Below, piece by piece: positions 1 through 64,000 of a stretch of 64,000 nt of DNA; within the stretch, counting starts at the first letter, position 1; the number at the start of each line of letters is the position of its first letter. Under the pieces are notes generated by a model. That model had not been told where the DNA came from, made no database searches, and saw only the letters and a list, made by a program, of their open reading frames with translations. The translations under genes and the position numbers were made by a program. Where the stretch lies: assembly GCF_009258045.1 (NCBI RefSeq), contig NZ_CP041166.1, positions 496,001 through 560,000 on the forward strand, given 5' to 3'. Source of the stretch: Sulfurimonas xiamenensis. GTDB lineage: Bacteria; Campylobacterota; Campylobacteria; Campylobacterales; Sulfurimonadaceae.

Positions 1-40
1 ATACTGGATTCGAACCAGTGACCAAGTGATTAACAGTCAC
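1..40 (-). other. attL: displaced 3' half of tRNA-Asn
   Basis: On the minus strand this is the tRNA-Asn sequence from the anticodon stem-loop (GTT anticodon) through the T arm, cut by the window edge before the acceptor end. It matches 24284-24323 at 38 of 40 positions and the other chromosomal tRNA-Asn (45886-45960) at all 40. Identity stops at base 40, inside the anticodon arm, after which the sequence is unrelated to tRNA. There is no 5' half, so it is an attachment remnant and not a gene. Confidence 0.88.
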
Positions 41-133
41 TAAGTTGTAGATTTTTTCATATTCTTAAGTCTTCTAAACTTTTACAAACTTTTCTATAAA
101 TCCCTTCTACTACCATTATATGAGTAAAAATCA

Positions 134-142
134 TGCTATAAT
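134..142 (+). promoter_or_regulatory. Extended -10 promoter for the integrase
   Basis: The string TGCTATAAT is a perfect TATAAT with the extended-10 TG. It lies about 90 bp before the integrase start, with no obvious -35, as is usual for sigma-70 promoters in Campylobacterota. The paired TTGGAAA repeats lie between promoter and start codon, so bound integrase could repress its own transcription (inference). Confidence 0.5.
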
Positions 143-187
143 TATTTCATCTGATTACCAAAGTTTTATAAACTTTTCCTCTAGTAA

Positions 188-226
188 GTTGGAAATAAAT
201 TGGAAACAAATTATTCACTGGAAATA
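188..226 (+). repeat. Left integrase arm-type sites (TTGGAAAYA repeats)
   Basis: GTTGGAAATA (188-197) and TTGGAAACAA (200-209) are direct repeats set 11 bp apart, and CTGGAAATA (218-226) is a third copy next to the start codon. The same pair with the same phasing occurs near the right end (24207-24228). Direct repeats one helical turn apart at both ends of a tRNA-integrated element are what arm-type binding sites of a tyrosine recombinase look like. The function is inferred. Confidence 0.6.
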
Positions 227-228
227 AA

Positions 229-1626
229 ATGGCTGTTGAACATAAAAAGACATCGTGTAAAGACCTCTTTTTTAGAGATACTGATGATGGAGATATTATA
301 TATTATATTCTTAAACCTCAAAAGAACTCTAAAGAGGATAAAGAAAAAATCATCGGCAAAAAATCTGAAGGTATTACTGAAGAAGAGATGTGTGAAAAAT
401 GGATAAAAAAATTACGCCCTCGTGAAAGATATGCCACAAGTAAAACTGGTGTATTTTGGAGACACTGCACAACGAACGGCAAAGATGACAAAACATACTA
501 CATCACTTATAAAGTTCAAGATGAACAAAATCCTGCTAAAACCAAAACAGTTGAAACAGTTGTAGGGAAACATTCTCAAAATGTCAGAGTCGCTTATGCT
601 CATCAAAAATATATTGAAACGGTCAATAATCTTAAAACAGGCGAACCAGTTCCTATAAAGAGAAAAAAGAAAAAATATTATACATTGCAAGATGCCTTTA
701 ATGAATATATAAAACATACCAAGAATGAGAAAAAAACTTGGAAAAAAGACGAAGAGATTTATACTAATCATCTTGCGAAGTTTCATAATACTGAGCTTGT
801 CAGCTTAACTCAAGCAGATTTCAATGACTTGAAAAACGAAAAACTAAAAACACATTCAAAACGAACAGTTCAATATATCTTGGCTGTCGCACGACAAATT
901 ATCAATTATGCGATTGCACATTCCAAAGATAAAGAGGTGCAAAGATATGTTAATCCAGTAGCTAACGGTAAAGTTAAAATCAAAAAACTAAATAATGAAA
1001 ATACAGCTTTTTTTACATATGAGCAGATGGAAACTTTACTCAAAGAGTTAGAAAAATATAAACTTTCTTCTTCACTGACGTATCAGCTTACAATAGCTCT
1101 ACTTCATACTGGTGCTAGATTTTCAGAAGTTGCAACTCTGACTTGGGATGATATCAATATAAAAGAAAAAACTTTCTACTTTAAATCTACAAAAGAAGGT
1201 AACGAAAGACACGTTTCAATGAGTCCTCAATTAGAAAGTATCATTAAAGAACTGCCTAAAAGAGGTTCTTTAGTATTTACAACTCCTAGGGGAACACAAA
1301 TTTTGCAGATGCCAGATAGTTGGCAAAGAACAGTAGATAAACTTTTTCCAGAAAATGTGATTACCGTGCAAAGAACAAAAGATGGGATTATGCTTGAACT
1401 TTCTGATACCGATAGAGAATTACTTGAAAAACAAACAAAAAAACGTTTAACTGTTCATAGCCTAAGACATACACATGCCTCGTGGATGGCTATGAGCGGC
1501 AATTTCACATTACTTGAGATACGTGACGAGCTTGGACACAAAACAACCAAAATGACTGAAAGGTATGCTCATCTTATGCCAGAAGCTAGGCATCAAAAAG
1601 TGAGTGCTTTATTTGAGAAGTTCTAA
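229..1626 (+). CDS. int: Tyrosine site-specific recombinase (element integrase)
   Basis: This 465-aa protein should integrate and excise the element at tRNA-Asn. The C-terminal catalytic domain (about residues 255-465) shows the family's signature: the first Arg in ARFSEVATLTWDD, the HSLRHTHA box (H-x-x-R), the GHKTTKMTERYAHL box with the second His and the nucleophilic Tyr. A middle segment (about 145-240) looks like the SAM-like core-binding domain. The basic N-terminal region (about 1-140) is where arm-binding domains lie in phage-type integrases. The start ATG at 229 has GGA upstream, inside the repeat array. The gene points inward from attL and converges on the retron RT. It is longer than minimal integrases (about 380-400 aa) because of the extended N-terminus. 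Confidence 0.93.
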   Translation: MAVEHKKTSCKDLFFRDTDDGDIIYYILKPQKNSKEDKEKIIGKKSEGITEEEMCEKWIKKLRPRERYATSKTGVFWRHCTTNGKDDKTYYITYKVQDEQNPAKTKTVETVVGKHSQNVRVAYAHQKYIETVNNLKTGEPVPIKRKKKKYYTLQDAFNEYIKHTKNEKKTWKKDEEIYTNHLAKFHNTELVSLTQADFNDLKNEKLKTHSKRTVQYILAVARQIINYAIAHSKDKEVQRYVNPVANGKVKIKKLNNENTAFFTYEQMETLLKELEKYKLSSSLTYQLTIALLHTGARFSEVATLTWDDINIKEKTFYFKSTKEGNERHVSMSPQLESIIKELPKRGSLVFTTPRGTQILQMPDSWQRTVDKLFPENVITVQRTKDGIMLELSDTDRELLEKQTKKRLTVHSLRHTHASWMAMSGNFTLLEIRDELGHKTTKMTERYAHLMPEARHQKVSALFEKF

Positions 1627-1646
1627 AACTAAATCTAACAACTATC

Positions 1647-3371
1647 TCAATACAATGAATTGCAACATAAAGGTTTCACATAGTCTTTGTTGTGTTTCAT
1701 GCTATCAAGGTAAACGAATATACTTTCAAAATCATCATAGGTTACGCTGTCATCTTTTGTTATGAAGTTTGCTAAATCTGTTTTTTTTATAATTTTATCT
1801 TTGTAGGCTATATATGAAGTGCTAGGTATAGAGTGTATTGCTTCTTCTGTTACAAGTTCACTAGATACATATTCTTTTAAAGCTTTAATTGTACTTTTTT
1901 GAAGCCCTTCTTTTGTGGTATCTATTGTATAACCAAGTTTTTTGATTTTGTCTATAACAATACCTTGTTCAAATAATTTTTCAATATAACCACTTCTATC
2001 ATCGTCAATTAAAAAATAGTTGGTATGTTTATAGCGTTCAAAATATTGCTTTATATTCCTGTCATCTGCATCGAGAATAAAACAAAACTTCAAGTCATCC
2101 TTAACATAAGGGAGAATGCACTTTCTCATATTTATTATGCTTAAATCTTTTTGATTTTCATAGAAAACTTTGTGTATATTAGATACATTTGACCATGATT
2201 CTAGATTACAGTATCTTAAATGTAATCCCTCGTATTTCCCTTTTTCTTGAAAATATTTTAGAGCTTTTTTCATATACATAATATCTGTAATACCTTCTGT
2301 AAAAACTAGTATAGAACTATATATTTGAGTGAATATTGTAGTGACACACCTTTGGTTTAGATGGTTTAAATCCAACTTTTCGAATTCATTTAGTTTTTTG
2401 GATAAACTAAAGTTACTATCAAGAAGATAGAAAGTATGCCTGTATTTAATGTAAAGGAAATTGTCTCTGCCCTTAACTTGTCCTAGAAAATTTATCTTTC
2501 CTATCAAAATGTTTTTAAAGCTTGACTCTAAATCAGTTAAATACTTATCAGGTTGTTTGTTGAATTTTTCAAAATGCTTTTCAGCAGCTTCTTTCAAACC
2601 ATCTGTATACCATGAAAAAAGCATACTACGTATTTGTCGTATATATTTTCTATCTAAATTTACCTTTTGATTAACCTTTAGTCCAGTAACAGTTTGAGTT
2701 TGGTTTTGGAGCTGAACTCTTGTTTTTGATGTATTTATTTTAAAGCCATTATCAACTATTACTTGTTCAATATCTGAGATAATATTTTCTATGTTTATAT
2801 TTTGTTTATTGGTGGAAAAGGTAATATCATCTGCATATCTGGAAAATACTAGTGAATTTTCTTTTGCAACTTTAAGTAGTTGGAAATCCATTTTTTTACA
2901 AATCAAGTTAGTTATTATGGGTGATGTTGGTGCTCCCTGTGGTAACTCATTATTAAATACTGTAAGTTGAGCGAGTCTCGTTGCAATGTCCTTATCTATT
3001 TCAAAAGGTTTAGATATGAATAAACCTCTTACACGACCAAAATTGACTGTGTTAAAAAAATTCTCAATATCAACATTGATTACAATACTTTTTTTAGTAT
3101 GTTTCAAGGCATTACTAACAATATTCTTTGTATCAAATTTATATGATTTTATAAATCCATGCACTGGCTTTGGTGGAATATAAATATCTTGTAAAAGAGT
3201 ATTCAGTTTTTTTTGAACAACTTTTGCAAATGTAGGGGGAATATTTAATTTCCTCTGTCCTCCATTTTTTTTAGTTATAATTTTTTCGGAGTAGCCTTTA
3301 GTTCTAATTTGATATAGAGCATATTCAAATATTTTCTTGTGGGAATGATAAAACTCTTCTATTTTATGCAT
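1647..3371 (-). CDS. Retron reverse transcriptase fused to a TOPRIM domain (type I-C/Ec67-like)
   Basis: The 574-aa protein begins with a retron-type RT: NALKH (87-91, the retron NAxxH motif), NVDIENFF with Asp101, LPQGAPTSP (143-151), the catalytic YADD (179-182) and a VTG triplet (228-230) typical of retron RTs. The C-terminal half (about 345-450) carries a TOPRIM-like core: TEGITD with Glu359 and ILDADD with Asp434/Asp436. Length and domain order match the RT-TOPRIM fusion of retron Ec67 (about 586 aa), the type I-C architecture, where the RT makes msDNA and the TOPRIM part is the toxic effector of an anti-phage abortive system. Those family facts are recalled, not computed. An msr-msd locus lies directly upstream on the same strand. 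ATG at 3371 has AAGG seven bases before it, inside the a2 repeat. The gene is independent of the cargo operon behind it. Confidence 0.93.
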   Translation of the reverse strand: MHKIEEFYHSHKKIFEYALYQIRTKGYSEKIITKKNGGQRKLNIPPTFAKVVQKKLNTLLQDIYIPPKPVHGFIKSYKFDTKNIVSNALKHTKKSIVINVDIENFFNTVNFGRVRGLFISKPFEIDKDIATRLAQLTVFNNELPQGAPTSPIITNLICKKMDFQLLKVAKENSLVFSRYADDITFSTNKQNINIENIISDIEQVIVDNGFKINTSKTRVQLQNQTQTVTGLKVNQKVNLDRKYIRQIRSMLFSWYTDGLKEAAEKHFEKFNKQPDKYLTDLESSFKNILIGKINFLGQVKGRDNFLYIKYRHTFYLLDSNFSLSKKLNEFEKLDLNHLNQRCVTTIFTQIYSSILVFTEGITDIMYMKKALKYFQEKGKYEGLHLRYCNLESWSNVSNIHKVFYENQKDLSIINMRKCILPYVKDDLKFCFILDADDRNIKQYFERYKHTNYFLIDDDRSGYIEKLFEQGIVIDKIKKLGYTIDTTKEGLQKSTIKALKEYVSSELVTEEAIHSIPSTSYIAYKDKIIKKTDLANFITKDDSVTYDDFESIFVYLDSMKHNKDYVKPLCCNSLY

Positions 3372-3375
3372 TAAA

Positions 3376-3523
3376 AAACCTTATTATTTTCACTTAATCT
3401 TAAACGAACAATTATCATCGATAATCTCGCAAACATTGAAAAGAATTATTTTAAGAAGAATGAACTGTATTCATTTTCTACTCGTTGCAGGAACAACAAC
3501 GAAAAGTTAAATAAATAAGGTTT
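3376..3523 (-). ncRNA. Retron msr-msd non-coding RNA
   Basis: On the minus strand, a1 (3514-3523, AAACCTTATT) and a2 (3376-3385, AATAAGGTTT) are perfect 10-bp inverted repeats bracketing about 130 nt, as in retrons. After a1 comes an msr-like hairpin TCGTTG/CAACGA with loop TTGTTCCTG, strikingly like the Ec86 msr loop TTGTTTCGG. A second hairpin follows (AATGAA-TACAG-TTCATT, extended by AGAA/TTCT). A longer msd-like fold comes next, with terminal stem ATTATC-GAT-GATAAT and base pairing TTTTCA/TGAAAA. The RT start lies five bases beyond a2. A canonical AGC branching guanosine directly after a1 is not obvious, so the exact 5' end and the priming G are uncertain. Confidence 0.8.
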
Positions 3524-3528
3524 CCATA

Positions 3529-3534
3529 AGTATA
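3529..3534 (-). promoter_or_regulatory. -10 box of the retron transcript
   Basis: The minus-strand hexamer TATACT sits so that transcription would begin at about 3522, the first bases of a1. No good -35 is seen. An alternative upstream promoter, TTGACA followed by TATGAT-like sequence (about 3560-3592), has a poor spacer. Confidence 0.5.
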
Positions 3535-3612
3535 TCACATGATTACTACATAAATAATATCATATTTTCAATATTGATTATAAACTGTCAACTTATCAAA
3601 TAGCTCTATAAT

Positions 3613-5013
3613 TTAATCAACTCTCCTATCACTATTTAGATAGTAAATTCTTTTTAAGTCATTATAGCTTTCTCTTGCTTCTTTAACATTAAGAATGATT
3701 TTTTGGTTTTCCATTGTCTCTATAACTACAAACTGAGTATCTAAATTATCAATGAGTTGGATAAAGTGTTTGAAGTTTTTCACTTTCACACCGTTTACAG
3801 TTTCAACCACAAAAGCACCTGACCAGTATCCTCGGTTTACATTATGAGGAAAAATCGTTTGCATCCAAACAACAGGTTCATCAAAATCTTCTGTTTTCCC
3901 TTTTTTATAAAAAAGCATATTAATACCGCTTGCTTTGTCTGATATAGCAGATATATAATTTTTTGTAAGTGGAGTAAACGCCAATCCGCCAAATATACAA
4001 TACCTTGGTTCTTTTTCAAACTCGTATACAATAAGCGGAGATAGTCTTTCAATAGTATGAGTAAAGGATACAATCTTCTTATCTCTTAGAACTTTGATAT
4101 TTAGAGTATCGCCAATTTGCTTTTTGTGCATCAAGAGTGAAGCGTTTACTCTTCCAAACTGAGATTCTATTGTTCCATCATTTGCAACTGCTTTGCCGTC
4201 AATTTCTAAAAGTATGTCATTCTCTTTAAAATCTTTGACACCATAATCAACTTTTGTGATTAGTATTCCGCTACCATCTTGTAATCCAAAATACTCTTTA
4301 ACACTATCATTTCTAATGAAATTGACAGATAAACCATCTTCTCCAAAGCCATCTACTTTTCCATCTTCAACATCTGTTAAAAATGTATTGATAATGACTG
4401 ATGGGACTATATATGAGATATTACTTGCATTTTTTAAGCTCATCATAGAAATACCAACAATATCCCCATTTTTGTCAATTGCTGGACCACCACTGTTCCC
4501 ACTGTTGATTGCTGCATCAACTTGTATTGCCAATAGCTGTTCTGCGCTCCAAACATAACTTGTATATTCAATTCTTGAGATTACACCAGTTGTGGTTGAA
4601 ATGGATTGTCCTCCAAGTGGATACCCTAATACGGTTATCTCATCTCTAGGTTTTACATTTTCATTTAGTTTTAATGGTTTTGTTCCTTTAAAAAAGCCTG
4701 CATCTTGCACTTCAACTATCGCTAAGTCTGCCTGATGAGAGATATACTTAACATTAGCAATATATTTTTTAGGGTCGTTTTCTTTTTGAACTTCTAAAAA
4801 TTTTGCACCACTTACAACATGCGCAGATGTTAATATTCTATTTCCATCAATAATCGCGCCTGAACCTACATACCTAAAAATCTTGCTCGTTTGCCAAGGG
4901 TATTTGTAATCTGCTGTTGACGTTGATGTGTGTATCTTTACAATAGATTCTATTGGTAAGCTTGAAGCTACTAAAAAAGTTGTAGATATTAGTAGTAAAA
5001 ATAATTTTTTCAA
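3613..5013 (-). CDS. Periplasmic Deg/HtrA-type serine protease with PDZ-like C-terminus
   Basis: The 466-aa protein has a clear signal peptide (first ~18 residues) and a trypsin-like domain with the full triad: His65 in LTSAHVV, Asp96 in QADLAIVEV, Ser174 in GNSGGPA. A PDZ-type domain (about 250-330) and a distal region with FGGLAFTPLTKNY, resembling the C-terminal PDZ of plant-type Deg2/Deg9 proteases, follow. It should cleave or hold misfolded proteins in the periplasm. It is the last gene of a nine-gene minus-strand operon, 21 bp after the preceding gene. It is probably cargo, since the host would carry its own DegP. Substrate and regulation are unknown. Confidence 0.88.
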   Translation of the reverse strand: MKKLFLLLISTTFLVASSLPIESIVKIHTSTSTADYKYPWQTSKIFRYVGSGAIIDGNRILTSAHVVSGAKFLEVQKENDPKKYIANVKYISHQADLAIVEVQDAGFFKGTKPLKLNENVKPRDEITVLGYPLGGQSISTTTGVISRIEYTSYVWSAEQLLAIQVDAAINSGNSGGPAIDKNGDIVGISMMSLKNASNISYIVPSVIINTFLTDVEDGKVDGFGEDGLSVNFIRNDSVKEYFGLQDGSGILITKVDYGVKDFKENDILLEIDGKAVANDGTIESQFGRVNASLLMHKKQIGDTLNIKVLRDKKIVSFTHTIERLSPLIVYEFEKEPRYCIFGGLAFTPLTKNYISAISDKASGINMLFYKKGKTEDFDEPVVWMQTIFPHNVNRGYWSGAFVVETVNGVKVKNFKHFIQLIDNLDTQFVVIETMENQKIILNVKEARESYNDLKRIYYLNSDRRVD

Positions 5014-5034
5014 AAAAATTCCTTTGTCTTAATT

Positions 5035-6027
5035 TTAGTATTTGTCTTGGAGCACTAAACTGTTGGCAATGTAGACAAAAATTGGCTTGTAATCAGAAAA
5101 AAGTTGAAGAAGCTCTTTGTCTGAAAGTTTATTTTCATAAGTTCCAACCATCCCTTGAATTGCTATTGCTTTGTTTTGAAAAAAAATCATATATTGAACC
5201 ATTTCCATATCAGATTTAAAATCCAACCTTTGCAATGTTATTTTCATTCTTTGCATAATCCCATGACTATCTTCTAAGGTTATAGGTTCGCAACTTCTTA
5301 ATATAGCTCCATCTGGTATTTCTTGACACATCTCATTTATAACATCTTTATTGAAGTCTTGAGCTGTAAATCCATCAGGGATATTTTTTACCATAATATT
5401 AGATGTTATAAAAGATTTTCCATCAATCATATAACCGTTGTTGGCAGTAAATTTTTGGACAATATTTGGTCTGTTGGCTTCCTGTGCTTTCCAACTTTTA
5501 GGAACTTTTATCGAAAATTTGACACCTTTTGCTTTCCCATTTCCATTACTAATGAATTTCAGATAAAAGCCATCTTGTAGTTCAGATAATTTATATTTTT
5601 GATATGAGGGATTAAACATCAAAAGTGTTTCTATGATAGGAGAATCAATGCTTCCCCTTGCTCTTAATTTAACTTCTTCTAAAAATTGCAGCGCTTCAGT
5701 TTCAGACAGATTACCTAAATCAAGTTGTTTTGGTATTTGATTGTGTATATTACTTTTTAAATCATTCCAACTTGACTTGATTTTTTTAGACATAATGTTG
5801 TCAATATTCTTTAAAGAACTATCAAAACTTATTTTAAATTCATGTTCAGCCAGAAAAACTTGATTTTTTAAATGTGGATATTTATTTTTTATCTTGTTTA
5901 AAGTATATGATTGACCTATATAGTACCCGTAGGTTTTCGTAATATCCATAAACAGTTGTTTGTTTATATCTATTGCTGTAGCTTGAACATTCAAAAAAAT
6001 AATAAGGAGTAATAAATAAAATTTCAT
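5035..6027 (-). CDS. Secreted protein of unknown function (cargo operon)
   Basis: The 330-aa protein has an N-terminal signal peptide (MKFYLLLLIIFLNVQATA). I do not recognise the mature part, which is mixed alpha/beta. A central segment VKFSIKVPKSWKAQEANRPN followed by a stretch ending in FQNKAIAIQGMVGTYEN resembles, in general style, periplasmic proteins of the PsbP/Mog1-like fold, but that is only an impression. It lies between the TM-anchored J-protein gene (18 bp upstream) and the Deg protease gene (21 bp downstream), so it may be a partner or substrate adaptor of the protease. Confidence 0.75.
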   Translation of the reverse strand: MKFYLLLLIIFLNVQATAIDINKQLFMDITKTYGYYIGQSYTLNKIKNKYPHLKNQVFLAEHEFKISFDSSLKNIDNIMSKKIKSSWNDLKSNIHNQIPKQLDLGNLSETEALQFLEEVKLRARGSIDSPIIETLLMFNPSYQKYKLSELQDGFYLKFISNGNGKAKGVKFSIKVPKSWKAQEANRPNIVQKFTANNGYMIDGKSFITSNIMVKNIPDGFTAQDFNKDVINEMCQEIPDGAILRSCEPITLEDSHGIMQRMKITLQRLDFKSDMEMVQYMIFFQNKAIAIQGMVGTYENKLSDKELLQLFSDYKPIFVYIANSLVLQDKY

Positions 6028-6045
6028 ATTTTAAAAGGTTGATTT

Positions 6046-6519
6046 TCAGTTATAGATTGCATATAGAATTATATTTCCAATAATTACTACCAGTATCATA
6101 ACTTTTGTTTTTTCCCAAGCTGCATTTGTAGCAGCTTTAGACATTCCAACTAAATCTTCAACAGACATCATAACCATTTCTTTTGCCTGCTGTTTTGCCT
6201 TTTTTATCCAATTGTTGAGTATATCATCATCAATTGAGTAGCTTTCCCAATTAGTTTGTTCTCTCGTATAGCTTTCTGAAACCGTCTGCTCTTGTCCAGT
6301 AGCCTGTTTAAATTTTTGATATTGTTTGTCATATCTCAATCTGGCTTCATCATCTTTGAGAATTAAATATGCTTCATTGATAAGCTGCATTCTAGCCGTC
6401 GCTTCAGGAGAGCTATTTCTATCTGGATGCCATTTCAATGCTTCTTTTTTAAATGCAGCTTTGATTTCTTTTTTTGTGGCGTTATGCTCTATATTTAATA
6501 TAGCATAATAATCAATCAT
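6046..6519 (-). CDS. J-domain protein with C-terminal membrane anchor
   Basis: The 157-aa protein opens with a complete J domain (residues about 2-65): DYYAILNIEHNATKKEIK, the essential HPD triad in WHPDRN, and helix IV with YDKQYQKF. A Q/E/S-rich linker follows, and the last ~20 residues (ILVVIIGNIILYAIY) form one membrane helix. It would recruit and stimulate an Hsp70 (DnaK) at the inner face of the inner membrane. There is no Gly/Phe or zinc region, so it is a class III J protein. Its start overlaps the stop of the preceding gene (TAATG), implying translational coupling. Confidence 0.88.
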   Translation of the reverse strand: MIDYYAILNIEHNATKKEIKAAFKKEALKWHPDRNSSPEATARMQLINEAYLILKDDEARLRYDKQYQKFKQATGQEQTVSESYTREQTNWESYSIDDDILNNWIKKAKQQAKEMVMMSVEDLVGMSKAATNAAWEKTKVMILVVIIGNIILYAIYN

Positions 6520-6722
6520 TAATCATCTTTATCGAGACTAATTTCTTTACTGCTTTTAGGTTGATATTTCCAAATAGCTCCAATAGCAGCAAACATCCCA
6601 GCTGCTACAATCCACATTGGTAAAACACCGAATTGACCACTCACTCTCATGATTGAAAATATTGTCATTCCCACAAAAAATGTGATTATAATCAATAGTG
6701 ATTTTAATAGAAACCTTTTCAT
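6519..6722 (-). CDS. Small two-helix membrane protein
   Basis: This 67-aa protein has two predicted transmembrane helices (about residues 7-24 and 33-51) and a short charged C-terminal tail. No family is recognised. Its stop overlaps the ATG of the J-domain gene, so the two are probably made together and may interact in the membrane. Confidence 0.65.
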   Translation of the reverse strand: MKRFLLKSLLIIITFFVGMTIFSIMRVSGQFGVLPMWIVAAGMFAAIGAIWKYQPKSSKEISLDKDD

Positions 6723-6811
6723 TATTTTTCCTTATTTATAAATGATTCAAATATGCTACCCACAAGCTACTTAAATACATATTATTTCATAAATTTTAAT
6801 TATATAAATTG

Positions 6812-8158
6812 CTATTTCAAATTTTTCAAATACTCATATGCTGCATTGATTTCTTTCATTTTAGCTTCTGCTTCGTGAATAAATTCTTCTCCTAAATGCC
6901 TCATCCTATCAGGATGAAATTTCATTGCCAGTCTTCTATATGTTTTCTTTATTTCATCTTGTGTCGCATTTGCATCAAGTCCTAATACATCTAAATAATG
7001 TTCTTTTTTAGTTTTGTTTTGTTTGTGAGATTGGTGTTTGAACTCATTATACATTGAGCCCTTAATACCAAAAATTGTTTCAGCTTCCAGTAGTAGTAAT
7101 TCTTCCTCTGCGCTAATTGTGCCATCGGCAATAGCGATTAAGAATAAAACATCCAATACTGCACTTAATAAATTCGTATCAAAATTGTTCAATAAGATAT
7201 TTGCATAGTATTCAAAAGGTTTTGGCGAATATTTTGCTTGATTAAAGGTATTAAGCATTTCAGTTTTTGCTTGATTCTCCAACTTCATAGTTTTTGATAA
7301 AAACTCTTTAACTACTTCTACTTCTTCTGGACTTACAACTCCATCTGCATACGCTAATTTAGCCATGAGCGACAACGAATTGTCTAAAAATATATTTGCA
7401 TTTCGTTTTGTTTCTTTATAATGCTTGTAGTTGTTAATGTAGTCATCAGGGTCTTGAGGGTTTTGTAGGATAAAGTTTACCAATGCTGATATAACATCAT
7501 CGTTGTAATCAATGAATGCAGTGAAGGATTCATCAGCATTAACTTTAATGTTAATCATTCCCCTAGATAAAGTAGCATCAAATAATGACATTTTTTTATC
7601 TTCAAAAGACACTCTGCCATCTGTATATACCTTGGCTTTTCCAGATAGTTCTTTTTGTTTTTTGCCAAAGAAACCATCAACTTTATAGAAATATTTACAA
7701 TCCCTTAAAATGAAATAACCATTTTTTTCCATAAAGTCTGTAAAATATTTTAATCTGTAATCAAATGTTTTTTGAGCAATATAATTATATGCTTTAACAA
7801 GTTTAGGAGCTACATACATTGTTTGCTTGCTTACTTCTATGAGCTTATCGCCACTTACGACAATGCTAACATCAACTTGCTGTGTATTTATGACACCATT
7901 TGTAGTTGTAGATTTCCAATAAATTTTAATATGTGTAACATCTGCAAAAGAATAAGTTTGTTTTTTGTATTTGAACCTGTTTGGATATACCTCAAGACCA
8001 GCAGTAGAAAGAGGATGTTCCTCAGATATGATATTTGCATTTTCTTGTGCTTTTTTTACTGCCGCAGCACCTTTTTGTAATGCTTCCGCACCCTTACCAA
8101 GAGCTTCTGCTCCTTTACCAACAGCTTCAGCAGCTTTTCCTAAAAAGTTTTCAAACAT
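6812..8158 (-). CDS. TerB-like and J-domain protein (DjlA-like architecture)
   Basis: The 448-aa protein has four visible parts. An N-terminal amphipathic segment has repeated KGAEAL units (about 8-40). A beta-rich region (about 55-250) looks PH-like. A TerB-like helical bundle (about 258-370) has [13 protein letters not shown] and [13 protein letters not shown], the acidic turn motif twice as in TerB. A C-terminal J domain (about 385-448) has HPD in KFHPDRM. TerB followed by a terminal J domain is the order in DjlA co-chaperones, but the N-terminus is different and lacks a transmembrane anchor. It likely delivers clients or membranes to DnaK. It is the second J protein of this operon. Confidence 0.87.
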
Positions 8159-8170
8159 TGTTGTTCCTAT

Positions 8171-8827
8171 CTAAAAGTCAGATTTATTTATATTGGTTGT
8201 CCTTAAGTTACCATTACTAACTCTGTATAATGTGATGGTATATCCATTGATTTGATAGCCTGTATCTCTAAATGAAAACATCTCATCTGCTTTGCTATAT
8301 CCTGTATCAGGTCCAAATAGATAATTATATCCATACCATTTATCTCCAGAAGCATATGTGATTTCATAAGTTCCTAAAGGTACTTTTGTTTCTAGAGTAT
8401 TTCCACCACGAATGAAGATAGTCATTACTGCTTTCTTTGTATAATAATCTTTTAATTTAACAACGTAATTTGAGCCATGAGAAGTATTGATTTTTAACGG
8501 TGCGACTCTATTTTCATATGTAAAAGTTTGAATCTCTCCGTTATATGGAAGAATTTGTTCTGGATGGCTAAAAGTAGGCTCTGATTTTGTTGTTTTTTTA
8601 CCTGAAGAACTATCTTGTGAACTAATAAAAAATATAAAACCTGCAATCGCTACTAACCAAAAAATCCAAGCATAACTTGTAGGATTTTCAGCTTTTTTTT
8701 CTTTTTCTATTTCTTTTGGATTTTTATAGATAATTTTCCAACACTTGCCACACTTGGCTTCTTTTATGTTTTCATCATTTATTCTATTTTTTTGACCACA
8801 ATTTGGACACTCAATAATCCTCTCCAT
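8171..8827 (-). CDS. Zinc-ribbon, single-pass membrane protein
   Basis: The 218-aa protein begins with a zinc ribbon of two CxxC knuckles (ECPNCGQ and AKCGKCWK, residues about 7-30). A charged stretch and one transmembrane helix (about 52-70) follow. A C-terminal domain of about 140 residues is probably extracytoplasmic and of unknown fold. The topology suggests a link between a cytosolic zinc domain and a periplasmic module. It starts 3 bp after the upstream gene and is followed 12 bp later by the TerB-J gene. Confidence 0.75.
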   Translation of the reverse strand: MERIIECPNCGQKNRINDENIKEAKCGKCWKIIYKNPKEIEKEKKAENPTSYAWIFWLVAIAGFIFFISSQDSSSGKKTTKSEPTFSHPEQILPYNGEIQTFTYENRVAPLKINTSHGSNYVVKLKDYYTKKAVMTIFIRGGNTLETKVPLGTYEITYASGDKWYGYNYLFGPDTGYSKADEMFSFRDTGYQINGYTITLYRVSNGNLRTTNINKSDF

Positions 8828-8830
8828 AGA

Positions 8831-9166
8831 TTATCGTTGTCCATTGAGTTTTTGAGTTGCTTTCCATGCTGAATACGATTGCTTACCAGCGCAATTTTGG
8901 TTGAAATAGTTAATCATGCGGCTATGTTCATTAACTTTTTGATTGTAATTGTTAACAGCAGCACTATCGTATTGATTTACATAAGTATTGTTTAGTTTTT
9001 CGCCCAACCATTCAGCTTCATTGTAAATCTTTACACATTTTTCCATTGCTTCATCTGATATAACTGGAACACTGCCTCTAGTGCTGCTTGTTGGTGGTGC
9101 AACATATTCCCTAGCACTCAAAGAGCAAATTAATGTCAGTGTGATAAATATTATTGACTTGTTCAT
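8831..9166 (-). CDS. Small secreted protein
   Basis: The 111-aa protein has a signal peptide (MNKSIIFITLTLICSLSA) and a mature helical part with two cysteines (EKCVKIYNEAEW and NQNCAGKQSY) that could form one disulfide. No family is recognised. It ends 3 bp before the zinc-ribbon gene in the same operon. Confidence 0.65.
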   Translation of the reverse strand: MNKSIIFITLTLICSLSAREYVAPPTSSTRGSVPVISDEAMEKCVKIYNEAEWLGEKLNNTYVNQYDSAAVNNYNQKVNEHSRMINYFNQNCAGKQSYSAWKATQKLNGQR

Positions 9167-9200
9167 AATGTTCCTTTATGATTTTGAATTATTTGAAAAA

Positions 9201-9629
9201 TTATTTTTTAAACAATTTTCTTATTTTTTCCAAATTCGCGGAAAATGTTTCATATTCTTCGCCGTTATCTTGAATTACACTTCTAGAAACAATATCTTGA
9301 AAAGTACGTCTAGAGTCTTCTGCCGATTGTAGATATTTAGATGAAAATTCACTATTCTCAGTCATGTTGAAATACCATTTACAAACCTTATTCATATCAA
9401 CACCATTCACAACTCTCATTGACATTAAAGTTAACATATCTAGTGTTGCATCTTTTTGTGATACAGCTAATCCAAGTATATAATTTCGATTATCCGTCCA
9501 TTTATTAGCTAAAACATCTCTACAGCCATTGTAAATCCAATCTTTGTTAATATCAAATGATGCTTCCGTATTTTGTTCAGCTGCATGAATTAAAGAGATT
9601 AAACTCAACAACAAAATTAATTTTTTCAT
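9201..9629 (-). CDS. Small secreted protein
   Basis: The 142-aa protein has a signal peptide (MKKLILLLSLISLIHAA) and two mature cysteines (YNGCRDVLANKW and NKVCKWYFNM). The mature part is mostly helical and polar. I do not recognise it. The pattern of a Trp/Cys-containing helical periplasmic protein recalls Rap/Tai-type immunity proteins, but the similarity is too weak for a call. It is the second gene of the cargo operon. Confidence 0.65.
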   Translation of the reverse strand: MKKLILLLSLISLIHAAEQNTEASFDINKDWIYNGCRDVLANKWTDNRNYILGLAVSQKDATLDMLTLMSMRVVNGVDMNKVCKWYFNMTENSEFSSKYLQSAEDSRRTFQDIVSRSVIQDNGEEYETFSANLEKIRKLFKK

Positions 9630-9641
9630 AATTCCACCTTA

Positions 9642-9920
9642 CTATATTTTTTTAACTTGATTAGCATCACATACTTCTCCATCAATATACATTATTGCAC
9701 TTTCATAATCGCAAAAATCATCTTTTAAGATTTGCACATCAGAACTAGAATAAATATAGCAATAAGTTTTAATTAAAATATCTGAGCCGTAACCACCTTT
9801 TAAAACTATAGAGTTGCTATCCAACACTACAAAATTTGTTTTATCTTTTGCACCGTAAACACAATCTGCACCTAATTGACCGAAAACTAATAATAAGCTA
9901 AATAAAATCCTAGATACCAT
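9642..9920 (-). CDS. Small secreted protein, first gene of cargo operon
   Basis: The 92-aa protein has a signal peptide (to about residue 18) and several cysteines (DCVYG, KTYCYIYS, DDFCDYES, EVCDAN) suggesting disulfides in the periplasm. No family is recognised. Upstream on the minus strand, TATAAC (about 9938-9943) is a plausible -10 for the whole operon. The next gene is 12 bp away. Confidence 0.62.
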   Translation of the reverse strand: MVSRILFSLLLVFGQLGADCVYGAKDKTNFVVLDSNSIVLKGGYGSDILIKTYCYIYSSSDVQILKDDFCDYESAIMYIDGEVCDANQVKKI

Positions 9921-10007
9921 CTTTAAAAACCTTTAATGTTATAAAGTATTGCAACAAGTTTAGCAAAATTACAATAATATGTGTAGTAATTATTCGAATT
10001 TCAGAGC

Positions 10008-10030
10008 AGTTCACATAAAATATGCGAACT
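10008..10030. repeat. Imperfect palindrome at the ardA stop
   Basis: AGTTCACATA-aaa-TATGCGAACT has 10-bp arms with one mismatch and ends on the ardA stop codon. It lies between ardA and the cargo operon promoter. It may serve as a factor-dependent terminator (no U tract is seen) or as an operator for the cargo promoter. Confidence 0.5.
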
Positions 10031-10560
10031 TATCTCATATATTCCCAAATAATGCCGTTTTCATCAGTGTAAAAGCTCCCATTAATTTCCATATCTCTTC
10101 CAAGAGCTTCATAATCAAAATAAAACTGTAGATTTTCGGGCATATTTCTTAAAGCTCCAGTTTCCTCTATGTAATTATAGGCAACATCTTCCATTTTACT
10201 CTCTCCAGTGCAAAGCATATCATCTATGTGCTCTATTGCTTCTTCTATATCGCTAACAACATAATTTTCAAGCATTAGTTTTACAGCCGTTCTTTCATGC
10301 TCATCCAGTCTGTCCATATCTTCAGCGATGATGTTTAATTTTTCTAAATCTGCATATTCATCTATTTGCATATAGTCGCATTCATAATCGGTTATAAAAT
10401 ACTCTTCGTGATGATGGTCTGAGCCGCATATTTGTCTGCCCTTATAAAGCTCATTCTCTATCGCCTCAGCCAGTTCATCCGAACTCATTGGCAGTGTATG
10501 CCAAGCTCCAACTAAGTGTCCGTTATTGTAAGCCTCTAAATCTGTTATATATACTCTCAT
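10030..10560 (-). CDS. ardA: ArdA-family antirestriction protein
   Basis: From ATG at 10560 the protein is 176 aa. It begins RVYITDLEAYNNGHLVGAW, the typical ArdA opening, followed by an IHDYE-like stretch (YFITDYECDYMQIDEYA) and the C-terminal ENLQFYFDYEALGRDMEINGSFY module. The protein is strongly acidic, as expected of a B-DNA mimic that occupies type I restriction enzymes. I chose ATG 10560 over the upstream in-frame extension because AAAGGA lies five bases before it and homology starts there. Such genes protect incoming mobile DNA. Upstream is a cluster of hairpins. Confidence 0.9.
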   Translation of the reverse strand: MRVYITDLEAYNNGHLVGAWHTLPMSSDELAEAIENELYKGRQICGSDHHHEEYFITDYECDYMQIDEYADLEKLNIIAEDMDRLDEHERTAVKLMLENYVVSDIEEAIEHIDDMLCTGESKMEDVAYNYIEETGALRNMPENLQFYFDYEALGRDMEINGSFYTDENGIIWEYMR

Positions 10561-10597
10561 GGTAATCCTTTTATCAAATGTTTTGAAAAATATTTGG

Positions 10598-10677
10598 CGA
10601 CTAAAAGTCGAAACGCAAGCGAAGCTAAAAAGCTTCAAGACCTCAATGTTCTTTTGGGCTTAAATGCCCTTTTGAAC
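10598..10677. repeat. Three tandem hairpins upstream of ardA
   Basis: Within 80 bp are CGACT-aaa-AGTCG (10598-10610), GAAGCT-aaaa-AGCTTC (10621-10636) and GTTC-tttt-GGGC-ttaaat-GCCC-tttt-GAAC (10648-10677). None is followed by a convincing U tract in the ardA direction. Placed directly upstream of an antirestriction gene, they could be folded single-stranded DNA promoters of the Frpo/ssi type known from plasmid leading regions (inference), or simple regulatory palindromes. Confidence 0.6.
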
Positions 10678-10786
10678 ACAGACCAAGAATAAATAAGGTT
10701 TAAAATAATCTGGAACTTGTTTCACATTATTTTAGAGCTTCATTTGTAAGGATTCTTGCGTCTCAAAAGGGTTTTAAGTTATGTAA

Positions 10787-10933
10787 AGAAACGTATCATC
10801 AATAAAAATCTCATCTGTTGAGATATACCTAGTAGATAATAAGGAGTGGGAACGACTACAACTTGAGCATGAGGAGAGACCTTGGCTCTATGAACACTAT
10901 GGCAAGATTTCAGCTTGGCATCCAAATATATAA
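10787..10933 (+). pseudogene. Start-less 48-codon ORF, possible gene remnant
   Basis: An open frame that follows ATG-TAA reads through VEIYLVDNKEWERLQLEH and ends in WHPNI at a stop at 10931-10933. The residue mix (Trp-rich, charged) looks protein-like, but there is no ATG, GTG or TTG in frame. It is either the tail of a decayed gene or a coincidence. It occupies the otherwise gene-free stretch 10561-10978 together with the hairpin cluster. Confidence 0.3.
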
Positions 10934-10978
10934 AAAAGCCAAATACCATTTATAATCTTTATAAAAGAGGTGTTTAAA

Positions 10979-11296
10979 ATGGGTATAGAATCAATCATCA
11001 AAGAGCTTTCACGAGAAGAGCTGGAGGGCAAATTTATCAATATGTTTAACGACTACAGCGTGCTAAAAAACAATCATAAAAATCAAGAAGAAGTGCCACT
11101 TGTAGACTTTAGCGATTTTAAGATAAGAAGACGGCAGCAATATCTTCATAAGACATATTCTCAACACGCGCCTGTTCTAAACGGAATACTAAAATTATAT
11201 ATGGATACGCAAGATAAAAATCTGCACCACTATCTTTCAGAGCTAAATGCACAGCTGGAAAAAAAGGCTCAAGAGAATAATGACTTTGCTAAGTAG
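10979..11296 (+). CDS. Small hypothetical protein
   Basis: From ATG at 10979 (RBS AGAGG eight bases upstream; a GTG nine bases earlier is less likely) the protein is 105 aa. It is charged and helical with a basic centre (FKIRRRQQYLHKTYSQ). No family is recognised. It is the only plus-strand gene between the integrase and the 18.2-kb genes, and it lies between the ardA leading segment and the putative replication origin. It may therefore be an accessory DNA-binding protein, but nothing proves it. Confidence 0.6.
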   Translation: MGIESIIKELSREELEGKFINMFNDYSVLKNNHKNQEEVPLVDFSDFKIRRRQQYLHKTYSQHAPVLNGILKLYMDTQDKNLHHYLSELNAQLEKKAQENNDFAK

Positions 11297-11367
11297 GGTT
11301 GTGTTAACCATCCCCATAAGCCTAAATAAAATCTTTGCAAACTTGTTTGGAGTGGAATGTATGTGTG

Positions 11368-11403
11368 GAGGGTTGGCTTTGCGAAGCAAATAGCCAATCC
11401 CTC
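11368..11403. repeat. Compound hairpin near rep
   Basis: GAGGGTTGGCT pairs with AGCCAATCCCTC (one bulged base), and the loop itself is the hairpin TTTGC-GAA-GCAAA. The 36-nt structure is the strongest fold in the non-coding region next to rep. Confidence 0.75.
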
Positions 11404-11455
11404 TCATCACTAATGGTTCAAACAATGTTTAGATTTTATGATAAATGGCTGATGT

Positions 11456-11492
11456 GGGTTGGTGAGTCGCTTGAATAACTATTAACCAACCC
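11456..11492. repeat. Inverted repeat GGGTTGGT / ACCAACCC
   Basis: Perfect 8-bp arms (11456-11463 and 11485-11492) enclose a 21-nt loop. The arms share the GGTTGG core with the neighbouring compound hairpin and with AGGGTTG at 11295, suggesting a family of related sites. Confidence 0.65.
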
Positions 11493-11502
11493 TTATAACC
11501 CA

Positions 11503-11629
11503 TAGCAGTTCAAAGCACCTTTTAGACTGCTATATAGGTGTTTGAGAGATATTTTTAGGTTCGTTTTTCTAAAGCAGTTTAAGATTTTTCAAGCCTCTTT
11601 AGATGATTTTTGCATTTTTTTAAACTGCT
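11503..11629. repeat. Four TAGCAGTTT-related sites in inverted pairs
   Basis: TAGCAGT (11503-11509) is inverted as ACTGCTA (11526-11532), and AGCAGTTTAA (11573-11582) as TTAAACTGCT (11620-11629). The last copy extends into the 13-mer TAAACTGCTATCT (11621-11633), which recurs at 15822-15834 on the other side of rep. The sites resemble iterons or initiator-binding sites (inference). Confidence 0.6.
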
Positions 11630-11633
11630 ATCT
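11621..11633 (+). repeat. 13-bp repeat TAAACTGCTATCT, downstream copy
   Basis: This copy is identical in sequence and orientation to 15822-15834. The two copies bracket the rep gene, 54 bp beyond its stop and 95 bp before its start. Confidence 0.6.
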
Positions 11634-11686
11634 CCCTAAAGACAGAACTGTCCTAAAGTGTTAAAAGTGAAAAGAGTTTTGAGAAG

Positions 11687-14600
11687 TTAAGCGACTAGTA
11701 GTGGTTCAAGAAAGGAGAGCTGCATCTCTTTTTGAACATTGTCTTTGTAATTCGGATAGTTTTTTATTTTTTGCAGATAGGCTTCATCAATCATAAAATC
11801 TACATAGCTCATAATCTCATCTTCACTGATATATCCCTTGATATACATATCTTCAACATAAAGCTTCTGATACAACTTACCATCTAGAATCTCTAGGTTG
11901 GCGTTTGCTTGGGTGTATATTGTATCAATCATATCCTCTGTTGGTAAAAAGCTGTGATGTGGATAGTCCGCTCTTCGTTTGGAAATATTATGTCGTAAAA
12001 CACACCTGCTGTCTAAATGCTTATCGATAAGTGTTTTGCTCACGTAAAAGCCGATGATTTTTTTGTCGGTCCTAATATGGGTGTAATCTTTACTATCATG
12101 CAGCACTTCATTGGCAGCATGCTCCCAGACTACATCATCTGTTACGTTATCGTTACGGGTATCCAAGAAAAGACTGTTTACATCTTTTAAAAATTCTGCG
12201 TTTTTAAATCCTTCTTTGACACGTCTTTCATACTCAAACCTAAAATTGCCGTTTAGCTCCTCTTTCTCCAACCAGTAGTAAAGCGGTTTATTTGTGCGTT
12301 TCATAGCACTTAAAACATGTGGCGCGTTCTCTTGATACCATTTATACATCTTATCTAAGTGCAATTGTGTCGTGTGCTCATAGTTTGATATGCCTGTGAT
12401 TTTCACTTCAGAGCCAAGCATAGATTCCCATGCGTTGAAAAATAGGATATCTTTATCGTCATCATTATCTGCAAAAGCGTTTTTCATAGTATATTTGGCG
12501 ATATATGAGGCTGGAGAAGCTACTTTGTTAAAGAGTATCTTATCAATTTTTGTAAGTCTCTTTTGCGCTTTTTTGATAACTAACTCACTTGCAAAATTAT
12601 CTTCTAAATTTCTAATTTCTTGAATTAACTCCAGCTTCTCTAAAAGCAGCTTATTAAAGTCTATACTCTTGACATCCTCAACTTTTAGTATCTTTTGAAA
12701 ATCATTGAACTTTGGATTGAGATTGAAGTTGATAATGGTTTTTCTGTAAGCATCCCTTACTAAATAATCTATCTCATCATCTACAAATATCAGTATATGA
12801 ATATGGCTCGTCATATTTTTATGAGGCTCAAGCTGCCTAAAATATGCAACATCAGCGTTTGTAAACTCTGGATATCTCTTTTGATAGTTGCTGATACTTG
12901 TTTTTAGGATGTGGTAAAAATATGTCCATACCTCATTTATTTTTTTAGCAGAGTTGATGATATGCTCTTCTAGATTATGTCCGCACATTTGAAAGTTTGG
13001 ATTATCTTCTAGGATTGCCTTGTCTCCATATTTGCGTTCCTCTGTTAGAGATTTAGCTTTTGTTTTCCAGCGATGCCACTCACTTGGCAGCGTAAAGGTA
13101 ATAAAGGAAGCTCGTTTGTCTTGGTTTTTGTGCTCAATATATTTTATCTTTGACCATCTCTTTGTTGCTAAGAGCTTTTTTCGGTTGTTGATGAAGTTAC
13201 CCATAAGCATCTCTTGCTGGTATTGGTAACCATTTAGTTGGTCATAGCCAAAATCTATTATCGTATCACGAAGAAGTGTCTGATATTTTTCATCTGATAA
13301 ATCCACCATAGGCTGCTCATTTAATGTGTCATACATCCCTAGAACCGTATTGGTAAAATATCTTTTTTCCTTGTCACTTTTTATGAAGTAATCGTTCTTC
13401 ATACTTGCTACAAACTCTTCATACTCGTAGATATGAGAGTTTTTTAGCTTTTTATCGATTTTAGCTTGTCGTATCTCAAGAGCTTTTTTGGATTTTTCTT
13501 TCGTAATGTCGGTATATTTTTTAGATACTGCATTTACAACTATCTTTTTGAAGCGTTTCATCCACAAGACATCATCACTCTCTACATCAATATCAGCCCA
13601 GTTAGTATAATTGATAAGATGGTGGATAGCATCTGTAAAGGTGTTGTTGAGATAGTCATAGTTGATACGCTCATCGTTTAAAAACAGTTCTCTTGTAGTA
13701 TCAATTGCATTGATGGCAACTTTTAAAGGGATGTTGTAAATTTCGTTGATGGTTTTAAACTCCTCAAGTAAAAGCAGCATAAACTCAATATCATCTGTGC
13801 TTAGTGCATTGATATCTTTTATCTTTTTGGTTTGCAGCTGTTTATTGGTCTCTTTAATAAAATTGTTGATAAGTGCTTTGGCATTGGAGTCTTGATATTT
13901 TTGTGTATATGTTACTTCATCAATTTCTATGAATGCTACTCTATCGCTCCCTGTAAAGTCTATATCATCGTAAAATGAGTTCTCAAATTCAAGTGTCTGT
14001 TTATTGGGGTTAGATACAACTTGATGCTGCATATATGGCTTATGAAGCAGATTTTTTGTGTAGGTGTTAATCTCTTTTTTGCTTGTGATGATAAGGTTCT
14101 CTTTTGCTCGCGTGATAGCTACATAATAAAGTCGCTTCTCCTCTTCATCATCTAGGTTTCTTGGAAAAACTCCATCTTCAAAGTTGTATAGTATGACGGT
14201 GTTAAACTCCAAGCCTTTGGATTTATGGATACTCATGATTTGCACACCATCTTGTGTGATATAGTTTTGCTCTTGGAGCCAATGATTGAGCCGCGTTTGC
14301 ACATTTTTTAAAAATAACTCTGTATTTTCTTGAGAAAATATCTTGTATATCTTATCTTGCCAGATATGGAGTCGCTCCTCTAACTCTTCATAGCCTCTGT
14401 TGATAAGATAGTTCGTGATGTTGTTAGAGTGAAATATCTGTGTAATAGCGGCAACTGTATCTACGATACTATGAGCCTGAGCCGCATCAATTATTTTTCG
14501 CCACTCATCTATTTCAAACCGTTCAAAGTAGATATCATCAGCGACGTAATTGTTTTTTATCATCAGCAACATGGCATATAGGATATATTCCAGCTCTTGA

Positions 14601-15727
14601 TAGTTTCTTTTTTGGTATGGCACTTGCCACTTCTCTAAAATATCTTTTATCTCTTGAATATGATAGTTGTTTCGTGCCAAGATACAGATATCATTCAACT
14701 CATCATTGCTTTTGTGAATCAGCTCTGGCAAGGTAAAATCAGAGATATTTTCAAGCACTTTGATATCTGAGTTTGGCTTCTCATCTGTAGCCGTTACTGG
14801 TTGGATGTCCTCTAACTTTTCAGTTAGTGACGTATCAATAAATGCGTTGGAAAAATTAACGATGTTTTTACTTGAGCGGTAGTTTGTATTAAGCTGGATG
14901 ATAGGTGTTGCTTCTATCAGCTCAATGGTCTTTTTGAAATTTGCACCTTGAAAGCTATAAATGCTTTGATAGGGGTCTCCAACCATAAAGAGATTATTGG
15001 TCTGTATCATCTGCAATATCTCTAAAACAATGCTATTGGTATCTTGAAACTCATCTACCAAGATGTGATTGAACTTCTTTTGCAGCGTTGTTCTGTTGAA
15101 CTCATCCTCTTTGATAAAAAAATAAGTTTCTATCAAGATATCATCAAAGTTTAAAACTCCATTTGCTCTTTTTTGCTCAAAGAATGCTTGGATGATGTTG
15201 ATATTAGACTTATAGTGTAGCTTCTCTTTAAGCAGCACGTTTAATTTTTCAAAAAACATCTCAATGTTCTCACACTCTAGAGCGAGCTCTATGTTTTTGC
15301 TGATGAACTCACTTAGCTTTAAAGGGGATTCTATTTTTACTTTGAACTGTTTTGTGTCAAATAGCTCGCTGTGAAAATTGTGCTCAAGGTAGTAGTTGTA
15401 TCTGTATTCATCGTATATCTGCATCGATGAGAGATAACTGTATTTGCTTTGCTCGAACTGGGTCATGCTTTGCAGCAGCTTGAAAAATACTGCGTGGAAT
15501 GTGCCAAGATATTTCATCTCTTCACGCGTGTTTAATCTGTGGTTGAACTCGTTTGCCGCTTTTTGAGTGAAGGTAAGGGCTAAGATTTTATCAGGATAGT
15601 TGGCGCGTAAAAGTTTTTGCAGCCTCTCGACAAATACAGTTGTCTTACCAGCTCCAGCACCGCTGATAACAATAGTGTTGCCAATTGCTTCAACTGCTTG
15701 TATCTGTCTGTCGTTCAATCCTTTCAA
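11687..15727 (-). CDS. UvrD/PcrA-type helicase fused to P2 gpA-like HUH replication endonuclease
   Basis: The 1346-aa protein combines two normally separate replication enzymes. Residues about 1-580 are an SF1A helicase: Walker A GAGAGKTT (23-30), DEFQDT (225-230), GDPYQSIYSFQGA (250-262), TNYRS near 284, the IMSIHKSKGLEF motif and YVAITRAKENL. Residues about 860-1130 match the phage P2 gpA/phiX174 A family: FITFTLPSEWHRW, LEPHKNMTSHIHILIF with the metal-binding HIH (His975, His977), and SYIAKYTMKN with two catalytic tyrosines (Tyr1075, Tyr1079). The protein should nick one strand at the origin, stay attached and unwind it for rolling-circle replication. The segment 600-860 is unassigned. Start is TTG with AGGGAG upstream. 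Sequencing error is not suggested, as the frame is open throughout. Confidence 0.92.
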   Translation of the reverse strand: MKGLNDRQIQAVEAIGNTIVISGAGAGKTTVFVERLQKLLRANYPDKILALTFTQKAANEFNHRLNTREEMKYLGTFHAVFFKLLQSMTQFEQSKYSYLSSMQIYDEYRYNYYLEHNFHSELFDTKQFKVKIESPLKLSEFISKNIELALECENIEMFFEKLNVLLKEKLHYKSNINIIQAFFEQKRANGVLNFDDILIETYFFIKEDEFNRTTLQKKFNHILVDEFQDTNSIVLEILQMIQTNNLFMVGDPYQSIYSFQGANFKKTIELIEATPIIQLNTNYRSSKNIVNFSNAFIDTSLTEKLEDIQPVTATDEKPNSDIKVLENISDFTLPELIHKSNDELNDICILARNNYHIQEIKDILEKWQVPYQKRNYQELEYILYAMLLMIKNNYVADDIYFERFEIDEWRKIIDAAQAHSIVDTVAAITQIFHSNNITNYLINRGYEELEERLHIWQDKIYKIFSQENTELFLKNVQTRLNHWLQEQNYITQDGVQIMSIHKSKGLEFNTVILYNFEDGVFPRNLDDEEEKRLYYVAITRAKENLIITSKKEINTYTKNLLHKPYMQHQVVSNPNKQTLEFENSFYDDIDFTGSDRVAFIEIDEVTYTQKYQDSNAKALINNFIKETNKQLQTKKIKDINALSTDDIEFMLLLLEEFKTINEIYNIPLKVAINAIDTTRELFLNDERINYDYLNNTFTDAIHHLINYTNWADIDVESDDVLWMKRFKKIVVNAVSKKYTDITKEKSKKALEIRQAKIDKKLKNSHIYEYEEFVASMKNDYFIKSDKEKRYFTNTVLGMYDTLNEQPMVDLSDEKYQTLLRDTIIDFGYDQLNGYQYQQEMLMGNFINNRKKLLATKRWSKIKYIEHKNQDKRASFITFTLPSEWHRWKTKAKSLTEERKYGDKAILEDNPNFQMCGHNLEEHIINSAKKINEVWTYFYHILKTSISNYQKRYPEFTNADVAYFRQLEPHKNMTSHIHILIFVDDEIDYLVRDAYRKTIINFNLNPKFNDFQKILKVEDVKSIDFNKLLLEKLELIQEIRNLEDNFASELVIKKAQKRLTKIDKILFNKVASPASYIAKYTMKNAFADNDDDKDILFFNAWESMLGSEVKITGISNYEHTTQLHLDKMYKWYQENAPHVLSAMKRTNKPLYYWLEKEELNGNFRFEYERRVKEGFKNAEFLKDVNSLFLDTRNDNVTDDVVWEHAANEVLHDSKDYTHIRTDKKIIGFYVSKTLIDKHLDSRCVLRHNISKRRADYPHHSFLPTEDMIDTIYTQANANLEILDGKLYQKLYVEDMYIKGYISEDEIMSYVDFMIDEAYLQKIKNYPNYKDNVQKEMQLSFLEPLLVA

Positions 15728-15752
15728 AAATATCTCCCTATGTTTCCTATAG

Positions 15753-15775
15753 ATTATAAAGTCATTTTTGACTTT
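15753..15775 (-). promoter_or_regulatory. rep promoter with overlapping operator-like palindrome
   Basis: On the minus strand TATAAT (15753-15758) lies about 26 bp before the TTG start. Directly upstream and touching it is the perfect inverted repeat AAAGTCA-tttt-TGACTTT (15758-15775). A repressor there would block RNA polymerase, a plausible copy-number or maintenance switch for rep. Confidence 0.55.
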
Positions 15776-15799
15776 TTTTAAAATTCATAAATAGAAGTT

Positions 15800-15818
15800 A
15801 AAAACCCTAAAATTAGGG
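15800..15818 (-). terminator. Rho-independent terminator after the acidic gene
   Basis: On the minus strand CCCTAA-tt-TTAGGG is followed by TTTTT. It ends the transcript of the 18.1 to 15.8 kb genes and insulates rep, which therefore has its own promoter. Confidence 0.7.
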
Positions 15819-15821
15819 CTC

Positions 15822-15834
15822 TAAACTGCTATCT
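15822..15834 (+). repeat. 13-bp repeat TAAACTGCTATCT, upstream copy
   Basis: Identical to 11621-11633. Here it overlaps a stem (CTATC...GATAG, 15829-15849) at the end of the preceding gene. Confidence 0.6.
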
Positions 15835-15841
15835 TTTTTTA

Positions 15842-16315
15842 TTAGATAGCGGTAAATACATATCCCATACTAGTTTCTGCATAATCGTATTGCAATAATG
15901 AATTCCATACATCTTCATAATCAATGTAAGGAAGTGCTTCTTCACTCACTTCGCCAAGGATTTGCCATTCTGTTATTGACATTTCAACAAACTCATCCAA
16001 ATCCATATGATAAATGCCCATTTCATCTTTGTGTTCTAGAATATATTTCAACTCATAACCAAGTTCATCAGCTACGATTAAAAATTTCTCCAACTCATCT
16101 TCCGTTACATCATATTTTTCTGTGATGTATTCGTGGATGTCATTGATTTTTTCTCTCGCCATCTGTTTTATCTCGAAAGTTGAACTCTCTTCATTATCAA
16201 GTTCATCTTCTATCTCTTCACTAATAAGTAAGATATACTCATCTCCAGCGATACCTTCAAATTCAGTCTCTGCGACCATACTCTCTACTATGTCATATAT
16301 TTTTTGTGTGCTCAT
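15842..16315 (-). CDS. Acidic protein, ArdA-like C-terminus (putative second antirestriction protein)
   Basis: The 157-aa protein is extremely acidic (many Asp/Glu, few basic residues). Its end EALPYIDYEDVWNSLLQYDYAETSMGYVF resembles the ArdA C-terminal module seen in the 10.0-kb gene (ENLQFYFDYEALGRDMEINGSFY). The N-terminal part is a helical acidic segment of no recognised family. A DNA-mimic, antirestriction or anti-host-factor role is inferred. ATG at 16315 has AGGAC upstream. It ends in a strong terminator before rep. Confidence 0.6.
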   Translation of the reverse strand: MSTQKIYDIVESMVAETEFEGIAGDEYILLISEEIEDELDNEESSTFEIKQMAREKINDIHEYITEKYDVTEDELEKFLIVADELGYELKYILEHKDEMGIYHMDLDEFVEMSITEWQILGEVSEEALPYIDYEDVWNSLLQYDYAETSMGYVFTAI

Positions 16316-16379
16316 AAGCGCGTCCTTTGTTTTGGTGTATTGTTTGATTATAAAAGTTTGTTAACTTTTGATTGCTTAG

Positions 16380-17258
16380 CTATGCAGCTTTTTTCTGTTT
16401 AAGACCTACCATAGTTTCACGAACATGAACTCTCAATCCATTTTTTGTTGTTCTCCAGAAATCTTTACGTTTATGTATTACTGGAGATTTATGAGAACTA
16501 TGTTTGCCATTTTTGCCAGATTTATAGTGCACTTTATATGCGTTATTGATGAGATTATCGAATATATTTATCTCTTTATCATTTTCAACAGTATGATTTT
16601 GCGTTTTATTTTTTGCACTTTTTTTTGTTGTATAGCCTGAGATACCAGAGCGTAGCTTTTCTGCTAACAATTCAGCACCATCAACGCTCTCATTTGCACT
16701 TATCTCAATAGCTCCAACTTTATGTAAATATGCAAGCATCTTAAAGATTTTATTTTCGAACTTAGTAGTGCTTTTAGTCTTATTCAACACATCTATCTTT
16801 TTTTGAAACATCTCAAATATATATTCTGTTAGAGCATACATAGGAATCAATTCTCTTACAACACTATCAAAAGAGTAATAGTCTTGATAGCTCAAATACA
16901 TATTAACAAGAATAAAGTTGTATGCAAAAATACGCTGTATACCTTCTAATTCACGGTATCTCATCGATGAAACTTTTTTGGTATTTAAGGCACTTTCTAT
17001 AACGTTAAAGAGCCCACCAGTCATTTGAATTTTCAGACCATAATGATGTATCGAATCCGATAAGCTTTCAACAACTATAGTTAATGATTTTTCATTCATA
17101 TCTTCAACTATGTTTTTGTATTTGCATAAAATTTCTAGTGCCGTTTTTTTAAGCTTTTGCTTGGCAACTTGTTTTTTTATTTTTTTGGCTTTTCTTGTAA
17201 GTCCATAATTTATCTGATTTTGCGTATGATATGGAGCTGTGTTTATAAAAGTGCTCAT
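16380..17258 (-). CDS. Basic hypothetical protein
   Basis: The 292-aa protein has a very basic N-terminus (TRKAKKIKKQVAKQKLKK, about 21-38), a long helical centre, and a basic C-terminal tail whose motif HKRKDFWRTTKNGLRVHVRETMVG resembles the HWR...K.G.R.WVR.T..G tail found in several plasmid and phage DNA-associated proteins. Function is unknown; nucleic-acid binding is likely from composition. It starts 2 bp after the upstream acidic gene, so they are co-transcribed. Confidence 0.6.
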   Translation of the reverse strand: MSTFINTAPYHTQNQINYGLTRKAKKIKKQVAKQKLKKTALEILCKYKNIVEDMNEKSLTIVVESLSDSIHHYGLKIQMTGGLFNVIESALNTKKVSSMRYRELEGIQRIFAYNFILVNMYLSYQDYYSFDSVVRELIPMYALTEYIFEMFQKKIDVLNKTKSTTKFENKIFKMLAYLHKVGAIEISANESVDGAELLAEKLRSGISGYTTKKSAKNKTQNHTVENDKEINIFDNLINNAYKVHYKSGKNGKHSSHKSPVIHKRKDFWRTTKNGLRVHVRETMVGLKQKKAA

Positions 17259-17260
17259 TA

Positions 17261-17500
17261 TTAACCCTCCACACTGTAAAGTATTGTTTCAGGGTGAGTA
17301 GTTAAATTCTCTCTAACTCTACTACCAATTTCTTCGGAGTTGTATTTATTAAGTATTTCATATATCACATCTTCGTCATTTGATAAAGAGTTAAATTCAG
17401 CTAATACATTTTCAAAATCATCATCTTCTATTTGTATTTTATGAATGTAATGCATCTCAAATAAGTTTAGTTCTGATATTGTTACTGTAATTTCTTTCAT
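17261..17500 (-). CDS. Small acidic protein, tandem paralogue B
   Basis: The 79-aa protein is a close relative of its upstream neighbour: both begin MKEITV, share the FENVLAEF-SLSND core and have a YE.L.KY segment. It is acidic and has no recognised domain. It abuts the paralogue with no gap (stop 17501, start ATG 17500). Possibly a small regulator or DNA mimic. Confidence 0.6.
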   Translation of the reverse strand: MKEITVTISELNLFEMHYIHKIQIEDDDFENVLAEFNSLSNDEDVIYEILNKYNSEEIGSRVRENLTTHPETILYSVEG

Positions 17501-17743
17501 TTAGTTAGCCTCCACATTATAAATTTCTGTATCAGGCTCATAATCTAAATAGCTTTTAATATAGTTATCGACTTGTTCAAATTGATATTTGTCAAGAGAT
17601 TCATATATTTCATTATGGTCGTTTGATAGAGAATGAAATTCAGCCAATACATTTTCAAATTCTTTTTCATCCACTTTAACTTTATAAACAAAGTGCATCT
17701 CGGATAAAACTACTTCTGATGTTACTACAGTGATTTCTTTCAT
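17501..17743 (-). CDS. Small acidic protein, tandem paralogue A
   Basis: From ATG 17743 the protein is 80 aa. The upstream in-frame extension to 17782 is rejected because AAAGGAC lies just before 17743 and the paralogue starts at the same MKEITV. It shares FENVLAEFHSLSND with paralogue B, so a tandem duplication has occurred and diverged. Unknown function. Confidence 0.6.
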   Translation of the reverse strand: MKEITVVTSEVVLSEMHFVYKVKVDEKEFENVLAEFHSLSNDHNEIYESLDKYQFEQVDNYIKSYLDYEPDTEIYNVEAN

Positions 17744-17823
17744 TTTTAAGTCCTTTTTTGTTGTTTTGATAAGTCTGTTCAAGACACTCTATGAACACTC
17801 CCTATGAGTGCTCAATAAAATAT

Positions 17824-18075
17824 CTAGGCGACTAAAATCACGTTTGATAAGTAGTCTGCAACGCAAGGTAATGGGAAAACAACTTTTGCATTCTTAGCAT
17901 CGCCAAGCTTTTTATATTGAGGCACGCCATAACCTTTTACGATGTAGTTGTTTACTGCTGAAACAGATACACCAAGCTCATGCGCTAACTCTTTTTTATT
18001 AAGGGTAGTTTTTTGATATCTGTTTTTTAAGTCTTCATAAATTGCTGTGTTTAAGTTGATGTTTTGAACTGTCAT
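17824..18075 (-). CDS. Helix-turn-helix DNA-binding protein (excisionase/AlpA-like)
   Basis: The 83-aa protein has a helix-turn-helix at about residues 25-47 (LNKKELAHELGVSVSAVNNYI) followed by a wing-like segment and a PCVADYL tail. Its size suits a recombination directionality factor or a small phage-type regulator. It is the first minus-strand gene next to a 125-bp intergenic space shared with the divergent 523-aa gene, where it could repress both promoters. Confidence 0.72.
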   Translation of the reverse strand: MTVQNINLNTAIYEDLKNRYQKTTLNKKELAHELGVSVSAVNNYIVKGYGVPQYKKLGDAKNAKVVFPLPCVADYLSNVILVA

Positions 18076-18200
18076 TTTTAAAACCTCTCATTCTCTTTTT
18101 CTGGACAACATTATTCCCACTTAATTTTTTTTCTGTTTACCAGTGTACATAGTTTGTAAAATTTATGTTAAAATTTCTAAATTAATTTGAATGCGGATAT

Positions 18201-19772
18201 ATGAGAAAAAAGAGAAATATAGTTTATAAAAAGACTACAGTAAGGGATAAAAGAAGCTTTTTGCGTTCGTTAGATTTATTCACTAAGAATAATAATGAAG
18301 CTTTTATTGAGAATACAAATCTTGAAAGTCTAAATGAAATCACTTTTTACTCGCCTCTGAATAAGTTAAAATCTCTTTATTGGCTTGATGAACCAGTGCA
18401 ATGTTCTTTAAAAGATTTTGATTTCCAATATAAACTGTTTTCAACTGTAGACCCGATAAATATCTCTTATGAAGATAGTCCATATAAACTTGGCGAGTTT
18501 AAAAGTGGTAGCGGTATGATTTACTCTAAAATCGTATCTGATACAAGACTTTCAGACTATACATTTGTCATGAACGAGATAAACAACTTAATCAGTATTA
18601 GCCGAAAAGTAAATTATAATACCGCCCTACAAGATATCATTGAAGAATATACATATAAATACAGTGATGATACAAACGAGTGGATAACCTATTTTTTTAA
18701 TGGCTATGATGTTGAGGAGAAGATAAAAAAAATTGAAGCTGCTCTGGCTCACTACAATGAAATCACTGAGCATAACACTCCAAAAGCTTATAAGCTTCCA
18801 ATTTCTAGCCATGAGAGTGCATCTGATAGAATAAAGAGACTCTATGTAAATTCAAAATCGTATGCCACTTTGGCAAAAAAAATATATACGCAGCTTCTTA
18901 GAAGAGTGAAATACAATGAAATCGGTTTTTACAAAGTGCCGACTGATGACAAATATAAAAAAGAAGTGATACCGATACAGTATATATCTCCACTTGATAG
19001 AATGCAAAGTAGAGTCAACTTCATCTTAAAAAGGCAGTGGCTATTAGATAGGCATATTTTAAATGCTCTCAGAGATAGGTTGATGACACATAATCAAATC
19101 AACACTGAAAACGTTGAAGAAGATTTGATATCTACCATATCAAGGATTTTTGGGATTGATATAAATGAGAGCATCGAGGATGACCGATATCAAGACTCCA
19201 TAAAGATTTTAAAGCAGCACTATTTTAAGTATGAAGGACTTGATTCTTATGATTATGAGTTTTTGGACGATGAAACGAAGAGCTGGAACTATGAAGATGC
19301 AGTTGAATATATTGCAGAGCTCAATCAATATATCAAAGAGTTTGTGGGCGAAGATGAAACTACAGATGAATCTCCCCAGAAAAAAGAGCCACTTACGACC
19401 ATTGAAAAGGAGTGGGAAGATTTATACGCTAAATTACTTGACGGTATTCTTTCAAATACTCTTGAAAAGAACGAATATTATAAAATCAGCTCTATTGCCC
19501 AAGAGCTAGTGCAAGAATACGATTTTTTGATAGAGAATAAAGTCTTTTTAGAAACAGGCAAGCTCAATATGAAATGTAAATTTGTGCAATCTCTAAAACA
19601 GGAGCTGCTTAAAAAAATCCATGCTAAGGATGATGATACAAAATTAGAGCTATCAACCAATTTTATATCGGAGAAAAAATCAGAGTATCTTTTGCTGCAG
19701 GATACAATTGAGCACTATCCGTTTATAAGAGCACTGCAGGATTTTGATTATAAAACTTTATTGTATTCGTAA
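18201..19772 (+). CDS. Hypothetical protein, 523 aa
   Basis: No family is recognised. The protein has a basic, short N-terminus (MRKKRNIVYKKTTVRDKRS), a long mainly helical body and an acidic, lysine-interrupted C-terminal half (a D/E-rich hinge near 390-400). It has no signal peptide or membrane helix, so it is cytoplasmic. It is the first gene rightward from the divergent promoter; ATG 18201 has GGA nearby. A role in the element's DNA processing is only suggested by position. Confidence 0.65.
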   Translation: MRKKRNIVYKKTTVRDKRSFLRSLDLFTKNNNEAFIENTNLESLNEITFYSPLNKLKSLYWLDEPVQCSLKDFDFQYKLFSTVDPINISYEDSPYKLGEFKSGSGMIYSKIVSDTRLSDYTFVMNEINNLISISRKVNYNTALQDIIEEYTYKYSDDTNEWITYFFNGYDVEEKIKKIEAALAHYNEITEHNTPKAYKLPISSHESASDRIKRLYVNSKSYATLAKKIYTQLLRRVKYNEIGFYKVPTDDKYKKEVIPIQYISPLDRMQSRVNFILKRQWLLDRHILNALRDRLMTHNQINTENVEEDLISTISRIFGIDINESIEDDRYQDSIKILKQHYFKYEGLDSYDYEFLDDETKSWNYEDAVEYIAELNQYIKEFVGEDETTDESPQKKEPLTTIEKEWEDLYAKLLDGILSNTLEKNEYYKISSIAQELVQEYDFLIENKVFLETGKLNMKCKFVQSLKQELLKKIHAKDDDTKLELSTNFISEKKSEYLLLQDTIEHYPFIRALQDFDYKTLLYS

Positions 19773-19893
19773 CAAGTTGGATAAATTTTGATAATAAAAT
19801 CTTCGTTTGTAGCATAAAGAAGCCAAGAGCGCTATAATTTAGGCATTATTTTAAAAAATATTTAATAAAGTACAAAAAACTACAGGAAAGAAA

Positions 19894-20670
19894 ATGCCAC
19901 AATACAAAGTAAATGTTGAAGTGTTAAAATCTCTAATGTATGGTGACTGTTCTACCCTTAAAGATGTTAAATGGTCTATAGAAAACAATCAATTAACACT
20001 TGTGAATACAGAAACATCTTTTACTTGCAGTGAAGTAAACTACACCAACATATCTAAAAAAATAACGAATAAATATAAAACGACACATCCATATAGAAAT
20101 GTACAATATGAATTTTTTATGAATGGCAATAGTGAAATTTCTAAACCTGAGATAGAAGACATAATAAAGTGGTTTAGTGTCTCTATAAACGATACTGGTT
20201 TTGAACGAGGGCAAAGGTACTCAATAGTGATTACTGATGTAGCAAATAACACCGTAGTTTTACATGAAAATACAATTCAATTTAGATATCAAGTTGATGT
20301 AGATATTAACACGACAATATTTATTGATGAAACCAAAGAGTTCATATATGATAACGCAAGTAAGTATGGAAGTACAAAATTTTATGACTTTGTAGATAAA
20401 TCAATAGATGAGAGATTGGTTCCATATTCTTTTAGGAAAGTTGAAAATATATACCTAAAAAAATATATTGATGGATATATTTCTAATAAAAAAACAAACA
20501 AAGTAACTGGAGAAAAATATAGAACAATGAAGTTCAATTATACTTTTTTAACACGTCATATACTTTCTGAAAAAGAAATGGATTTAATAATGAGTTTTTG
20601 GAAAGAAAACAGTTTAAAGTGTTCTGTTGGTATAGAATTAGTTACAAGAGAAAAATGTGAAGATGATTAA
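19894..20670 (+). CDS. Hypothetical protein, 258 aa
   Basis: The protein is soluble, alpha/beta and not recognised. It has no signal or membrane segment. ATG 19894 is preceded by AGGAAAG. A separate promoter in 19773-19893 (AGCGCTATAATTTAGG, with TATAAT at about 19835) looks good, so it can be expressed on its own. It converges with the FtsK-like operon, with 3 bp between stop codons, leaving no room for a separate terminator. Confidence 0.6.
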   Translation: MPQYKVNVEVLKSLMYGDCSTLKDVKWSIENNQLTLVNTETSFTCSEVNYTNISKKITNKYKTTHPYRNVQYEFFMNGNSEISKPEIEDIIKWFSVSINDTGFERGQRYSIVITDVANNTVVLHENTIQFRYQVDVDINTTIFIDETKEFIYDNASKYGSTKFYDFVDKSIDERLVPYSFRKVENIYLKKYIDGYISNKKTNKVTGEKYRTMKFNYTFLTRHILSEKEMDLIMSFWKENSLKCSVGIELVTREKCEDD

Positions 20671-20673
20671 GTT

Positions 20674-22374
20674 TTAGATAGAATTAAACAGCTCCATCTC
20701 ATCAATGTTTGATGAAGTGCTTTTCTCTTGAGGTGTGTTCTGAGATTTTTTTTCAGCTAGTGATTTTTCTGCAACTGCAAAAATATCCTCCATCTCATCC
20801 TTTTCAATGTCTTCAAAAGTATCGTAAAAGGTTTTTTTACCAGATTTCTCAAGCTCATCCATCATCTTGTTAAAGACGTTGACGGCTTCAATAGCTATCT
20901 CTTTGTAGCTATGAACCTCTTGCAATACCTCTTGCGCTTTAAAATTAAGCGGCATTTGATTGAGCTCATCAATATTAAACTCTATGCCGTTTTGGACAGT
21001 AAAGCCATCTTGAAGCTCATTTGTAAGCATATCCCAGTAGATATATTGCCCTTGTTTTAATTCAAGTGGATTAAGAGCATTTTTCTCAGTAATGTCATTG
21101 TTGACAACTAAGTGCGCCGAACTGATATTTTCCTGTTTTAGCATGAAACGATTTCGTAAATTACTTCTATAAGCAGTAGATGGCAGTGAGCTTACATCTG
21201 CTTTTTGCAAGATATTGATAAGGCTTCCGTTACTTGCCCTGATTTTTGAACCTAAAAACTCTAGTATAGCCAGAGATTCTTGCACTGTATTTTTCATAAT
21301 TTTGTGTAGAGATTTTGATTCAAGTGTTTCGTTGAGTGTTTGTACTTCATCTATAATAACAAGAGTTTGATATGCAGTAAAATTATCAATAGAGTGCACA
21401 GAGTTATATTTATACTTCGTCATCATATCCAGCTGCACTTTTTTAAGGATTTTCAATCCACCTGCAATATCATCCGCATATTCAACTTTATCAAGCGGCT
21501 GCAAGAAGTTATAATCAGCACTTGCTTTATAGTTGATGATATATATCTTATCGATATATGGGTAGTTATACTTGGTTAAAAAGTTTTTCATAAACTCAAC
21601 CATCGTAAATGACTTTCCTGAGCCTGAACCGCCAACGATTAACCAGTTACCATTTAGCAAACCGTTACCTTGCTCTTTTTGAGTACCATATACGGGTGTA
21701 GCGTTTGTATCGCTAATACCAAGGAATAGTTTATCTTTTCCAGTTAAAGGTTTAAAATCCATCTTTGGAACATTATCCTTATCTGGCATCACTTCACTAA
21801 ACACAAGAGTGATTTTATCATTCTCATTTCTGCTTGCTTTTAATTTACCAACATCAAAGAGCTGCTTTAAATCTTCGGCTCTATCCAAAAAGCCTTGGTA
21901 GTTTATGGAAGCACCGCGAATCAGTTTAAAAGTGAATGTTCGCGTCTCTAAATCATACTTATGCAGATAGTATTGGTTTAGGTTCAAAGAAGCAAGATTA
22001 GCTTGTATATCTGCCAAAAATACATTATGCTTGACCTTTTTCTGAATCAGATACAGAGGCAATGATGCCGATATGAGGATATTGAGCAAGAACTCCACTG
22101 AAAGATTTTGTGTTACATTTGTGCGTAACCACTGCTTATACTCTGCAAAGAACAGCTTTTGAAAATCAAGACTTTTAACATCATTGATATCCAAGACCTG
22201 CTCATTAAATAAAAACTGCATCTGTGCTATGGAGTAACTTAAAGCTGCAAAGATAACGATGAAGATGAATAACATTGACTGCGACATCTTTTCTCTATCG
22301 ATATAACCTCGGATATCATAGTAACCATTTGCCCACTCATCACTGCCGTTTAGATTCTTTTTAGCATTAGCCAT
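20674..22374 (-). CDS. Membrane-anchored FtsK/HerA-type DNA-pump ATPase
   Basis: The 566-aa protein has two membrane helices near the N-terminus (about 33-50 and 94-112), then a P-loop ATPase: Walker A VGGSGSGKSFT (about 248-258) and Walker B TLVIIDEVQTL (about 340). Downstream lies an arginine-containing segment (SNLRNRFMLK). The order resembles conjugative coupling or FtsK-type translocases (TraB of AICEs, Orf21 of Tn916). It lacks an obvious FtsK gamma domain. It likely hexamerises at the inner membrane and moves element DNA, but a role in transfer rather than segregation is inference. It is the last gene of a five-gene operon beginning at 23954 and overlaps the membrane protein gene by 8 bp. 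Confidence 0.82.
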   Translation of the reverse strand: MANAKKNLNGSDEWANGYYDIRGYIDREKMSQSMLFIFIVIFAALSYSIAQMQFLFNEQVLDINDVKSLDFQKLFFAEYKQWLRTNVTQNLSVEFLLNILISASLPLYLIQKKVKHNVFLADIQANLASLNLNQYYLHKYDLETRTFTFKLIRGASINYQGFLDRAEDLKQLFDVGKLKASRNENDKITLVFSEVMPDKDNVPKMDFKPLTGKDKLFLGISDTNATPVYGTQKEQGNGLLNGNWLIVGGSGSGKSFTMVEFMKNFLTKYNYPYIDKIYIINYKASADYNFLQPLDKVEYADDIAGGLKILKKVQLDMMTKYKYNSVHSIDNFTAYQTLVIIDEVQTLNETLESKSLHKIMKNTVQESLAILEFLGSKIRASNGSLINILQKADVSSLPSTAYRSNLRNRFMLKQENISSAHLVVNNDITEKNALNPLELKQGQYIYWDMLTNELQDGFTVQNGIEFNIDELNQMPLNFKAQEVLQEVHSYKEIAIEAVNVFNKMMDELEKSGKKTFYDTFEDIEKDEMEDIFAVAEKSLAEKKSQNTPQEKSTSSNIDEMELFNSI

Positions 22375-22732
22375 TATTTGCCCTTGAGTAGATAATGAGA
22401 AAAGCGAATGTGATGTGTCCGATTAAAAGCAGCAGTATGAAATCTTGGTAGTAATGATTGTATCTAAGCATTTGCTGATACTCTCTTAGCTTATCTGCAC
22501 TAATGATTTTTGATGGTGTGGTAGCTTTTATGTTTTGAGAAGCGATGATTGATTTTGCTTTATCGCTGAAGCTGCCATCTTGAAGCTTTTGAAATAGTAG
22601 TTGATTGTTATATTCATTTATCTCTGCGCTGCTGTATTTAAACACTGTAAAGGGCTTAAAAATACTTAGTATTATCAATAGTGCGATAACTATAAACGGC
22701 TTTTTATAAAATATCATCTTTAACATACTCAT
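22367..22732 (-). CDS. Small membrane protein of the FtsK-like operon
   Basis: From ATG 22732 (AGGG six bases before it) the protein is 121 aa. The longer in-frame extension to 22786 lies inside the upstream gene and is rejected. It has one N-terminal hydrophobic helix (about 10-28) and one C-terminal helix (about 95-115) with a polar loop between. It overlaps both neighbours, suggesting coupled synthesis and physical partnership with the ATPase. Confidence 0.65.
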   Translation of the reverse strand: MSMLKMIFYKKPFIVIALLIILSIFKPFTVFKYSSAEINEYNNQLLFQKLQDGSFSDKAKSIIASQNIKATTPSKIISADKLREYQQMLRYNHYYQDFILLLLIGHITFAFLIIYSRANNG

Positions 22733-23009
22733 AAATAACCCTGTTGATAAAATCTGTTGCATTGTCAAACTCATAGCTGTTGGCAACTATTTTTTCAATC
22801 GTCTCTTTTGTGTCACGTTGTATTTCAAACCCAGAGAAGATTTTTGTTACGTGTTTCTCATCTTCAAGTTCATATTCTGATATGAATGCATGTGTTAAAA
22901 AATCCAATGCTTCACTCATAGAAGAAAAGCTCTCATCACTCACTATCTTTTTTTTAAATGCTTTTTTTAACTCTTCATTGAGAAGGTATCCAACTTTGAT
23001 TTTATTCAT
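22704..23009 (-). CDS. Small ribbon-helix-helix-like protein
   Basis: From ATG 23009 (AAAGGGG seven bases upstream; TTG 23015 is less likely) the protein is 101 aa. It opens MNKIKVGYLLNEELKKAFKKK, a beta strand then helix as in ribbon-helix-helix regulators, and ends in an acidic helical part. Accessory proteins of this type bind oriT or promoter DNA in conjugative operons. The family call is from pattern only. Confidence 0.5.
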   Translation of the reverse strand: MNKIKVGYLLNEELKKAFKKKIVSDESFSSMSEALDFLTHAFISEYELEDEKHVTKIFSGFEIQRDTKETIEKIVANSYEFDNATDFINRVIYEYVKDDIL

Positions 23010-23214
23010 TGTCAAACCCCTTTGACATTACATCATTGTAGATAGAGGATATCTTCTCATCGATAGCACTGTCTAGTTTGGAGATGTTTGATTTTAGAAG
23101 TTCAAGTTCATGTATATCTTCTATGTCAAAGTCTGCGCGTCCAAATAGCTCTACAGTCTCAGTATCTAAATCTTGAAATATCTCAAATACATCGTAAAAT
23201 TTATTCATATCCAT
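23002..23214 (-). CDS. Small acidic coiled-coil protein
   Basis: The 70-aa protein is acidic and helical (LELLKSNISKLDSAIDEKISS). ATG 23214 has AAGGGG upstream; a second ATG six bases later is possible. It overlaps the next gene by 8 bp. No family is recognised. Confidence 0.55.
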   Translation of the reverse strand: MDMNKFYDVFEIFQDLDTETVELFGRADFDIEDIHELELLKSNISKLDSAIDEKISSIYNDVMSKGFDNE

Positions 23215-23243
23215 ATTTACCCCTTGGCATAAGACCTAAGTCA

Positions 23244-23954
23244 TTATGCAAGTTCAGGAAATACTTCCGTTGAATAAAAAGTGCTTCCATTCACACGAAC
23301 GTCTTTGATGAAGTTGATTCTGATTTTTTTATCAAGCACTGGTGTGAACATCTTTTTATCGTATTTCATCTCAGTAGCTTTTAATTTGCATTCAAAAGTT
23401 TTTATGGAACCATCAGATTCATTTTTTATTGAGATTAGCTTTACATCGCCAGTTGGCTTGTCTTTTTTCATTACATTGGAAACACTTACTAGGTCAATCT
23501 CAACATAAGCGTTAATGGAGAACTTCTCTTTTATCGCTGAAGTATCTTCAACTACTTTCATATTTTCAAGTTTACCGCCAAAGGTATGTGTTCTTGAGCG
23601 TTCATTCCCTTGAAAGTCTCTATCTATATGCGTATATCTTGTAATATCCGTTACTTTTACATATTTACCGATTAGTTTTTTTATATCATCCTCTTTGATA
23701 GCACCGTTTAGTGTAAAAGTGTTCTCAATCAAACCGCCAGTCTCTTCATCTATAACAGCCGTTTTTAATTGAACCTTGTTTGGTCTACCTTCGCTATCTG
23801 TTGAAATTCTATAGGCGTTGATTAATGCCGTGATATCAAATCTCATAAATGCTTGTTCTTGCTCTACTGCCTCTTTGTCAATATCTAACATCTCCATAAG
23901 AGATTTTGAAAGTTTTACTTCTTCTACTTGTTTTTCATTTTTTTTATTATCCAT
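23244..23954 (-). CDS. Hypothetical protein, first gene of the FtsK-like operon
   Basis: The 236-aa protein has a charged N-terminus and a beta-rich body (LKTAVIDEETGGLIENTFTLNG, SINAYVEIDLVSVSNVM). The overall style suits an OB-fold or Tn916-type DUF961-like ssDNA-binding or accessory protein, but no motif proves it. In rolling-circle elements a protein in this place often binds single-stranded DNA. It is followed 29 bp later by the acidic 70-aa gene. Confidence 0.5.
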   Translation of the reverse strand: MDNKKNEKQVEEVKLSKSLMEMLDIDKEAVEQEQAFMRFDITALINAYRISTDSEGRPNKVQLKTAVIDEETGGLIENTFTLNGAIKEDDIKKLIGKYVKVTDITRYTHIDRDFQGNERSRTHTFGGKLENMKVVEDTSAIKEKFSINAYVEIDLVSVSNVMKKDKPTGDVKLISIKNESDGSIKTFECKLKATEMKYDKKMFTPVLDKKIRINFIKDVRVNGSTFYSTEVFPELA

Positions 23955-24078
23955 AATCTATATCCTTAAAAAATTGTTTGTTTAGAACAAGATTGCATCA
24001 AGTTCATATATAGATTATAAAGAAAACTAAAGCTTTTTTAAGATTAGAGTGAAATTTGTGTTTTTATACGGGAATAGC

Positions 24079-24228
24079 GTGGAAATAGAGCGAGGAATAT
24101 GAGTTGGAAATAAAAATATTTGCCAAAAAATACCTAAAAATGATATTTGGATTTGTTTTTGAATGGGCGATGAAATATTTATTTTTTTCTATCGAAAAAT
24201 TATTTAGTTGGAAATAGGTTGGAAACAA
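24079..24228 (+). repeat. Right integrase arm-type sites
   Basis: GTGGAAATA (24079-24087), GTTGGAAATA (24103-24112) and the pair GTTGGAAATA (24207-24216) / GTTGGAAACAA (24218-24228) lie here. The pair has the same 11-bp phasing and orientation as at 188-209. They lie in a 320-bp stretch (23955-24274) with no gene. The remainder, 24000-24080, is A/T-rich and holds the start of the FtsK-like operon on the minus strand. Confidence 0.62.
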
Positions 24229-24274
24229 GTTTTGTGAAAGAAACTTAAGAACCTTTGAAAGTCCCTAAATTAAG

Positions 24275-24349
<75 letters not shown>

Positions 24350-24360
24350 ATCTTAAAAAG

Positions 24361-24437
24361 TGGTGTCAAAGGCGAGACTTGAACTCGCGACCCCCGGCTT
24401 ATGAGACCAGTGCTCTAACCAGCTGAGCTACCCTGAC
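24361..24437 (-). tRNA. tRNA-Met (CAT)
   Basis: The fold is complete: acceptor GTCAGGG/CTTTGAC, D arm GCTC/GAGC, anticodon loop CTCATAA (CAT), T arm GCGAG/CTCGC with TTCAAGT, and encoded CCA. A paired 1-72 position and no GGG/CCC anticodon stem argue against initiator tRNA. An Ile2 tRNA with lysidine cannot be excluded by sequence alone. Confidence 0.9.
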
Positions 24438-24648
24438 ATCTTTTAAGAGGCAGAATTGTATCCATTTAAAACTTTAATTTACCTAAGAGAAAGAAAAAAA
24501 CAATTAAAAAACGAAAAACAACAACACTATCAACAAGCTTGAGTAAATTCAATAAATAGACTTTAGTTGTACCGACTAAGAGTATTGACTTTGTTACCAT
24601 TTTTTTAGTAGTATTGCGCTTGTAAATCATATTATTTAAGGAGTTTAA

Positions 24649-24909
24649 ATGAATTTTCAACCATTAGGCAAAAGAGTCCTAGTAAAAAGAGTAGAAGAGG
24701 CAAATACTACAAGCAGCGGTATTATTATTCCTGATAATGCACAAGAGAAACCTTCAAAAGGTGAAGTTGTGGCTGTTAGCTCCGAAGTGAATGAAATAGC
24801 GTCTGGCGATATAGTAGTTTTTGGAAAATTTTCCGGCAATGAAATTTCGTTAGATAGTGAAAAATTTTTAGTTTTAGAGACAGAAGATATTTTTGGAATA
24901 GTAAAGTAA
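24649..24909 (+). CDS. groS: Co-chaperonin GroES
   Basis: At 86 aa it is of normal length, with [15 protein letters not shown] at the N-terminus, the mobile loop ([24 protein letters not shown]) and the C-terminal beta strand. It caps GroEL during ATP-driven folding. RBS AAGGAG lies five bases before ATG. The gene begins a groES-groEL operon with 16 bp between the two. No CIRCE operator (TTAGCACTC-N9-GAGTGCTAA) is visible upstream, so control is not obviously HrcA type. Confidence 0.97.
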
Positions 24910-24925
24910 ATTTAAAGGATTTTTA

Positions 24926-26554
24926 ATGGCAAAAGAGATAATTTTTTCAGACAATGCAAGAAATGCGCTGGCTCGCGGTGTTGCAAAACTAACAGATGCA
25001 GTAAAAGTGACTATGGGACCTCGTGGTCGTAATGTTTTAATCCAAAAAAGTTACGGCAATCCGGTAATTACAAAAGACGGTGTTTCTGTTGCAAGAGAGA
25101 TAGAGCTAAAAGATAAATTAGAAAATATGGGTGCTACGCTTGTCAAGGATGTGGCTTCAAAAACTGCTGATGAGGCGGGAGATGGAACAACTACGGCAAC
25201 TGTTTTAGCAAATGCAATCTTCTCTGAAGGTCTTAGAAACATCACGGCGGGTGCAAATCCTATCGAAGTTAAACGCGGTATGGATAAAGCATGCGAAGCA
25301 ATTTTGGCAAACCTAAAAGCATCTAGTAAAATAGTAAATGGTAAAAAAGATATTGCTCAAGTTGCGACTATCTCTGCAAACTCAGATAAGCAGATCGGGA
25401 ATATGATTGCTGAAGCTATGGAAAAAGTTGGACAAGACGGTGTTATAACTGTTGAGGAAGCTAAAGGTATTGTTGATGAGCTTGATGTAGTTGAAGGTAT
25501 GCAGTTTGACCGCGGGTACCTAAGTCCTTACTTTATAACAAATACTGAAAAGATGATAGCAGAGATTGAAAACCCTTGGATTTTGCTAGTTGACAGTAAA
25601 ATCACTTCACTCAAAGATCTGCTTCCGGTTTTAGAACAAGTTCAAAAAACTTCTCGTCCGCTTCTAATTATTGCCGAAGATGTGGAAGGTGAAGCGCTTT
25701 CAACACTGGTTGTAAATAAGCTTCGCGGTGTTTTAAATATCTCTGCAGTAAAAGCTCCAGGTTTTGGAGACAGAAGAAAAGCGATGCTTCAAGATATTGC
25801 AATCTTAACTGCGGGTACGGTAATATCAGAAGAGACAGGACATACTTTAGAGGGTGCAAGTATAGATATGCTTGGACAAGCTGCTCGTGTTGTAATAGAT
25901 AAAGATAATACTGTAATCGTAAACGGCGCTGGAAAAGCTGAAGATGTGCAAAAAAGAATATCTGAAATTAAAATTCAGATGGAATCAACTACAAGCGAGT
26001 ATGATAAAGAGAAACTTCAAGAGCGTTTGGCAAAACTAAGCGGCGGTGTAGCAGTCATTAAGGTTGGTGCGGCAAGCGAGACTGAGATGAAAGAGAAAAA
26101 AGATAGAGTTGATGATGCGCTTTCAGCTACCAAAGCTGCTGTTGAAGAGGGAATTGTGATCGGCGGTGGCGCTGCTCTTGTTCGTGCTGCTTCAAAAGTA
26201 AATCTTGACCTTGAGGGTGATCAAAAAATAGGTTGCGAGATAATTCTACGCGCTATCAAAGCTCCACTCAAGCAGATTGCTACAAATGCAGGCTATGATG
26301 CAGGTGTAGTAGTAAATGCAGTTGAGAGTGCGACAAATGAAAACATTGGATTTAACGCTGCAACAGGTGAATATGTTGATATGTTTGAAGCAGGAATTAT
26401 TGATCCGCTAAAAGTAGGGCGCGTTGCTCTTACAAATGCTACTTCTATTTCAAGTCTTCTTTTAACAACAGAAGCTGCTATTTATGAACTTCCTGAAGAG
26501 AAGCCTGAAGCTCCTGATATGAGTGGAATGGGCGGAATGCCGGGGATGATGTAA
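24926..26554 (+). CDS. groL: Chaperonin GroEL
   Basis: At 542 aa it is a standard length, with [19 protein letters not shown], the ATP-binding [10 protein letters not shown], the apical domain and a short GGM-rich tail (GMGGMPGMM). With GroES it folds cytosolic proteins. It ends in a strong terminator (26559-26592). The J proteins of the mobile element work with DnaK, not with this chaperonin. Confidence 0.98.
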
Positions 26555-26558
26555 AAGC

Positions 26559-26592
26559 CTAAAATCGTGATTTTTTCACGATTTTAGTTTTC
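26559..26592 (+). terminator. Terminator of groES-groEL
   Basis: CTAAAATCGTG-attttttC-ACGATTTTAG, an 11-bp stem, is followed by TTTTC. It directly follows the groEL stop. Confidence 0.85.
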
Positions 26593-26662
26593 AAATTTTT
26601 TTTAAGTAGTTAATTATTTAAATTTGTATAGAATCTTTTAATATAAAAATAAAAGGTATCTT

Positions 26663-28285
26663 GTGAAAATAAAAAATAGTATGTATCTATTTCAGATAAT
26701 ATTTTCACTTTTTATCTTCTTCTGTTTGGCAATCTCTTACACAACTTATAAAAACTATTATTTAAATGATTTAGACGAATATATTGATAAAGAGATAGAA
26801 CTTTATCAAAAATATCTATCATCCTCTTTAAAATTAGTCTCCTTAAAGTATGAAGGAAACAAAAATATTTTTTATAATATACATGAAAAAGCGCTGCAAA
26901 TATTAAAAAAAAATCCTGATACGGATTTGGCAACTTTAAAAAAAGAGTTGCAAAATGAGTGCAAATTAAAAAATTTTGAAATAGAGGCTTTTTTAATTGA
27001 TGAAAATTATAAAATTTTCGACACAACATTTACTCAAGATATGGGGCTTAATCTCTCAATTATAGTAGAAGCAAAAGAGTATTTAGATAGAACCAAAAAA
27101 GATGGCAATATCTATATTGCAAATAATGTCTCCGAAGATGCTTTAGATGGAAAATATAAACTTTACTCCTATTCAAAATTAAAAGAGGGAGTTTTTTTAG
27201 AGTTAGGATTTGTAGATACTGAATTTCATAACAATATTTTTAATGCTTTAGACAAAAATTTAGATTTAAAACTTTACAGAGTAACATCCGTAAATGGATT
27301 TCAATACTATTATGATATTGCTAAAAGAGATAGTTATATATCAAAAAAGGAATATTATCAAAGTTTAAAAAAATTTGATATAAATAAACAAAGCAGCGAT
27401 AAAATAATCAACACAGCAAGAGAAAAAAAGATAATAAAAGATACACAAGGGAAGATAATCAGAGTTTATGTGCCTATACTTGATTATAGAAAATTTGTTA
27501 ATTCATTTTGGCATTATGATATTGTTATGAGTTTTGATATTGATATAAGTAAAAAAATAGAAACTCTAGAAAAATTTGAAAATATTATTATAATTTTTTT
27601 GACATTTATGTTTATGTTTTTGACATTTATGTTTTATTGGTTAAATAAAAATTTTACTCAACCGATTAAAGAGATAGAAAATGCAATGACCGCTTCAAAA
27701 CTAGTTGATAACATTAAAAATGAGAATGAGATAGGGCATATAGCGCAAGCATACAATAAACTGCTTACAAACTTACATAATAAAATAAAGAAAAATAGAG
27801 AGTTGATTCGTATTGATTTTTTAACAAAAGCGAAAAATCGAAAAGCATATCATGAAAATGTTTTAGAACTTCTATCTCTTTATAAAAGATATCAGATACC
27901 ATTTTCAATTATGCTCTTTGATATTGATAATTTTAAAGAAGTTAATGACACATATGGTCATAGTGTCGGCGACGATGTTTTAAAAGATATCACAAGGCTG
28001 GTAAAGTCTGAGATTAGGGAGAGTGACTTTTTATATAGAGTTGGCGGAGAAGAGTTTGTTGTTCTTTTCCCTCAAACTTCTTTACAAAGTGCAAAAAAAG
28101 TTGCTGAAAAAATAAGAAAAATTATACAAAACAATCTTAATACCATAGAAAATAGAACAATTACCATAAGTATAGGAGTGTGTGAAGTTGAAGCGGATGA
28201 TATAGGAGATTCTCTTTATAAAAAAGTTGACCAGCTGCTCTACAAAGCAAAAAAGAGCGGAAAAAACAGAGTTTGTTGCGAATGA
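26663..28285 (+). CDS. Membrane sensor diguanylate cyclase
   Basis: The 540-aa protein has an N-terminal membrane helix (about 7-28), a periplasmic sensory region (to about 300), a second helix (about 310-332), a HAMP-like linker (TQPIKEIENAMTASKL) and a GGDEF domain whose active site is GGEEF near residue 462, with DNFKEVNDTYGH and the second-half SIGVCE. It should make cyclic di-GMP in response to an unknown extracytoplasmic signal. Start is GTG with AAAAGG six bases upstream. The gene's TGA overlaps the next ATG. Confidence 0.9.
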   Translation: MKIKNSMYLFQIIFSLFIFFCLAISYTTYKNYYLNDLDEYIDKEIELYQKYLSSSLKLVSLKYEGNKNIFYNIHEKALQILKKNPDTDLATLKKELQNECKLKNFEIEAFLIDENYKIFDTTFTQDMGLNLSIIVEAKEYLDRTKKDGNIYIANNVSEDALDGKYKLYSYSKLKEGVFLELGFVDTEFHNNIFNALDKNLDLKLYRVTSVNGFQYYYDIAKRDSYISKKEYYQSLKKFDINKQSSDKIINTAREKKIIKDTQGKIIRVYVPILDYRKFVNSFWHYDIVMSFDIDISKKIETLEKFENIIIIFLTFMFMFLTFMFYWLNKNFTQPIKEIENAMTASKLVDNIKNENEIGHIAQAYNKLLTNLHNKIKKNRELIRIDFLTKAKNRKAYHENVLELLSLYKRYQIPFSIMLFDIDNFKEVNDTYGHSVGDDVLKDITRLVKSEIRESDFLYRVGGEEFVVLFPQTSLQSAKKVAEKIRKIIQNNLNTIENRTITISIGVCEVEADDIGDSLYKKVDQLLYKAKKSGKNRVCCE

Positions 28286-28851
28286 TGAAAAAAGAGATTT
28301 TAGAGCGTTATGAGAGAGCTGATAGCGGAGAGATAATTATTGATGTTTCAACGCAGAAAGTGGAAGATTTATATAGCAAATTTGATAAAAAATCTCACTT
28401 TTTAAAAAAAGATCTTAATCAAGATTTGGTAGAGTATATCATTGATTGCGCTATGGAAATTGGGGAAGAAAAATTTATAATATGTTTTAATTTTGAATCA
28501 CAGATAGAAGATACATCTGCTTTAAAACTTCAAAATAGCGTTAATAGATTTTTTTTATATCTGCAAGAACATGAGCGCACAAAAATGAAGGACATGCTTA
28601 AAAAATCAGTAACTCTGCTTTTTATAGGAGCATTTATAGCTACAATTTCTGTGTTTATGCATCAAAGTGAGTTAATGAATAGAAGTATCGGATATGCCGT
28701 TATGGCAGAAGGATTAACAGTTGCCGCATGGGTCTCTTTATGGGAAGCTTTAGCCACTTTTTTGATTAAATGGGTGCCTTATAAAAAGAAAATTTCACTC
28801 TATAAACGCATCGCAAATGCTAAAATCAGGTTTAATTTTAATGCTAAATAA
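28282..28851 (+). CDS. Hypothetical two-helix membrane protein
   Basis: The ATG at 28282 lies in ATGA with the cyclase stop, so the two genes are translationally coupled. The 189-aa product has a soluble N-terminal half and two hydrophobic helices (about 108-124 and 138-160), then a basic tail. A middle segment, SALKLQNSVNRFFLYLQEHER, is helical. The family is not recognised; the role is probably with the cyclase. Confidence 0.7.
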   Translation: MMKKEILERYERADSGEIIIDVSTQKVEDLYSKFDKKSHFLKKDLNQDLVEYIIDCAMEIGEEKFIICFNFESQIEDTSALKLQNSVNRFFLYLQEHERTKMKDMLKKSVTLLFIGAFIATISVFMHQSELMNRSIGYAVMAEGLTVAAWVSLWEALATFLIKWVPYKKKISLYKRIANAKIRFNFNAK

Positions 28852-28856
28852 ATTTT

Positions 28857-28891
28857 AAAACCAGTTCCTGAATAAATCAGGTTCCAGTTTT
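28857..28891. terminator. Bidirectional terminator between convergent genes
   Basis: AAAACCAGTTCCTGA-ataaa-TCAGGTTCCAGTTTT has a perfect 5-bp inner stem and outer AAAAC/GTTTT arms. T-runs are available in both directions. It lies between the 28.3-kb gene and tpx. Confidence 0.6.
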
Positions 28892-29399
28892 ATCTAGCTT
28901 GCTTTATAGCTTCAAGGGCTGCTTCATAGTTGGGTTCAGCCGTAACCTCTTTTACAATCTCTTTATAAACGATAGTTCCGCTTCTGTCAATCACAAAAAC
29001 AGCTCTTGCGCTTAATCCTTTTAGCTTATTGTCATCCATTAGAACACCATAGGCTTTACTTACATTTTTGTCCAGATAATCACTCGCTACTGCAAGGTTT
29101 TCAATGCCGCTGGTTGTACAAAAACGCTCTGAAGCAAACGGCAAATCCATTGAGACAACTGTTGTTTCGCAGATATCCAGGTTGTTTACATCTTCGTTAA
29201 ATCTTCTTGTTTCAGCAGCACATGTGTCTGTATCAAGAGAAGGAACGGTTATAAGCAGCTGTATTTTATCTTTTGCTCCGCCGATTTCTACACTGTTCAA
29301 GTCAGTTCCTATTGCATTGACAATCGGTGCTTTGTCTCCTACACCAACTGCATCGCCTGCTAAATTTACGATTGAGCCTTTGAACATTGTTGTTTGCAT
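28890..29399 (-). CDS. tpx: Thiol peroxidase Tpx
   Basis: The 169-aa atypical 2-Cys peroxiredoxin reduces peroxides with thioredoxin. It has the peroxidatic Cys60 in PSLDTDTCAAETRRF and the resolving Cys94 in LPFASERFC, and the KGLSARAVFVID and EPNYEAALEA segments of Tpx. It is periplasmic or cytosolic; no signal peptide is present. It stands alone between the two convergent or divergent neighbours. Confidence 0.96.
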   Translation of the reverse strand: MQTTMFKGSIVNLAGDAVGVGDKAPIVNAIGTDLNSVEIGGAKDKIQLLITVPSLDTDTCAAETRRFNEDVNNLDICETTVVSMDLPFASERFCTTSGIENLAVASDYLDKNVSKAYGVLMDDNKLKGLSARAVFVIDRSGTIVYKEIVKEVTAEPNYEAALEAIKQAR

Positions 29400-29508
29400 A
29401 AATATTCCTTAGATTTTTTTTAATTATGTTATCATAAAAATTATGTAATTTATCTTTTATTATTTTAATTTTAAATACAATTGTAAAAATTTAACAACAA
29501 GAGTATAT

Positions 29509-29742
29509 ATGCAAAACCCTTTTGAAACAGATCAAATTAAAAATTATCTACTTTTTTATGTAGGTATAGTTGCAATAATGGTTCTATTTTTTATTGCAAC
29601 CACTCTTTTTCATGATACAAAAGATATTGAAAAGAAAGTATTTAACATAGAACAAAATAGCATAAAATCCACAGATACAAGAGAAAAAGAGGAGCAAGAC
29701 CCCATAAAAAGCAGGTTTAAGCTTTTAGATAAAACTTATTGA
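29509..29742 (+). CDS. Small single-pass membrane protein
   Basis: The 77-aa protein has one helix (about 13-32) and a charged tail. It is not recognised. It ends overlapping the last bases of the exbD gene on the other strand (convergent). Confidence 0.6.
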   Translation: MQNPFETDQIKNYLLFYVGIVAIMVLFFIATTLFHDTKDIEKKVFNIEQNSIKSTDTREKEEQDPIKSRFKLLDKTY

Positions 29743-30134
29743 TCTTCTTTTGTAACTATGTATAGCTGCTCGTGATTTAAACTCTTTAGTATATCCATTA
29801 CTGCAACAAAATCTTGAAATTTAGATTCTTTATCGCTTCTAAGAACAACTGTCTGCTCTTTTGAAATTGTAGAGAGTTCTGTTTCAAGTGCTTTTAGATC
29901 AACTCTTTTCTCTTCGATAAAAAGTTCTCCTTTAGCATTTATATAAATGGTCACCTCTTTTTTCAATTCTTCTTTTGTTGATGCTTTTGCAGTCGGAAGT
30001 TCGATAGGAATAATGCCTTTGCTTACAAATGTTGCCGTTGTTAAAACCATAACCAAAAGGACAAGCATGATATCGATAAAAGGAATAACATTTATCTCAT
30101 CAAATCTTTTTCTCTGTTTTTTACATTTTGCCAT
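29736..30134 (-). CDS. exbD: ExbD/TolR-type proton-channel subunit
   Basis: The 132-aa protein has the family's order: a basic cytosolic start, one membrane helix with the conserved Asp (VIPFIDIMLVLLVM), and a periplasmic domain (TIYINAKGELFIEEK). With ExbB it uses the proton gradient to drive TonB or a Tol-like partner. It follows exbB by 2 bp; a tonB gene lies far away at 57.8 kb. Confidence 0.92.
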   Translation of the reverse strand: MAKCKKQRKRFDEINVIPFIDIMLVLLVMVLTTATFVSKGIIPIELPTAKASTKEELKKEVTIYINAKGELFIEEKRVDLKALETELSTISKEQTVVLRSDKESKFQDFVAVMDILKSLNHEQLYIVTKEDQ

Positions 30135-30136
30135 GA

Positions 30137-30589
30137 TTAGTTACTTGCTTTTTCTTCTTGATTTACATCAAATATAGTCAATATTTTCTCTACTTTGCGA
30201 AGCAGTATAGTATAAGCGACTATTGCCGGCATTGCAACAATAAGTCCCATGGCAGTAGCTTTAAGAGCAAGAGCAAGACCTACCATGATTTTTTTAGCAT
30301 CTATAGCACTGGCGTCACCCATTGTATAAAAGGTAAGCATTATCCCGATAACAGTTCCCAAAAGACCGACATAGGGCGCATTGGAGCCTATCGCACTTAT
30401 AACACTTATGTTATTTGTCAAATCCATCTCTAAAATATCTCTATGCGTATATTTTTCAACATCTACGGTACTGTAAAACATCATTCTCTCTATAAAAAGC
30501 CAAAGAGTAACAATACTCATAAGAACAAGAAGACCTATGACTCCATAATCTAGAGCTGTTTCCGAATACGCTAAAATATTTTTTTCCAT
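30137..30589 (-). CDS. exbB: ExbB/TolQ-type proton-channel subunit
   Basis: The 150-aa protein has three membrane helices and the MotA/TolQ/ExbB core (ISAIGSNAPYVGLLGTVIGIMLTF and the ATAMGLIVAMPAIVAY helix). It is short, as in the TonB-dependent class of Campylobacterota. Its ATG overlaps the kinase stop by one base (TAATG). Confidence 0.92.
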   Translation of the reverse strand: MEKNILAYSETALDYGVIGLLVLMSIVTLWLFIERMMFYSTVDVEKYTHRDILEMDLTNNISVISAIGSNAPYVGLLGTVIGIMLTFYTMGDASAIDAKKIMVGLALALKATAMGLIVAMPAIVAYTILLRKVEKILTIFDVNQEEKASN

Positions 30590-31419
30590 TAATTTTCCTT
30601 AAATTTTAATATAACTACTGTTCCTATATTAGGTTTTGATCTAAACTTTAAAACAATATTGTTTGTATCGCAAAATCTTTTTACCATACCGAGCCCTATT
30701 CCAAAACCTTTTATGCTTTCATTGCTTTGGTAGTAATCATCAAAAATTCTTAAAAGTTCCATTTCATCAATTCCGCAACCATAATCTTGTATATAGAGAG
30801 CAGAATCCTGCAATTTTATACTTATTTTGTGAATATTTTGTGAATATTTCACTGCATTGTCTATAAGATTGTCAATTACTTTTGATAAGCCTACTTTATC
30901 ATTGTAGATTTGTGTAGGTTCAACCAAAAGATCAAATTCTATATGAGGAAAAATATGCTTAATAAATTCAACTCTGCTTTTTAAAAGTTCATCGAGATTT
31001 ATTATCTCATATGTTACATTTGAACTTTGCAATTTTATCATATAGTCAAGTTCATTATATCTTTGTTGAAGCATTTCACATGCATTTTCAATTCTTGAAA
31101 TTCTTTTTATATCTTTATCACTGTTTAAATTCTTTTTTAACATATGGATATTTGTCATAATAGTGCTGATAGGAAGGTTTAGTTCATGCAGCGTCTCTTT
31201 TGATAAATTTTGAAGATTTGTTACATGCTCAACAAGTGGATCTATTGAGAGCTTGGCAAGGATAATTCCTGCAAAAGCAATTAAACAAAGCAGTATAAGA
31301 AGTAACAAAAGAATATTTTCTATTTTTATAATTTCTATAAAATAGTATAAGATAGTAACTATAGAAATAGCAGTTAAGAGATAATAAACAAAAACAATAA
31401 TGCGAAGATTACGAAACAA
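30589..31419 (-). CDS. Sensor histidine kinase
   Basis: The 276-aa protein has two membrane helices in the first ~55 residues with almost no periplasmic loop. The DHp helix has the phosphoacceptor His in LHELNLPIS, and the ATPase domain has IDNLIDNAVKYS (N box), DYGCGID and GFGIGLGMV. Its signal is probably membrane-based. It overlaps its response regulator by 11 bp. Confidence 0.9.
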   Translation of the reverse strand: MFRNLRIIVFVYYLLTAISIVTILYYFIEIIKIENILLLLLILLCLIAFAGIILAKLSIDPLVEHVTNLQNLSKETLHELNLPISTIMTNIHMLKKNLNSDKDIKRISRIENACEMLQQRYNELDYMIKLQSSNVTYEIINLDELLKSRVEFIKHIFPHIEFDLLVEPTQIYNDKVGLSKVIDNLIDNAVKYSQNIHKISIKLQDSALYIQDYGCGIDEMELLRIFDDYYQSNESIKGFGIGLGMVKRFCDTNNIVLKFRSKPNIGTVVILKFKEN

Positions 31420-32062
31420 GCTTGTATCCTATGCCTCGAATATTTTCAATAGTTACTTCAGGAATCATTTGTTTTATGCGATTTACATAAACTCTTAGTG
31501 CCCCGTCGCTGGCTTTTTCGTTATGGCTCCACAGCTCATTTAAAATCAGTTCTTTTGGTACAGTGTTGTTTATATGCTTCATAAGGAGTGCAAGTAGTTC
31601 ATACTCTTTTTTTGAGAGTTCTAACTCTGCATTTTTATATAAAATGCGTTTATGAATATAATCATTGCATAATAAACCTATACATTCAATATTGTTGGAT
31701 GTGGCTCTTTTTAAGAGTGCTTTTATGCGAAGAAGCAACTCTTTTGTATTAAACGGCTTGATTAAAAAATCGTCTCCGCCGCATAAAAAGCTTTTTTCCA
31801 GCATCTCTTTATCTTTATGTGAAGTTAAAAAAATGGCAGGAGTATTGTCGTTTGAGTCTCTTAACTCTTTTAACAGAGTTGTTCCATTTATAAGCGGAAC
31901 ATTGATATCAAGAAGATAGAGATCAAATTTTTGTGAAAATGTAATATCCATAGCACTCTGCCCATTTGGGACATGAACAACTTCAAATCCACTCTCTTCG
32001 AGCAAATCCACAAGAGTTTCTGCAAAAAGCATATCATCTTCAAGCAATAAAATTTTACTCAA
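31409..32062 (-). CDS. OmpR-family response regulator
   Basis: The 217-aa protein has a receiver domain with Asp-Asp near the N-terminus (LLEDDMLF), phosphoacceptor Asp in DLYLLDINVP, Lys in FLIKPF, and a winged-helix DNA-binding domain (LRVYVNRIKQMIP). It is the partner of the adjacent kinase. Its start overlaps the end of pyrC. Confidence 0.93.
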   Translation of the reverse strand: MSKILLLEDDMLFAETLVDLLEESGFEVVHVPNGQSAMDITFSQKFDLYLLDINVPLINGTTLLKELRDSNDNTPAIFLTSHKDKEMLEKSFLCGGDDFLIKPFNTKELLLRIKALLKRATSNNIECIGLLCNDYIHKRILYKNAELELSKKEYELLALLMKHINNTVPKELILNELWSHNEKASDGALRVYVNRIKQMIPEVTIENIRGIGYKLVS

Positions 32063-33062
32063 TGCTTTGAATTGCCCAGTTTATAATTTTATCGCTGTAC
32101 ATAGGAACAACACCGTTATAATCTTTAGGTACAAGAAAAGGTCGTTTCTCTAAAATAACCTCTTTAAATTCAGGGCAGATTCCATATATGTTTTGTGCAT
32201 TGTCGCTGACAAATGCTTGAAGATTCTCAAGCTTGTTATACTGTTCAAAAATTTCACATAAAAGCTGAAGCGCTATAGGTGCGGTAAAGATTCCGGCTGC
32301 ACATCCAGCGCTCTCTTTCTTCTCTCTCGAGTGCGGTGCAGAGTCCGAGCCGAACATAACTTTAGGATGCGCCTCAAGTGCAACTGAGAGAAGTGCATCC
32401 AAATCTTCTGGGCGTTTAGCTATTGGTTTGCAAAAATTATGAGGCATCATCATGCCGCCTATTACATCATCAAGCGTTAGAAGCAGGTGGTGAACGGTTA
32501 TGGTCGCATAAAGATTTTTATATTTGTCTAACATATCCACAGCCGCCTTGGTTGTGATATGCTCCATTATGATTTTTAAGTTTGGAAAATTTTTGGCAAG
32601 CAGTTCATAAACACTCATAAATTCTGCTTCTCTATCCATAACAAAGCCGTCAGTCTCTCCATGAACACAAAGAGGAATTCCTAAATCACTCATCGCCTCA
32701 AGCGTTTCACGCATCTCTTCAATATCAAAAGATGAAACGCCTCCCTCTGAATTTGTTGTAATTCCTGCAGGGTAAAGCTTTATGGCCGTTATATGTTCAG
32801 CTATGCCTGTTAAAAATTTTCTATCGTAATTTTTATAAAAAAGTGTCATATATGGTTCAAAAAAATCATTTGGAATTGTTGCCATAATTCGCTCTTTGTA
32901 AGCTTTTAAACTTTCAAGGCTGTCAACTGGAGGGACTAGGTTTGGCATAACCAACCCTCCGCTAAAGCTATAAGCACTTAGAGGAGCAACATTTTCAAGC
33001 ATTACACCGTCTCGAAGATGCAGATGCATATCAAGAGGCATTAAAAGAGTATGAGTTTTCAT
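32055..33062 (-). CDS. pyrC: Dihydroorotase
   Basis: The 335-aa class II dihydroorotase makes dihydroorotate in pyrimidine synthesis. It has the metal HxH in MPLDMHLHLRDG, the carboxylated Lys in TAIKLYPAGITTNS, and the catalytic Asp in FGSDSAPHS. It heads a five-gene operon whose other members are a two-component system and exbB-exbD. Confidence 0.95.
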   Translation of the reverse strand: MKTHTLLMPLDMHLHLRDGVMLENVAPLSAYSFSGGLVMPNLVPPVDSLESLKAYKERIMATIPNDFFEPYMTLFYKNYDRKFLTGIAEHITAIKLYPAGITTNSEGGVSSFDIEEMRETLEAMSDLGIPLCVHGETDGFVMDREAEFMSVYELLAKNFPNLKIIMEHITTKAAVDMLDKYKNLYATITVHHLLLTLDDVIGGMMMPHNFCKPIAKRPEDLDALLSVALEAHPKVMFGSDSAPHSREKKESAGCAAGIFTAPIALQLLCEIFEQYNKLENLQAFVSDNAQNIYGICPEFKEVILEKRPFLVPKDYNGVVPMYSDKIINWAIQSIE

Positions 33063-33119
33063 TATTTTCCTTCAGTAAATCGGTCTATTTCTTTTTAATT
33101 GTATCAAAAATCATCTATT

Positions 33120-34478
33120 TTATAAAGATTCTTTTGCTTTAATAATCAAATCGTTTATCGCTTTTTCATAGAGTTTGACCTCTTTTTGCGAGGTTGATTC
33201 AAAGCGGGTGACTAAAACCGGCGTTGTGTTTGAAGCGCGAACAAGTCCCCATCCATGCTCAAAATTTATGCGAACACCATCAACATCAATAATGTTTTTG
33301 ATGGCAGGAAATGATTCTGGAGGGCTTTTTAGAAGCTCTTTAACTTTGTCGATGATTTTAAACTTCTCGCTCTCTGTCGTGTGAACTTTTATCTCCTCTG
33401 TTGAGAAGACTTTCGGAAGTTTTGCAAGTTCATCATCCAAATTTATTCCATCATTTATAAGCTCTAGCATTCTAAGAGTTGCATAGATGGCATCATCATA
33501 ACCAAAGTAGCGATTTTTGAAAAATATATGTCCGCTTACTTCACATGCAAGATCTGCATTTGTCTCCTGCATCTTTACTTTTAGATTAGAGTGACCGGTT
33601 TTATACATAATGACTTTGGCACCGCGGCGCTCAAGCTCATCATACATAACTTGTGAGCATTTTACTTCACCTACAACGGTCGGCTTATCCATTTTCATCG
33701 CAAATAAAAGAGCCATCATATCGCCTTTTATATTGTTTTTATGGGTTAGTACTGCAATTCTGTCAGCATCTCCGTCATAAGCAAAAGCGATGTCGCCTTC
33801 TTCTTCTAAAAGCTTTTTGACATCTTCTAGGTTATGCTCATCCGTTGGATCTGGATGATGGTTTGGAAAAGTACCGTCAGGCTCAACATATAGCCCTTTT
33901 GTATTGAGATTCAAAGCGCTGAATATCTTCTCTGTCACAACTCCGGCTACGCCGTTTCCGCAATCGTAAACAATTTTTGTCGGCATATTTTTTAGATGTT
34001 GAAACTCATTGACTAAAAAGTCAATATATCTTGTGAGAGCATCTATTTTTGTGACATCTCTTTCTGTTTTTGGAGGAAGGTTCATCTCTTCACATTCTCG
34101 CCCAAGGGCATAAATCTCTTCTCCAAAAAAAGGTGCTTTGTTTATGGTGATTTTAAAACCGTTGTATTCACTAGGATTGTGTGAACCTGTAATCATTACT
34201 GAAGCAGAGGGAGTAATTCCGTCAAACTCGTTGTAGTTGCAAAAGTAGTTAACGGGAGTCGGAACAAGCCCCATATCGAGTACTTTTTTGCCTCCGGCAT
34301 TGAGCCCCTGAACCAAATACTCAAAGAGGATAGGGGAGTGGTTTCTGGCATCATAACCGACAGCCACATATTCACCCTCTATTTTAGAAGCCAGTGCATA
34401 ACCTATACGAACAACACTCTGTTCATTTAACTCTTTTTCGTAAATTCCTCTTATATCATACTCTCTGTAAATACTCAC
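33120..34478 (-). CDS. Phosphomannomutase / phosphoglucomutase
   Basis: The 452-aa alpha-D-phosphohexomutase has the phosphoserine loop MITGSHNPSEYNGFK, the magnesium loop AYDGDADRIA, the sugar-binding EVSGHIFF and the phosphate loop VRASNTTP. It interconverts hexose-6- and -1-phosphates for surface polysaccharides (AlgC/ManB group). Substrate preference cannot be read from sequence. Confidence 0.93.
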   Translation of the reverse strand: MSIYREYDIRGIYEKELNEQSVVRIGYALASKIEGEYVAVGYDARNHSPILFEYLVQGLNAGGKKVLDMGLVPTPVNYFCNYNEFDGITPSASVMITGSHNPSEYNGFKITINKAPFFGEEIYALGRECEEMNLPPKTERDVTKIDALTRYIDFLVNEFQHLKNMPTKIVYDCGNGVAGVVTEKIFSALNLNTKGLYVEPDGTFPNHHPDPTDEHNLEDVKKLLEEEGDIAFAYDGDADRIAVLTHKNNIKGDMMALLFAMKMDKPTVVGEVKCSQVMYDELERRGAKVIMYKTGHSNLKVKMQETNADLACEVSGHIFFKNRYFGYDDAIYATLRMLELINDGINLDDELAKLPKVFSTEEIKVHTTESEKFKIIDKVKELLKSPPESFPAIKNIIDVDGVRINFEHGWGLVRASNTTPVLVTRFESTSQKEVKLYEKAINDLIIKAKESL

Positions 34479-34674
34479 TTTTTTGCCTTTTGTGGTTGTA
34501 TAAATGTAATTTTACAATAAATCACTTTAGAATCATATAATCAATACTATTAGAAATTGAAATAGTTGTTTTTTAAAAAAAATATATCTTGTTTAGCACC
34601 TAATATTTTTTTTCAATTTTACCAAAGAGAGATTTGTTATAATGAAAAGAATTTCAATATAATAAAGGTCGTTT

Positions 34675-35529
34675 ATGAATCTCTTTTTAAAATTTTTTAC
34701 ACTTGTTTTTTTCCTGTTTTTTTCATCTCAGTTGAGTGCTCAAAACAGTGTAAGTGAAACCACTGACAAGTCACTGGAGAAGCCTTTGGTTGAGAGATAT
34801 ATTTTAGATGAGTTAAAAGATTTGCGTGTCGAAACCATAAAATTGAAAGCAGATGTTGAAAAAAGGCTCTCTAGAGCTGAGATAGAGCAGACTGACAGAG
34901 CTGCAAGATATATAACAGATACAATAGGAAATGTTTTTTATCTTATAGCGGCTGCTACATCCATACTTATTTTTGCCGGTTGGAACTCTCTTAGAGATAT
35001 TAGAAGTAAAACTGAAAAAATTGTCGAAGAGAGAATCGACACTATTACAAAAAAGTACAACACTCAACTTGAAGCTTTGCAAAACACACTCTCTCAGCAG
35101 TCAAAAAAGATACTTGACAATCAAAACAAAATCTACAACACCCAATATATTCACTCCTTGTGGATGCGCTCAAATTTAGAGACAAATCCACAGTCAAGAA
35201 TAGATATTTATGATGAAATTTTAAAGATAAATGATAATGATGCTGAAGTTTATGCTTATAAAGCGGATGCTGTTTTGGATATGGATGAGTATGAGTGGGC
35301 GCTGAGTCTTAGCAACAAAGCCATAGAGATAGACCCTCAGTATGGGTATGCTTATTGGCAGCGGGCATGTGCAAATGCAGTTCTTGGCAACAAACATCAA
35401 GCCATAGAAGATCTTCAGACGGCAGTAGAGAACTCGCCGCAGTTAAAAGATGAAATCAATAATGAAAAATTATTTGAAAATATAAAAGAGAGTGAAGAGT
35501 TTAAGAAGGTTGTCGCGCTTTTTAATTAA
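34675..35529 (+). CDS. Secreted/membrane TPR protein
   Basis: The 284-aa protein has a signal peptide (to about 22), a helical spacer, one membrane helix (about 85-104), a coiled coil (about 110-155) and two or three tetratricopeptide repeats (DNDAEVYAYKADAVLDMDEY and PQYGYAYWQRACANAVLGN). It probably serves as an assembly scaffold facing the cytoplasm. The next gene, pepN, is 51 bp away. Confidence 0.8.
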   Translation: MNLFLKFFTLVFFLFFSSQLSAQNSVSETTDKSLEKPLVERYILDELKDLRVETIKLKADVEKRLSRAEIEQTDRAARYITDTIGNVFYLIAAATSILIFAGWNSLRDIRSKTEKIVEERIDTITKKYNTQLEALQNTLSQQSKKILDNQNKIYNTQYIHSLWMRSNLETNPQSRIDIYDEILKINDNDAEVYAYKADAVLDMDEYEWALSLSNKAIEIDPQYGYAYWQRACANAVLGNKHQAIEDLQTAVENSPQLKDEINNEKLFENIKESEEFKKVVALFN

Positions 35530-35580
35530 TAAAAGCTGAGATGCCAATATGCTATTATTGCAAAAAAATAAAGAGAAATT

Positions 35581-38142
35581 ATGAGCGAAGCAAAAACAAT
35601 TTATCTAAAAGATTATAAAGCACCGGAGTTTACTGTAAAAACATGCGATTTGGTTTTTGAACTCTTTGAAGAGTATACGCAGGTTACAAATCTTATGCAG
35701 ATTGTAAAAATGGATAAAAGTGCTAAAGACTTGGTGTTAGACAGTGTTGAATTAGAATTGGTCGAGATTCATTTAAATGATGTAAAACTTGAAGAGGAGA
35801 GATATGTTGTTGAAAAAGAGAGTTTAAGAGTTTTAGATGTGGAAGATGAGTTTAAACTTATCATTATTAATAAAATTTATCCGCATCGAAACAGTGAACT
35901 TGAAGGACTCTATAAATCTGGCAACATTTTTTGTACACAAAATGAACCTGAGGGCTTTAGAAGAATAACTCCTTATATAGATCGCCCTGATGTAATGGCG
36001 GTGTTTAAAACTACGCTGGTGGCTTCAAGAGAAAAGTATCCGGTACTTCTTAGCAACGGAAATACTGAATCAAACTTTAAACTTGATGACGGAAGACATG
36101 GCGTTACATGGAGTGATCCATATCCAAAACCCTCCTATCTTTTTGCTTTGGTAGCAGGAGATTTGGGTGTTGTAAAAGATAAGTATATTACTGCAAGCGG
36201 GAAATATGTAAGATTAAATATTTACACTGACAAAGGGAATGAATCCAAATGCAAACATGCTATGAAATCTTTAAAAGAAGCGATGCAGTGGGATGAAGAA
36301 AAATATGGCAGAGAGTATGATTTGAGCCTTTACAATATTGTTGCGGTTGATAGTTTCAATATGGGAGCAATGGAGAACAAAGGACTTAATATTTTTAACT
36401 CTGCTTATGTTTTAGCGGATGAAGATACGGCTACTGATGCCAACTTTATGGGTATTCAAAGTGTTATTGCGCATGAGTATTTTCACAACTGGACGGGAAA
36501 TAGAATTACATGCAGGGATTGGTTCCAATTAACTCTAAAAGAGGGGCTTACAGTATTTCGCGACCAATGCTTTTCTGCAGATTTAAACTCAAAAGAGGTG
36601 CAGCGCATAGAGGATGTAAAAGCTCTTAGAGAGCGACAGTTTGTTGAGGATAACTCTCCGATGGCGCATCCGATTCAGCCTGATTCTTACATGGCGATAA
36701 ATAACTTTTATACGGCAACTGTATATGAAAAGGGCGCTGAGGTTATCCGCATGCTGCATACTCTTTTAGGAGAGCAAAAATACCGTAAAGCAATGGATCT
36801 CTATTTTGATACATTTGATGCTCAGGCTGTACGCACAGATGATTTTTTATGGGCGATGAGTAAAGCCGGCGAGATGAATCTCGAACAGTTTAAGAGATGG
36901 TACCATCAGTCAGGCACGCCAAAGTTGGATGTAGATGAAAAATTTGAAGACGGTACTTATACTCTTACTCTTATACAGAAAATACCTCATGCAGTAGATG
37001 GCAGTGAGCAGAAACCACACTTTTTTCCTTTAAAGATTGGACTTTTGGATGAGAGCGGAAAAGAGATTTTAGAAAAAACGCTTCTTATCTCAAAAGAGAA
37101 AGAGGAGTTTCTATTTAAAACCTCTTTTAAGCCCGTTTTGTCTATAAATAGAGACTTCTCTGCCCCTATTATTATTGATCAAAAAGAGACTCATTATGGA
37201 TTTTTGATGAAGCATGATACAAATAGTTTTGCCAAGTATGAAGCAGCGCAATTGTTTGGTATCCAAATTATAGAATCTCTTATGCAAGGCAATGATATAA
37301 ATGATGAGTATGTAAGAGCTTATGGGCATATTTTAGAGAGTGATTTAGATATTTCTTATAAAGCTCTGTTGCTTGAGCTCCCAAGTATATCTGCGCTGAT
37401 GCAGAGACAAAATGTTGTTGATTTTGAACTTATTTATGATGCGATAGAGAAGCTTCAAAAACATTTGGCGTCACTTTATAAAGAGAAACTTTTAGAGATA
37501 TATAGTAAATTTCATAATCCTTTATGCGTAGATCTTGATGCAAATAGCATAGGGAGCAGAAGTATAAAAAATCGTTGTTTAAAACTTCTCTCGTCACTAA
37601 AGAGTAATGAAATGGCAGTGATGGCAAATGAGCAGTACAGCAATTCACTAACTATGACAGACAAAGTTGCAGCACTTGATATTTTAGAAAATATATCGTC
37701 TGAGTATTCTGCTGTTGCATTTAAGCATTTTCACGACAAATATAGACAAAATACACTTGTTATGAATAAATATTTCTCTCTTTTAGCGGCTTCTCATAGA
37801 GAGGGTACCTTAGAGCGTGTAATCGCGCTTCAAAAGGATGCGGCATACAATGAACTTGTGCCAAACTTGGTTCGCTCTCTTGTTGGAACATTTACTCGAA
37901 ACTATAAATATTTTCATGCAAAAGATGGAAGCGGATATAAATTTGTAGCAGATAAAATTATAGATATAGATAAAATAAATCCGCAGATGGCTTCATCTCT
38001 TGCCGGAGCATTTAAAATCTATAAAAAATTAAATGTTCAAAACAAAAAAATGATGAAAGTAGAGTTAGAGCGTGTAGTTTCTACACACTCTCTTTCAAAA
38101 AATGTTTATGAAATTGTAAGTAAAATTATAAAAAATCAATAA
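35581..38142 (+). CDS. pepN: Aminopeptidase N
   Basis: The 853-aa M1 zinc aminopeptidase has the exopeptidase signature GAMENKGLNIF and zinc site HEYFHNWTGNR (His298, His302) with Glu321 eighteen residues later. The C-terminal helical DUF3458-type domains are present. It removes N-terminal residues from peptides in the cytosol. Length and order match E. coli PepN. Confidence 0.97.
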   Translation: MSEAKTIYLKDYKAPEFTVKTCDLVFELFEEYTQVTNLMQIVKMDKSAKDLVLDSVELELVEIHLNDVKLEEERYVVEKESLRVLDVEDEFKLIIINKIYPHRNSELEGLYKSGNIFCTQNEPEGFRRITPYIDRPDVMAVFKTTLVASREKYPVLLSNGNTESNFKLDDGRHGVTWSDPYPKPSYLFALVAGDLGVVKDKYITASGKYVRLNIYTDKGNESKCKHAMKSLKEAMQWDEEKYGREYDLSLYNIVAVDSFNMGAMENKGLNIFNSAYVLADEDTATDANFMGIQSVIAHEYFHNWTGNRITCRDWFQLTLKEGLTVFRDQCFSADLNSKEVQRIEDVKALRERQFVEDNSPMAHPIQPDSYMAINNFYTATVYEKGAEVIRMLHTLLGEQKYRKAMDLYFDTFDAQAVRTDDFLWAMSKAGEMNLEQFKRWYHQSGTPKLDVDEKFEDGTYTLTLIQKIPHAVDGSEQKPHFFPLKIGLLDESGKEILEKTLLISKEKEEFLFKTSFKPVLSINRDFSAPIIIDQKETHYGFLMKHDTNSFAKYEAAQLFGIQIIESLMQGNDINDEYVRAYGHILESDLDISYKALLLELPSISALMQRQNVVDFELIYDAIEKLQKHLASLYKEKLLEIYSKFHNPLCVDLDANSIGSRSIKNRCLKLLSSLKSNEMAVMANEQYSNSLTMTDKVAALDILENISSEYSAVAFKHFHDKYRQNTLVMNKYFSLLAASHREGTLERVIALQKDAAYNELVPNLVRSLVGTFTRNYKYFHAKDGSGYKFVADKIIDIDKINPQMASSLAGAFKIYKKLNVQNKKMMKVELERVVSTHSLSKNVYEIVSKIIKNQ

Positions 38143-38305
38143 TTTTTTTTATAATAAAAGGGCAAAAACTCCCAGAAATAGGACTTTTTCTTTCTGTTAT
38201 AATTACAAAGAATAATAATTATTTCTTATTTTATAGATGATATTTCCATTTTTTTTGATATCATAGATAAGAAGTTTTAAAACTTTTTATAAAAAGGATG
38301 TTTTT

Positions 38306-39775
38306 ATGGCAAGATTAGTTGTTCTTGGTGGAGGTATTTCTGGTCATACGGCTGCGACTTTCGCAGCAAAATGGTTAGGATCATCTCATGAAGTAGTTGT
38401 TGTTACTCCAAATTCAAAATGGAACTGGATTCCTTCAAATATTTGGGTAGGTGTTGGTGAAATGAAAAAAGAGGAGGTCACTTTTGAATTGGCTCCTATT
38501 TATGCAAAAGCCGGTATTAATTATAAACAAGCAAAGGCCGTCTCTATTAATCCAGAGGGTGATGAATCAAATAACAAGCCTTTTGTTACTATTGAGTATA
38601 CGCTTGATGGGCGTGAAGGTGAAGTTGAGAATGTAGAGTATGATTATTTGATCAATGCTACAGGTCCAAAGCTCAATTTTGGTGCAACTCCGGGGCTTGG
38701 AGATGCTAACGGGTTGGGTGAATTTACCGTCTCTGTTTGTACAGCGGATCATGCAACACATGCAAATGAAGAGTTTCAAAAATGCATAGAGAAGATGAAA
38801 AAAGGTGAGCGTCAAAAGTTTTTAATCGGTACCGGACATGGTCTGTGTACTTGCCAAGGTGCTGCATTTGAATATATTTTTAATATTGAACATGAGTTAA
38901 ATAAAGCCGGTGTTCGTGATATGGCTGATTTAACATGGATTTCAAATGAATCATTCCTTGGTGATTTCGGTGTCGGCGGATTACATATGAAGAGTATGGG
39001 ATATGCAGTTAGTTCAAAAATTTTCGCTGAGTCACTTTTTACAGAGAGAAATATTGATTGGCTAATTGGTGCTCATGTAAATAAGGTGGAAAAAGGAAAA
39101 GTACACTATGAGCTGCTTGACGGTTCTATGGGAGAAGAGGAGTTTGACTTTTCAATGTTGATTCCTCCGTTTGCGGGTGTTGGTCTTAAAGCTTACGGCA
39201 AAGACGGTTCAGATATTACAAATACAGTTTTTGCTCCAAACGGTTTTATGAAAGTTGATGCTAATTATAATGCAGGTGCTTATGAAAACTGGAAAGCAAG
39301 TGATTGGCCGAAAACCTACCAAAATCCTACATATAACAATATGTTTGCCTGCGGTATAGCATTTGCGCCTCCGCACCCTATCTCTAAACCTATGAGTTCT
39401 CCAAATGGAACACCTATTAATCCTACACCTCCTCGTACGGGTATGCCATCTGGTATTATAGGCAAAGCAGTGGCGCGCAGTATCTGCGATAAAATATTAA
39501 AAGGTGAAAATGCACCTTTACATGAGATTTCTATGGCTCATATGGGTGCTGCTTGTGTCGCATCTGCAGGAAAAGGTCTTTTTGACGGAACTGCTGCTGC
39601 AATGACAATTTATCCTGTTGTTCCTGATTTTGAAAAATATCCGGGAACTGGTCGCGATACGGATTATACTTTTGGCGAGATTGGTCTTGCTGGTCACTGG
39701 ATTAAACATATCCTTCATCATGTGTTTATTTGGAAGGCTAAGTTAAAAACCGGCTGGACGATGATCCCAGAATAA
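38306..39775 (+). CDS. sqr: Sulfide:quinone oxidoreductase
   Basis: The 489-aa flavoprotein oxidises sulfide to sulfur or polysulfide and passes electrons to quinone. It has an N-terminal FAD motif VVLGGGISGHTAATFAA, SKWNWIPSNIWVGVGEM, conserved cysteines in SVCTADHATH and GHGLCTCQGAAFEY, and the IPPFAGVG segment. It is longer than type I enzymes (~430 aa), so it belongs to one of the other SQR classes; which one needs a tree. It is a marker of sulfur metabolism. A 54-aa ORF with a strong RBS follows at 30 bp. Confidence 0.9.
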   Translation: MARLVVLGGGISGHTAATFAAKWLGSSHEVVVVTPNSKWNWIPSNIWVGVGEMKKEEVTFELAPIYAKAGINYKQAKAVSINPEGDESNNKPFVTIEYTLDGREGEVENVEYDYLINATGPKLNFGATPGLGDANGLGEFTVSVCTADHATHANEEFQKCIEKMKKGERQKFLIGTGHGLCTCQGAAFEYIFNIEHELNKAGVRDMADLTWISNESFLGDFGVGGLHMKSMGYAVSSKIFAESLFTERNIDWLIGAHVNKVEKGKVHYELLDGSMGEEEFDFSMLIPPFAGVGLKAYGKDGSDITNTVFAPNGFMKVDANYNAGAYENWKASDWPKTYQNPTYNNMFACGIAFAPPHPISKPMSSPNGTPINPTPPRTGMPSGIIGKAVARSICDKILKGENAPLHEISMAHMGAACVASAGKGLFDGTAAAMTIYPVVPDFEKYPGTGRDTDYTFGEIGLAGHWIKHILHHVFIWKAKLKTGWTMIPE

Positions 39776-39804
39776 AAATTAAGATAGATATCAAAGGAGA
39801 TAAA

Positions 39805-39969
39805 ATGCAAAAAAAAGCAGAACACAATATTAAAGCGTATGACAAAAATTTTACAACTATGACTCCCGGTCCGTTTGCCGTCAAGTTAAGAACATGTAAA
39901 ATTTGGCAATTGATAAGATTTATTGTTATAAATCTAAAAATGTTAGTGGTAGTAAACAAAAGCCACTAA
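39805..39969 (+). CDS. Small protein downstream of sqr
   Basis: ATG 39805 is preceded by AAAGGAGA at ideal spacing. The 54-aa product (KAYDKNFTTMTPGPFAVKL, then a hydrophobic WQLIRFIVINLKMLVVV segment) has one possible membrane helix. It ends 15 bp before a strong terminator shared with sqr, so they form one transcript. No family is recognised; it might anchor SQR at the membrane. Confidence 0.65.
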   Translation: MQKKAEHNIKAYDKNFTTMTPGPFAVKLRTCKIWQLIRFIVINLKMLVVVNKSH

Positions 39970-39983
39970 ATTTATAATTTTTA

Positions 39984-40016
39984 AGACCTTAGAATATAAA
40001 TCTAAGGTCTTTATTT
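39984..40016 (+). terminator. Terminator of the sqr transcript
   Basis: AGACCTTAGA-atataaa-TCTAAGGTCT is a 10-bp perfect stem followed by TTATTTATT. It lies directly after the small ORF. Confidence 0.85.
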
Positions 40017-40059
40017 ATTAAAACAAATTACTACTATTATTTTTTAGCAAGGCATATTT

Positions 40060-40869
40060 ATGATTAAAGAGATAATTACTTACCCAACTCCGCCGAGTGT
40101 TCAATACGCAACGGATGTTAGAGTTTTTAATGAAGAGATTTTTTCTTTAATCGAGGATATAAAAGATACAATTGAGGCAAACTCTTTAGAGGCTCTTGCC
40201 GCTTTTCAAATAGGCAGTTATTATAATATAGTAGTTGTTAAAAAAAGTAATGAGAAAGATTTTTTAGAGTTAATAAATCCAAGAATAATAAGCAATAGCG
40301 GCAAAGTAACTACTACAGAAACAACAGCTTATTTTCCGGGATTAAGTGCAGAAGTTACAAGATATGAAAAGATAAGCATTGTATATCAAGATAGAGAGGG
40401 GAAGCAACACTCTTTAAAAGCTGAGGGGGATCTTAGTATTTTGCTTCAAAGAAAGATTGATTATACTTTTGGTTCAAGTTTTTTAAATAAACTCTCAAAA
40501 GATGAAAAAAAAGTATTTCAAAAAAAGCTAGAATTTGGAAGTGATATCGCTATCTCAGAGAGTTGCCCGACAACATTTAAGAGAGATTTTATAATTAAGA
40601 TTATAAATATAGTAATGATTGCAATGGCAGTTTTGCTTACTGGTTCATTGTTTGTAAACGAGGAAATTTCTCAACAACTTTGGCAATATCAGACTTATCT
40701 CTTTTCTAGTGCGATAGTGCTTAATGTAATATATTTTTTCTATGCCCAATATGAAGGTAGAAAATTCACATCTTGTACTAGCTGCCAAATAGGAAATATA
40801 ATCGGAACTACCGTGATATCTTTAATTAAGCTCTTTGTAATTATACTATTGTCTTATTTTATAATGTAA
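40060..40869 (+). CDS. Peptide deformylase-like protein lacking metal ligands, fused to membrane domain
   Basis: Residues 1-155 follow the peptide deformylase fold: SLEALAAFQIG (45-52, motif I GLAAPQIG), PRIISNSGKV, AYFPGLS (motif II, EGCLS, with Cys replaced by Gly94) and SILLQRKIDYTFGSSFLNKLS (motif III QHExDHLxGxLFIDRLS, with H-E-H replaced by Arg131, Lys132, Tyr135). All three metal ligands are gone, so it cannot deformylate. The C-terminal part (about 175-269) has three membrane helices and a CTSCQ motif. It lies 15 bp before a hybrid histidine kinase and is likely its partner; a sensor or peptide-binding role is inference. Confidence 0.8.
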   Translation: MIKEIITYPTPPSVQYATDVRVFNEEIFSLIEDIKDTIEANSLEALAAFQIGSYYNIVVVKKSNEKDFLELINPRIISNSGKVTTTETTAYFPGLSAEVTRYEKISIVYQDREGKQHSLKAEGDLSILLQRKIDYTFGSSFLNKLSKDEKKVFQKKLEFGSDIAISESCPTTFKRDFIIKIINIVMIAMAVLLTGSLFVNEEISQQLWQYQTYLFSSAIVLNVIYFFYAQYEGRKFTSCTSCQIGNIIGTTVISLIKLFVIILLSYFIM

Positions 40870-40884
40870 AGAAAGTAATAGTTT

Positions 40885-43542
40885 ATGAAAAAAAAAGTAC
40901 CGATTCTTATAAAAAATAGAGATATTTTTATATCTTCAAAAGAGAGTATTCTGCATCAATGGGCGTCATATATTTCTGTCAAAAAAATATTAAAAATTCA
41001 TGATATAGAAGTAGAACAGTTTGTAAATGATTATGGTAAAGGCGTATTTGACTATTTTATGGGTGTAATATCCAGTGAATTTGAGATAGGCGATTGTCCT
41101 ACGATGCATAACTTTTTAGATTTTTTAAAAGATAAAGATGTCAGAGCAGATGAGCTTTTTGATATATGCAGCCATTTTAGAAAATCAATGATTGATTTTT
41201 CATATGATTCTAATTTAAATTCAAAAATGCTCTTTGATGAAATATCTTTTATGTTCGATGAAAATTTTAAAGGGGTTTTAAAATACTACACAGATACAGT
41301 TTTTCAAAAAGAGCAAGAGATAGATCGGCATGTTAAACTTTTAAGTGAATATCAAAAAGCATTAGATGAGAGTGCTATTATTTCAAAAACGGATAAAGAT
41401 GGCAATATAACTTATGTAAATGATAAATTTGTCCAACTAAGCGGATATAGCGCACAGGAGCTTATCGGCAGTAAATATAGTATTTTCAAACATGAAGATA
41501 TGCCCCAAGAGTATTTTGAAGATTTATGGTTTCAGTTAGAAAATGCGGGTATTTTTAGAGGAACTATTAAAAATAATAAAAAAAACGGAGACTATTTTTA
41601 TGTAGATGTAACAATTGTAAAAATAGTGGATGCCTATGATGATTCTGTTGAGTATATATCTATTGCGAACGATGTAACAAAACTAATCGATGCAAGACTT
41701 GAAGCTCAAAGAGCTTCTCAAGCAAAAGAGTATTTTTTATCCAATATGTCACATGAGATAAGAACACCGCTTAATGCAATTTTAGGTTTTGTAAATCTTT
41801 TAATAGAACAAGATACTTCAAAACAGCATAGAAAATATTTGGAAATTATTTTAAACAGCGGAGAAAATTTACTTAGCATTATTAATGATATTTTAGATTT
41901 TTCAAAACTTAGAAGCGGCGAGTTTACTATTGAACCAAAAGTATTTTCAATTCATAATGAAATCAGCCATACATTAGAACTTTTTGTAGCCTCTGCAAAT
42001 TCTAAAGATATTACTATTACATCTTTTATAGATCCAAATATACCCAAAGAGTTATATGCCGATTCACTAAGAATTAAACAAATTTTATCTAATTTTTTAA
42101 GCAATGCTATAAAATTTACTCCGGTAGGGGGTTACATAAATATTGAAGCTACATGTAAAGATAAGATATTAAAAGTAAGTGTTAGCGACAATGGAATCGG
42201 CATAAATAAAGATGATATCAATCATATCTTTTCAGCTTTTACTCAAGCCGGACAGGGAGAGATAGAAAAGTTGCATGGAACCGGATTGGGATTGTCTATT
42301 TGTCATCAGCTCTCAGAGCATATGGGGGGAAGTGTTCATGTAAAATCCGAAATAGGACACGGGAGTACATTTTGGGTTGAGATTCCTGTTGAAATTCATA
42401 ATAATGAGTGCCAAATTTTCACTGATATGCATGAATTGAAAAAATTAAAAACAGTGTTTTATTCAAAAAATGCTATAAAAAATTATAAAATAGATTCATT
42501 TTTTAAATATGCTAAAGTATTTAATCTTGATATAGATATTGTTGATAATCTTGACACAGAGTATGATATAGCAATACTTTTGGATGAGCATATCGATGAT
42601 AAACTAAAAAAAACTATGCTAAACTCAGATAAAAAATTTATAATTCTTGAAAGCAGACCAAGTGATAAATATGAAAAATATGCACATATAATATGCGTGT
42701 GTTTTCCTCTTTATTGTTCAAAAATCAAAGCTGCTTTTAATGAATTGCTTAATCCATATTTACTATATTCTCCTCATAAAAATAGCAATAACTTAAATTT
42801 CCAAGGACATATTTTAATAGCCGAAGACAATGAAGCAAATCAGGAATTAATTAAAATTCTCTTAAACAAATATGGACTTACTTATGATTTGGCAACTAAT
42901 GGCTTAGAGGCAGTAAATCTTTACAAAAAAAATAATTATGATCTTATTTTAATGGATGAACAGATGCCGGTGATGGATGGCAATAAAGCTGTTCAAGAGA
43001 TTATAAAATATGAAAAAGAGAAGGGGCTTAGACACACGCCTGTATCTGCTTTAACGGCAAATGTTATTAAAGGGGCAAAAGAGCGTGGCTTATTGAGTGG
43101 GTTTGATTCATTTTTAGGAAAACCTATTGTGATGAAGGATCTAGAGAGAGTATTTTTTAATTATCTAAAAGTCACTAAAGAAGATGACACTAATTTAAAA
43201 CAATCTGCTATAAACAGTAAGATAGAAGGATTAAATTATGAAAAATTGAGTCAAGAGCTTATGCTAAATGATGATGAATTAATTATGCTGGTAGAGCTTT
43301 TTTTAAAAAAAATGTCAAAGCAAATTCCTGAATTAGAAGCAGCAATTAAATCAAAAGATTATAAAAAGATAGCTCTTATTGCTCATAGTATAAAAGGTTC
43401 AAGTGGCAATTTTAGGCTTGAAGAGATACAGGAGCAGAGCGAGAAAATAGAAAAAATGGCTAAAGCTAAAGATAAAAAATATGATTATGAAAGTGCATTT
43501 GAAAAAATAAAAAGCAGATTAGCGAAAATAAAAATATTTTAA
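40885..43542 (+). CDS. Hybrid sensor histidine kinase with PAS, receiver and Hpt domains
   Basis: The 885-aa protein has no membrane helix. Domains in order: a helical N-terminal segment (1-150), PAS (about 160-275, KDGNITYVNDKFVQLSGYS), DHp with His290 in FLSNMSHEIRTPLNAILGF, ATPase (about 390-505; VSDNGIGINKDD, GTGLGLSI), receiver (about 640-760; Asp in DLILMDEQMPVMDG) and Hpt (about 785-885; His in IALIAHSIKGSSGN). It is a cytosolic phosphorelay kinase. It is co-transcribed with the deformylase-like gene and runs end to end with a response regulator on the other strand. Confidence 0.93.
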   Translation: MKKKVPILIKNRDIFISSKESILHQWASYISVKKILKIHDIEVEQFVNDYGKGVFDYFMGVISSEFEIGDCPTMHNFLDFLKDKDVRADELFDICSHFRKSMIDFSYDSNLNSKMLFDEISFMFDENFKGVLKYYTDTVFQKEQEIDRHVKLLSEYQKALDESAIISKTDKDGNITYVNDKFVQLSGYSAQELIGSKYSIFKHEDMPQEYFEDLWFQLENAGIFRGTIKNNKKNGDYFYVDVTIVKIVDAYDDSVEYISIANDVTKLIDARLEAQRASQAKEYFLSNMSHEIRTPLNAILGFVNLLIEQDTSKQHRKYLEIILNSGENLLSIINDILDFSKLRSGEFTIEPKVFSIHNEISHTLELFVASANSKDITITSFIDPNIPKELYADSLRIKQILSNFLSNAIKFTPVGGYINIEATCKDKILKVSVSDNGIGINKDDINHIFSAFTQAGQGEIEKLHGTGLGLSICHQLSEHMGGSVHVKSEIGHGSTFWVEIPVEIHNNECQIFTDMHELKKLKTVFYSKNAIKNYKIDSFFKYAKVFNLDIDIVDNLDTEYDIAILLDEHIDDKLKKTMLNSDKKFIILESRPSDKYEKYAHIICVCFPLYCSKIKAAFNELLNPYLLYSPHKNSNNLNFQGHILIAEDNEANQELIKILLNKYGLTYDLATNGLEAVNLYKKNNYDLILMDEQMPVMDGNKAVQEIIKYEKEKGLRHTPVSALTANVIKGAKERGLLSGFDSFLGKPIVMKDLERVFFNYLKVTKEDDTNLKQSAINSKIEGLNYEKLSQELMLNDDELIMLVELFLKKMSKQIPELEAAIKSKDYKKIALIAHSIKGSSGNFRLEEIQEQSEKIEKMAKAKDKKYDYESAFEKIKSRLAKIKIF

Positions 43543-44292
43543 TTATTTTTCAATATAGTAACCAATTCCAGAGGCATTTTTTATAATGTCTGTCGGAAGT
43601 TTGTTTCTAAGCCGCCAAACAAGTGTTCTGATACTGTTTTCTGTTGCTCCGCGTTCTTTCCAAACATAATCAATAGCTTGGTCAAAACTAATAATATGTC
43701 CAATTTTTGCAACAAGAAGTCTTAGTATTGCACTCTCTTTTTTTGTAAGTTTGATTTTTTCATTATTGTAAAATATATGATTTTTAGAAATATCTATAGA
43801 GTAACCGTTTCCAAAATTAACAATAGGTTTATCTGATTCTCTTTTTGAGTAGAGCAGTTTTTCTATGTTTTGTTCATTTATTTTATTGGCATCAATCTCT
43901 TCAAATCTTTTGTTTTCCATATTAAATTTAAAAATTGCCATCTGTATTGTTGCATGGAGAGAAGATGGATCAAAAGGTTTTACTATATAGCCATAAGGCT
44001 CCGTTTTAATTGCTTCAGATATTATCTCATCATCGCTGTAAGATGTCAAATATATAAAAGGAATTGTGTAAGACTCTTTTATTGTTTTAGCAAGTCTAAT
44101 TCCATCATCACCCTCTTGAAGAGAGATATCAATAATAATTACATCAGGCTTATATTTGTCTATCTTTTCTTTTGCTTGAACTGCATCACTACACACTGCA
44201 ATAACATCATAGTCATGTTTCAATAAAGATAATTTCAGATTCAGTGCTGTAATTTCATCATCTTCAACAATAATAATAGAATTTCTTTTCAT
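43543..44292 (-). CDS. Response regulator with winged-helix output
   Basis: The 249-aa protein has a receiver domain (phosphoacceptor Asp in DVIIIDISLQEGDDG, Lys in YIVKPFDPS) and a C-terminal winged-helix domain (SIRTLVWRLRNKLP, GIGYYIEK). It converges with the hybrid kinase with no gap between the stops and is its likely target, by position. Confidence 0.9.
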   Translation of the reverse strand: MKRNSIIIVEDDEITALNLKLSLLKHDYDVIAVCSDAVQAKEKIDKYKPDVIIIDISLQEGDDGIRLAKTIKESYTIPFIYLTSYSDDEIISEAIKTEPYGYIVKPFDPSSLHATIQMAIFKFNMENKRFEEIDANKINEQNIEKLLYSKRESDKPIVNFGNGYSIDISKNHIFYNNEKIKLTKKESAILRLLVAKIGHIISFDQAIDYVWKERGATENSIRTLVWRLRNKLPTDIIKNASGIGYYIEK

Positions 44293-44433
44293 ATTTGATC
44301 CATAATGTTTAAATGTAATTATTTTATAAAAGTATTATAGTATAAATTTCTGAAAGTTAGTAGAAAATGTGATGATTTTGTTATTATTTTATATAAAAAT
44401 GATTTTTTAAATAAATAATTTTTGTTTATATTG

Positions 44434-45162
44434 TTACAAAACAAGGAACACTCCTATGCAGAGTACCAAAAAAGGAGATAATACTTGAAGTATCTTGATA
44501 ATAATTGAATTGTTTTTTGCTATATGAGAACTTTTGATGGCTAAAGCTCCTGTGAGCGATATAGTAAGCCCCATTCCTATACTCATGGCTATGGTCGCCA
44601 AAATACCGGTTACAAGATGTCCCATCATTAAAGAGAAAAAAAGAACAGTCATAACTCCGGGGCAGGGAACTATGCCGACTGAGAGCGCTACAATATATGA
44701 CTTTTTATCTTTTGTTTTTTCTATTTTTTCATAAGTATTCCACTCTTTTTTTAATTCATAGATTAAATAAAGTCCGACAAAAATAATAAATATTCCGGAA
44801 ACTTTATACATAATATCCACACTTTGGTTGAATGTTCTAGAAAAGAGACCATCTACCAAATAGTAGATTAAAAATGTTAGGATTAAAGCTGATAAAGCAT
44901 GAATTGTTGAAACAAGATAGCCCATTTTAAAAGCGCTTATAAGCCTTCTGCCTTGAGATAAAAAATATGAAGCTACTATTGCTTTGCCATGACCAGGTCC
45001 GGCCGCATGAACTATGCCATAAACAAAAGCAATAGCTATAATGGTGAGTGAGCCATAAATACCTGCTTCATCTACCTGTTTAAAAGAGGATGCTATATTT
45101 GTATTTAATATTTTTTGATAACTATTTATCTCATAAATAAATTTTCCCCAAATTTCACTCAT
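44434..45162 (-). CDS. NicO-family nickel/cobalt (RcnA-type) transporter
   Basis: The 242-aa six-helix protein has the HAAGPGHGKAIVASYFLSQG and GIVPCPGVMTVLFF signatures of NicO/RcnA exporters. It pumps divalent metal (Ni2+ or Co2+) across the inner membrane. It follows a DUF1007 gene with 4 bp overlap, the common pairing in which DUF1007 is the periplasmic partner. Confidence 0.88.
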   Translation of the reverse strand: MSEIWGKFIYEINSYQKILNTNIASSFKQVDEAGIYGSLTIIAIAFVYGIVHAAGPGHGKAIVASYFLSQGRRLISAFKMGYLVSTIHALSALILTFLIYYLVDGLFSRTFNQSVDIMYKVSGIFIIFVGLYLIYELKKEWNTYEKIEKTKDKKSYIVALSVGIVPCPGVMTVLFFSLMMGHLVTGILATIAMSIGMGLTISLTGALAIKSSHIAKNNSIIIKILQVLSPFLVLCIGVFLVL

Positions 45163-45716
45163 TTAATTCCTCTCCATTTGACAATCAACATATCTGCGAT
45201 ATAGTAATCTTTGTCTTCTAGTTTAGAATCTACAGAAGAAAGATCTATATTTTCATGGTTAATTTTTATTTTTATATCTTCGCTAAGATGAAAAGAAGTT
45301 AGATTTTCTTCATCAAAACAGCCTATCTTAAGCTCTTTTATTGATAAATCTATATTCGTTGAAATACTGAATTTATATACAAGTTTAGCCCCTTCTATAT
45401 AGGCTGTGAAATTTTGCGGCTCTGAAAATTTTAATTTTTTGTTTTTTTGATGCGGGGAGATATAGTAGTTGAACTCTTTTAAGTTGTCAAATGATTCTTG
45501 TTTTAAAAAAGCTATCTCTTCTTTCTCTAGTTTATTATTTCTGTTTTGATCAAAATCCATCAGTAAAAGATTTGAAGTCATCTCATCAAAATACCAATAC
45601 ACATCCATATCTGAACTATTTTGGTTTATGACTATATCAAATTTAACATCTACAAATACATGAGGATGGCTAAATAATAGAGTATATAAAAATGATAAAA
45701 TAACTATATACTTCAT
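45159..45716 (-). CDS. DUF1007-family periplasmic protein
   Basis: The 185-aa protein has a signal peptide and the PHVFVDVKFDIVI start of the family. An EF-hand-like loop (DFDQNRNNKLEKEE, about 74-87) may bind calcium or another metal. It is a probable metal-handling partner of the NicO transporter. The promoter and 169 bp of A/T-rich sequence lie upstream. Confidence 0.85.
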   Translation of the reverse strand: MKYIVILSFLYTLLFSHPHVFVDVKFDIVINQNSSDMDVYWYFDEMTSNLLLMDFDQNRNNKLEKEEIAFLKQESFDNLKEFNYYISPHQKNKKLKFSEPQNFTAYIEGAKLVYKFSISTNIDLSIKELKIGCFDEENLTSFHLSEDIKIKINHENIDLSSVDSKLEDKDYYIADMLIVKWRGIK

Positions 45717-45885
45717 AACAGCCTTTATTTTTTTTGTTTTAAATGCTAACTAAAAAAAACTTATATTTTGATAATAATAATCGATTGTAACAAGTGATGT
45801 TCATATAGATATATTTTAGTTACCATATAGCTAGCATGAAAAATAAAAGCTTTGAAGATGCCTAAAATAAGACTTTTGAAGTGAG

Positions 45886-45960
45886 TGGCTCCGGATACTG
45901 GATTCGAACCAGTGACCAAGTGATTAACAGTCACCTACTCTACCGCTGAGCTAATCCGGA
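45886..45960 (-). tRNA. tRNA-Asn (GTT), second copy
   Basis: It has a complete cloverleaf with perfect acceptor TCCGGAT/ATCCGGA, anticodon GTT, T arm ACTGG/CCAGT and encoded CCA. The T arm matches attL and not attR, so it shows the ancestral host sequence. It is not interrupted. Confidence 0.96.
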
Positions 45961-46017
45961 ATATTTGATAGGTCGGAATTATACTTAATGAGTTTTAAAA
46001 AGTCAAGATTTTTTATG

Positions 46018-46950
46018 CTACTTTGCGCGTTTTCGCTTTTCGTTTTCATTTAGGATGAAAAATTCCAAATTTCCCACTTTTTTTATAACCACTTTTGAGT
46101 TTGAAAGCAGATTGTTGAGCCTTTTTTTGCTCTCTTCATCAAAAAGCAGGTTGATATCATCTATTGTTAGAGGTCTTTTATCTAGTGTATTTAAAATATC
46201 TTCGTTACTATAGTTAGCTTTTTTTGGTTCGGCATGAACTCTTGAGGCTATATGGATGGGCAGAGAAGAGTCAAATAGCAGTGAAGCGTCATGCAGCTCT
46301 TTGTAGCTAAGTCCGCTTACAGGATAGGCAGGTGGTCTGTCAATTGTGCCTAAATCAATTCTGCTCACATCAAGTTTCAGTAGAACTTCGTTTAGTTTTT
46401 TTATCTCATCTTGTGTGTCGTTTAGACCGTGAACAAAGAGTATTTCTATGAAGAGTTTTCCTTTGAAAGCCTTGGAGAAATCTATCACTTTTTGAACGAT
46501 ATCTTTTATCTCTATGCCTGCATGCGGTCTGTCTATTCTCTTAAAAACATTTTTACTTACTGCATCAAGAGAGAGTTTAACTTGGTCAAGTTTTAGAAGT
46601 GAATTGAAAATTTTATTATCAACAAGTGTTGCGCTGTTTGTTAGGATAAGCGTTTGTGCATTGCCTTTGATTTTGTTTATTTCATCAATAAGTTCATCGA
46701 GATAAGGGTAGAGAGTCGGTTCACCGTTTGCAGTTATGGTTATGACATCTATTTTGTCGTTTAGATGCTCTTTTAACTCGTTAATTATCGTAGAGACTTC
46801 TACTACTTTTTTTTGTATATCGGTTGTTGCACTTGGAGCTAGTTCGCAGTATAGGCAGTCAAAATTGCACTGTTTTAGAGCAGGGGAGAGATCTATACCC
46901 AAAGAAGAACCAAATCTTCTTGAGTTTATGGGACCAAAAATAGTCTTCAC
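46018..46950 (-). CDS. Radical SAM protein (COG0731-like)
   Basis: The 310-aa protein has the cluster motif KQCNFDCLYCE (CxxxCxxC) near residue 28, TANGEPTLYP for SAM binding, and a basic C-terminus. It belongs to the Fe-S oxidoreductase family related to TYW1-type enzymes by motif; the substrate is unknown. It abuts hemE, whose product acts before anaerobic coproporphyrinogen steps, but a haem role is not shown. Confidence 0.85.
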   Translation of the reverse strand: MKTIFGPINSRRFGSSLGIDLSPALKQCNFDCLYCELAPSATTDIQKKVVEVSTIINELKEHLNDKIDVITITANGEPTLYPYLDELIDEINKIKGNAQTLILTNSATLVDNKIFNSLLKLDQVKLSLDAVSKNVFKRIDRPHAGIEIKDIVQKVIDFSKAFKGKLFIEILFVHGLNDTQDEIKKLNEVLLKLDVSRIDLGTIDRPPAYPVSGLSYKELHDASLLFDSSLPIHIASRVHAEPKKANYSNEDILNTLDKRPLTIDDINLLFDEESKKRLNNLLSNSKVVIKKVGNLEFFILNENEKRKRAK

Positions 46951-47982
46951 TTATTTTTTGCTGACTCTGTGGCATTCAGCTATAAAATGTTTTGCATTCT
47001 CAACAGGAACATCGGGAAGGATGCCGTGACCTAGGTTGAAGATATGTCTTTTTCCGCCCATGATGTTTTGCAGCGCTTCTACGCACTCGGTCGTTGCCTC
47101 TTTTGAATAGAGTCTGCATGGCTCCATGTTTCCTTGAAGAACATATTTCTCACCCAATTTTTCTTTTGCCAAAGCCATAGGAGTTGACCAGTCAACGCCA
47201 AATACCTCAAACTCTCCATATACTTTATCTAAAAATGCAGGGATACCTTTAGGGAACATAATAATAGGAATATGAGGATATTTTGCTTTTAAATAGTCTG
47301 CAATTTCTACCATATATTTCCAAGAAAATTCATCATATTTAGAAGGCTCAATTGCAGCTGCCCATGAGTCAAAGATTTGAACTACATCTATGCCCGATTC
47401 GATCTGTTTTTCCATGTAAAATTTTACAACTTCAGTTACTTTTGCTAAGATTTTATGCAAAAGTTCAGGATTTGAGTACATCATTTTTTTACAGATATTG
47501 TAAGTTTTTGTACCTTCTCCCTCTATCATATATGTTGCCAGAGTCCAAGGAGCACCCGTAAAACCGATAAGGGCTTTGTCATCTGCTAATTCTTCTCTTA
47601 TAAGTTTAATAGTGTCGTAAACATAAGTCAGTTTAGATGCAGCTTCTTTGCCGCCGATAAGTCTATTTAAGTCAGCTTCATTTTTAATAGGATTATGAAA
47701 TTTTGGTCCCTCGCCTTTTATGAACTCCAAATCCATTCCCATCTCATTTGGAACAACCAATATATCACTAAAAAGAATAGCGGCATCAACACCGACAATA
47801 TCAACTGGCTGAAGTGTTACTTCGCAAGCTTTTTTTGGATCATGACAAAGATTTAAAAAGTTTCCTGCTTCTGCGCGCACTTTCATATATTCTGGAAGAT
47901 AACGGCCTGCTTGTCTCATCATCCAAACCGGAGTGTACGGAGTCTCTTTTCCAAAACATGCGTCTACAAATATTTTACTCAT
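46951..47982 (-). CDS. hemE: Uroporphyrinogen decarboxylase
   Basis: The 343-aa enzyme makes coproporphyrinogen III in haem synthesis. It has [15 protein letters not shown], the [10 protein letters not shown] segment, [16 protein letters not shown] and [15 protein letters not shown]. It is of standard length, and the operon order is asd, yqhA, hemE, radical SAM. Confidence 0.97.
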
Positions 47983-48007
47983 TTTAATCCTTGATATTAT
48001 TTTATTT

Positions 48008-48526
48008 TTAGTGACTTTTTCCGACTTTGCTTAAAAAGTAAAGACCAACCGCAACCGCTGTTATTGAAAGAGCCAGGTAGAGCAGATCCAGCGCACCGCT
48101 ATATGTAGTATGCCCGACTTTTTGAAAAAATCCGACAACTAAAACCATAACAATAACTTTGGATATTTTATCTTTTAATTGATCCAGAGAGTGAACTGCT
48201 AAAAGTTGATTCTCTTCTCCATGTTCATCTTTTGCAGGATCTATATCTGAGATAAAAAGTTCATATAGACCAAAAGAGAAAATTATCATTACAACACCAA
48301 TAAGATAAAGATCTACTGCACCGATAATGCCGCCTACAACTTCTTCATGGAAATGTTCCGGATGAGCATGCGTTATATATGTGTTTATAACATAAGCTGC
48401 TGTTTCGTAAATGTCAAAACTAGCAACCAAAAAGAGTAAAACAGCACCGACAAGACCAAAGACTACAGCAAGAATTATGATAAATCTTGAACCCCATAGA
48501 CTTTTTTCAAACATTTTTTCCAGCAT
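48008..48526 (-). CDS. YqhA/UPF0114-family membrane protein
   Basis: The 172-aa protein has four membrane helices and the family's opening [20 protein letters not shown]. Function is unknown in all bacteria that carry it. It starts 3 bp after asd. Confidence 0.85.
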
Positions 48527-48529
48527 TGT

Positions 48530-49564
48530 CTACTTTTCCTCTTCCATCTCTATCCATTTTTGAGCTATTCTTACTGCATTTGTAGCAGCACCAACTCTTA
48601 AATTGTCAGCAACAATAAAAAGATGAAGCATATTTTTAGAAAAATTGTCATTTCTAATGCGGCCTACAAAAGTTTCATTTTTTTCTAAACAAATTGCAGG
48701 CATAGGGTATAGAGACTCTGAAGGATTGTCTAAAATAACAATATTTGGAGCTTTTCTTAAAAGCTCTCTTGCCTCATCTGCTTTAACTTCATTCGCAAAA
48801 GTAATAGTAAGAGCTTCTGCATGACCGCGAAGAGTCGGGACACGAACGCAGGTAGCACTTAGAGGAATCTGTTTATGCATGATTTTGGTTGTTTCATTTA
48901 CCATTTTCATCTCCTCTTTTGTATACCCGTTTTCCATAAAAACATCTATTTGAGGAATAACATTTAAAGCTATTTGGTGTTTAAATGCTTTATGCTCGCT
49001 TTGATCTAATTTAAAAGCAAAAAAGTCATGCATTTGCGTAACTAACTCTTCCATTGCACTTTTTCCGGCTCCTGAGGTTGCCTGATATGTGCTTACATCA
49101 ATTCTTTTAATATCATAAGCTTCATCAAGAGGTTTGAGTGTTTGAACCATTTGAATGGTAGAGCAGTTAGGGTTTGCAATAACTCCGGTTTTCTCCCATT
49201 TTGAAATATCTTCAGGATTTACTTCAGGAACAACAAGCGGAGTATTTTGATCCATTCTGAAATGTGAAGTATTGTCAATTACAACTGCTCCGGCTTTTAC
49301 AGCGGCAGGAGCAAACTGGGCGCTTACACTTCCTCCTGCACTAAAAAGTGCTATTTCTACCTCTTCTTCTTCAAAAATAGTATCAGTCAACTCTTTTATA
49401 ATTATACTTTTACCGGCAAATTCTATCTTTGTTCCTGCACTTCTAGCACTAGCAAGTGGAACAAGTTTGTTAATTGGAAAATTAACTTCATTTAAAATTG
49501 CCAATATCTCTTCCCCAACTGCTCCGTTTGCACCAACAACTGCCACATTATATTTTTTTGACAT
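48530..49564 (-). CDS. asd: Aspartate-semialdehyde dehydrogenase
   Basis: The 344-aa enzyme makes aspartate semialdehyde for lysine, threonine, methionine and diaminopimelate. It has the N-terminal NADP motif VVGANGAVGEEIL, the catalytic Cys in ANPNCSTIQMVQTL, and the TYQATSGAGKSAMEEL segment. Its promoter lies in 49565-49830. Confidence 0.97.
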   Translation of the reverse strand: MSKKYNVAVVGANGAVGEEILAILNEVNFPINKLVPLASARSAGTKIEFAGKSIIIKELTDTIFEEEEVEIALFSAGGSVSAQFAPAAVKAGAVVIDNTSHFRMDQNTPLVVPEVNPEDISKWEKTGVIANPNCSTIQMVQTLKPLDEAYDIKRIDVSTYQATSGAGKSAMEELVTQMHDFFAFKLDQSEHKAFKHQIALNVIPQIDVFMENGYTKEEMKMVNETTKIMHKQIPLSATCVRVPTLRGHAEALTITFANEVKADEARELLRKAPNIVILDNPSESLYPMPAICLEKNETFVGRIRNDNFSKNMLHLFIVADNLRVGAATNAVRIAQKWIEMEEEK

Positions 49565-49878
49565 TCCTACTCCTATAGTTCATAAATTTTTATTTTTTTA
49601 AATTTGTTTTACCCATATTAAGGGGAAGATTCTAAAGTTTTTGATAACAGTAACTAAAGTATTTATATTAAAAGATTCTTTCATATTGTTATAATCTTTA
49701 ACTATTTGTAGTTTTTTACTAAAAAATTTTAGATTTTTGACATATAAACAGCCATCTTTTTAAGCAGCAACTATAACAAAATTATCATTAAAATCGACTT
49801 TGAATTAAATTGCAAAATTTGTAAAAATATATAGAGTTCACTTGCATTTAATGCAGGTGAACTTGCAAATAAATATTG
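49565..49878. other. Intergenic region between gyrA and asd, with gyrA terminator
   Basis: The 314 bp hold no gene. On the minus strand GTTCACCTGCAT-taa-ATGCAAGTGAAC (49836-49862, an 11-12-bp stem) ends gyrA. The rest is A/T-rich and must contain the asd promoter; I cannot pick it confidently. Confidence 0.6.
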
Positions 49879-52359
49879 TTATAACTCTTCTGTATCAAAC
49901 AAAGAGTCATCATCATCCTCTTCTTCAATAGGCTGTTTTGGACAACGAGAAACGCTTGCTACATCATCGCCTTTGACAATATAGACACCACTTGTATTTC
50001 TGCTTGATTTTGAAATAGTTTGCATATCAACTCTTATCATTTTACCGGCTTTTGTAAGTGCCATCATGTCCATTCGTTCATCGACCATTAAACATCCTAC
50101 TACATATTTACCGGTTTTTGCAGTAATTTTCATAGCGATTACACCTGAACCACCGCGATTTGTTAAACGGTATTCACCGGCTTCTGTTCGTTTGCCGATG
50201 CCCTTTTCGCTTACTATTAAAATCTCTTCTTCATCACTTGAAATAATATTTGCATCTACAACTTCATCATCAGCATGTTTAAATTTAATGCCTCTAACAC
50301 CTCTTGTATTTCTGCCTTGATCGCGTGTTTTGTTTATATCAAACTTAATACATTGTGCAAGTTTTGTTACGATAAAGAGATATTTAATGCTTTGATCTGC
50401 AATTTTAGCAGTAATAATAGAATCATCATCATCTAGACTGATAGCTTTTACGCCGTTGCTTCTGATATTTGAAAATTCACTTAAGTTTGTTCTTTTTACA
50501 ATACCTTTTTTTGTAAAAAATACCAAAGATTTCTCTTCGCTAAAGTCTGTTGTAGGATTTATGGATTGAATCTGTTCATCAGCTACTAGATTAAGCAGAT
50601 TTACAACAGCTTTTCCTTTTGCCGTTCTGCTTCCTTCAGGAATTTTATAAACTTTTAGCCAGTGCAGTTGTCCGCGATCAGTCACAAAAAGAAGCGTGTC
50701 ATGTGTATTACATGTAAAGAATCTCTCTATAAAATCGTCTTCATAAGTAGTGACTGCAGTTTTGCCTTTTCCGCCTCTTTTTTGTTTTTCGTACTGCGCC
50801 AAAGGAACTCTTTTAATGTAGCCTCTATGCGTAATAGTAACAACCATTGGCTCGTTTGGAATCAGATCTTCAATATCTATGTCATCATAATCATCTTCAA
50901 TATCAGTTCGTCTTTCATCCGTATAGATAGTTAGAATTTCGTCAAACTCTTGATCTATGATTCCGTGTAGTACCTCTTCGCTTTTTAAAATCGACTCTAA
51001 ATATTCAATAAGTTCAATAAGTTCACGAAGTTCGTTTTCGATTTTTTCACGCTCTAGGCCTGTTAGTTTGCCAAGACGCATATCAACGATACTTTGAGCC
51101 TGAATAGTTGTAAAATCAAATTCTGAGACTAAATTATCTCTGGCATCTTCAATGTTTTTACTTGATTTAATAACTCTGATAATCTCATCAATAATGTCAA
51201 GCGCTTTTTTAAGTCCTTCTAAAATGTGAGCTCTTGCTTTTGCTTTTTCAAGATCAAAAATAGTGCGGCGGATAATAATAGTTTTACGATGATTAATAAA
51301 ATGTTTTAAGATATCTATAATTCCGAAAATTCTTGGCTCTTGGTTTAGGATAGAGAGCATAATGATACCAAAAGTAGTCTGCATGCTTGTTTGCTTGAAA
51401 AGATTATTTAAAACTATTTCGCTCATTGCATCTTTTTTAAGCTCTATTACTACGCGTATACCTTCACGGTCAGACTCATCACGAATCTCTGATACACCTT
51501 CAATCATCTTGTCTTTTACAAGATTTGCTATACTTTCTATAAGGCGTGCTTTGTTTACTTGATAAGGAAGTTCGTCAATGACGATAACATCTCTATTTCC
51601 CTTTTTTTCAATATGAGTTTTAGCACGAACTTTTATGCGTCCGCGTCCAGTCTCATAAGCGTCCATAATTCCTTTTTTTCCAAATATTGTTCCGCCTGTT
51701 GGAAAATCAGGAGCTTTTATATACCTCATTAATTCAGCAAGTTCAATTTTAGGGTTTGCCAAAAGTGCTTTTAGCCCGTTCATAATCTCTTTTGGATTAT
51801 GTGGAGGGATATTTGTTGCCATACCGACTGCAATGCCCGAAGAGCCGTTTATAAGAATATTTGGTACGCGAGTAGGCATAACATCAGGCTCTTTTGTCGT
51901 TCCGTCGTAGTTGTCTATCATGTTTACCGTGTTTTTTTCTAAATCTTTAAGAAGTTCACCGGCATATTTTGTCATTCTCGCTTCAGTATAACGCATAGCA
52001 GCTGCACTGTCTCCGTCAACTGAACCAAAGTTTCCTTGACCGTCTACAAGTTCCATTCTCATAGAAAAATCTTGCGCCATGCGAACTAAAGCATCGTAGA
52101 CAGCTGTATCCCCGTGTGGATGGTATTGACCGATAACATCACCGACAATACGCGCGGATTTTTTAAACTTTGCTCCGTGAGAGAGATTTAGTTTGTCCAT
52201 AGCATATAGAATTCTTCTATGAACAGGTTTTAGTCCATCACGAACATCAGGAAGTGCACGACCTACAATTACACTCATAGAGTAATCAAGATAGCTGTTT
52301 TGAAGAGACTCTTCAATGTTTATAGTTTGTATATTATCGTTAGTTAGCAAATCGCTCAT
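49879..52359 (-). CDS. gyrA: DNA gyrase subunit A
   Basis: From ATG 52359 (AGGTG six bases before; the GTG at 52368 is rejected) the protein is 826 aa. It has the [17 protein letters not shown] start, the quinolone region [14 protein letters not shown] with Thr85 (E. coli Ser83) and Asp89 (Asp87), the catalytic Tyr124 in [10 protein letters not shown] and the C-terminal beta-pinwheel repeats, including QKRGGKG (GyrA box). It breaks and rejoins DNA with GyrB for negative supercoiling. Confidence 0.98.
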
Positions 52360-52488
52360 ATAAAACACCTAGTTTAAAAATAAAATCTTTTTATAATATC
52401 TTATTGTCCCTTAAGAAATTAGAAAATAGCGGTAAAAGTTCTTAAACAAAGGCTTTTTGTGAAAAAGAAGAACATTTGAATTTTTTCT

Positions 52489-54474
52489 TTAGGAGCTTGT
52501 TTTTTCACTCTTTTTTATAGGAAAAAGTAATTCCCAAGGTCGTTTAAGAGACTCAGTTGCTAAGAGTTTTAAAAATGAAAAAACGCTTCCAAAATAGGCG
52601 TCTCTTGATTTTAAAGATATTTTGAGCGCTAAAATAAAACTGACACTAAGATTTACAAAACCTATCATAAAAACAAAAACAAAAGCAATAAAAAAGTCTT
52701 TTAAAGAGAGTAGAAAATCTGCACTACAGTATCCAAGATTTGCAGTAGAGAAAGCAACATGTCTTATCTCTAAAGGAAGATTGAAAAGATATCCTAAAAA
52801 CGGAGTAATGCCTAAAAGAATACCAAAGAAAAAATTTCCTGCCATTGCTCCATGGTTTTCATATAAATACTCAGCTGTTTTTTCTCTTAAATTTGGCGAA
52901 AGGTATTTTTTAAAAAAAGGGTGGTAAAAATATCTCTCCTTAAGATTGAGATAGTTTGCTCTATTGTCAAAGTATCCGGCAATAAGTCCTGAACAAAAAA
53001 GCCAAATTCCTGCTATGGCTGCATAAAAAAGGGCAGAGTAAGATTTTATGCCTTCTAGATAGTACATTTTCTCTTCTACTGAGAGTATTTTAAAATCATT
53101 GGAAAAGAAGAAAAAACTAATTACAAAAGCAACGCTAAGCGCCAGTATAACATTCCCCATAACTGCTGCAAATTGGGAACGGCTTACTTGAAAAATAAGT
53201 TCAACGAGTTTGAGTTGGTTGGCTTTGTTGTTTTGCTCTTTTTCGATAGCTTTTGCAAATGTAGAAGCTGTCATAGCGGGCTGTTTTGTTGCAATGGTAA
53301 AACCCAGCATATGAATAAGCACAAATCCTAATCCATAATTTAAACTTGAGAGAAAAGTTTGAGAAAACAGAGAGAGATCTAGCTGATAAATATTTATCTT
53401 TAAAAGTGCCATAATAGCTATAATAATTCCTGCGCCGGCGGCAGAGAAAAACATTTTAAGATACTCATTTTTATCACTTGTTATATAGTGTTCTCCATGT
53501 TCACTGGCATTATTTGTGATGCTTTTTGCAAGTATTTTAATGTTTTGATTATAAAAGTCATAAATAGAGTTTTTTTTACTATTGTATTGAACTGATTCTT
53601 TAAATAATTCTATAAGAGAGTTGTAAAATTCAGGGGTATCAAATTTTTTGATAAGCTCAAGAATATCTTCTACTCTTTGGATTATCTGTTCTAATCTCTC
53701 AAGTTCATAAGTTAAAGCTACGGAAATACCTTTGTTTATTGATTTTTTCTTTAAAAATGAGACTTGATCATGACACTGTTCTAATATAACTTTAGTATGT
53801 TGAAAATCTAGTTCAGTTGAATTAATATCTATTTTTGCTTTTTGAATCACTGTGATAAAGCTGCTTATACTTCTATGGAGCTCTATAAATGCAGAATCTT
53901 TATTGAGCAAAGAGCTGTCTATTCTGATAAAGTTTTCATCAAACTCTTCAGAAGCTATCCAGATAGATAAGATTTCGACAGCATATAGAAGCTCGTCAAA
54001 AAGATAATCTTTTGTTGTTTGAGAATACTCATTATTATATAAAATTGTGGAAAAAAACTCTATCCAGATTTCATTTTCAATTGCATTGACCCATATATGA
54101 TCATTGTTTTTGTAAAAAAGTGTTGCAAAGAGGTATTTAAAATCCCCTTCTTTTGGGGGCGAAGGCAGAAATTTATTATAAAAACGCTTATTAAGTTCAT
54201 GTAAAAATCCATCTCTGGACAAAATGCCTAAGTTTGAGATATTTGTTGAAATTCTAGATTTTATCAGCCATCTGTTTACGCAAGCAGATAAATCATCAGC
54301 TGTTTTAGTGTTATTATTTAAGTAATTAACAATTTGATGGATTTTTTTAATGGAGTTATCAATATCATTTACATCAGCAGGTCTTATAAAATCAATAATA
54401 TATGTCAATTTTTCAATAATAGACAAATCACTGCTTTTTAAATTTTTAACTAAAGAATCAAGCATACTTTCCAT
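52489..54474 (-). CDS. Gcr-family membrane protein (annotated 'site-specific recombinase')
   Basis: The 661-aa protein has a soluble helical N-terminal half and about five or six membrane helices from residue 340 on. It matches in layout the family called SpecificRecomb/Gcr, known from Neisseria and beta-proteobacteria. It has no recombinase catalytic motif, and its helices make a recombination role doubtful. Real function unknown. Confidence 0.7.
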   Translation of the reverse strand: MESMLDSLVKNLKSSDLSIIEKLTYIIDFIRPADVNDIDNSIKKIHQIVNYLNNNTKTADDLSACVNRWLIKSRISTNISNLGILSRDGFLHELNKRFYNKFLPSPPKEGDFKYLFATLFYKNNDHIWVNAIENEIWIEFFSTILYNNEYSQTTKDYLFDELLYAVEILSIWIASEEFDENFIRIDSSLLNKDSAFIELHRSISSFITVIQKAKIDINSTELDFQHTKVILEQCHDQVSFLKKKSINKGISVALTYELERLEQIIQRVEDILELIKKFDTPEFYNSLIELFKESVQYNSKKNSIYDFYNQNIKILAKSITNNASEHGEHYITSDKNEYLKMFFSAAGAGIIIAIMALLKINIYQLDLSLFSQTFLSSLNYGLGFVLIHMLGFTIATKQPAMTASTFAKAIEKEQNNKANQLKLVELIFQVSRSQFAAVMGNVILALSVAFVISFFFFSNDFKILSVEEKMYYLEGIKSYSALFYAAIAGIWLFCSGLIAGYFDNRANYLNLKERYFYHPFFKKYLSPNLREKTAEYLYENHGAMAGNFFFGILLGITPFLGYLFNLPLEIRHVAFSTANLGYCSADFLLSLKDFFIAFVFVFMIGFVNLSVSFILALKISLKSRDAYFGSVFSFLKLLATESLKRPWELLFPIKKSEKTSS

Positions 54475-54558
54475 TAAACATCCCTCTAAAAAGCTATAAT
54501 AGTCTTCATTATAAAATAAAAAAAGATAATTCTATATTAAAATTAGTAAAATGTTGTT

Positions 54559-54577
54559 TTGATTAAAAATTAATCAA
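54559..54577. promoter_or_regulatory. Palindromic operator of amt-1
   Basis: TTGATTAAAAATTAATCAA, with 7-bp arms around AAAAT, lies 48 bp (start to start) before TATAAT at 54607. An identical sequence with identical spacing stands before amt-2. The centre is about 51 bp before the presumed transcription start, an activator position. Confidence 0.7.
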
Positions 54578-54641
54578 CAAATTGATTATTTAATTTTTTA
54601 TAGGTGTATAATTTTAAAACTTTAACTATAAAGGATAAAAA

Positions 54642-55895
54642 ATGAAGAGATACATTTTTATGTTATTGATGCTCCCCTCATTGACATTTGCAGATGAGTT
54701 GTTAAGTAGCGGAGATACTGCTTGGATGCTTGTTGCTACTGCTTTTGTAATGCTTATGACTCCGGCTGGATTGGCACTTTTTTACGGCGGTTTGACTCGT
54801 TCTAAAAATGTGCTTAATACTATAAGCATGAGTTTGGGTGCTTATGCTGTTGGAACATTGGTATGGATTTTAGTCGGTTACTCCATTGCTTTTGGAGAAG
54901 GTGATATCATTGGCAGCGGCAAGGTGCTTTTATCCGGGATTACTTCTGATACATTAAGCGGAACTATTCCTGAACTTCTTTTTGTGGCTTTTCAAGGAAC
55001 TTTTGCGGCGATTGCAGTTGCAATTGCAAGCGGTTCTATGATAGAGAGAGTAAAGTTTTCTACTTATATTTTATTTGCAGCCTTATGGATAATTGTTGTT
55101 TACGCACCGATTACTCACTGGGCATGGGGTGGAGGAGAGACTCTGCATTTTAATGAAATGGATTTTGCGGGAGGAACGGTTGTTCATCTTAATGCAGGTG
55201 TCGCAGGTTTGGTAGTAGCTTTGATACTTGGACGAAGAAAAGATTACGGTAAAGTTGCTATAAAACCTTTTTCTCCGATTTTAGTATCTCTTGGTGCGGC
55301 ACTGCTCTGGTTTGGATGGTTTGGTTTTAATGCAGGATCTCAGTTGGCTGCAGACGGTATTGCCGCATCCGCATTTTTGGTTACAAATGTTGCTGCATCA
55401 CTCGGTGTTATAGGCTGGGTTATAACTGAGTGGCTGATTTATAAAAAAGCTACCATAGTTGGAGGTGCATCAGGTGCTGTTGCAGGTTTGGTTGCAATTA
55501 CTCCCGCTTCTGGAAGTGCCGGTGTAGAAGGTGCTATTATCATCGGCTTAGTGGGTGGTATTGTTGGCTTTTTTGGCGTTACAAAACTTAAAAATATGTT
55601 TAAAGTTGATGATGCGCTGGATGCTTTTTGGATTCATGGTTTAGTTGGTATCTGGGGGTCAGTTGCTACAGCACTGTTTATAGCATCTTATGCAATGCCT
55701 GCGGAGTATAATATGGCTTCACAGCTAATAAATCAGCTAAAAGCTATCTCTTTGACAATAGTTTATAGTGCTGCTGCAACTGCAGTCGTTTATTTTGTCT
55801 CTTCAAAGCTGACAGGAGGTGGCAGAGTTGATGAAGAGAGCGAAAGCATAGGGCTTGATGAAACTCTTCATGGAGAGAAGGCGTTAAATATTTGA
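54642..55895 (+). CDS. amt: Ammonium transporter Amt-1
   Basis: The 417-aa protein has a signal peptide (MKRYIFMLLMLPSLTFA) and eleven membrane helices. Signatures are TPAGLALFYGGLTRSKNVL, the ITHWAWGGG and AGGTVVHLNAGVAGL pore segments, and GALLWFGWFGFNAGS. It imports ammonium at low supply and is gated by P-II. It is followed by a palindrome and the P-II gene. Confidence 0.96.
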   Translation: MKRYIFMLLMLPSLTFADELLSSGDTAWMLVATAFVMLMTPAGLALFYGGLTRSKNVLNTISMSLGAYAVGTLVWILVGYSIAFGEGDIIGSGKVLLSGITSDTLSGTIPELLFVAFQGTFAAIAVAIASGSMIERVKFSTYILFAALWIIVVYAPITHWAWGGGETLHFNEMDFAGGTVVHLNAGVAGLVVALILGRRKDYGKVAIKPFSPILVSLGAALLWFGWFGFNAGSQLAADGIAASAFLVTNVAASLGVIGWVITEWLIYKKATIVGGASGAVAGLVAITPASGSAGVEGAIIIGLVGGIVGFFGVTKLKNMFKVDDALDAFWIHGLVGIWGSVATALFIASYAMPAEYNMASQLINQLKAISLTIVYSAAATAVVYFVSSKLTGGGRVDEESESIGLDETLHGEKALNI

Positions 55896-55932
55896 TGTCT
55901 AACATTAAAATGAGCTCATCTATTTTAATGAC

Positions 55933-55949
55933 AGGGACAATTTGTCCCT
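55933..55949. repeat. Palindrome after amt-1
   Basis: AGGGACAA/TTTGTCCCT is nearly perfect with no U tract. It could end amt-1 transcription weakly or separate it from glnB, which has its own TACAAT -10 at 56042. Confidence 0.55.
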
Positions 55950-56058
55950 ACAACATCCTAAAGCTACGAAAAAACGGAGTTTTTAGAGAATTACAAAAAA
56001 TGTAAAATTGGATTTTTGTTGATTAAAACCATAAAAATGGTTACAATTTTAAACTTAA

Positions 56059-56412
<354 letters not shown>

Positions 56413-56495
56413 CTAACCTAATCCTGTTAGAGCGGATTTTATCCATTTTAAGGATAGAAGTTAAACATCTCTAGCAACTTTTTGTCTGAAAAAAA

Positions 56496-56514
56496 TTGAT
56501 TAAAAATTAATCAA
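56496..56514. promoter_or_regulatory. Palindromic operator of amt-2
   Basis: This is the identical 19-mer to 54559-54577, again 48 bp before TATAAT (56544-56549). Confidence 0.7.
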
Positions 56515-56575
56515 TGAAAAAATAATAAACGCTGTTTCTAAGCTATAATTTTTTTTAAATTTTAAAGGATATTAT

Positions 56576-57751
56576 ATGCTAGAGACAGATTTTAAATATA
56601 TTCTCGATACTTTCTTTACCCTTTTTACAATGACACTAATTATTTTTATGGTTCCTGGTTTTGCTATGCTTGAAGCAGGTTTGGTTCGTACTAAAAATGT
56701 TTCAGCAGTTCTTACGACAAATGTGATGATTTATGCGGTTGCTTCTTTGGCTTTTTTACTTGTTGGTTATAAACTTGCTTTTGGAAATTGGGATAGTGTT
56801 TCAAGCAGTATATGGGCTGTTTTTATGTTTCAGATGGCTTTTGTGGGTAAAACAGTAAATATTATGAGCGGCGGCGTTAGTGAACGCGTACGCATAATTC
56901 CTTTAGCCATTTTTACGGTTGTAATGGGCGCTGTTATATATCCTCTTGTAGTAAACATCAGCTGGGGTGCGGATGTAATTGCCGGAACTATATTTGATAT
57001 TGATATATATGATTTGGCCGGCTCAACGGTTATCCATTCAACTGGAGGATGGGCTCTTTTAGCAGCGTTATTTATTGTGGGTCCTAGAAAGGGTCGTTAT
57101 ATTGATGGAAAAATAAGAGTTATTCCTGCTTCAAATATTCCGCTTGTTGTGCTTGGGGCTCTTTTGCTTTGGATCGGATGGTTTGGATTTAACGGCGGGA
57201 GTATCGGTTCAATCTCTAGTGTAGAAAATGCAAATAGTGTTGCAAAAACAATTATGAATACAAATACCGCCGGTCTTGCAGGCGCTATAATTGTTGGAAT
57301 TATAATGTATATCAAATATAAACTTTTTGATATTACTATGATTTTAAACGGAGCTTTAGGGGGGTTGGTTGCCATAACTGCTGCTCCAAATCTTTATGAT
57401 ATGTATACACCTATTTTGATAGGTTTTGTAGGTGGCGCTTTAGTAGTTTTTGCAGTGGCGGTATTTGATAAATTTAAATTAGATGATCCTGTAGGAGCTC
57501 TCTCTGTACATTTGGTAAATGGTATATGGGGAACTTTGGCTGTTGGAATTTTTGTAGATAATGTTTCTTTTATTTCTCAACTCAAAGGAGTAATTGTTGT
57601 TGGAATTTTTACATTTTCACTCTCTTTCGCAGTTATATACATCATAAATAGGTTATTTAAATTTAGAGCAAACGATGAAGCGCAGCTTATAGGTATGGAT
57701 ATAAATGAGTGCGGTGTTGAATCTTATCCGGAGTTTAAAAGAGCTATATAA
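56576..57751 (+). CDS. amt: Ammonium transporter Amt-2
   Basis: The 391-aa protein has no signal peptide and begins directly with a helix (LETDFKYILDTFFTLFTMTL), unlike Amt-1. It shares MVPGFAMLEAGLVRTKNVSAV, the STVIHSTGGWALLAAL pore segment and ALLLWIGWFGFNGGS. It may have a different affinity or regulatory state. The pair flanks P-II. Confidence 0.95.
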   Translation: MLETDFKYILDTFFTLFTMTLIIFMVPGFAMLEAGLVRTKNVSAVLTTNVMIYAVASLAFLLVGYKLAFGNWDSVSSSIWAVFMFQMAFVGKTVNIMSGGVSERVRIIPLAIFTVVMGAVIYPLVVNISWGADVIAGTIFDIDIYDLAGSTVIHSTGGWALLAALFIVGPRKGRYIDGKIRVIPASNIPLVVLGALLLWIGWFGFNGGSIGSISSVENANSVAKTIMNTNTAGLAGAIIVGIIMYIKYKLFDITMILNGALGGLVAITAAPNLYDMYTPILIGFVGGALVVFAVAVFDKFKLDDPVGALSVHLVNGIWGTLAVGIFVDNVSFISQLKGVIVVGIFTFSLSFAVIYIINRLFKFRANDEAQLIGMDINECGVESYPEFKRAI

Positions 57752-57806
57752 AACTTTAAAAATATTTTAATAAAATAGTAATAGATTTTCTGTTACTATT
57801 TCTTTT

Positions 57807-58589
57807 ATGATTAGATGCAGCAGTTCATTTTTTATATCTCTTTTTATTCATGTTATTTTATTTTTAACACTTTTTTTTACATGGGAAACTTATAATAAAG
57901 TTGAAAAAATAGAGCATAACAGAGTTTGTTTAAGACTTTGTAACATGGAGCTAGGTAAAAGAGTGCCTCAACAACAAGAGTTGAAAAAAATTGAAAAAGT
58001 ACAAAAAATTGAAGAGCCAAAGAAAATTGAAAAACCGAAGAAAATTGAAAAAAAAGTAGAAAAACCAAAAAAGATAGAAAAAAAAGTAGAAAAGCCAAAG
58101 AAGATAGAAAAAAAAGTTGAAAAACCAAAAAAAGAGATACCAAAAGAGGTAAAAGTAGCAGATGTAAATCCTGTTGCCGAGCCGGTTAAAGAAGAAAAAG
58201 AAATCACCCAGGAAGTCACGCAAGAAGTTGTTGCAGAAGAACAAGTTGCTCAAAAACAAGCGTTTGAATCAAAGCAGGGAGATGGACAACTGCAGCAAAA
58301 AGAGTTGACAGAAAAGTATATAAAAGTAAATATACAAAAAATAGCACAATTATTAAAAGATAATCTTTACTATCCGGCAAGTGCAAGAAGAAGAGGCACT
58401 ACGGGCTTGGTTGTTGTTAAATTTACATTAGATACAAATGCTGTTGTCCATAATATTGAAGTTGTTGAGTCAAGTAGCGATGTTCTTAGTAAAGCCGCAA
58501 TAGAAACTATTAAACAACTCTCAGAAAAATTTCCAAAACCGAGTGAAGAAGTTATTTTAAATATTCCTATAAACTATCATTTAAATTAA
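57807..58589 (+). CDS. tonB: TonB protein
   Basis: The 260-aa protein has one N-terminal helix (about 6-24), a long Lys/Glu/Pro spacer with a 10-residue unit KKIEKKVEKP repeated three times, and a C-terminal TonB domain (YYPASARRRGTTGLVVVKF, the AAIETIKQL helix). It links the ExbB-ExbD motor to outer-membrane receptors. It is unlinked from exbB-exbD (29.7-30.6 kb). Confidence 0.92.
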   Translation: MIRCSSSFFISLFIHVILFLTLFFTWETYNKVEKIEHNRVCLRLCNMELGKRVPQQQELKKIEKVQKIEEPKKIEKPKKIEKKVEKPKKIEKKVEKPKKIEKKVEKPKKEIPKEVKVADVNPVAEPVKEEKEITQEVTQEVVAEEQVAQKQAFESKQGDGQLQQKELTEKYIKVNIQKIAQLLKDNLYYPASARRRGTTGLVVVKFTLDTNAVVHNIEVVESSSDVLSKAAIETIKQLSEKFPKPSEEVILNIPINYHLN

Positions 58590-58596
58590 TAACTTT

Positions 58597-61248
58597 TTAT
58601 GATACAACTATATTTTTACCTCTGTTTTTAGCTTCATAGAGTTTTTGATCAGCTTTATTTATGGTTTCTTTAATTGTGTCATCATCGTTATGCAGTGCGA
58701 TGCCGAAGCTGCATGTAACACTTGGAATGTTTGCAAATTTATGATGTTCTATGGCATATCTTAATTTTTCTGCTAGTTTTAATACATTTTCAATTGATTT
58801 AGCATAAAGAATTATAATAAATTCTTCACCGCCCCATCTTATTAAAACATCATCTTTTCTAATCAAACGATTTAAAAGTTTAACTAAAGTTTTTAAAACT
58901 TCATCACCGGTGTTATGTCCATAGTTGTCATTTATTTTTTTAAAATAATCAATATCCAGTAGTATAACACCTGTTTTTCCATTTAGTTTTTCATTGTTTT
59001 TAATTATATTTTCAATTGAAGAATCAAAATATGTTCTATTATAAGCTTTTGTAAGCTGATCTCTAGTAGCTTTTTTCTCTAGTTGAAGTTTTTCAAACAT
59101 TGTGTCGCTGATATCACTGAAATTAATTATATAGATTTGTGGATCAAAGTTGTTGATAGAGACTGAAAAAGCATGAGGATTGTTGTTTTTGCTTGACATT
59201 GAGACGATTCTCTCTCTTCCCGGAAGATTTAGCATACTTTTTACCCAGTCTTTCTCTTTTGGAGAGATTTTTTCTAGATGAAAAAAAGTGTCATCTTTTA
59301 TAAACATATCACAGATACAGTTATGATTATTATTGAACTCTTTTAGATTTTTATATCCAAAAAAATCAAAAAACTTTTTATTTGCGAAAATAATTTTTTT
59401 TGTATCTGTCAAAATAACTATACTGTCTTGTATGTCAATAAATTTTCTAAGTTTGTCTATACTGTTTTTCTGATGCGTGATATCTGTAATAATACCCTCT
59501 ACTATTTCCATTCCTTCATCATTTTTACCTTTTTTGCCACTTTCTCGAACCCATACAACATCACCGATTGAGTTTAAAATTCTATACTCTATAGAGTAGT
59601 CACGATTTTTAATCAAAGCTTTTTTGATCTCTTTATAGACATTTTCTCTGTCTTGAGGATGTATGATACTTCTATAGCTTCTAACTTTGTTTAGTATAAA
59701 GCTTTGTGCTTTGTACCCGGTGATTTTATAAATAGCATTATTTACAAAAAGTATAGTCATAGCGTCATCAGTTTTAGATCTAAATAAAATATCGGGAATA
59801 TGATTTGCTATTGATTCTAATTCATTTTTTATAAAATTAATTTTGTTTTCATATTCAATAATGCTTGTAACATCATGTATCGTTCCGATGGTGTAAATAT
59901 AAGCACCCTTTTGGTCATATATATGATGTCCTGTTTGATTTACATAAGCGATTGATTTATCAGATTTTATAATTCTATGTTGGATTTGATAAGTCTCTTT
60001 TAATTTTATTGATTTTTTAAAAATTTCATCTACTTTAATTTTATCTTTTGGGTAAATAAATTCAAGAAAAGTTTCATATGTCAACTCAAAAGATTGCGGC
60101 TTAAATCCAAAAATTTTATAAACTTCATCACTCCACTCTATTTTATTGGTTTTTGCATTTAATTCCCAAGAACCTAATTTTGCAATATCTTGTATATTAT
60201 TGAGTGTTTTGTTTTTTTTCTTTAACTCTTGATTCTTTTTTTCAACTCTATAGTATGCATATATCAAAAGCGCTAGGAACATTATGATAATTATGTTTAT
60301 AAATATATTTTTTTTATGGTGATATTCAAGAGATATATTAGGGCGTGTAATAACAATATTGCCCACATATTGTCTTGAATGAGTGTTATAGACTGGAATA
60401 AAAGTTGTTATATAAATAGTATTATTATAGTTTGTAGAAAAATTAAATATGGAACCTTTGTTTATATTATTGCCAAGATATGGATATGAATCGGTAAAAG
60501 TTTTGATAAGCGCACTCTCTTTATTTGAGATACTCTTTTCATAAAAATAGTCTTTATGTATTTTACTTTGAGCATAGTTTTTTTTCTCATCTTCGAAAAC
60601 TTTTTTTTGAACTATATTTTTCTTAATAATAAATTCCACATCAGAAATAGTTTCATTTTTTATATGTTGAATGATTTCATGCATTGAAACAGAAATTTCA
60701 ACACTTCCGTAGTGTCTATTTTCTTCAATAATAGGATATATAAAACGGTATCCGTTGTAAATTCTTCCCTCTTCAAAGCTAGATACAGGCACTTTATGTT
60801 TATTGACATAAGCAACGGTATCTCTTATACCGGTTAAATTGTCTCCATATCTGTTTGGTCTGTGAAATCGTAAAAAACTTTCATTGTCTGGAAGATGAAA
60901 GTGAAGTTGTTTGATTTTAAAAAGCTTCATAGAGTTGTATGTATCAGATAATGAAGAGTAGAGCTCTTCTCTTGCACTGTTTTTTTTATCTATTTCTGTG
61001 CTATTTGCTTTTTTCATTAAATCAAGAATATCTTTGGTGTTGATTTTAGTTATAAAAAAAATCTCTGAATGTATTTTGTAAGATTTTTTAATTGTATTAT
61101 AGGTAATAGAGAGCAGATCTTTTTCTTGATTTAAAATTTCTTGTTCATGGTTTTTATATTGATAGTTTGAGATAAAAAGTGCAACAGCACTTAGAGAGAT
61201 AAAAATAAGGACATACTTTATAATATTTTTTTTATGCATTAAAAACAA
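58597..61248 (-). CDS. PAS-rich membrane diguanylate cyclase
   Basis: The 883-aa protein has a membrane helix near residue 15, a periplasmic sensor region (about 35-305), a second helix (about 315-330), at least three PAS-type domains (about 345-465, 475-590, 600-700) and a C-terminal GGDEF domain with IRWGGEEFIIIL near residue 800. It should produce cyclic di-GMP in response to signals read by the periplasmic and PAS domains. The first PAS contains NKIEWSDEVYKIFGFKPQ. Confidence 0.92.
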   Translation of the reverse strand: MFLMHKKNIIKYVLIFISLSAVALFISNYQYKNHEQEILNQEKDLLSITYNTIKKSYKIHSEIFFITKINTKDILDLMKKANSTEIDKKNSAREELYSSLSDTYNSMKLFKIKQLHFHLPDNESFLRFHRPNRYGDNLTGIRDTVAYVNKHKVPVSSFEEGRIYNGYRFIYPIIEENRHYGSVEISVSMHEIIQHIKNETISDVEFIIKKNIVQKKVFEDEKKNYAQSKIHKDYFYEKSISNKESALIKTFTDSYPYLGNNINKGSIFNFSTNYNNTIYITTFIPVYNTHSRQYVGNIVITRPNISLEYHHKKNIFINIIIIMFLALLIYAYYRVEKKNQELKKKNKTLNNIQDIAKLGSWELNAKTNKIEWSDEVYKIFGFKPQSFELTYETFLEFIYPKDKIKVDEIFKKSIKLKETYQIQHRIIKSDKSIAYVNQTGHHIYDQKGAYIYTIGTIHDVTSIIEYENKINFIKNELESIANHIPDILFRSKTDDAMTILFVNNAIYKITGYKAQSFILNKVRSYRSIIHPQDRENVYKEIKKALIKNRDYSIEYRILNSIGDVVWVRESGKKGKNDEGMEIVEGIITDITHQKNSIDKLRKFIDIQDSIVILTDTKKIIFANKKFFDFFGYKNLKEFNNNHNCICDMFIKDDTFFHLEKISPKEKDWVKSMLNLPGRERIVSMSSKNNNPHAFSVSINNFDPQIYIINFSDISDTMFEKLQLEKKATRDQLTKAYNRTYFDSSIENIIKNNEKLNGKTGVILLDIDYFKKINDNYGHNTGDEVLKTLVKLLNRLIRKDDVLIRWGGEEFIIILYAKSIENVLKLAEKLRYAIEHHKFANIPSVTCSFGIALHNDDDTIKETINKADQKLYEAKNRGKNIVVS

Positions 61249-61377
61249 TTCTTTTTTATTCTAAAATTTATTAATATTTTGATTATATCATTTTCAATGG
61301 ATTGTAATGTAAATTAAAATTGCCAATTGAAGTTTAAAGTGCCATAATATAGTGATATAGAATTAGAAGATAAAAAG

Positions 61378-61452
61378 TGGTGACCCCGAGGAGAATCGAA
61401 CTCCTGTAACATGGATGAAAACCATGGATCCTGACCGCTAGACGACGGGGCC
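61378..61452 (-). tRNA. tRNA-Glu (TTC)
   Basis: Acceptor GGCCCCG/CGGGGTC, anticodon loop TTTTCAT with TTC, T arm AGGAG/CTCCT and encoded CCA. It lies next to tRNA-Lys. Confidence 0.95.
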
Positions 61453-61570
61453 AAATTTTATTTTTCTCTGCGTCAAATTTAATTTTTCATTCGTCATGTA
61501 CCATATGTACATTTTCTTATTAAAAAAATCAAATTTTCCTTGATAAAAGAAAAATTAATGTCTATATAAA

Positions 61571-61646
61571 TGGTGTCCTGTGATGGATTCGAACCATCGG
61601 CCACATCATTAAAAGTGACGTGCTCTACCAGCTGAGCTAACAAGAC
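61571..61646 (-). tRNA. tRNA-Lys (TTT)
   Basis: Acceptor GTCTTGT/ACAGGAC, anticodon loop CTTTTAA with TTT, T arm with TTCGAAT and encoded CCA. It is 118 bp from tRNA-Glu; they may be co-transcribed. Confidence 0.95.
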
Positions 61647-61759
61647 AGATACAAACTTATTGTTTGTGGACGCGAATTATAGGGAAATAGAGCTTGTATG
61701 TCAAGTAAAAATTTAAAAAATATAAAAATTTTACATTTTTTTAGTTAAAATACATAAGA

Positions 61760-62683
61760 ATGAATAATATTAGTTTAGAATACTCCTTCTTGATTTTACT
61801 GTTATTTCCGGCACTTTACTGTATATACAGATGCAAAGAGCATAAGAAACCAAACTATTTTGTGCATCTGCATTTTTTATCTGCAAAAAAGAGTTTTTTA
61901 AAGGTTGAACAGCTTTTGAAGATTTTTATATTTTTGTTGCTTTTTACTGCGCTTGCTTCTCCAATAGCTGTAGATAAAATAAATCCGCTCAACAGGCACG
62001 GAAAAGATATACTTTTGGCAATAGATGCAAGCGGTTCCATGAATGCATCAGGGTTTGATATGGAGGATGAAGTAAGCAGAGGGAAGCGGCTCTCAAGACT
62101 TGAGATTGCAAAGGTAATTGCTTCAGATTTTATATATAAAAGAGAGAGTGATAATGTTGGTGTTGTTGCATTTGGCGATTTTGCTTTTATCGCTTCTCCT
62201 ATTACATATGAGAAAGAGATAGTTGTTGAAATGCTTAGTTATCTTTCACATGGCATGGCAGGACAAAACACGGCAATAGGCGATGCAATAGCGATGGGTG
62301 TGCGCGCATTTGAACACTCACGCGCAAAATCAAAGATCCTAATTCTTTTAACAGACGGAGAACATAACAGCGGTGAGATCTCTCCAAAAGAGGCTGCAAA
62401 ACTAGCGCAGGATGCAGATATAAAGATACATACGATTGGCATGGGCAGCAAAGGTGAAGCCGATGAGGCGCTCTTGCAAAAGATAGCGAAGGAGAGCGGG
62501 GGAGTTTTCTTTAGTGCATACTCGGCAAAAGAGCTAAAGAGCATTTATGAAGAGATTGATGCAATGGAGTCTTCAAAGATAAAAAGCAGAGAGTATCTTC
62601 TAAAAGATTTTTATTACTGGGTGTTGCTTCTTTTTGCTTTAGGTATTTTGCTTTACCTACTTTATACAGAGGCAAAAAAATGA
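61760..62683 (+). CDS. batA: BatA-type von Willebrand A protein
   Basis: The 307-aa protein has helices at about 8-20 and 52-70, a VWA domain with the metal-binding DASGSMNASG motif and TDGEHNSGE, and a C-terminal helix (about 283-300). Bat proteins act in the cell envelope, often with MoxR ATPases and in stress or oxidative survival. Its TGA overlaps the next ATG. Confidence 0.9.
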   Translation: MNNISLEYSFLILLLFPALYCIYRCKEHKKPNYFVHLHFLSAKKSFLKVEQLLKIFIFLLLFTALASPIAVDKINPLNRHGKDILLAIDASGSMNASGFDMEDEVSRGKRLSRLEIAKVIASDFIYKRESDNVGVVAFGDFAFIASPITYEKEIVVEMLSYLSHGMAGQNTAIGDAIAMGVRAFEHSRAKSKILILLTDGEHNSGEISPKEAAKLAQDADIKIHTIGMGSKGEADEALLQKIAKESGGVFFSAYSAKELKSIYEEIDAMESSKIKSREYLLKDFYYWVLLLFALGILLYLLYTEAKK

Positions 62684-64000
62684 CTCTTTTATATCCTCAA
62701 TATCTGTGGCTTTTGCTTCTGATTTTGCCATTTTTTATGAAAAAAGATTTTAGAGAGTTTCGCATAACATTTTATGGATATATTTTAACATTTATGTTTA
62801 TTGTGATAGCGCTTTCAAGACCGGTTATCGAACAAGAACCCATAGAATCCAAACAGATGCTAAGCGATATTATTATCGGCGTGGACCTCTCTTTTTCGAT
62901 GCAGGGAGAAGATCTGAAACCTACAAGACTTCTCTATGCAAAAGAGAAGCTAAAAGAGATGGTTCAAGTAGAAGATAAAAGTCGTTTTGGGGTGTTGGGA
63001 TTTACTACAAATGCGATAATACTCTCTCCAATGACCGAAGACAAAGAGCTTCTAATGCATCTATTTGGTTCTCTTGATGAGAAGTTTGTTATCACCAAAG
63101 GCAGCACTATTATCTCCGCATTGCAACTTGCTAGAAAAATGTCAAAAGCAAAAAAAATCACGGTTGTACTCTTTAGCGACGGAGGAGACGAGCTTAGTTA
63201 TGAAGCCGAAGCAAATTTTGCAAAAGAGAATAATATGATTGTAAATATTTTTATGACCGCTTCCAAAATGGGTTCTACTCTTAAACTTGAAAACGGCGAA
63301 CTTTTAAAAGATGAACTCGGAGATATTGTTATAAGCAGAGAAAACAGTATGATTCAAGAGATTTCAGATGCTACTAAGGGGGTCTATACAAAAGATCTGG
63401 ACACGCTTCTTGATGCACTTGATGCACAAAAGAGTAAAGATAAAGAGAGTAAAACAACTATTATGAGAAATTTGGAGCTTTTTTATTACTTTATCGCATT
63501 GGCAATTGTCACTTTTTTAGTAAGTGTTACAACACTTAAGAAATTTATTGTGGCTTTTTTACTTCTCTTTGGGGTACATCTGAATGCAAGCCAAAATATG
63601 GAGTTTTTCAATAAGGCGACAGAGTTTTACAGAAGCGGCGAGTATGAAAAGGCATTGCAAAATTTTGAGGTTGTAAAATCGGGTGATAGTGAGACAAAAT
63701 CCATTATTTTTTACAATATAGGGAATACACTTGTAAGACTTAAGCGGTTTGAAAAAGCAAGAGAGGCGTATATAAAATCTTTAACGCTTATGTACTCAAA
63801 AGAGGCGGATGAAAATTTGGAGTATATTCGAGATGTTGGCGAGAACAAAGAGATGAGCACAGGACAGCAGCAAGCAAAAAAAAGATCGGCTTTGGCAAAA
63901 AAAGAGCAGAGTAAGAAAAATAAAAAAGAGGGCGGCGGTTCCAATATGCAGGTGAGTGCGGCTGCAAGCAGCGGAGCTGATGATAGCGGAAAAGAGGTAA
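62680..64000 (+). CDS. BatB-BatC fusion (VWA plus TPR), cut by window end
   Basis: The frame runs open from ATG 62680 (ATGA overlap with batA) past the end of the window. Residues about 1-280 are BatB-like: two N-terminal helices, VWA with IIGVDLSFSMQGE and LFSDGGDE. A helix (about 267-283) and a hydrophobic LLLFGVHLNA segment follow. Then come TPR repeats (NKATEFYRSGEYEKALQNF, FYNIGNTLVRLKRFEKAREAY) and a charged, low-complexity tail as in BatC. In most bacteria BatB and BatC are separate; here one frame joins them. The rest is outside the window. Confidence 0.85.
   Translation, partial: MTLLYPQYLWLLLLILPFFMKKDFREFRITFYGYILTFMFIVIALSRPVIEQEPIESKQMLSDIIIGVDLSFSMQGEDLKPTRLLYAKEKLKEMVQVEDKSRFGVLGFTTNAIILSPMTEDKELLMHLFGSLDEKFVITKGSTIISALQLARKMSKAKKITVVLFSDGGDELSYEAEANFAKENNMIVNIFMTASKMGSTLKLENGELLKDELGDIVISRENSMIQEISDATKGVYTKDLDTLLDALDAQKSKDKESKTTIMRNLELFYYFIALAIVTFLVSVTTLKKFIVAFLLLFGVHLNASQNMEFFNKATEFYRSGEYEKALQNFEVVKSGDSETKSIIFYNIGNTLVRLKRFEKAREAYIKSLTLMYSKEADENLEYIRDVGENKEMSTGQQQAKKRSALAKKEQSKKNKKEGGGSNMQVSAAASSGADDSGKEV

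Follow-up and report, generated by a model that had tools for sequence, protein, structure and literature searches.

The 64,000-nucleotide stretch of the Sulfurimonas xiamenensis genome analysed here (the window) encodes, at 11687–15727 on the minus strand, a 1,346-amino-acid protein that joins a UvrD-type helicase to a HUH endonuclease. The original prediction had described one frame combining UvrD/PcrA motifs with HUH hallmarks; the frame is real, a single intact one of 1,346 codons, and the residue numbers proposed for its motifs are exact. To this we add its minus strand and its setting in a mobile element. The gene begins at a TTG codon, preceded on the upstream side by AGGGAG. The helicase domain (residues 4–551; 14075–15718, minus strand) matched PF00580 (1.1e-47, residues 4–267) and PF13361 (2.8e-31), and by eye we recognised GAGAGKTT (23–30), TFTQKA (52–57), DEFQD (225–229), GDPYQSIYSFQG (250–261), NYRSS (282–286), IHKSKGLE (500–507) and VAITRAK (536–542). 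These two families together with motifs I–VI place the protein in the UvrD/PcrA/Rep SF1A superfamily. It scored far below the NCBIfam equivalog cut-offs for orthology to any of the three (uvrD, 190.5 bits versus 1144; pcrA, 178.5 versus 911; rep, 165 versus 951).

The HUH domain occupies about residues 860–1110 (12398–13147, minus strand), with FITFT as motif 1, HIH (975–977) as motif 2 and YIAKY (1075–1079) as motif 3. It had been assigned to the C-terminus, and it does follow the helicase, but not at the extreme end: about 230 conserved residues lie beyond it on the C-terminal side. H975, H977, Y1075 and Y1079 (alignment residues 153, 155, 253 and 257, each offset by 822) were invariant in 10 of 10 aligned HUH proteins, and the HUH and YxxxY motifs at these aligned positions are those of superfamily I (Y2, gpA/gII type). 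Among the curated Pfam profiles, PF05840 gave no match to the HUH region, and on its own this region gave weak matches to PF23343 (18.8 bits, below the cut-off of 27.8) and phrog_91 (P2 gpA-like, 4e-6). Stand-alone Reps that can be aligned with it pass PF05840 (4.9e-13 and 8.9e-28) and PF23343; pairwise similarity ties the region to an inovirus-type Rep (1e-10), and its nearest stand-alone relatives are inovirus Reps and P2 A-type proteins. Structure prediction, proposed as a check on the fold, yielded a low-confidence model (mean pLDDT 43.6) whose viral structural matches were led by an inovirus replication protein (E 1.5e-4), with parvovirus NS1 nucleases next. The best PDB match of this low-confidence model was the MVM NS1 nuclease (E 0.05), and VIA-align returned unspecific rows of general alpha/beta folds and no HUH family.

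The fusion gene lies within a 24.3-kb element inserted in tRNA-Asn and flanked by 37-bp att repeats. The attL site (4–40) is a duplicate of part of the tRNA gene; attR (24287–24323) lies inside tRNA-Asn(GTT) (24275–24349), and the uninterrupted site is seen in a relative's genome (G089). Direct repeats, an integrase and this empty site together identify an integrative element in a tRNA gene. The tyrosine integrase (229–1626, plus strand; PF00589, 4.6e-19) adjoins attL. The element carries defence cargo; its cargo genes at 1647–9920 (minus strand) encode an RT-Toprim reverse transcriptase, a trypsin/PDZ protease, small proteins and proteins of the DnaJ and TerB-DnaJ types. Elsewhere, the source genome also carries an inovirus Rep and an inovirus prophage that has Zot-like and secretin-like genes.

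In the same genus, another complete genome (G088) encodes a full-length relative of the fusion (L041:6676–11040; 1,454 amino acids, 48% identical). It keeps the catalytic residues and every motif in unchanged order; the predicted UvrD-HUH order and its motifs withstood the comparison. Identity to the source protein is 51% in each of the two regions, helicase and HUH, and the linker is conserved too. This equal conservation of both halves indicates that the fusion is old and has been kept. The G088 gene sits inside a sister element, inserted in tRNA-Ser with its own att repeat, that has the same core genes (ardA, an ATPase, orf236, orf157 and orf108). Cargo differs between the two elements, and the fusion gene is core in both. 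A third, compact relative (G196) encodes an HUH protein without a helicase; thus, the element core can exist without the fusion. In family-wide and class-wide genome searches, a long open frame across the HUH match was found only in the source genome and G088, and these two fusion-bearing elements are the only ones known.

Among the core genes, the FtsK/SpoIIIE-like membrane ATPase (20674–22374, minus strand), which has hydrophobic N-terminal segments, is common to all three elements. Its PF01580 match is borderline in the source element (24.8 bits against a cut-off of 24, and 23 bits in the protein scan); the G088 homologue gave no PF01580 match, and that of G196 matched FtsK/SpoIIIE-like phrog_1358 (2e-27). 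Folded without relatives, the ATPase gave no usable structure (pLDDT 35.9). The 236-residue protein (orf236; 23244–23954, minus strand) was found in the same three genomes only, among 135 of the genus, and possibly, as a guess only, binds single-stranded DNA. The ArdA antirestriction protein (10030–10557, minus strand; PF07275, 5.5e-37) has a homologue in the G088 element, as do the 157-residue protein (orf157; 15842–16315, minus strand; 39% identical) and the 108-residue protein (orf108; 10970–11296, plus strand; 41% identical, in the same place). The gene for the last is convergent with the fusion gene, on the far side of a candidate origin.

This candidate double-strand origin (11370–11497) comprises a conserved hairpin (11370–11401) and a 28-nt block (11470–11497; plus strand CTTGAATAACTATTAACCAACCCTTATA), and a hairpin region with the motif CTTGAATA lies downstream of both fusion genes. 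Of 228 family genomes, only the source genome and G088 contain the block, once each, and the other 226 lack it; hairpin pairing is maintained through changes on both sides. Local alignment of the two regions scored 24, compared with a mean of 11.7 and a maximum of 22 over 1,000 shuffles. CTTGAATA is one base off CTTGATA, the published dso nick site (PMC10378824). Comparing these two sequences, we propose the region as a candidate double-strand origin. We also considered a terminator for the intergenic hairpin and rejected it, as neither strand of either element has a terminator-like site there. Rfam matched only the two tRNAs, so the candidate origin corresponds to no RNA family known there; GC skew across the element showed no clear origin switch.

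Searches for further fusions returned none. Across about 123,000 phage and plasmid records, no match covered 80% of the fusion protein, and the HUH region as query matched nothing in these collections. The whole-protein query matched through its UvrD half only, and the five such records inspected hold UvrD frames of 716–955 amino acids without the fusion. Scans of genome contigs and viral contigs added no further case, and no UvrD-HUH fusion was found in the literature, coverage of which mostly excludes subscription papers. The earlier statement that this order is unknown in any named family agrees with our searches and with two published analyses, according to which a helicase is absent from prokaryotic Y2 initiators, all known ones included, and from the Reps of ssDNA phages (PMC6213432, PMC6668415). 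A natural UvrD-HUH fusion contrasts with the view drawn there, that prokaryotic two-tyrosine initiators never carry a helicase and prokaryotic ssDNA viruses borrow that of the host.

The reading of the protein as a replication initiator survived these tests, and neither of the two outcomes named beforehand as refuting the prediction came about. Bacterial rolling-circle elements normally combine their own nuclease with a helicase borrowed from the host. We consider it probable (about 75%) that the fusion instead acts as a self-contained rolling-circle initiator of the 24.3-kb element, in which the excised circle is nicked by the HUH domain and unwound by its tethered 3'-5' helicase, which takes the place of host UvrD or Rep. 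The integrase would excise the element as a circle, and the Y2-type HUH domain would nick one strand immediately downstream of its own gene, at the hairpin-flanked site. Judging from the conserved residues and the candidate origin, it would stay on the 5' end through a tyrosine. The UvrD-type motor, expected to move 3'-5', would load on the uncut strand at the nick and unwind the circle ahead of a host polymerase extending the 3' end, and the second tyrosine of YxxKY would close the displaced strand. With motor and nickase fused, the element would no longer depend, as is usual, on UvrD, Rep or PcrA of the host. CTXphi and Pf phage rely on host UvrD (PMC4439123; PMC4863604), gene-II/gpA-type initiators raise the processivity of Rep helicase, and it has been proposed that an element with a helicase of its own gains a broader host range (PMC3542172). 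ArdA and the FtsK-like ATPase hint that the product may also travel from cell to cell, like that of actinomycete elements.

ArdA and this ATPase would also suit a mainly conjugative relaxase-helicase like TraI/TrwC, which would nick an oriT and lead one strand from the donor while the ATPase serves as coupling protein; replication would be secondary. Precedents include helicase-bearing relaxases and ICEs whose relaxases are of the rolling-circle type (PMC3542172). We regard this alternative as unlikely, as the HUH relatives of the fusion belong to the phage replication proteins and not to the MOB relaxases, and no relaxase profile, including the N-terminal TrwC-type domain, is among its Pfam/NCBIfam matches. 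MOB-F proteins likewise pair an HUH nuclease with an SF1 helicase on mobile elements, but there the relaxase comes first, the helicase is C-terminal and a T4SS accompanies them. The fusion has the opposite domain order to TraI, and a UvrD-type motor is better suited to a rolling-circle fork than to piloting a strand 5'-3'. Additionally, no VirB4-family ATPase (PF03135) was found across the whole source and G088 genomes, which argues against a T4SS-bearing ICE.

Less probable still is that the protein replicates a prophage or phage satellite that has gone unrecognised, with a helper virus packaging the element. Inovirus Reps are the nearest stand-alone HUH proteins and an inovirus prophage resides in the same genome; however, 22 scanned element proteins gave no Zot, secretin, capsid, terminase or structural match (short coat proteins could escape such a scan), and a filamentous satellite of 24 kb would be unusually large. 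We give little credence to a cargo defence protein whose helicase and nuclease attack invading DNA. The UvrD half matches GajB-type defence helicase models (1.2e-55) and the element has an RT-Toprim gene, but those matches reflect the general UvrD family and the nuclease is of the site-specific Y2 initiator type; moreover, the gene is core in two elements with differing cargo and has a conserved origin-like site 3' of it. A fusion of neighbouring genes by chance or by assembly, the latter raised at the outset as a possible artefact, has no point in its favour and is ruled out by the independent complete G088 genome, which, like the source genome, is a single contig and has the same fusion with a conserved linker.

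The preferred reading, a self-contained initiator, sets the fusion apart from each of its nearest counterparts. It shares HUH and YxxKY motifs, and presumably nicking chemistry, with inovirus gII-type and P2/phiX174 gpA-type initiators (PF05840/PF23343), its nearest sequence relatives, one of which is an inovirus Rep of the source genome, but these are without a helicase and use host Rep or UvrD, whereas the fusion has an N-terminal motor. With host UvrD, Rep and PcrA, the kind of helicase that rolling-circle initiators recruit, it shares the full SF1A motif set, yet it is only about 30% identical to the source genome's own copies and is joined to a nuclease. Helitron RepHel also unites a Y2 HUH nuclease and an SF1 helicase on one polypeptide, but in that eukaryotic transposon a Pif1-type helicase follows the HUH domain, whereas here a UvrD-type helicase precedes it in a bacterial tRNA-integrated element. 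We lean, with some caution, towards a class of prokaryotic rolling-circle initiator not described before, in which a Y2 HUH nuclease with its own N-terminal UvrD-type helicase would form one complete machine for nicking and unwinding. It would serve a new family of Campylobacterota elements that integrate in tRNA genes and may move between cells with an FtsK-like pump, and would be an independent bacterial counterpart of the RepHel architecture. How a Y2 initiator gains a helicase is an open question in Helitron origin. The fusion, candidate origin and helicase-free sister offer a ready system for asking if an element whose motor is tethered can do without host UvrD, and the fusion may serve as a compact strand-displacing tool.

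Among integrated elements, AICEs such as pSAM2 similarly combine tyrosine-integrase chromosomal integration, a phiX174-like rolling-circle initiator and, as may also hold here, an FtsK/SpoIIIE-like translocase without a T4SS. They are restricted to actinomycetes and their initiator needs a host helicase, whereas the present element, for which dsDNA transfer is a possibility only, resides in Sulfurimonas and its FtsK match is borderline. In ICEBs1, a nickase (NicK) and a PcrA-type helicase also drive replication and transfer of an integrated element, but there the helicase is the host's PcrA, working with a separate processivity factor, HelP.

The original prediction placed a replication initiator at window positions 11687-15727, and the frame there is real: a single intact, uninterrupted reading frame of 1,346 amino acids on the minus strand. 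It starts at a TTG codon preceded by AGGGAG. The plus-strand reading of the same interval is riddled with stops. The predicted UvrD/PcrA-type helicase occupies the N-terminal 551 residues (PF00580, 1.1e-47; PF13361, 2.8e-31) and keeps every UvrD/PcrA motif intact. Orthology to UvrD, PcrA or Rep was rejected, as the protein scores far under the equivalog cut-offs. Its best match in the host genome is only 30% identical, across residues 3-314, and thus the helicase was not recently acquired from this host.

Evidence from sequence strongly supports an HUH domain in the C-terminal half. The HUH region alone falls under the PF23343 cut-off in a profile search (18.8 bits), and among phage families it matches P2 gpA-like phrog_91 (4e-6) and phrog_6857 (5.6e-6). 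BLASTP links it to many stand-alone proteins of about 350-530 amino acids, mostly at 1e-6 to 1e-11, with the closest at 1e-34. Both stand-alone relatives tested pass PF05840 (4.9e-13 and 8.9e-28) and PF23343; because these relatives pass curated profiles, the HUH link is firm. Invariant residues in a ten-protein alignment include motif 1 (F..T), H975, H977, Y1075, K1078 and Y1079. The HUH claim therefore stands by its relatives and invariant residues, and the fold is only suggestive in a poor AlphaFold model of this part (five input sequences; pLDDT 43.6). For that model the best viral structural match was O36160, a replication protein from an inovirus (E 1.5e-4, probability 0.98), and parvovirus NS1 came next; in the PDB the MVM NS1 nuclease ranked first (E 0.05).

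Joining of two adjacent genes by an assembly artefact can be dismissed, as the single-contig genome G088, from the same genus, encodes a 1,454-amino-acid relative with all motifs retained (45% identity by BLAST over 1,406 columns; 48% in full alignment). The helicase and the HUH part are each 51% identical between the two proteins, the linker 40% and the C-terminal part 47%. The like values for helicase and HUH indicate that both halves diverged together, which points to a fusion that is old and maintained by selection.

In the source genome, a 37-bp direct repeat, CTGGATTCGAACCAG[T/C]GACCAAGTGATTAACAGTCAC, has its copies at window 4-40 and 24287-24323, the second of them within tRNA-Asn, and a tyrosine integrase was identified by profile match at 229-1626. 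The related genome G089 has an uninterrupted order of esterase-tRNA-Asn-tRNA-Met-groES-groEL, and the two source-genome flanks, aligned to this locus, overlap by 58 bp precisely where the tRNA lies; since the flanks meet there, the inserted DNA is about 24.3 kb. The G088 element (24.9 kb) has a 30-bp repeat at the tRNA-Ser 3' end and an integrase at its opposite end, and shares ardA, the fusion, orf157, orf108, orf236 and the ATPase with the source-genome element. Cargo differs: the source genome has RT-Toprim, protease and DnaJ/TerB genes, and G088, judged by eye only, has genes resembling type I restriction systems, among others. In window 1647-8158, a gene for an RT-Toprim class I-C reverse transcriptase (PADLOC, 6e-194) is immediately followed by one for a trypsin/PDZ protease, which matches RT-Protease_XI over that system's protease half (1.6e-19); genes for DnaJ and TerB-DnaJ proteins come next, and the set is possibly a multi-gene defence cargo. 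Two plus-strand genes of no recognised family (523 and 258 amino acids; window 18201-20670) break up the minus-strand core, and no homologues of them were seen in the G088 element.

A third, compact element in Sulfurimonas sp. STE_9 (G196) is split across two contig starts (C18, L105 1-4351; C17, L106 1-3738), with a 17-bp tRNA-Ser repeat. It carries an integrase at tRNA-Ser, homologues of the ATPase and orf236, and a 528-amino-acid HUH protein without a helicase, which of all the stand-alone relatives is nearest to the fusion. Helicase gain in the fusion branch and loss in the G196 branch are indistinguishable from three elements. orf236 (236 amino acids; window 23244-23954) occurs in all three and is absent from the other genomes of the 135 in the genus; a profile search gave no convincing match, and it is a candidate ssDNA-binding protein.

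Between the fusion stop and the convergent orf108, the source-genome and G088 elements are mostly poorly alignable. Both share the block TATAAGGGTTGGTTAATA..TATTCAAG (given for the minus strand; window 11470-11497) and, some 70 nt beyond it, a GCTTCGC-loop hairpin (11370-11401) whose stem pairing is kept via changes on both sides. The local alignment score was 24, against a mean of 11.7 (sd 1.5, maximum 22) in 1,000 dinucleotide shuffles. The block occurs once in each of the two genomes and in 0 of 226 other family genomes, and its reversed control pattern is absent from all family genomes searched. On the opposite strand the sequence is CTTGAATA. This has one base more than CTTGATA, a motif reported to be the conserved dso nick site for Reps of the pC194 type (PMC10378824). 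A search of the region for a terminator-like site found none. Based on two sequences, block and hairpin are a candidate replication origin.

UvrD-type motors travel 3'-5', a polarity that fits our proposal that the fused motor would load at the nick, on the strand left uncut, and run ahead of the polymerase. In rolling-circle elements of the same class, the nick is made by the element's own HUH protein, after which an SF1 helicase must come from the host: coliphages use Rep and CTXphi uses UvrD (PMC4439123), Pf likewise uses UvrD (PMC4863604), and pT181-type plasmids and ICEBs1 use PcrA (PMC3542172). Because such elements otherwise depend on the host, a fused motor would make this one self-sufficient, and the ICEBs1 authors suggested an own helicase as a benefit for elements carrying one (PMC3542172). 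Nicking, unwinding, excision and independence from host helicase are what we infer for this element.

The element's ATPase has hydrophobic N-terminal segments, as seen by eye. Its FtsK/SpoIIIE-like domain is borderline in the source genome (24.8 bits against a cut-off of 24 when the genome was searched, 23 when the proteins were scanned), was not found in G088 by profile search and is clear in the G196 homologue (phrog_1358, 2e-27). VirB4 is absent from the source genome and G088. AICEs combine an integrase, a Y2 rolling-circle initiator and an FtsK-like protein with no T4SS (PMC3218068); the gene content here is reminiscent of them, a resemblance that may serve as a lead and does not make the element an AICE.

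One paper describes every known prokaryotic Y2 initiator as lacking a helicase (PMC6213432), and another states that among the ssDNA viruses so far isolated from bacteria and archaea none has a Rep fused to a helicase (PMC6668415). The UvrD-HUH fusion is not new chemistry; the conjugation proteins TraI and TrwC are relaxase-helicase fusions, but with the reverse domain order (PMC3542172). Genome searches found only two fusions (228 family and 397 class genomes, in overlapping sets). Among 50,697 phage and 72,556 plasmid records no match spanned at least 80% of the protein. Coverage beyond Campylobacterota is thin, as the pattern-based scans of the collections detect close relatives only.

Other stand-alone HUH relatives come from P2-like phages or from viral contigs whose genes are ordered as in an inovirus. 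The source genome itself has one, a 431-amino-acid HUH Rep, in a region (L038 510-7646; G000:C1 about 1326.5-1333.6 kb) that also encodes a Zot-like ATPase, a secretin-like protein and a tyrosine integrase and that we judge from gene order to be an inovirus-type prophage. In another compared genome, three very similar inovirus-type Reps about 13-14 kb apart (G200:C1 1999445, 2012621 and 2026307; L045, L046) suggest a tandem prophage array.

Follow-up and report, generated by a model that had tools for sequence, protein, structure and literature searches.

Peptide deformylase (PDF) is a protein-maturation enzyme and an antibiotic target, and a Sulfurimonas xiamenensis gene that joins its fold, with an altered active site, to a membrane domain, immediately upstream of a hybrid histidine kinase, raises the question of what the fold is now kept for. 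The gene lies within a 64,000-nucleotide stretch (positions 496,001 to 560,000 of contig NZ_CP041166.1), hereafter the window, of a genome that forms a single contig of 1.92 Mb. The initial annotation had proposed an inactive deformylase coupled to the kinase and reused as a ligand or formyl-peptide sensor. We refer to the protein as dead PDF and to the product of the flavoprotein gene upstream as SQR (sulfide:quinone reductase); the features of the locus, in window coordinates, are as follows:

35581..38142, + strand: aminopeptidase N (TIGR02414), the neighbour upstream of the SQR gene
38306..39775, + strand: SQR-family flavoprotein, 489 aa (phmmer to Aquifex SQR 3hyv)
39805..39969, + strand: microprotein, 54 aa, with the motif MRTCxIWQxIRFIxINIKM..KSH
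39983..40011, + strand: terminator-like hairpin, 11 pairs long, located after the microprotein and before dead PDF (pattern scan)
40060..40869, + strand: dead PDF with fused membrane domain, 269 aa (Pfam, sequence and model)
40060..40545, + strand: PDF-fold domain of dead PDF, residues 1-162 (VIA-align, Z 21.9 to 2ew5)
40324..40326, + strand: codon of Thr89, at the metal-Cys position (alignment of 59 members)
40450..40464, + strand: Arg131-Lys132-Ile133-Asp134-Tyr135, replacing HEIDH (alignment of 59 members)
40552..40866, + strand: membrane domain of three helices; Cys169 lies ahead of helix one, and Cys239/Cys242 form a CTSC motif
40885..43542, + strand: hybrid histidine kinase with globin-like N-domain, PAS, HisKA, HATPase, REC and Hpt (Pfam; N-domain model)
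43543..44292, - strand: response regulator of OmpR type, its gene converging on that of the kinase (Pfam Response_reg and Trans_reg_C)

The microprotein, being shorter than the 90-aa cut-off of the open reading frame list, appears neither in that list nor in the initial annotation. Dead PDF and the kinase share a strand and are separated by 15 bp in the window, a spacing that suggests co-transcription of the two genes. The hairpin is weak evidence, since the pattern scan found 3 such sites where 2.5 were expected from shuffles of the region. Synteny with aminopeptidase N was seen in Sulfurimonadaceae loci only, the gene being unlabelled in other families.

A deformylase fold, its active site and its membrane domain

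Dead PDF is a true homologue of the PDF fold: residues 2-150 match Pfam PF01327 (E 7.5e-34; 117 bits against a cut-off of 22.8), the closest solved relative by sequence is the Helicobacter pylori PDF 2ew5 (E 3.9e-17), and an AlphaFold2 model of residues 1-160 superposes on that structure with Z 21.9 and an rmsd of 2.5 over 159 residues. On TIGR00079 it scores 79.9 bits, below the NCBI equivalog cut-off of 103.95. The genome also encodes an intact PDF (L001) that carries both catalytic motifs, EGCLS and HEIDH, so that deformylation is covered by this second copy. Alignment with L001 places Thr89 at the metal cysteine, Arg131 and Tyr135 at the first and second metal histidines and Lys132 at the catalytic glutamate, with Gln50 and Glu87 retained.

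The same picture holds across 59 dead-PDF members from six families. The metal-Cys position is occupied by Thr (40), Ser (14), Asp (4) or Asn (1) and never by Cys; the first metal-His position by Arg (52), Gln (5), Val (1) or His (1); the catalytic-Glu position by Lys (49), Gln (6), Met (3) or His (1) and never by Glu; and the second metal-His position by Tyr (44), Phe (7), Met (6) or Ile (2) and never by His. Judged by these residues, all 59 members examined have a dead active site, and the counts across six families argue that the catalytic loss became fixed long ago and is no local accident. Dead PDF thus resembles bacterial PDFs such as 2ew5 and L001 in keeping the fold over residues 1-162 and in retaining Gln50 (56/59), Glu87 (59/59) and Asp134 (59/59), and differs from them in lacking the metal Cys and His ligands and the catalytic Glu and in its added membrane domain. 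The PDF domain is furthermore under purifying selection, with dN/dS of 0.04-0.12 in 10 pairs, dS being saturated in several of them. Of 80 loci, 5 were removed because of insufficient length or an unusual start, and 67 of the remaining 75 were left after thinning; dead PDF is present as an open frame in six families, and in a tree rooted on a single active PDF the copies of one of them (f8) split off from all others.

In the AlphaFold2 model the membrane domain comprises helices at residues 175-196, 201-235 and 240-268. Two of the three exceed 1.6 in a Kyte-Doolittle scan; the evidence for the middle one comes from the model and the alignment. Cys239 and Cys242, a CxxC pair found in 59/59 members, lie between helices two and three, and Cys169, ahead of the first helix, is kept in 56/59; a few charges hint at a cytoplasmic position for both the PDF domain and the CxxC. 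The initial annotation is therefore borne out in its kept deformylase fold and its three fused membrane helices. It was likewise right that all four metal and catalytic residues are replaced and in naming Arg131, Lys132 and Tyr135; its assignment of the cysteine position to Gly94 has to be corrected to Thr89, Gly94 being part of the FPG that follows this position.

The window's membrane domain matches no Pfam family; among 23 members, candidate families gave only scattered weak matches in one or two, and a known Pfam family was rejected. Structural searches for this part of the protein returned results dominated by PDFs. Used as a lone query, the membrane domain finds matches in 82 of 397 Campylobacterota genomes and is fused to PDF in all listed matches except one stand-alone copy, contig-end fragments (G430, G039) and two marginal matches (G244, G299; E >5e-4). 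The sole stand-alone copy (locus L211 of genome G400; E 3.4e-6) is a 98-aa protein that contains the CxxC and directly follows an SQR-microprotein pair.

SQR and a microprotein as genomic partners

The best solved relatives of the upstream flavoprotein are SQRs, with a phmmer match to Aquifex aeolicus SQR 3hyv at E 6.7e-40. Its Cys145, Cys183 and Cys417 align with cysteines of solved SQRs, which in 3hyv are the SQR redox cysteines; of 56 aligned rows, 53, 56 and 53, respectively, keep them. As to the SQR type (I-VI), it has one weak NCBIfam match (36 bits against 525). Like 3hyv, it is a flavoprotein with the three SQR cysteines in register, and unlike 3hyv it is longer (489 against 430 aa) and is accompanied by the microprotein and, in many Campylobacterota, by dead PDF.

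Among the 397 Campylobacterota genomes dead PDF (scored as present from 200 bits upwards) occurs in 79 and SQR in 111, and all 79 dead-PDF genomes also contain SQR (Fisher p 1.4e-57, uncorrected for kinship among the genomes). The two matches lie 206-574 bp apart in 71 of the 79; of the other eight genomes, five have them on different contigs and three, all of one genus, 7.4 kb apart. The link spans six Campylobacterota families, and in those other than Sulfurimonadaceae SQR precedes dead PDF in 19/19 loci, a set that includes one locus (L190) missed by ORF calling and restored by a later search. SQR is nevertheless independent of dead PDF, which 32 of the 111 SQR genomes lack.

The gap between SQR and dead PDF is itself occupied: 47 of 48 such gaps contain an open reading frame of 53-76 aa whose motif is RTCxIWQxIRFIxINIKM...KSH or closely similar to it. 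Of 81 loci, 69 match a microprotein profile; the 12 exceptions are the 11 in which no SQR adjoins dead PDF and L055, where a tblastn match to dead PDF is present without a called ORF. Twenty of the 32 SQR loci without dead PDF were retrieved, and all 20 contain the microprotein; the motif pattern found it in 10 and inspection by eye in the other ten, and the profile finds all 20. Since the microprotein stays with SQR where dead PDF is missing, SQR and microprotein form the core pair, to which dead PDF was added as a third gene. The microprotein has no fitting Pfam or NCBIfam family and extends beyond Campylobacterota to sites beside SQRs of Alpha- and Gammaproteobacteria; on plasmids of Thiodictyon and Marivivens, SQR (63 and 61% identity, respectively) is followed by an annotated 52-aa hypothetical protein that resembles it.

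The same order is annotated on a Sulfurovum mangrovi plasmid as FAD-dependent oxidoreductase, hypothetical protein and peptide deformylase, the last of these split; this one annotated record examined suggests that the label "peptide deformylase" may be misapplied widely. As for mobile elements, spread by plasmids was rejected, with 1 of 906 matching plasmid records covering at least 80% of dead PDF, as was spread by phages, with 0 of 21 matching phage records doing so.

The hybrid kinase and the derived copies

Within Sulfurimonadaceae the same kinase starts no more than 200 nt after dead PDF in 28 of 40 loci, L055 having been left out of an original 41, and the response regulator is convergent with the kinase in 28/28 of these. 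Among SQR-linked dead-PDF loci of the family the kinase is present in 28 of 29, L059 being the only one without it; a further Sulfurimonadaceae locus, L197, with SQR, kinase and a same-strand regulator, was counted neither in the 40 nor in the 19 loci of other families. In those 19 no kinase follows dead PDF. Furthermore, two loci from genomes without dead PDF (L198, L199) show the order SQR-microprotein-kinase-regulator, and in a genus with dead PDF elsewhere (L221, L222) kinase and regulator still follow SQR and microprotein, so that the kinase goes with the SQR locus. The kinase is hence a local neighbour of dead PDF in Sulfurimonadaceae, without counterpart in the 19 loci of other families, and the idea that it is the defining partner finds no support, as it stays with SQR and the microprotein when dead PDF is absent or has moved. 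Our searches found no evidence for formyl-peptide sensing, and the behaviour of the kinase lowers that reading further. Dead PDF is thus tied most constantly to sulfide oxidation rather than to the kinase.

The kinase has HisKA, HATPase_c, receiver and Hpt domains, all above their Pfam cut-offs, and in the window also PAS. It resembles BarA-type kinases (NF008318) over residues 267-879 (E 3.5e-108), scoring below the cut-off of that model (363 against 890 bits), and differs from them in having no hydrophobic segment above 1.6 in a Kyte-Doolittle scan and in a predicted RsbR/globin-like N-terminal domain. The model of residues 1-143 superposes on the RsbR N-domain 2bnl with Z 12.5 and an rmsd of 2.7 over 126 residues, a Z value that, per the tool's own warning, falls within the chance range for helical folds, and Foldseek gave a best E of 0.076. 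Of 49 N-domains that passed selection, 43 were kept; in 44 rows Cys71 and Cys95 are invariant, and His97, the candidate heme-proximal histidine of a globin-coupled sensor, is nearly so, with Asn or Gln at L073 and L098. The kinase is predicted to be cytosolic, with a candidate globin-like N-terminal domain of its own.

Nine dead-PDF copies without an adjacent SQR form one clade (support 1.0). Their neighbours, grouped by protein cluster with one representative of each profiled, include MerR-like (7/9), AhpD/CMD-like (6/9) and DsrE-like (5/9) proteins, and the surroundings of these derived copies keep a redox and sulfur theme. Two other copies, L051 and L070, also have no SQR beside them and fall outside the clade.

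Proposed role and alternatives

Our leading, if still tentative, proposal is that dead PDF is a pseudo-deformylase acting at the membrane as an accessory to the SQR unit. This is supported by the presence of SQR in 79/79 dead-PDF genomes and its adjacency in 71/79, the microprotein in 47/48 gaps, the S. mangrovi gene order, the dN/dS of 0.04-0.12, the CxxC in 59/59 members, the redox and sulfur neighbours of the derived copies, and the stand-alone membrane domain of L211. It is weakened by the 32 of 111 SQR genomes without dead PDF, the nine derived copies away from SQR, the hairpin between the genes, a kinase nearly as tightly linked as SQR within Sulfurimonadaceae (28/29), and a membrane side inferred from few charges.

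Mechanistically, the PDF domain would reside in the cytoplasm, where the former peptide groove, with Arg131 and Lys132 replacing the metal, may dock SQR, the microprotein or a small anion; the Arg/Lys exchange would leave a charge-filled pocket that could bind an acidic group of a partner or an anion. The CxxC at the membrane face, together with Cys169, could take up or sense SQR-made sulfane sulfur or its redox state, and dead PDF probably handles or senses sulfane sulfur. In Sulfurimonadaceae, the cytosolic kinase and its regulator would report the state of the sulfide locus whether dead PDF is present or absent. In a more specific and less likely version, SQR would not work alone as a monotopic enzyme; SQR, the 54-aa subunit and dead PDF would form a small membrane complex with SQR at its core, in which the CxxC relays sulfane sulfur or its redox state. 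Hydrosulfide in E. coli PDF structures is presumably bound at the metal and, if so, offers a precedent inapplicable to dead PDF; the titles of 4al2 and 4az4 describe E. coli PDF crystallised with hydrosulfide.

Among the alternatives, the CxxC and Cys169 could act as a thiol or persulfide redox switch, forming a disulfide or polysulfide bridge that alters the PDF domain and controls SQR or, in loci that have one, the kinase. The conservation of these cysteines (59/59 and 56/59), the sulfur and peroxide genes adjoining the derived copies and the two invariant cysteines of the kinase N-domain all fit such a switch, yet the same cysteines could equally well bind a metal, and we consider this a lesser possibility. 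That dead PDF is instead the sensor input of the kinase, binding a formyl-peptide or other ligand and signalling via its membrane domain, would account for the 15-bp gap in the window and for a kinase no more than 200 nt away in 28 of 40 loci, which are 28 of the 29 SQR-linked ones; we find it unlikely given the 19/19 loci of other families with no kinase after dead PDF, the four loci (L198, L199, L221, L222) that keep the kinase without an adjacent dead PDF, the sensor domains that the kinase itself possesses and the want of any pointer to formylated peptides. An assembly or insertion factor, in which the PDF groove would hold the N-terminus of the nascent microprotein or SQR at a membrane tether, draws on the kept fold, on Gln50 (56/59) and Glu87 (59/59) and on the microprotein adjoining SQR in the examined loci, but SQR-microprotein units do without dead PDF in all 20 loci retrieved for the purpose, which renders this role improbable. 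Finally, a decaying duplicate carried by its neighbours, to which the loss of all catalytic residues and the broken S. mangrovi plasmid copy might point, has next to no chance of being correct, as it conflicts with the open frame across six families and, for the family as a whole, was rejected on the PDF-domain dN/dS of 0.04-0.12.

Searches of open-licence papers found none joining peptide deformylase with Sulfurimonas, with or without histidine kinase, none on an inactive peptide deformylase or on the enzyme as a pseudoenzyme, and no joint assay of dead PDF or the microprotein with SQR. Peptide deformylase and sulfide quinone occur together in one paper, on Fe-S clusters, and deformylase is absent from the main text of PMC9938260, which covers SQR.

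Dead PDF is, in sum, a PDF-fold pseudoenzyme with a new membrane domain and a new context, and it is unusual for this fold to be reused in a conserved, selected form that has lost the metal site and gained a membrane domain. Its place beside SQR and the microprotein suggests that a protein-maturation fold took on a new job in sulfide respiration; if dead PDF and the microprotein belong to SQR, one of the main enzymes with which Campylobacterota of vents and sulfidic habitats oxidise sulfide has partners.

The kinase N-terminal domain

The N-terminal domain of the hybrid histidine kinase (40885-41313), which matches no Pfam family, carries two invariant cysteines and is predicted to adopt a globin-like fold.

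Other settings of the dead deformylase and its membrane domain

Derived copies of the metal-site-less peptide deformylase are adjoined not by the sulfide:quinone reductase (SQR) gene but by MerR-, AhpD- and DsrE-like genes (loci L037, L039, L043, L064, L048, L069 and L067). On a Sulfurovum mangrovi plasmid, the copy at L218:7001-7813 is disrupted and is annotated as two 'peptide deformylase' genes. Locus L211 (genome G400) encodes, 3' of the microprotein described below, a stand-alone 98-residue three-helix CxxC protein that resembles the membrane domain of the dead deformylase but lacks the deformylase part.

Neighbours of the SQR

Close to the SQR, loci L053, L054, L056, L057, L058 and L071 encode extra flavoproteins (389-477 residues) that fall into the same broad cluster. 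In Campylobacterota, a conserved 54-residue microprotein (39805-39969), without a family match in Pfam or NCBIfam, is encoded 3' of the SQR, and its type also adjoins alpha- and gammaproteobacterial SQRs; it is possibly a hitherto unrecognised SQR subunit.
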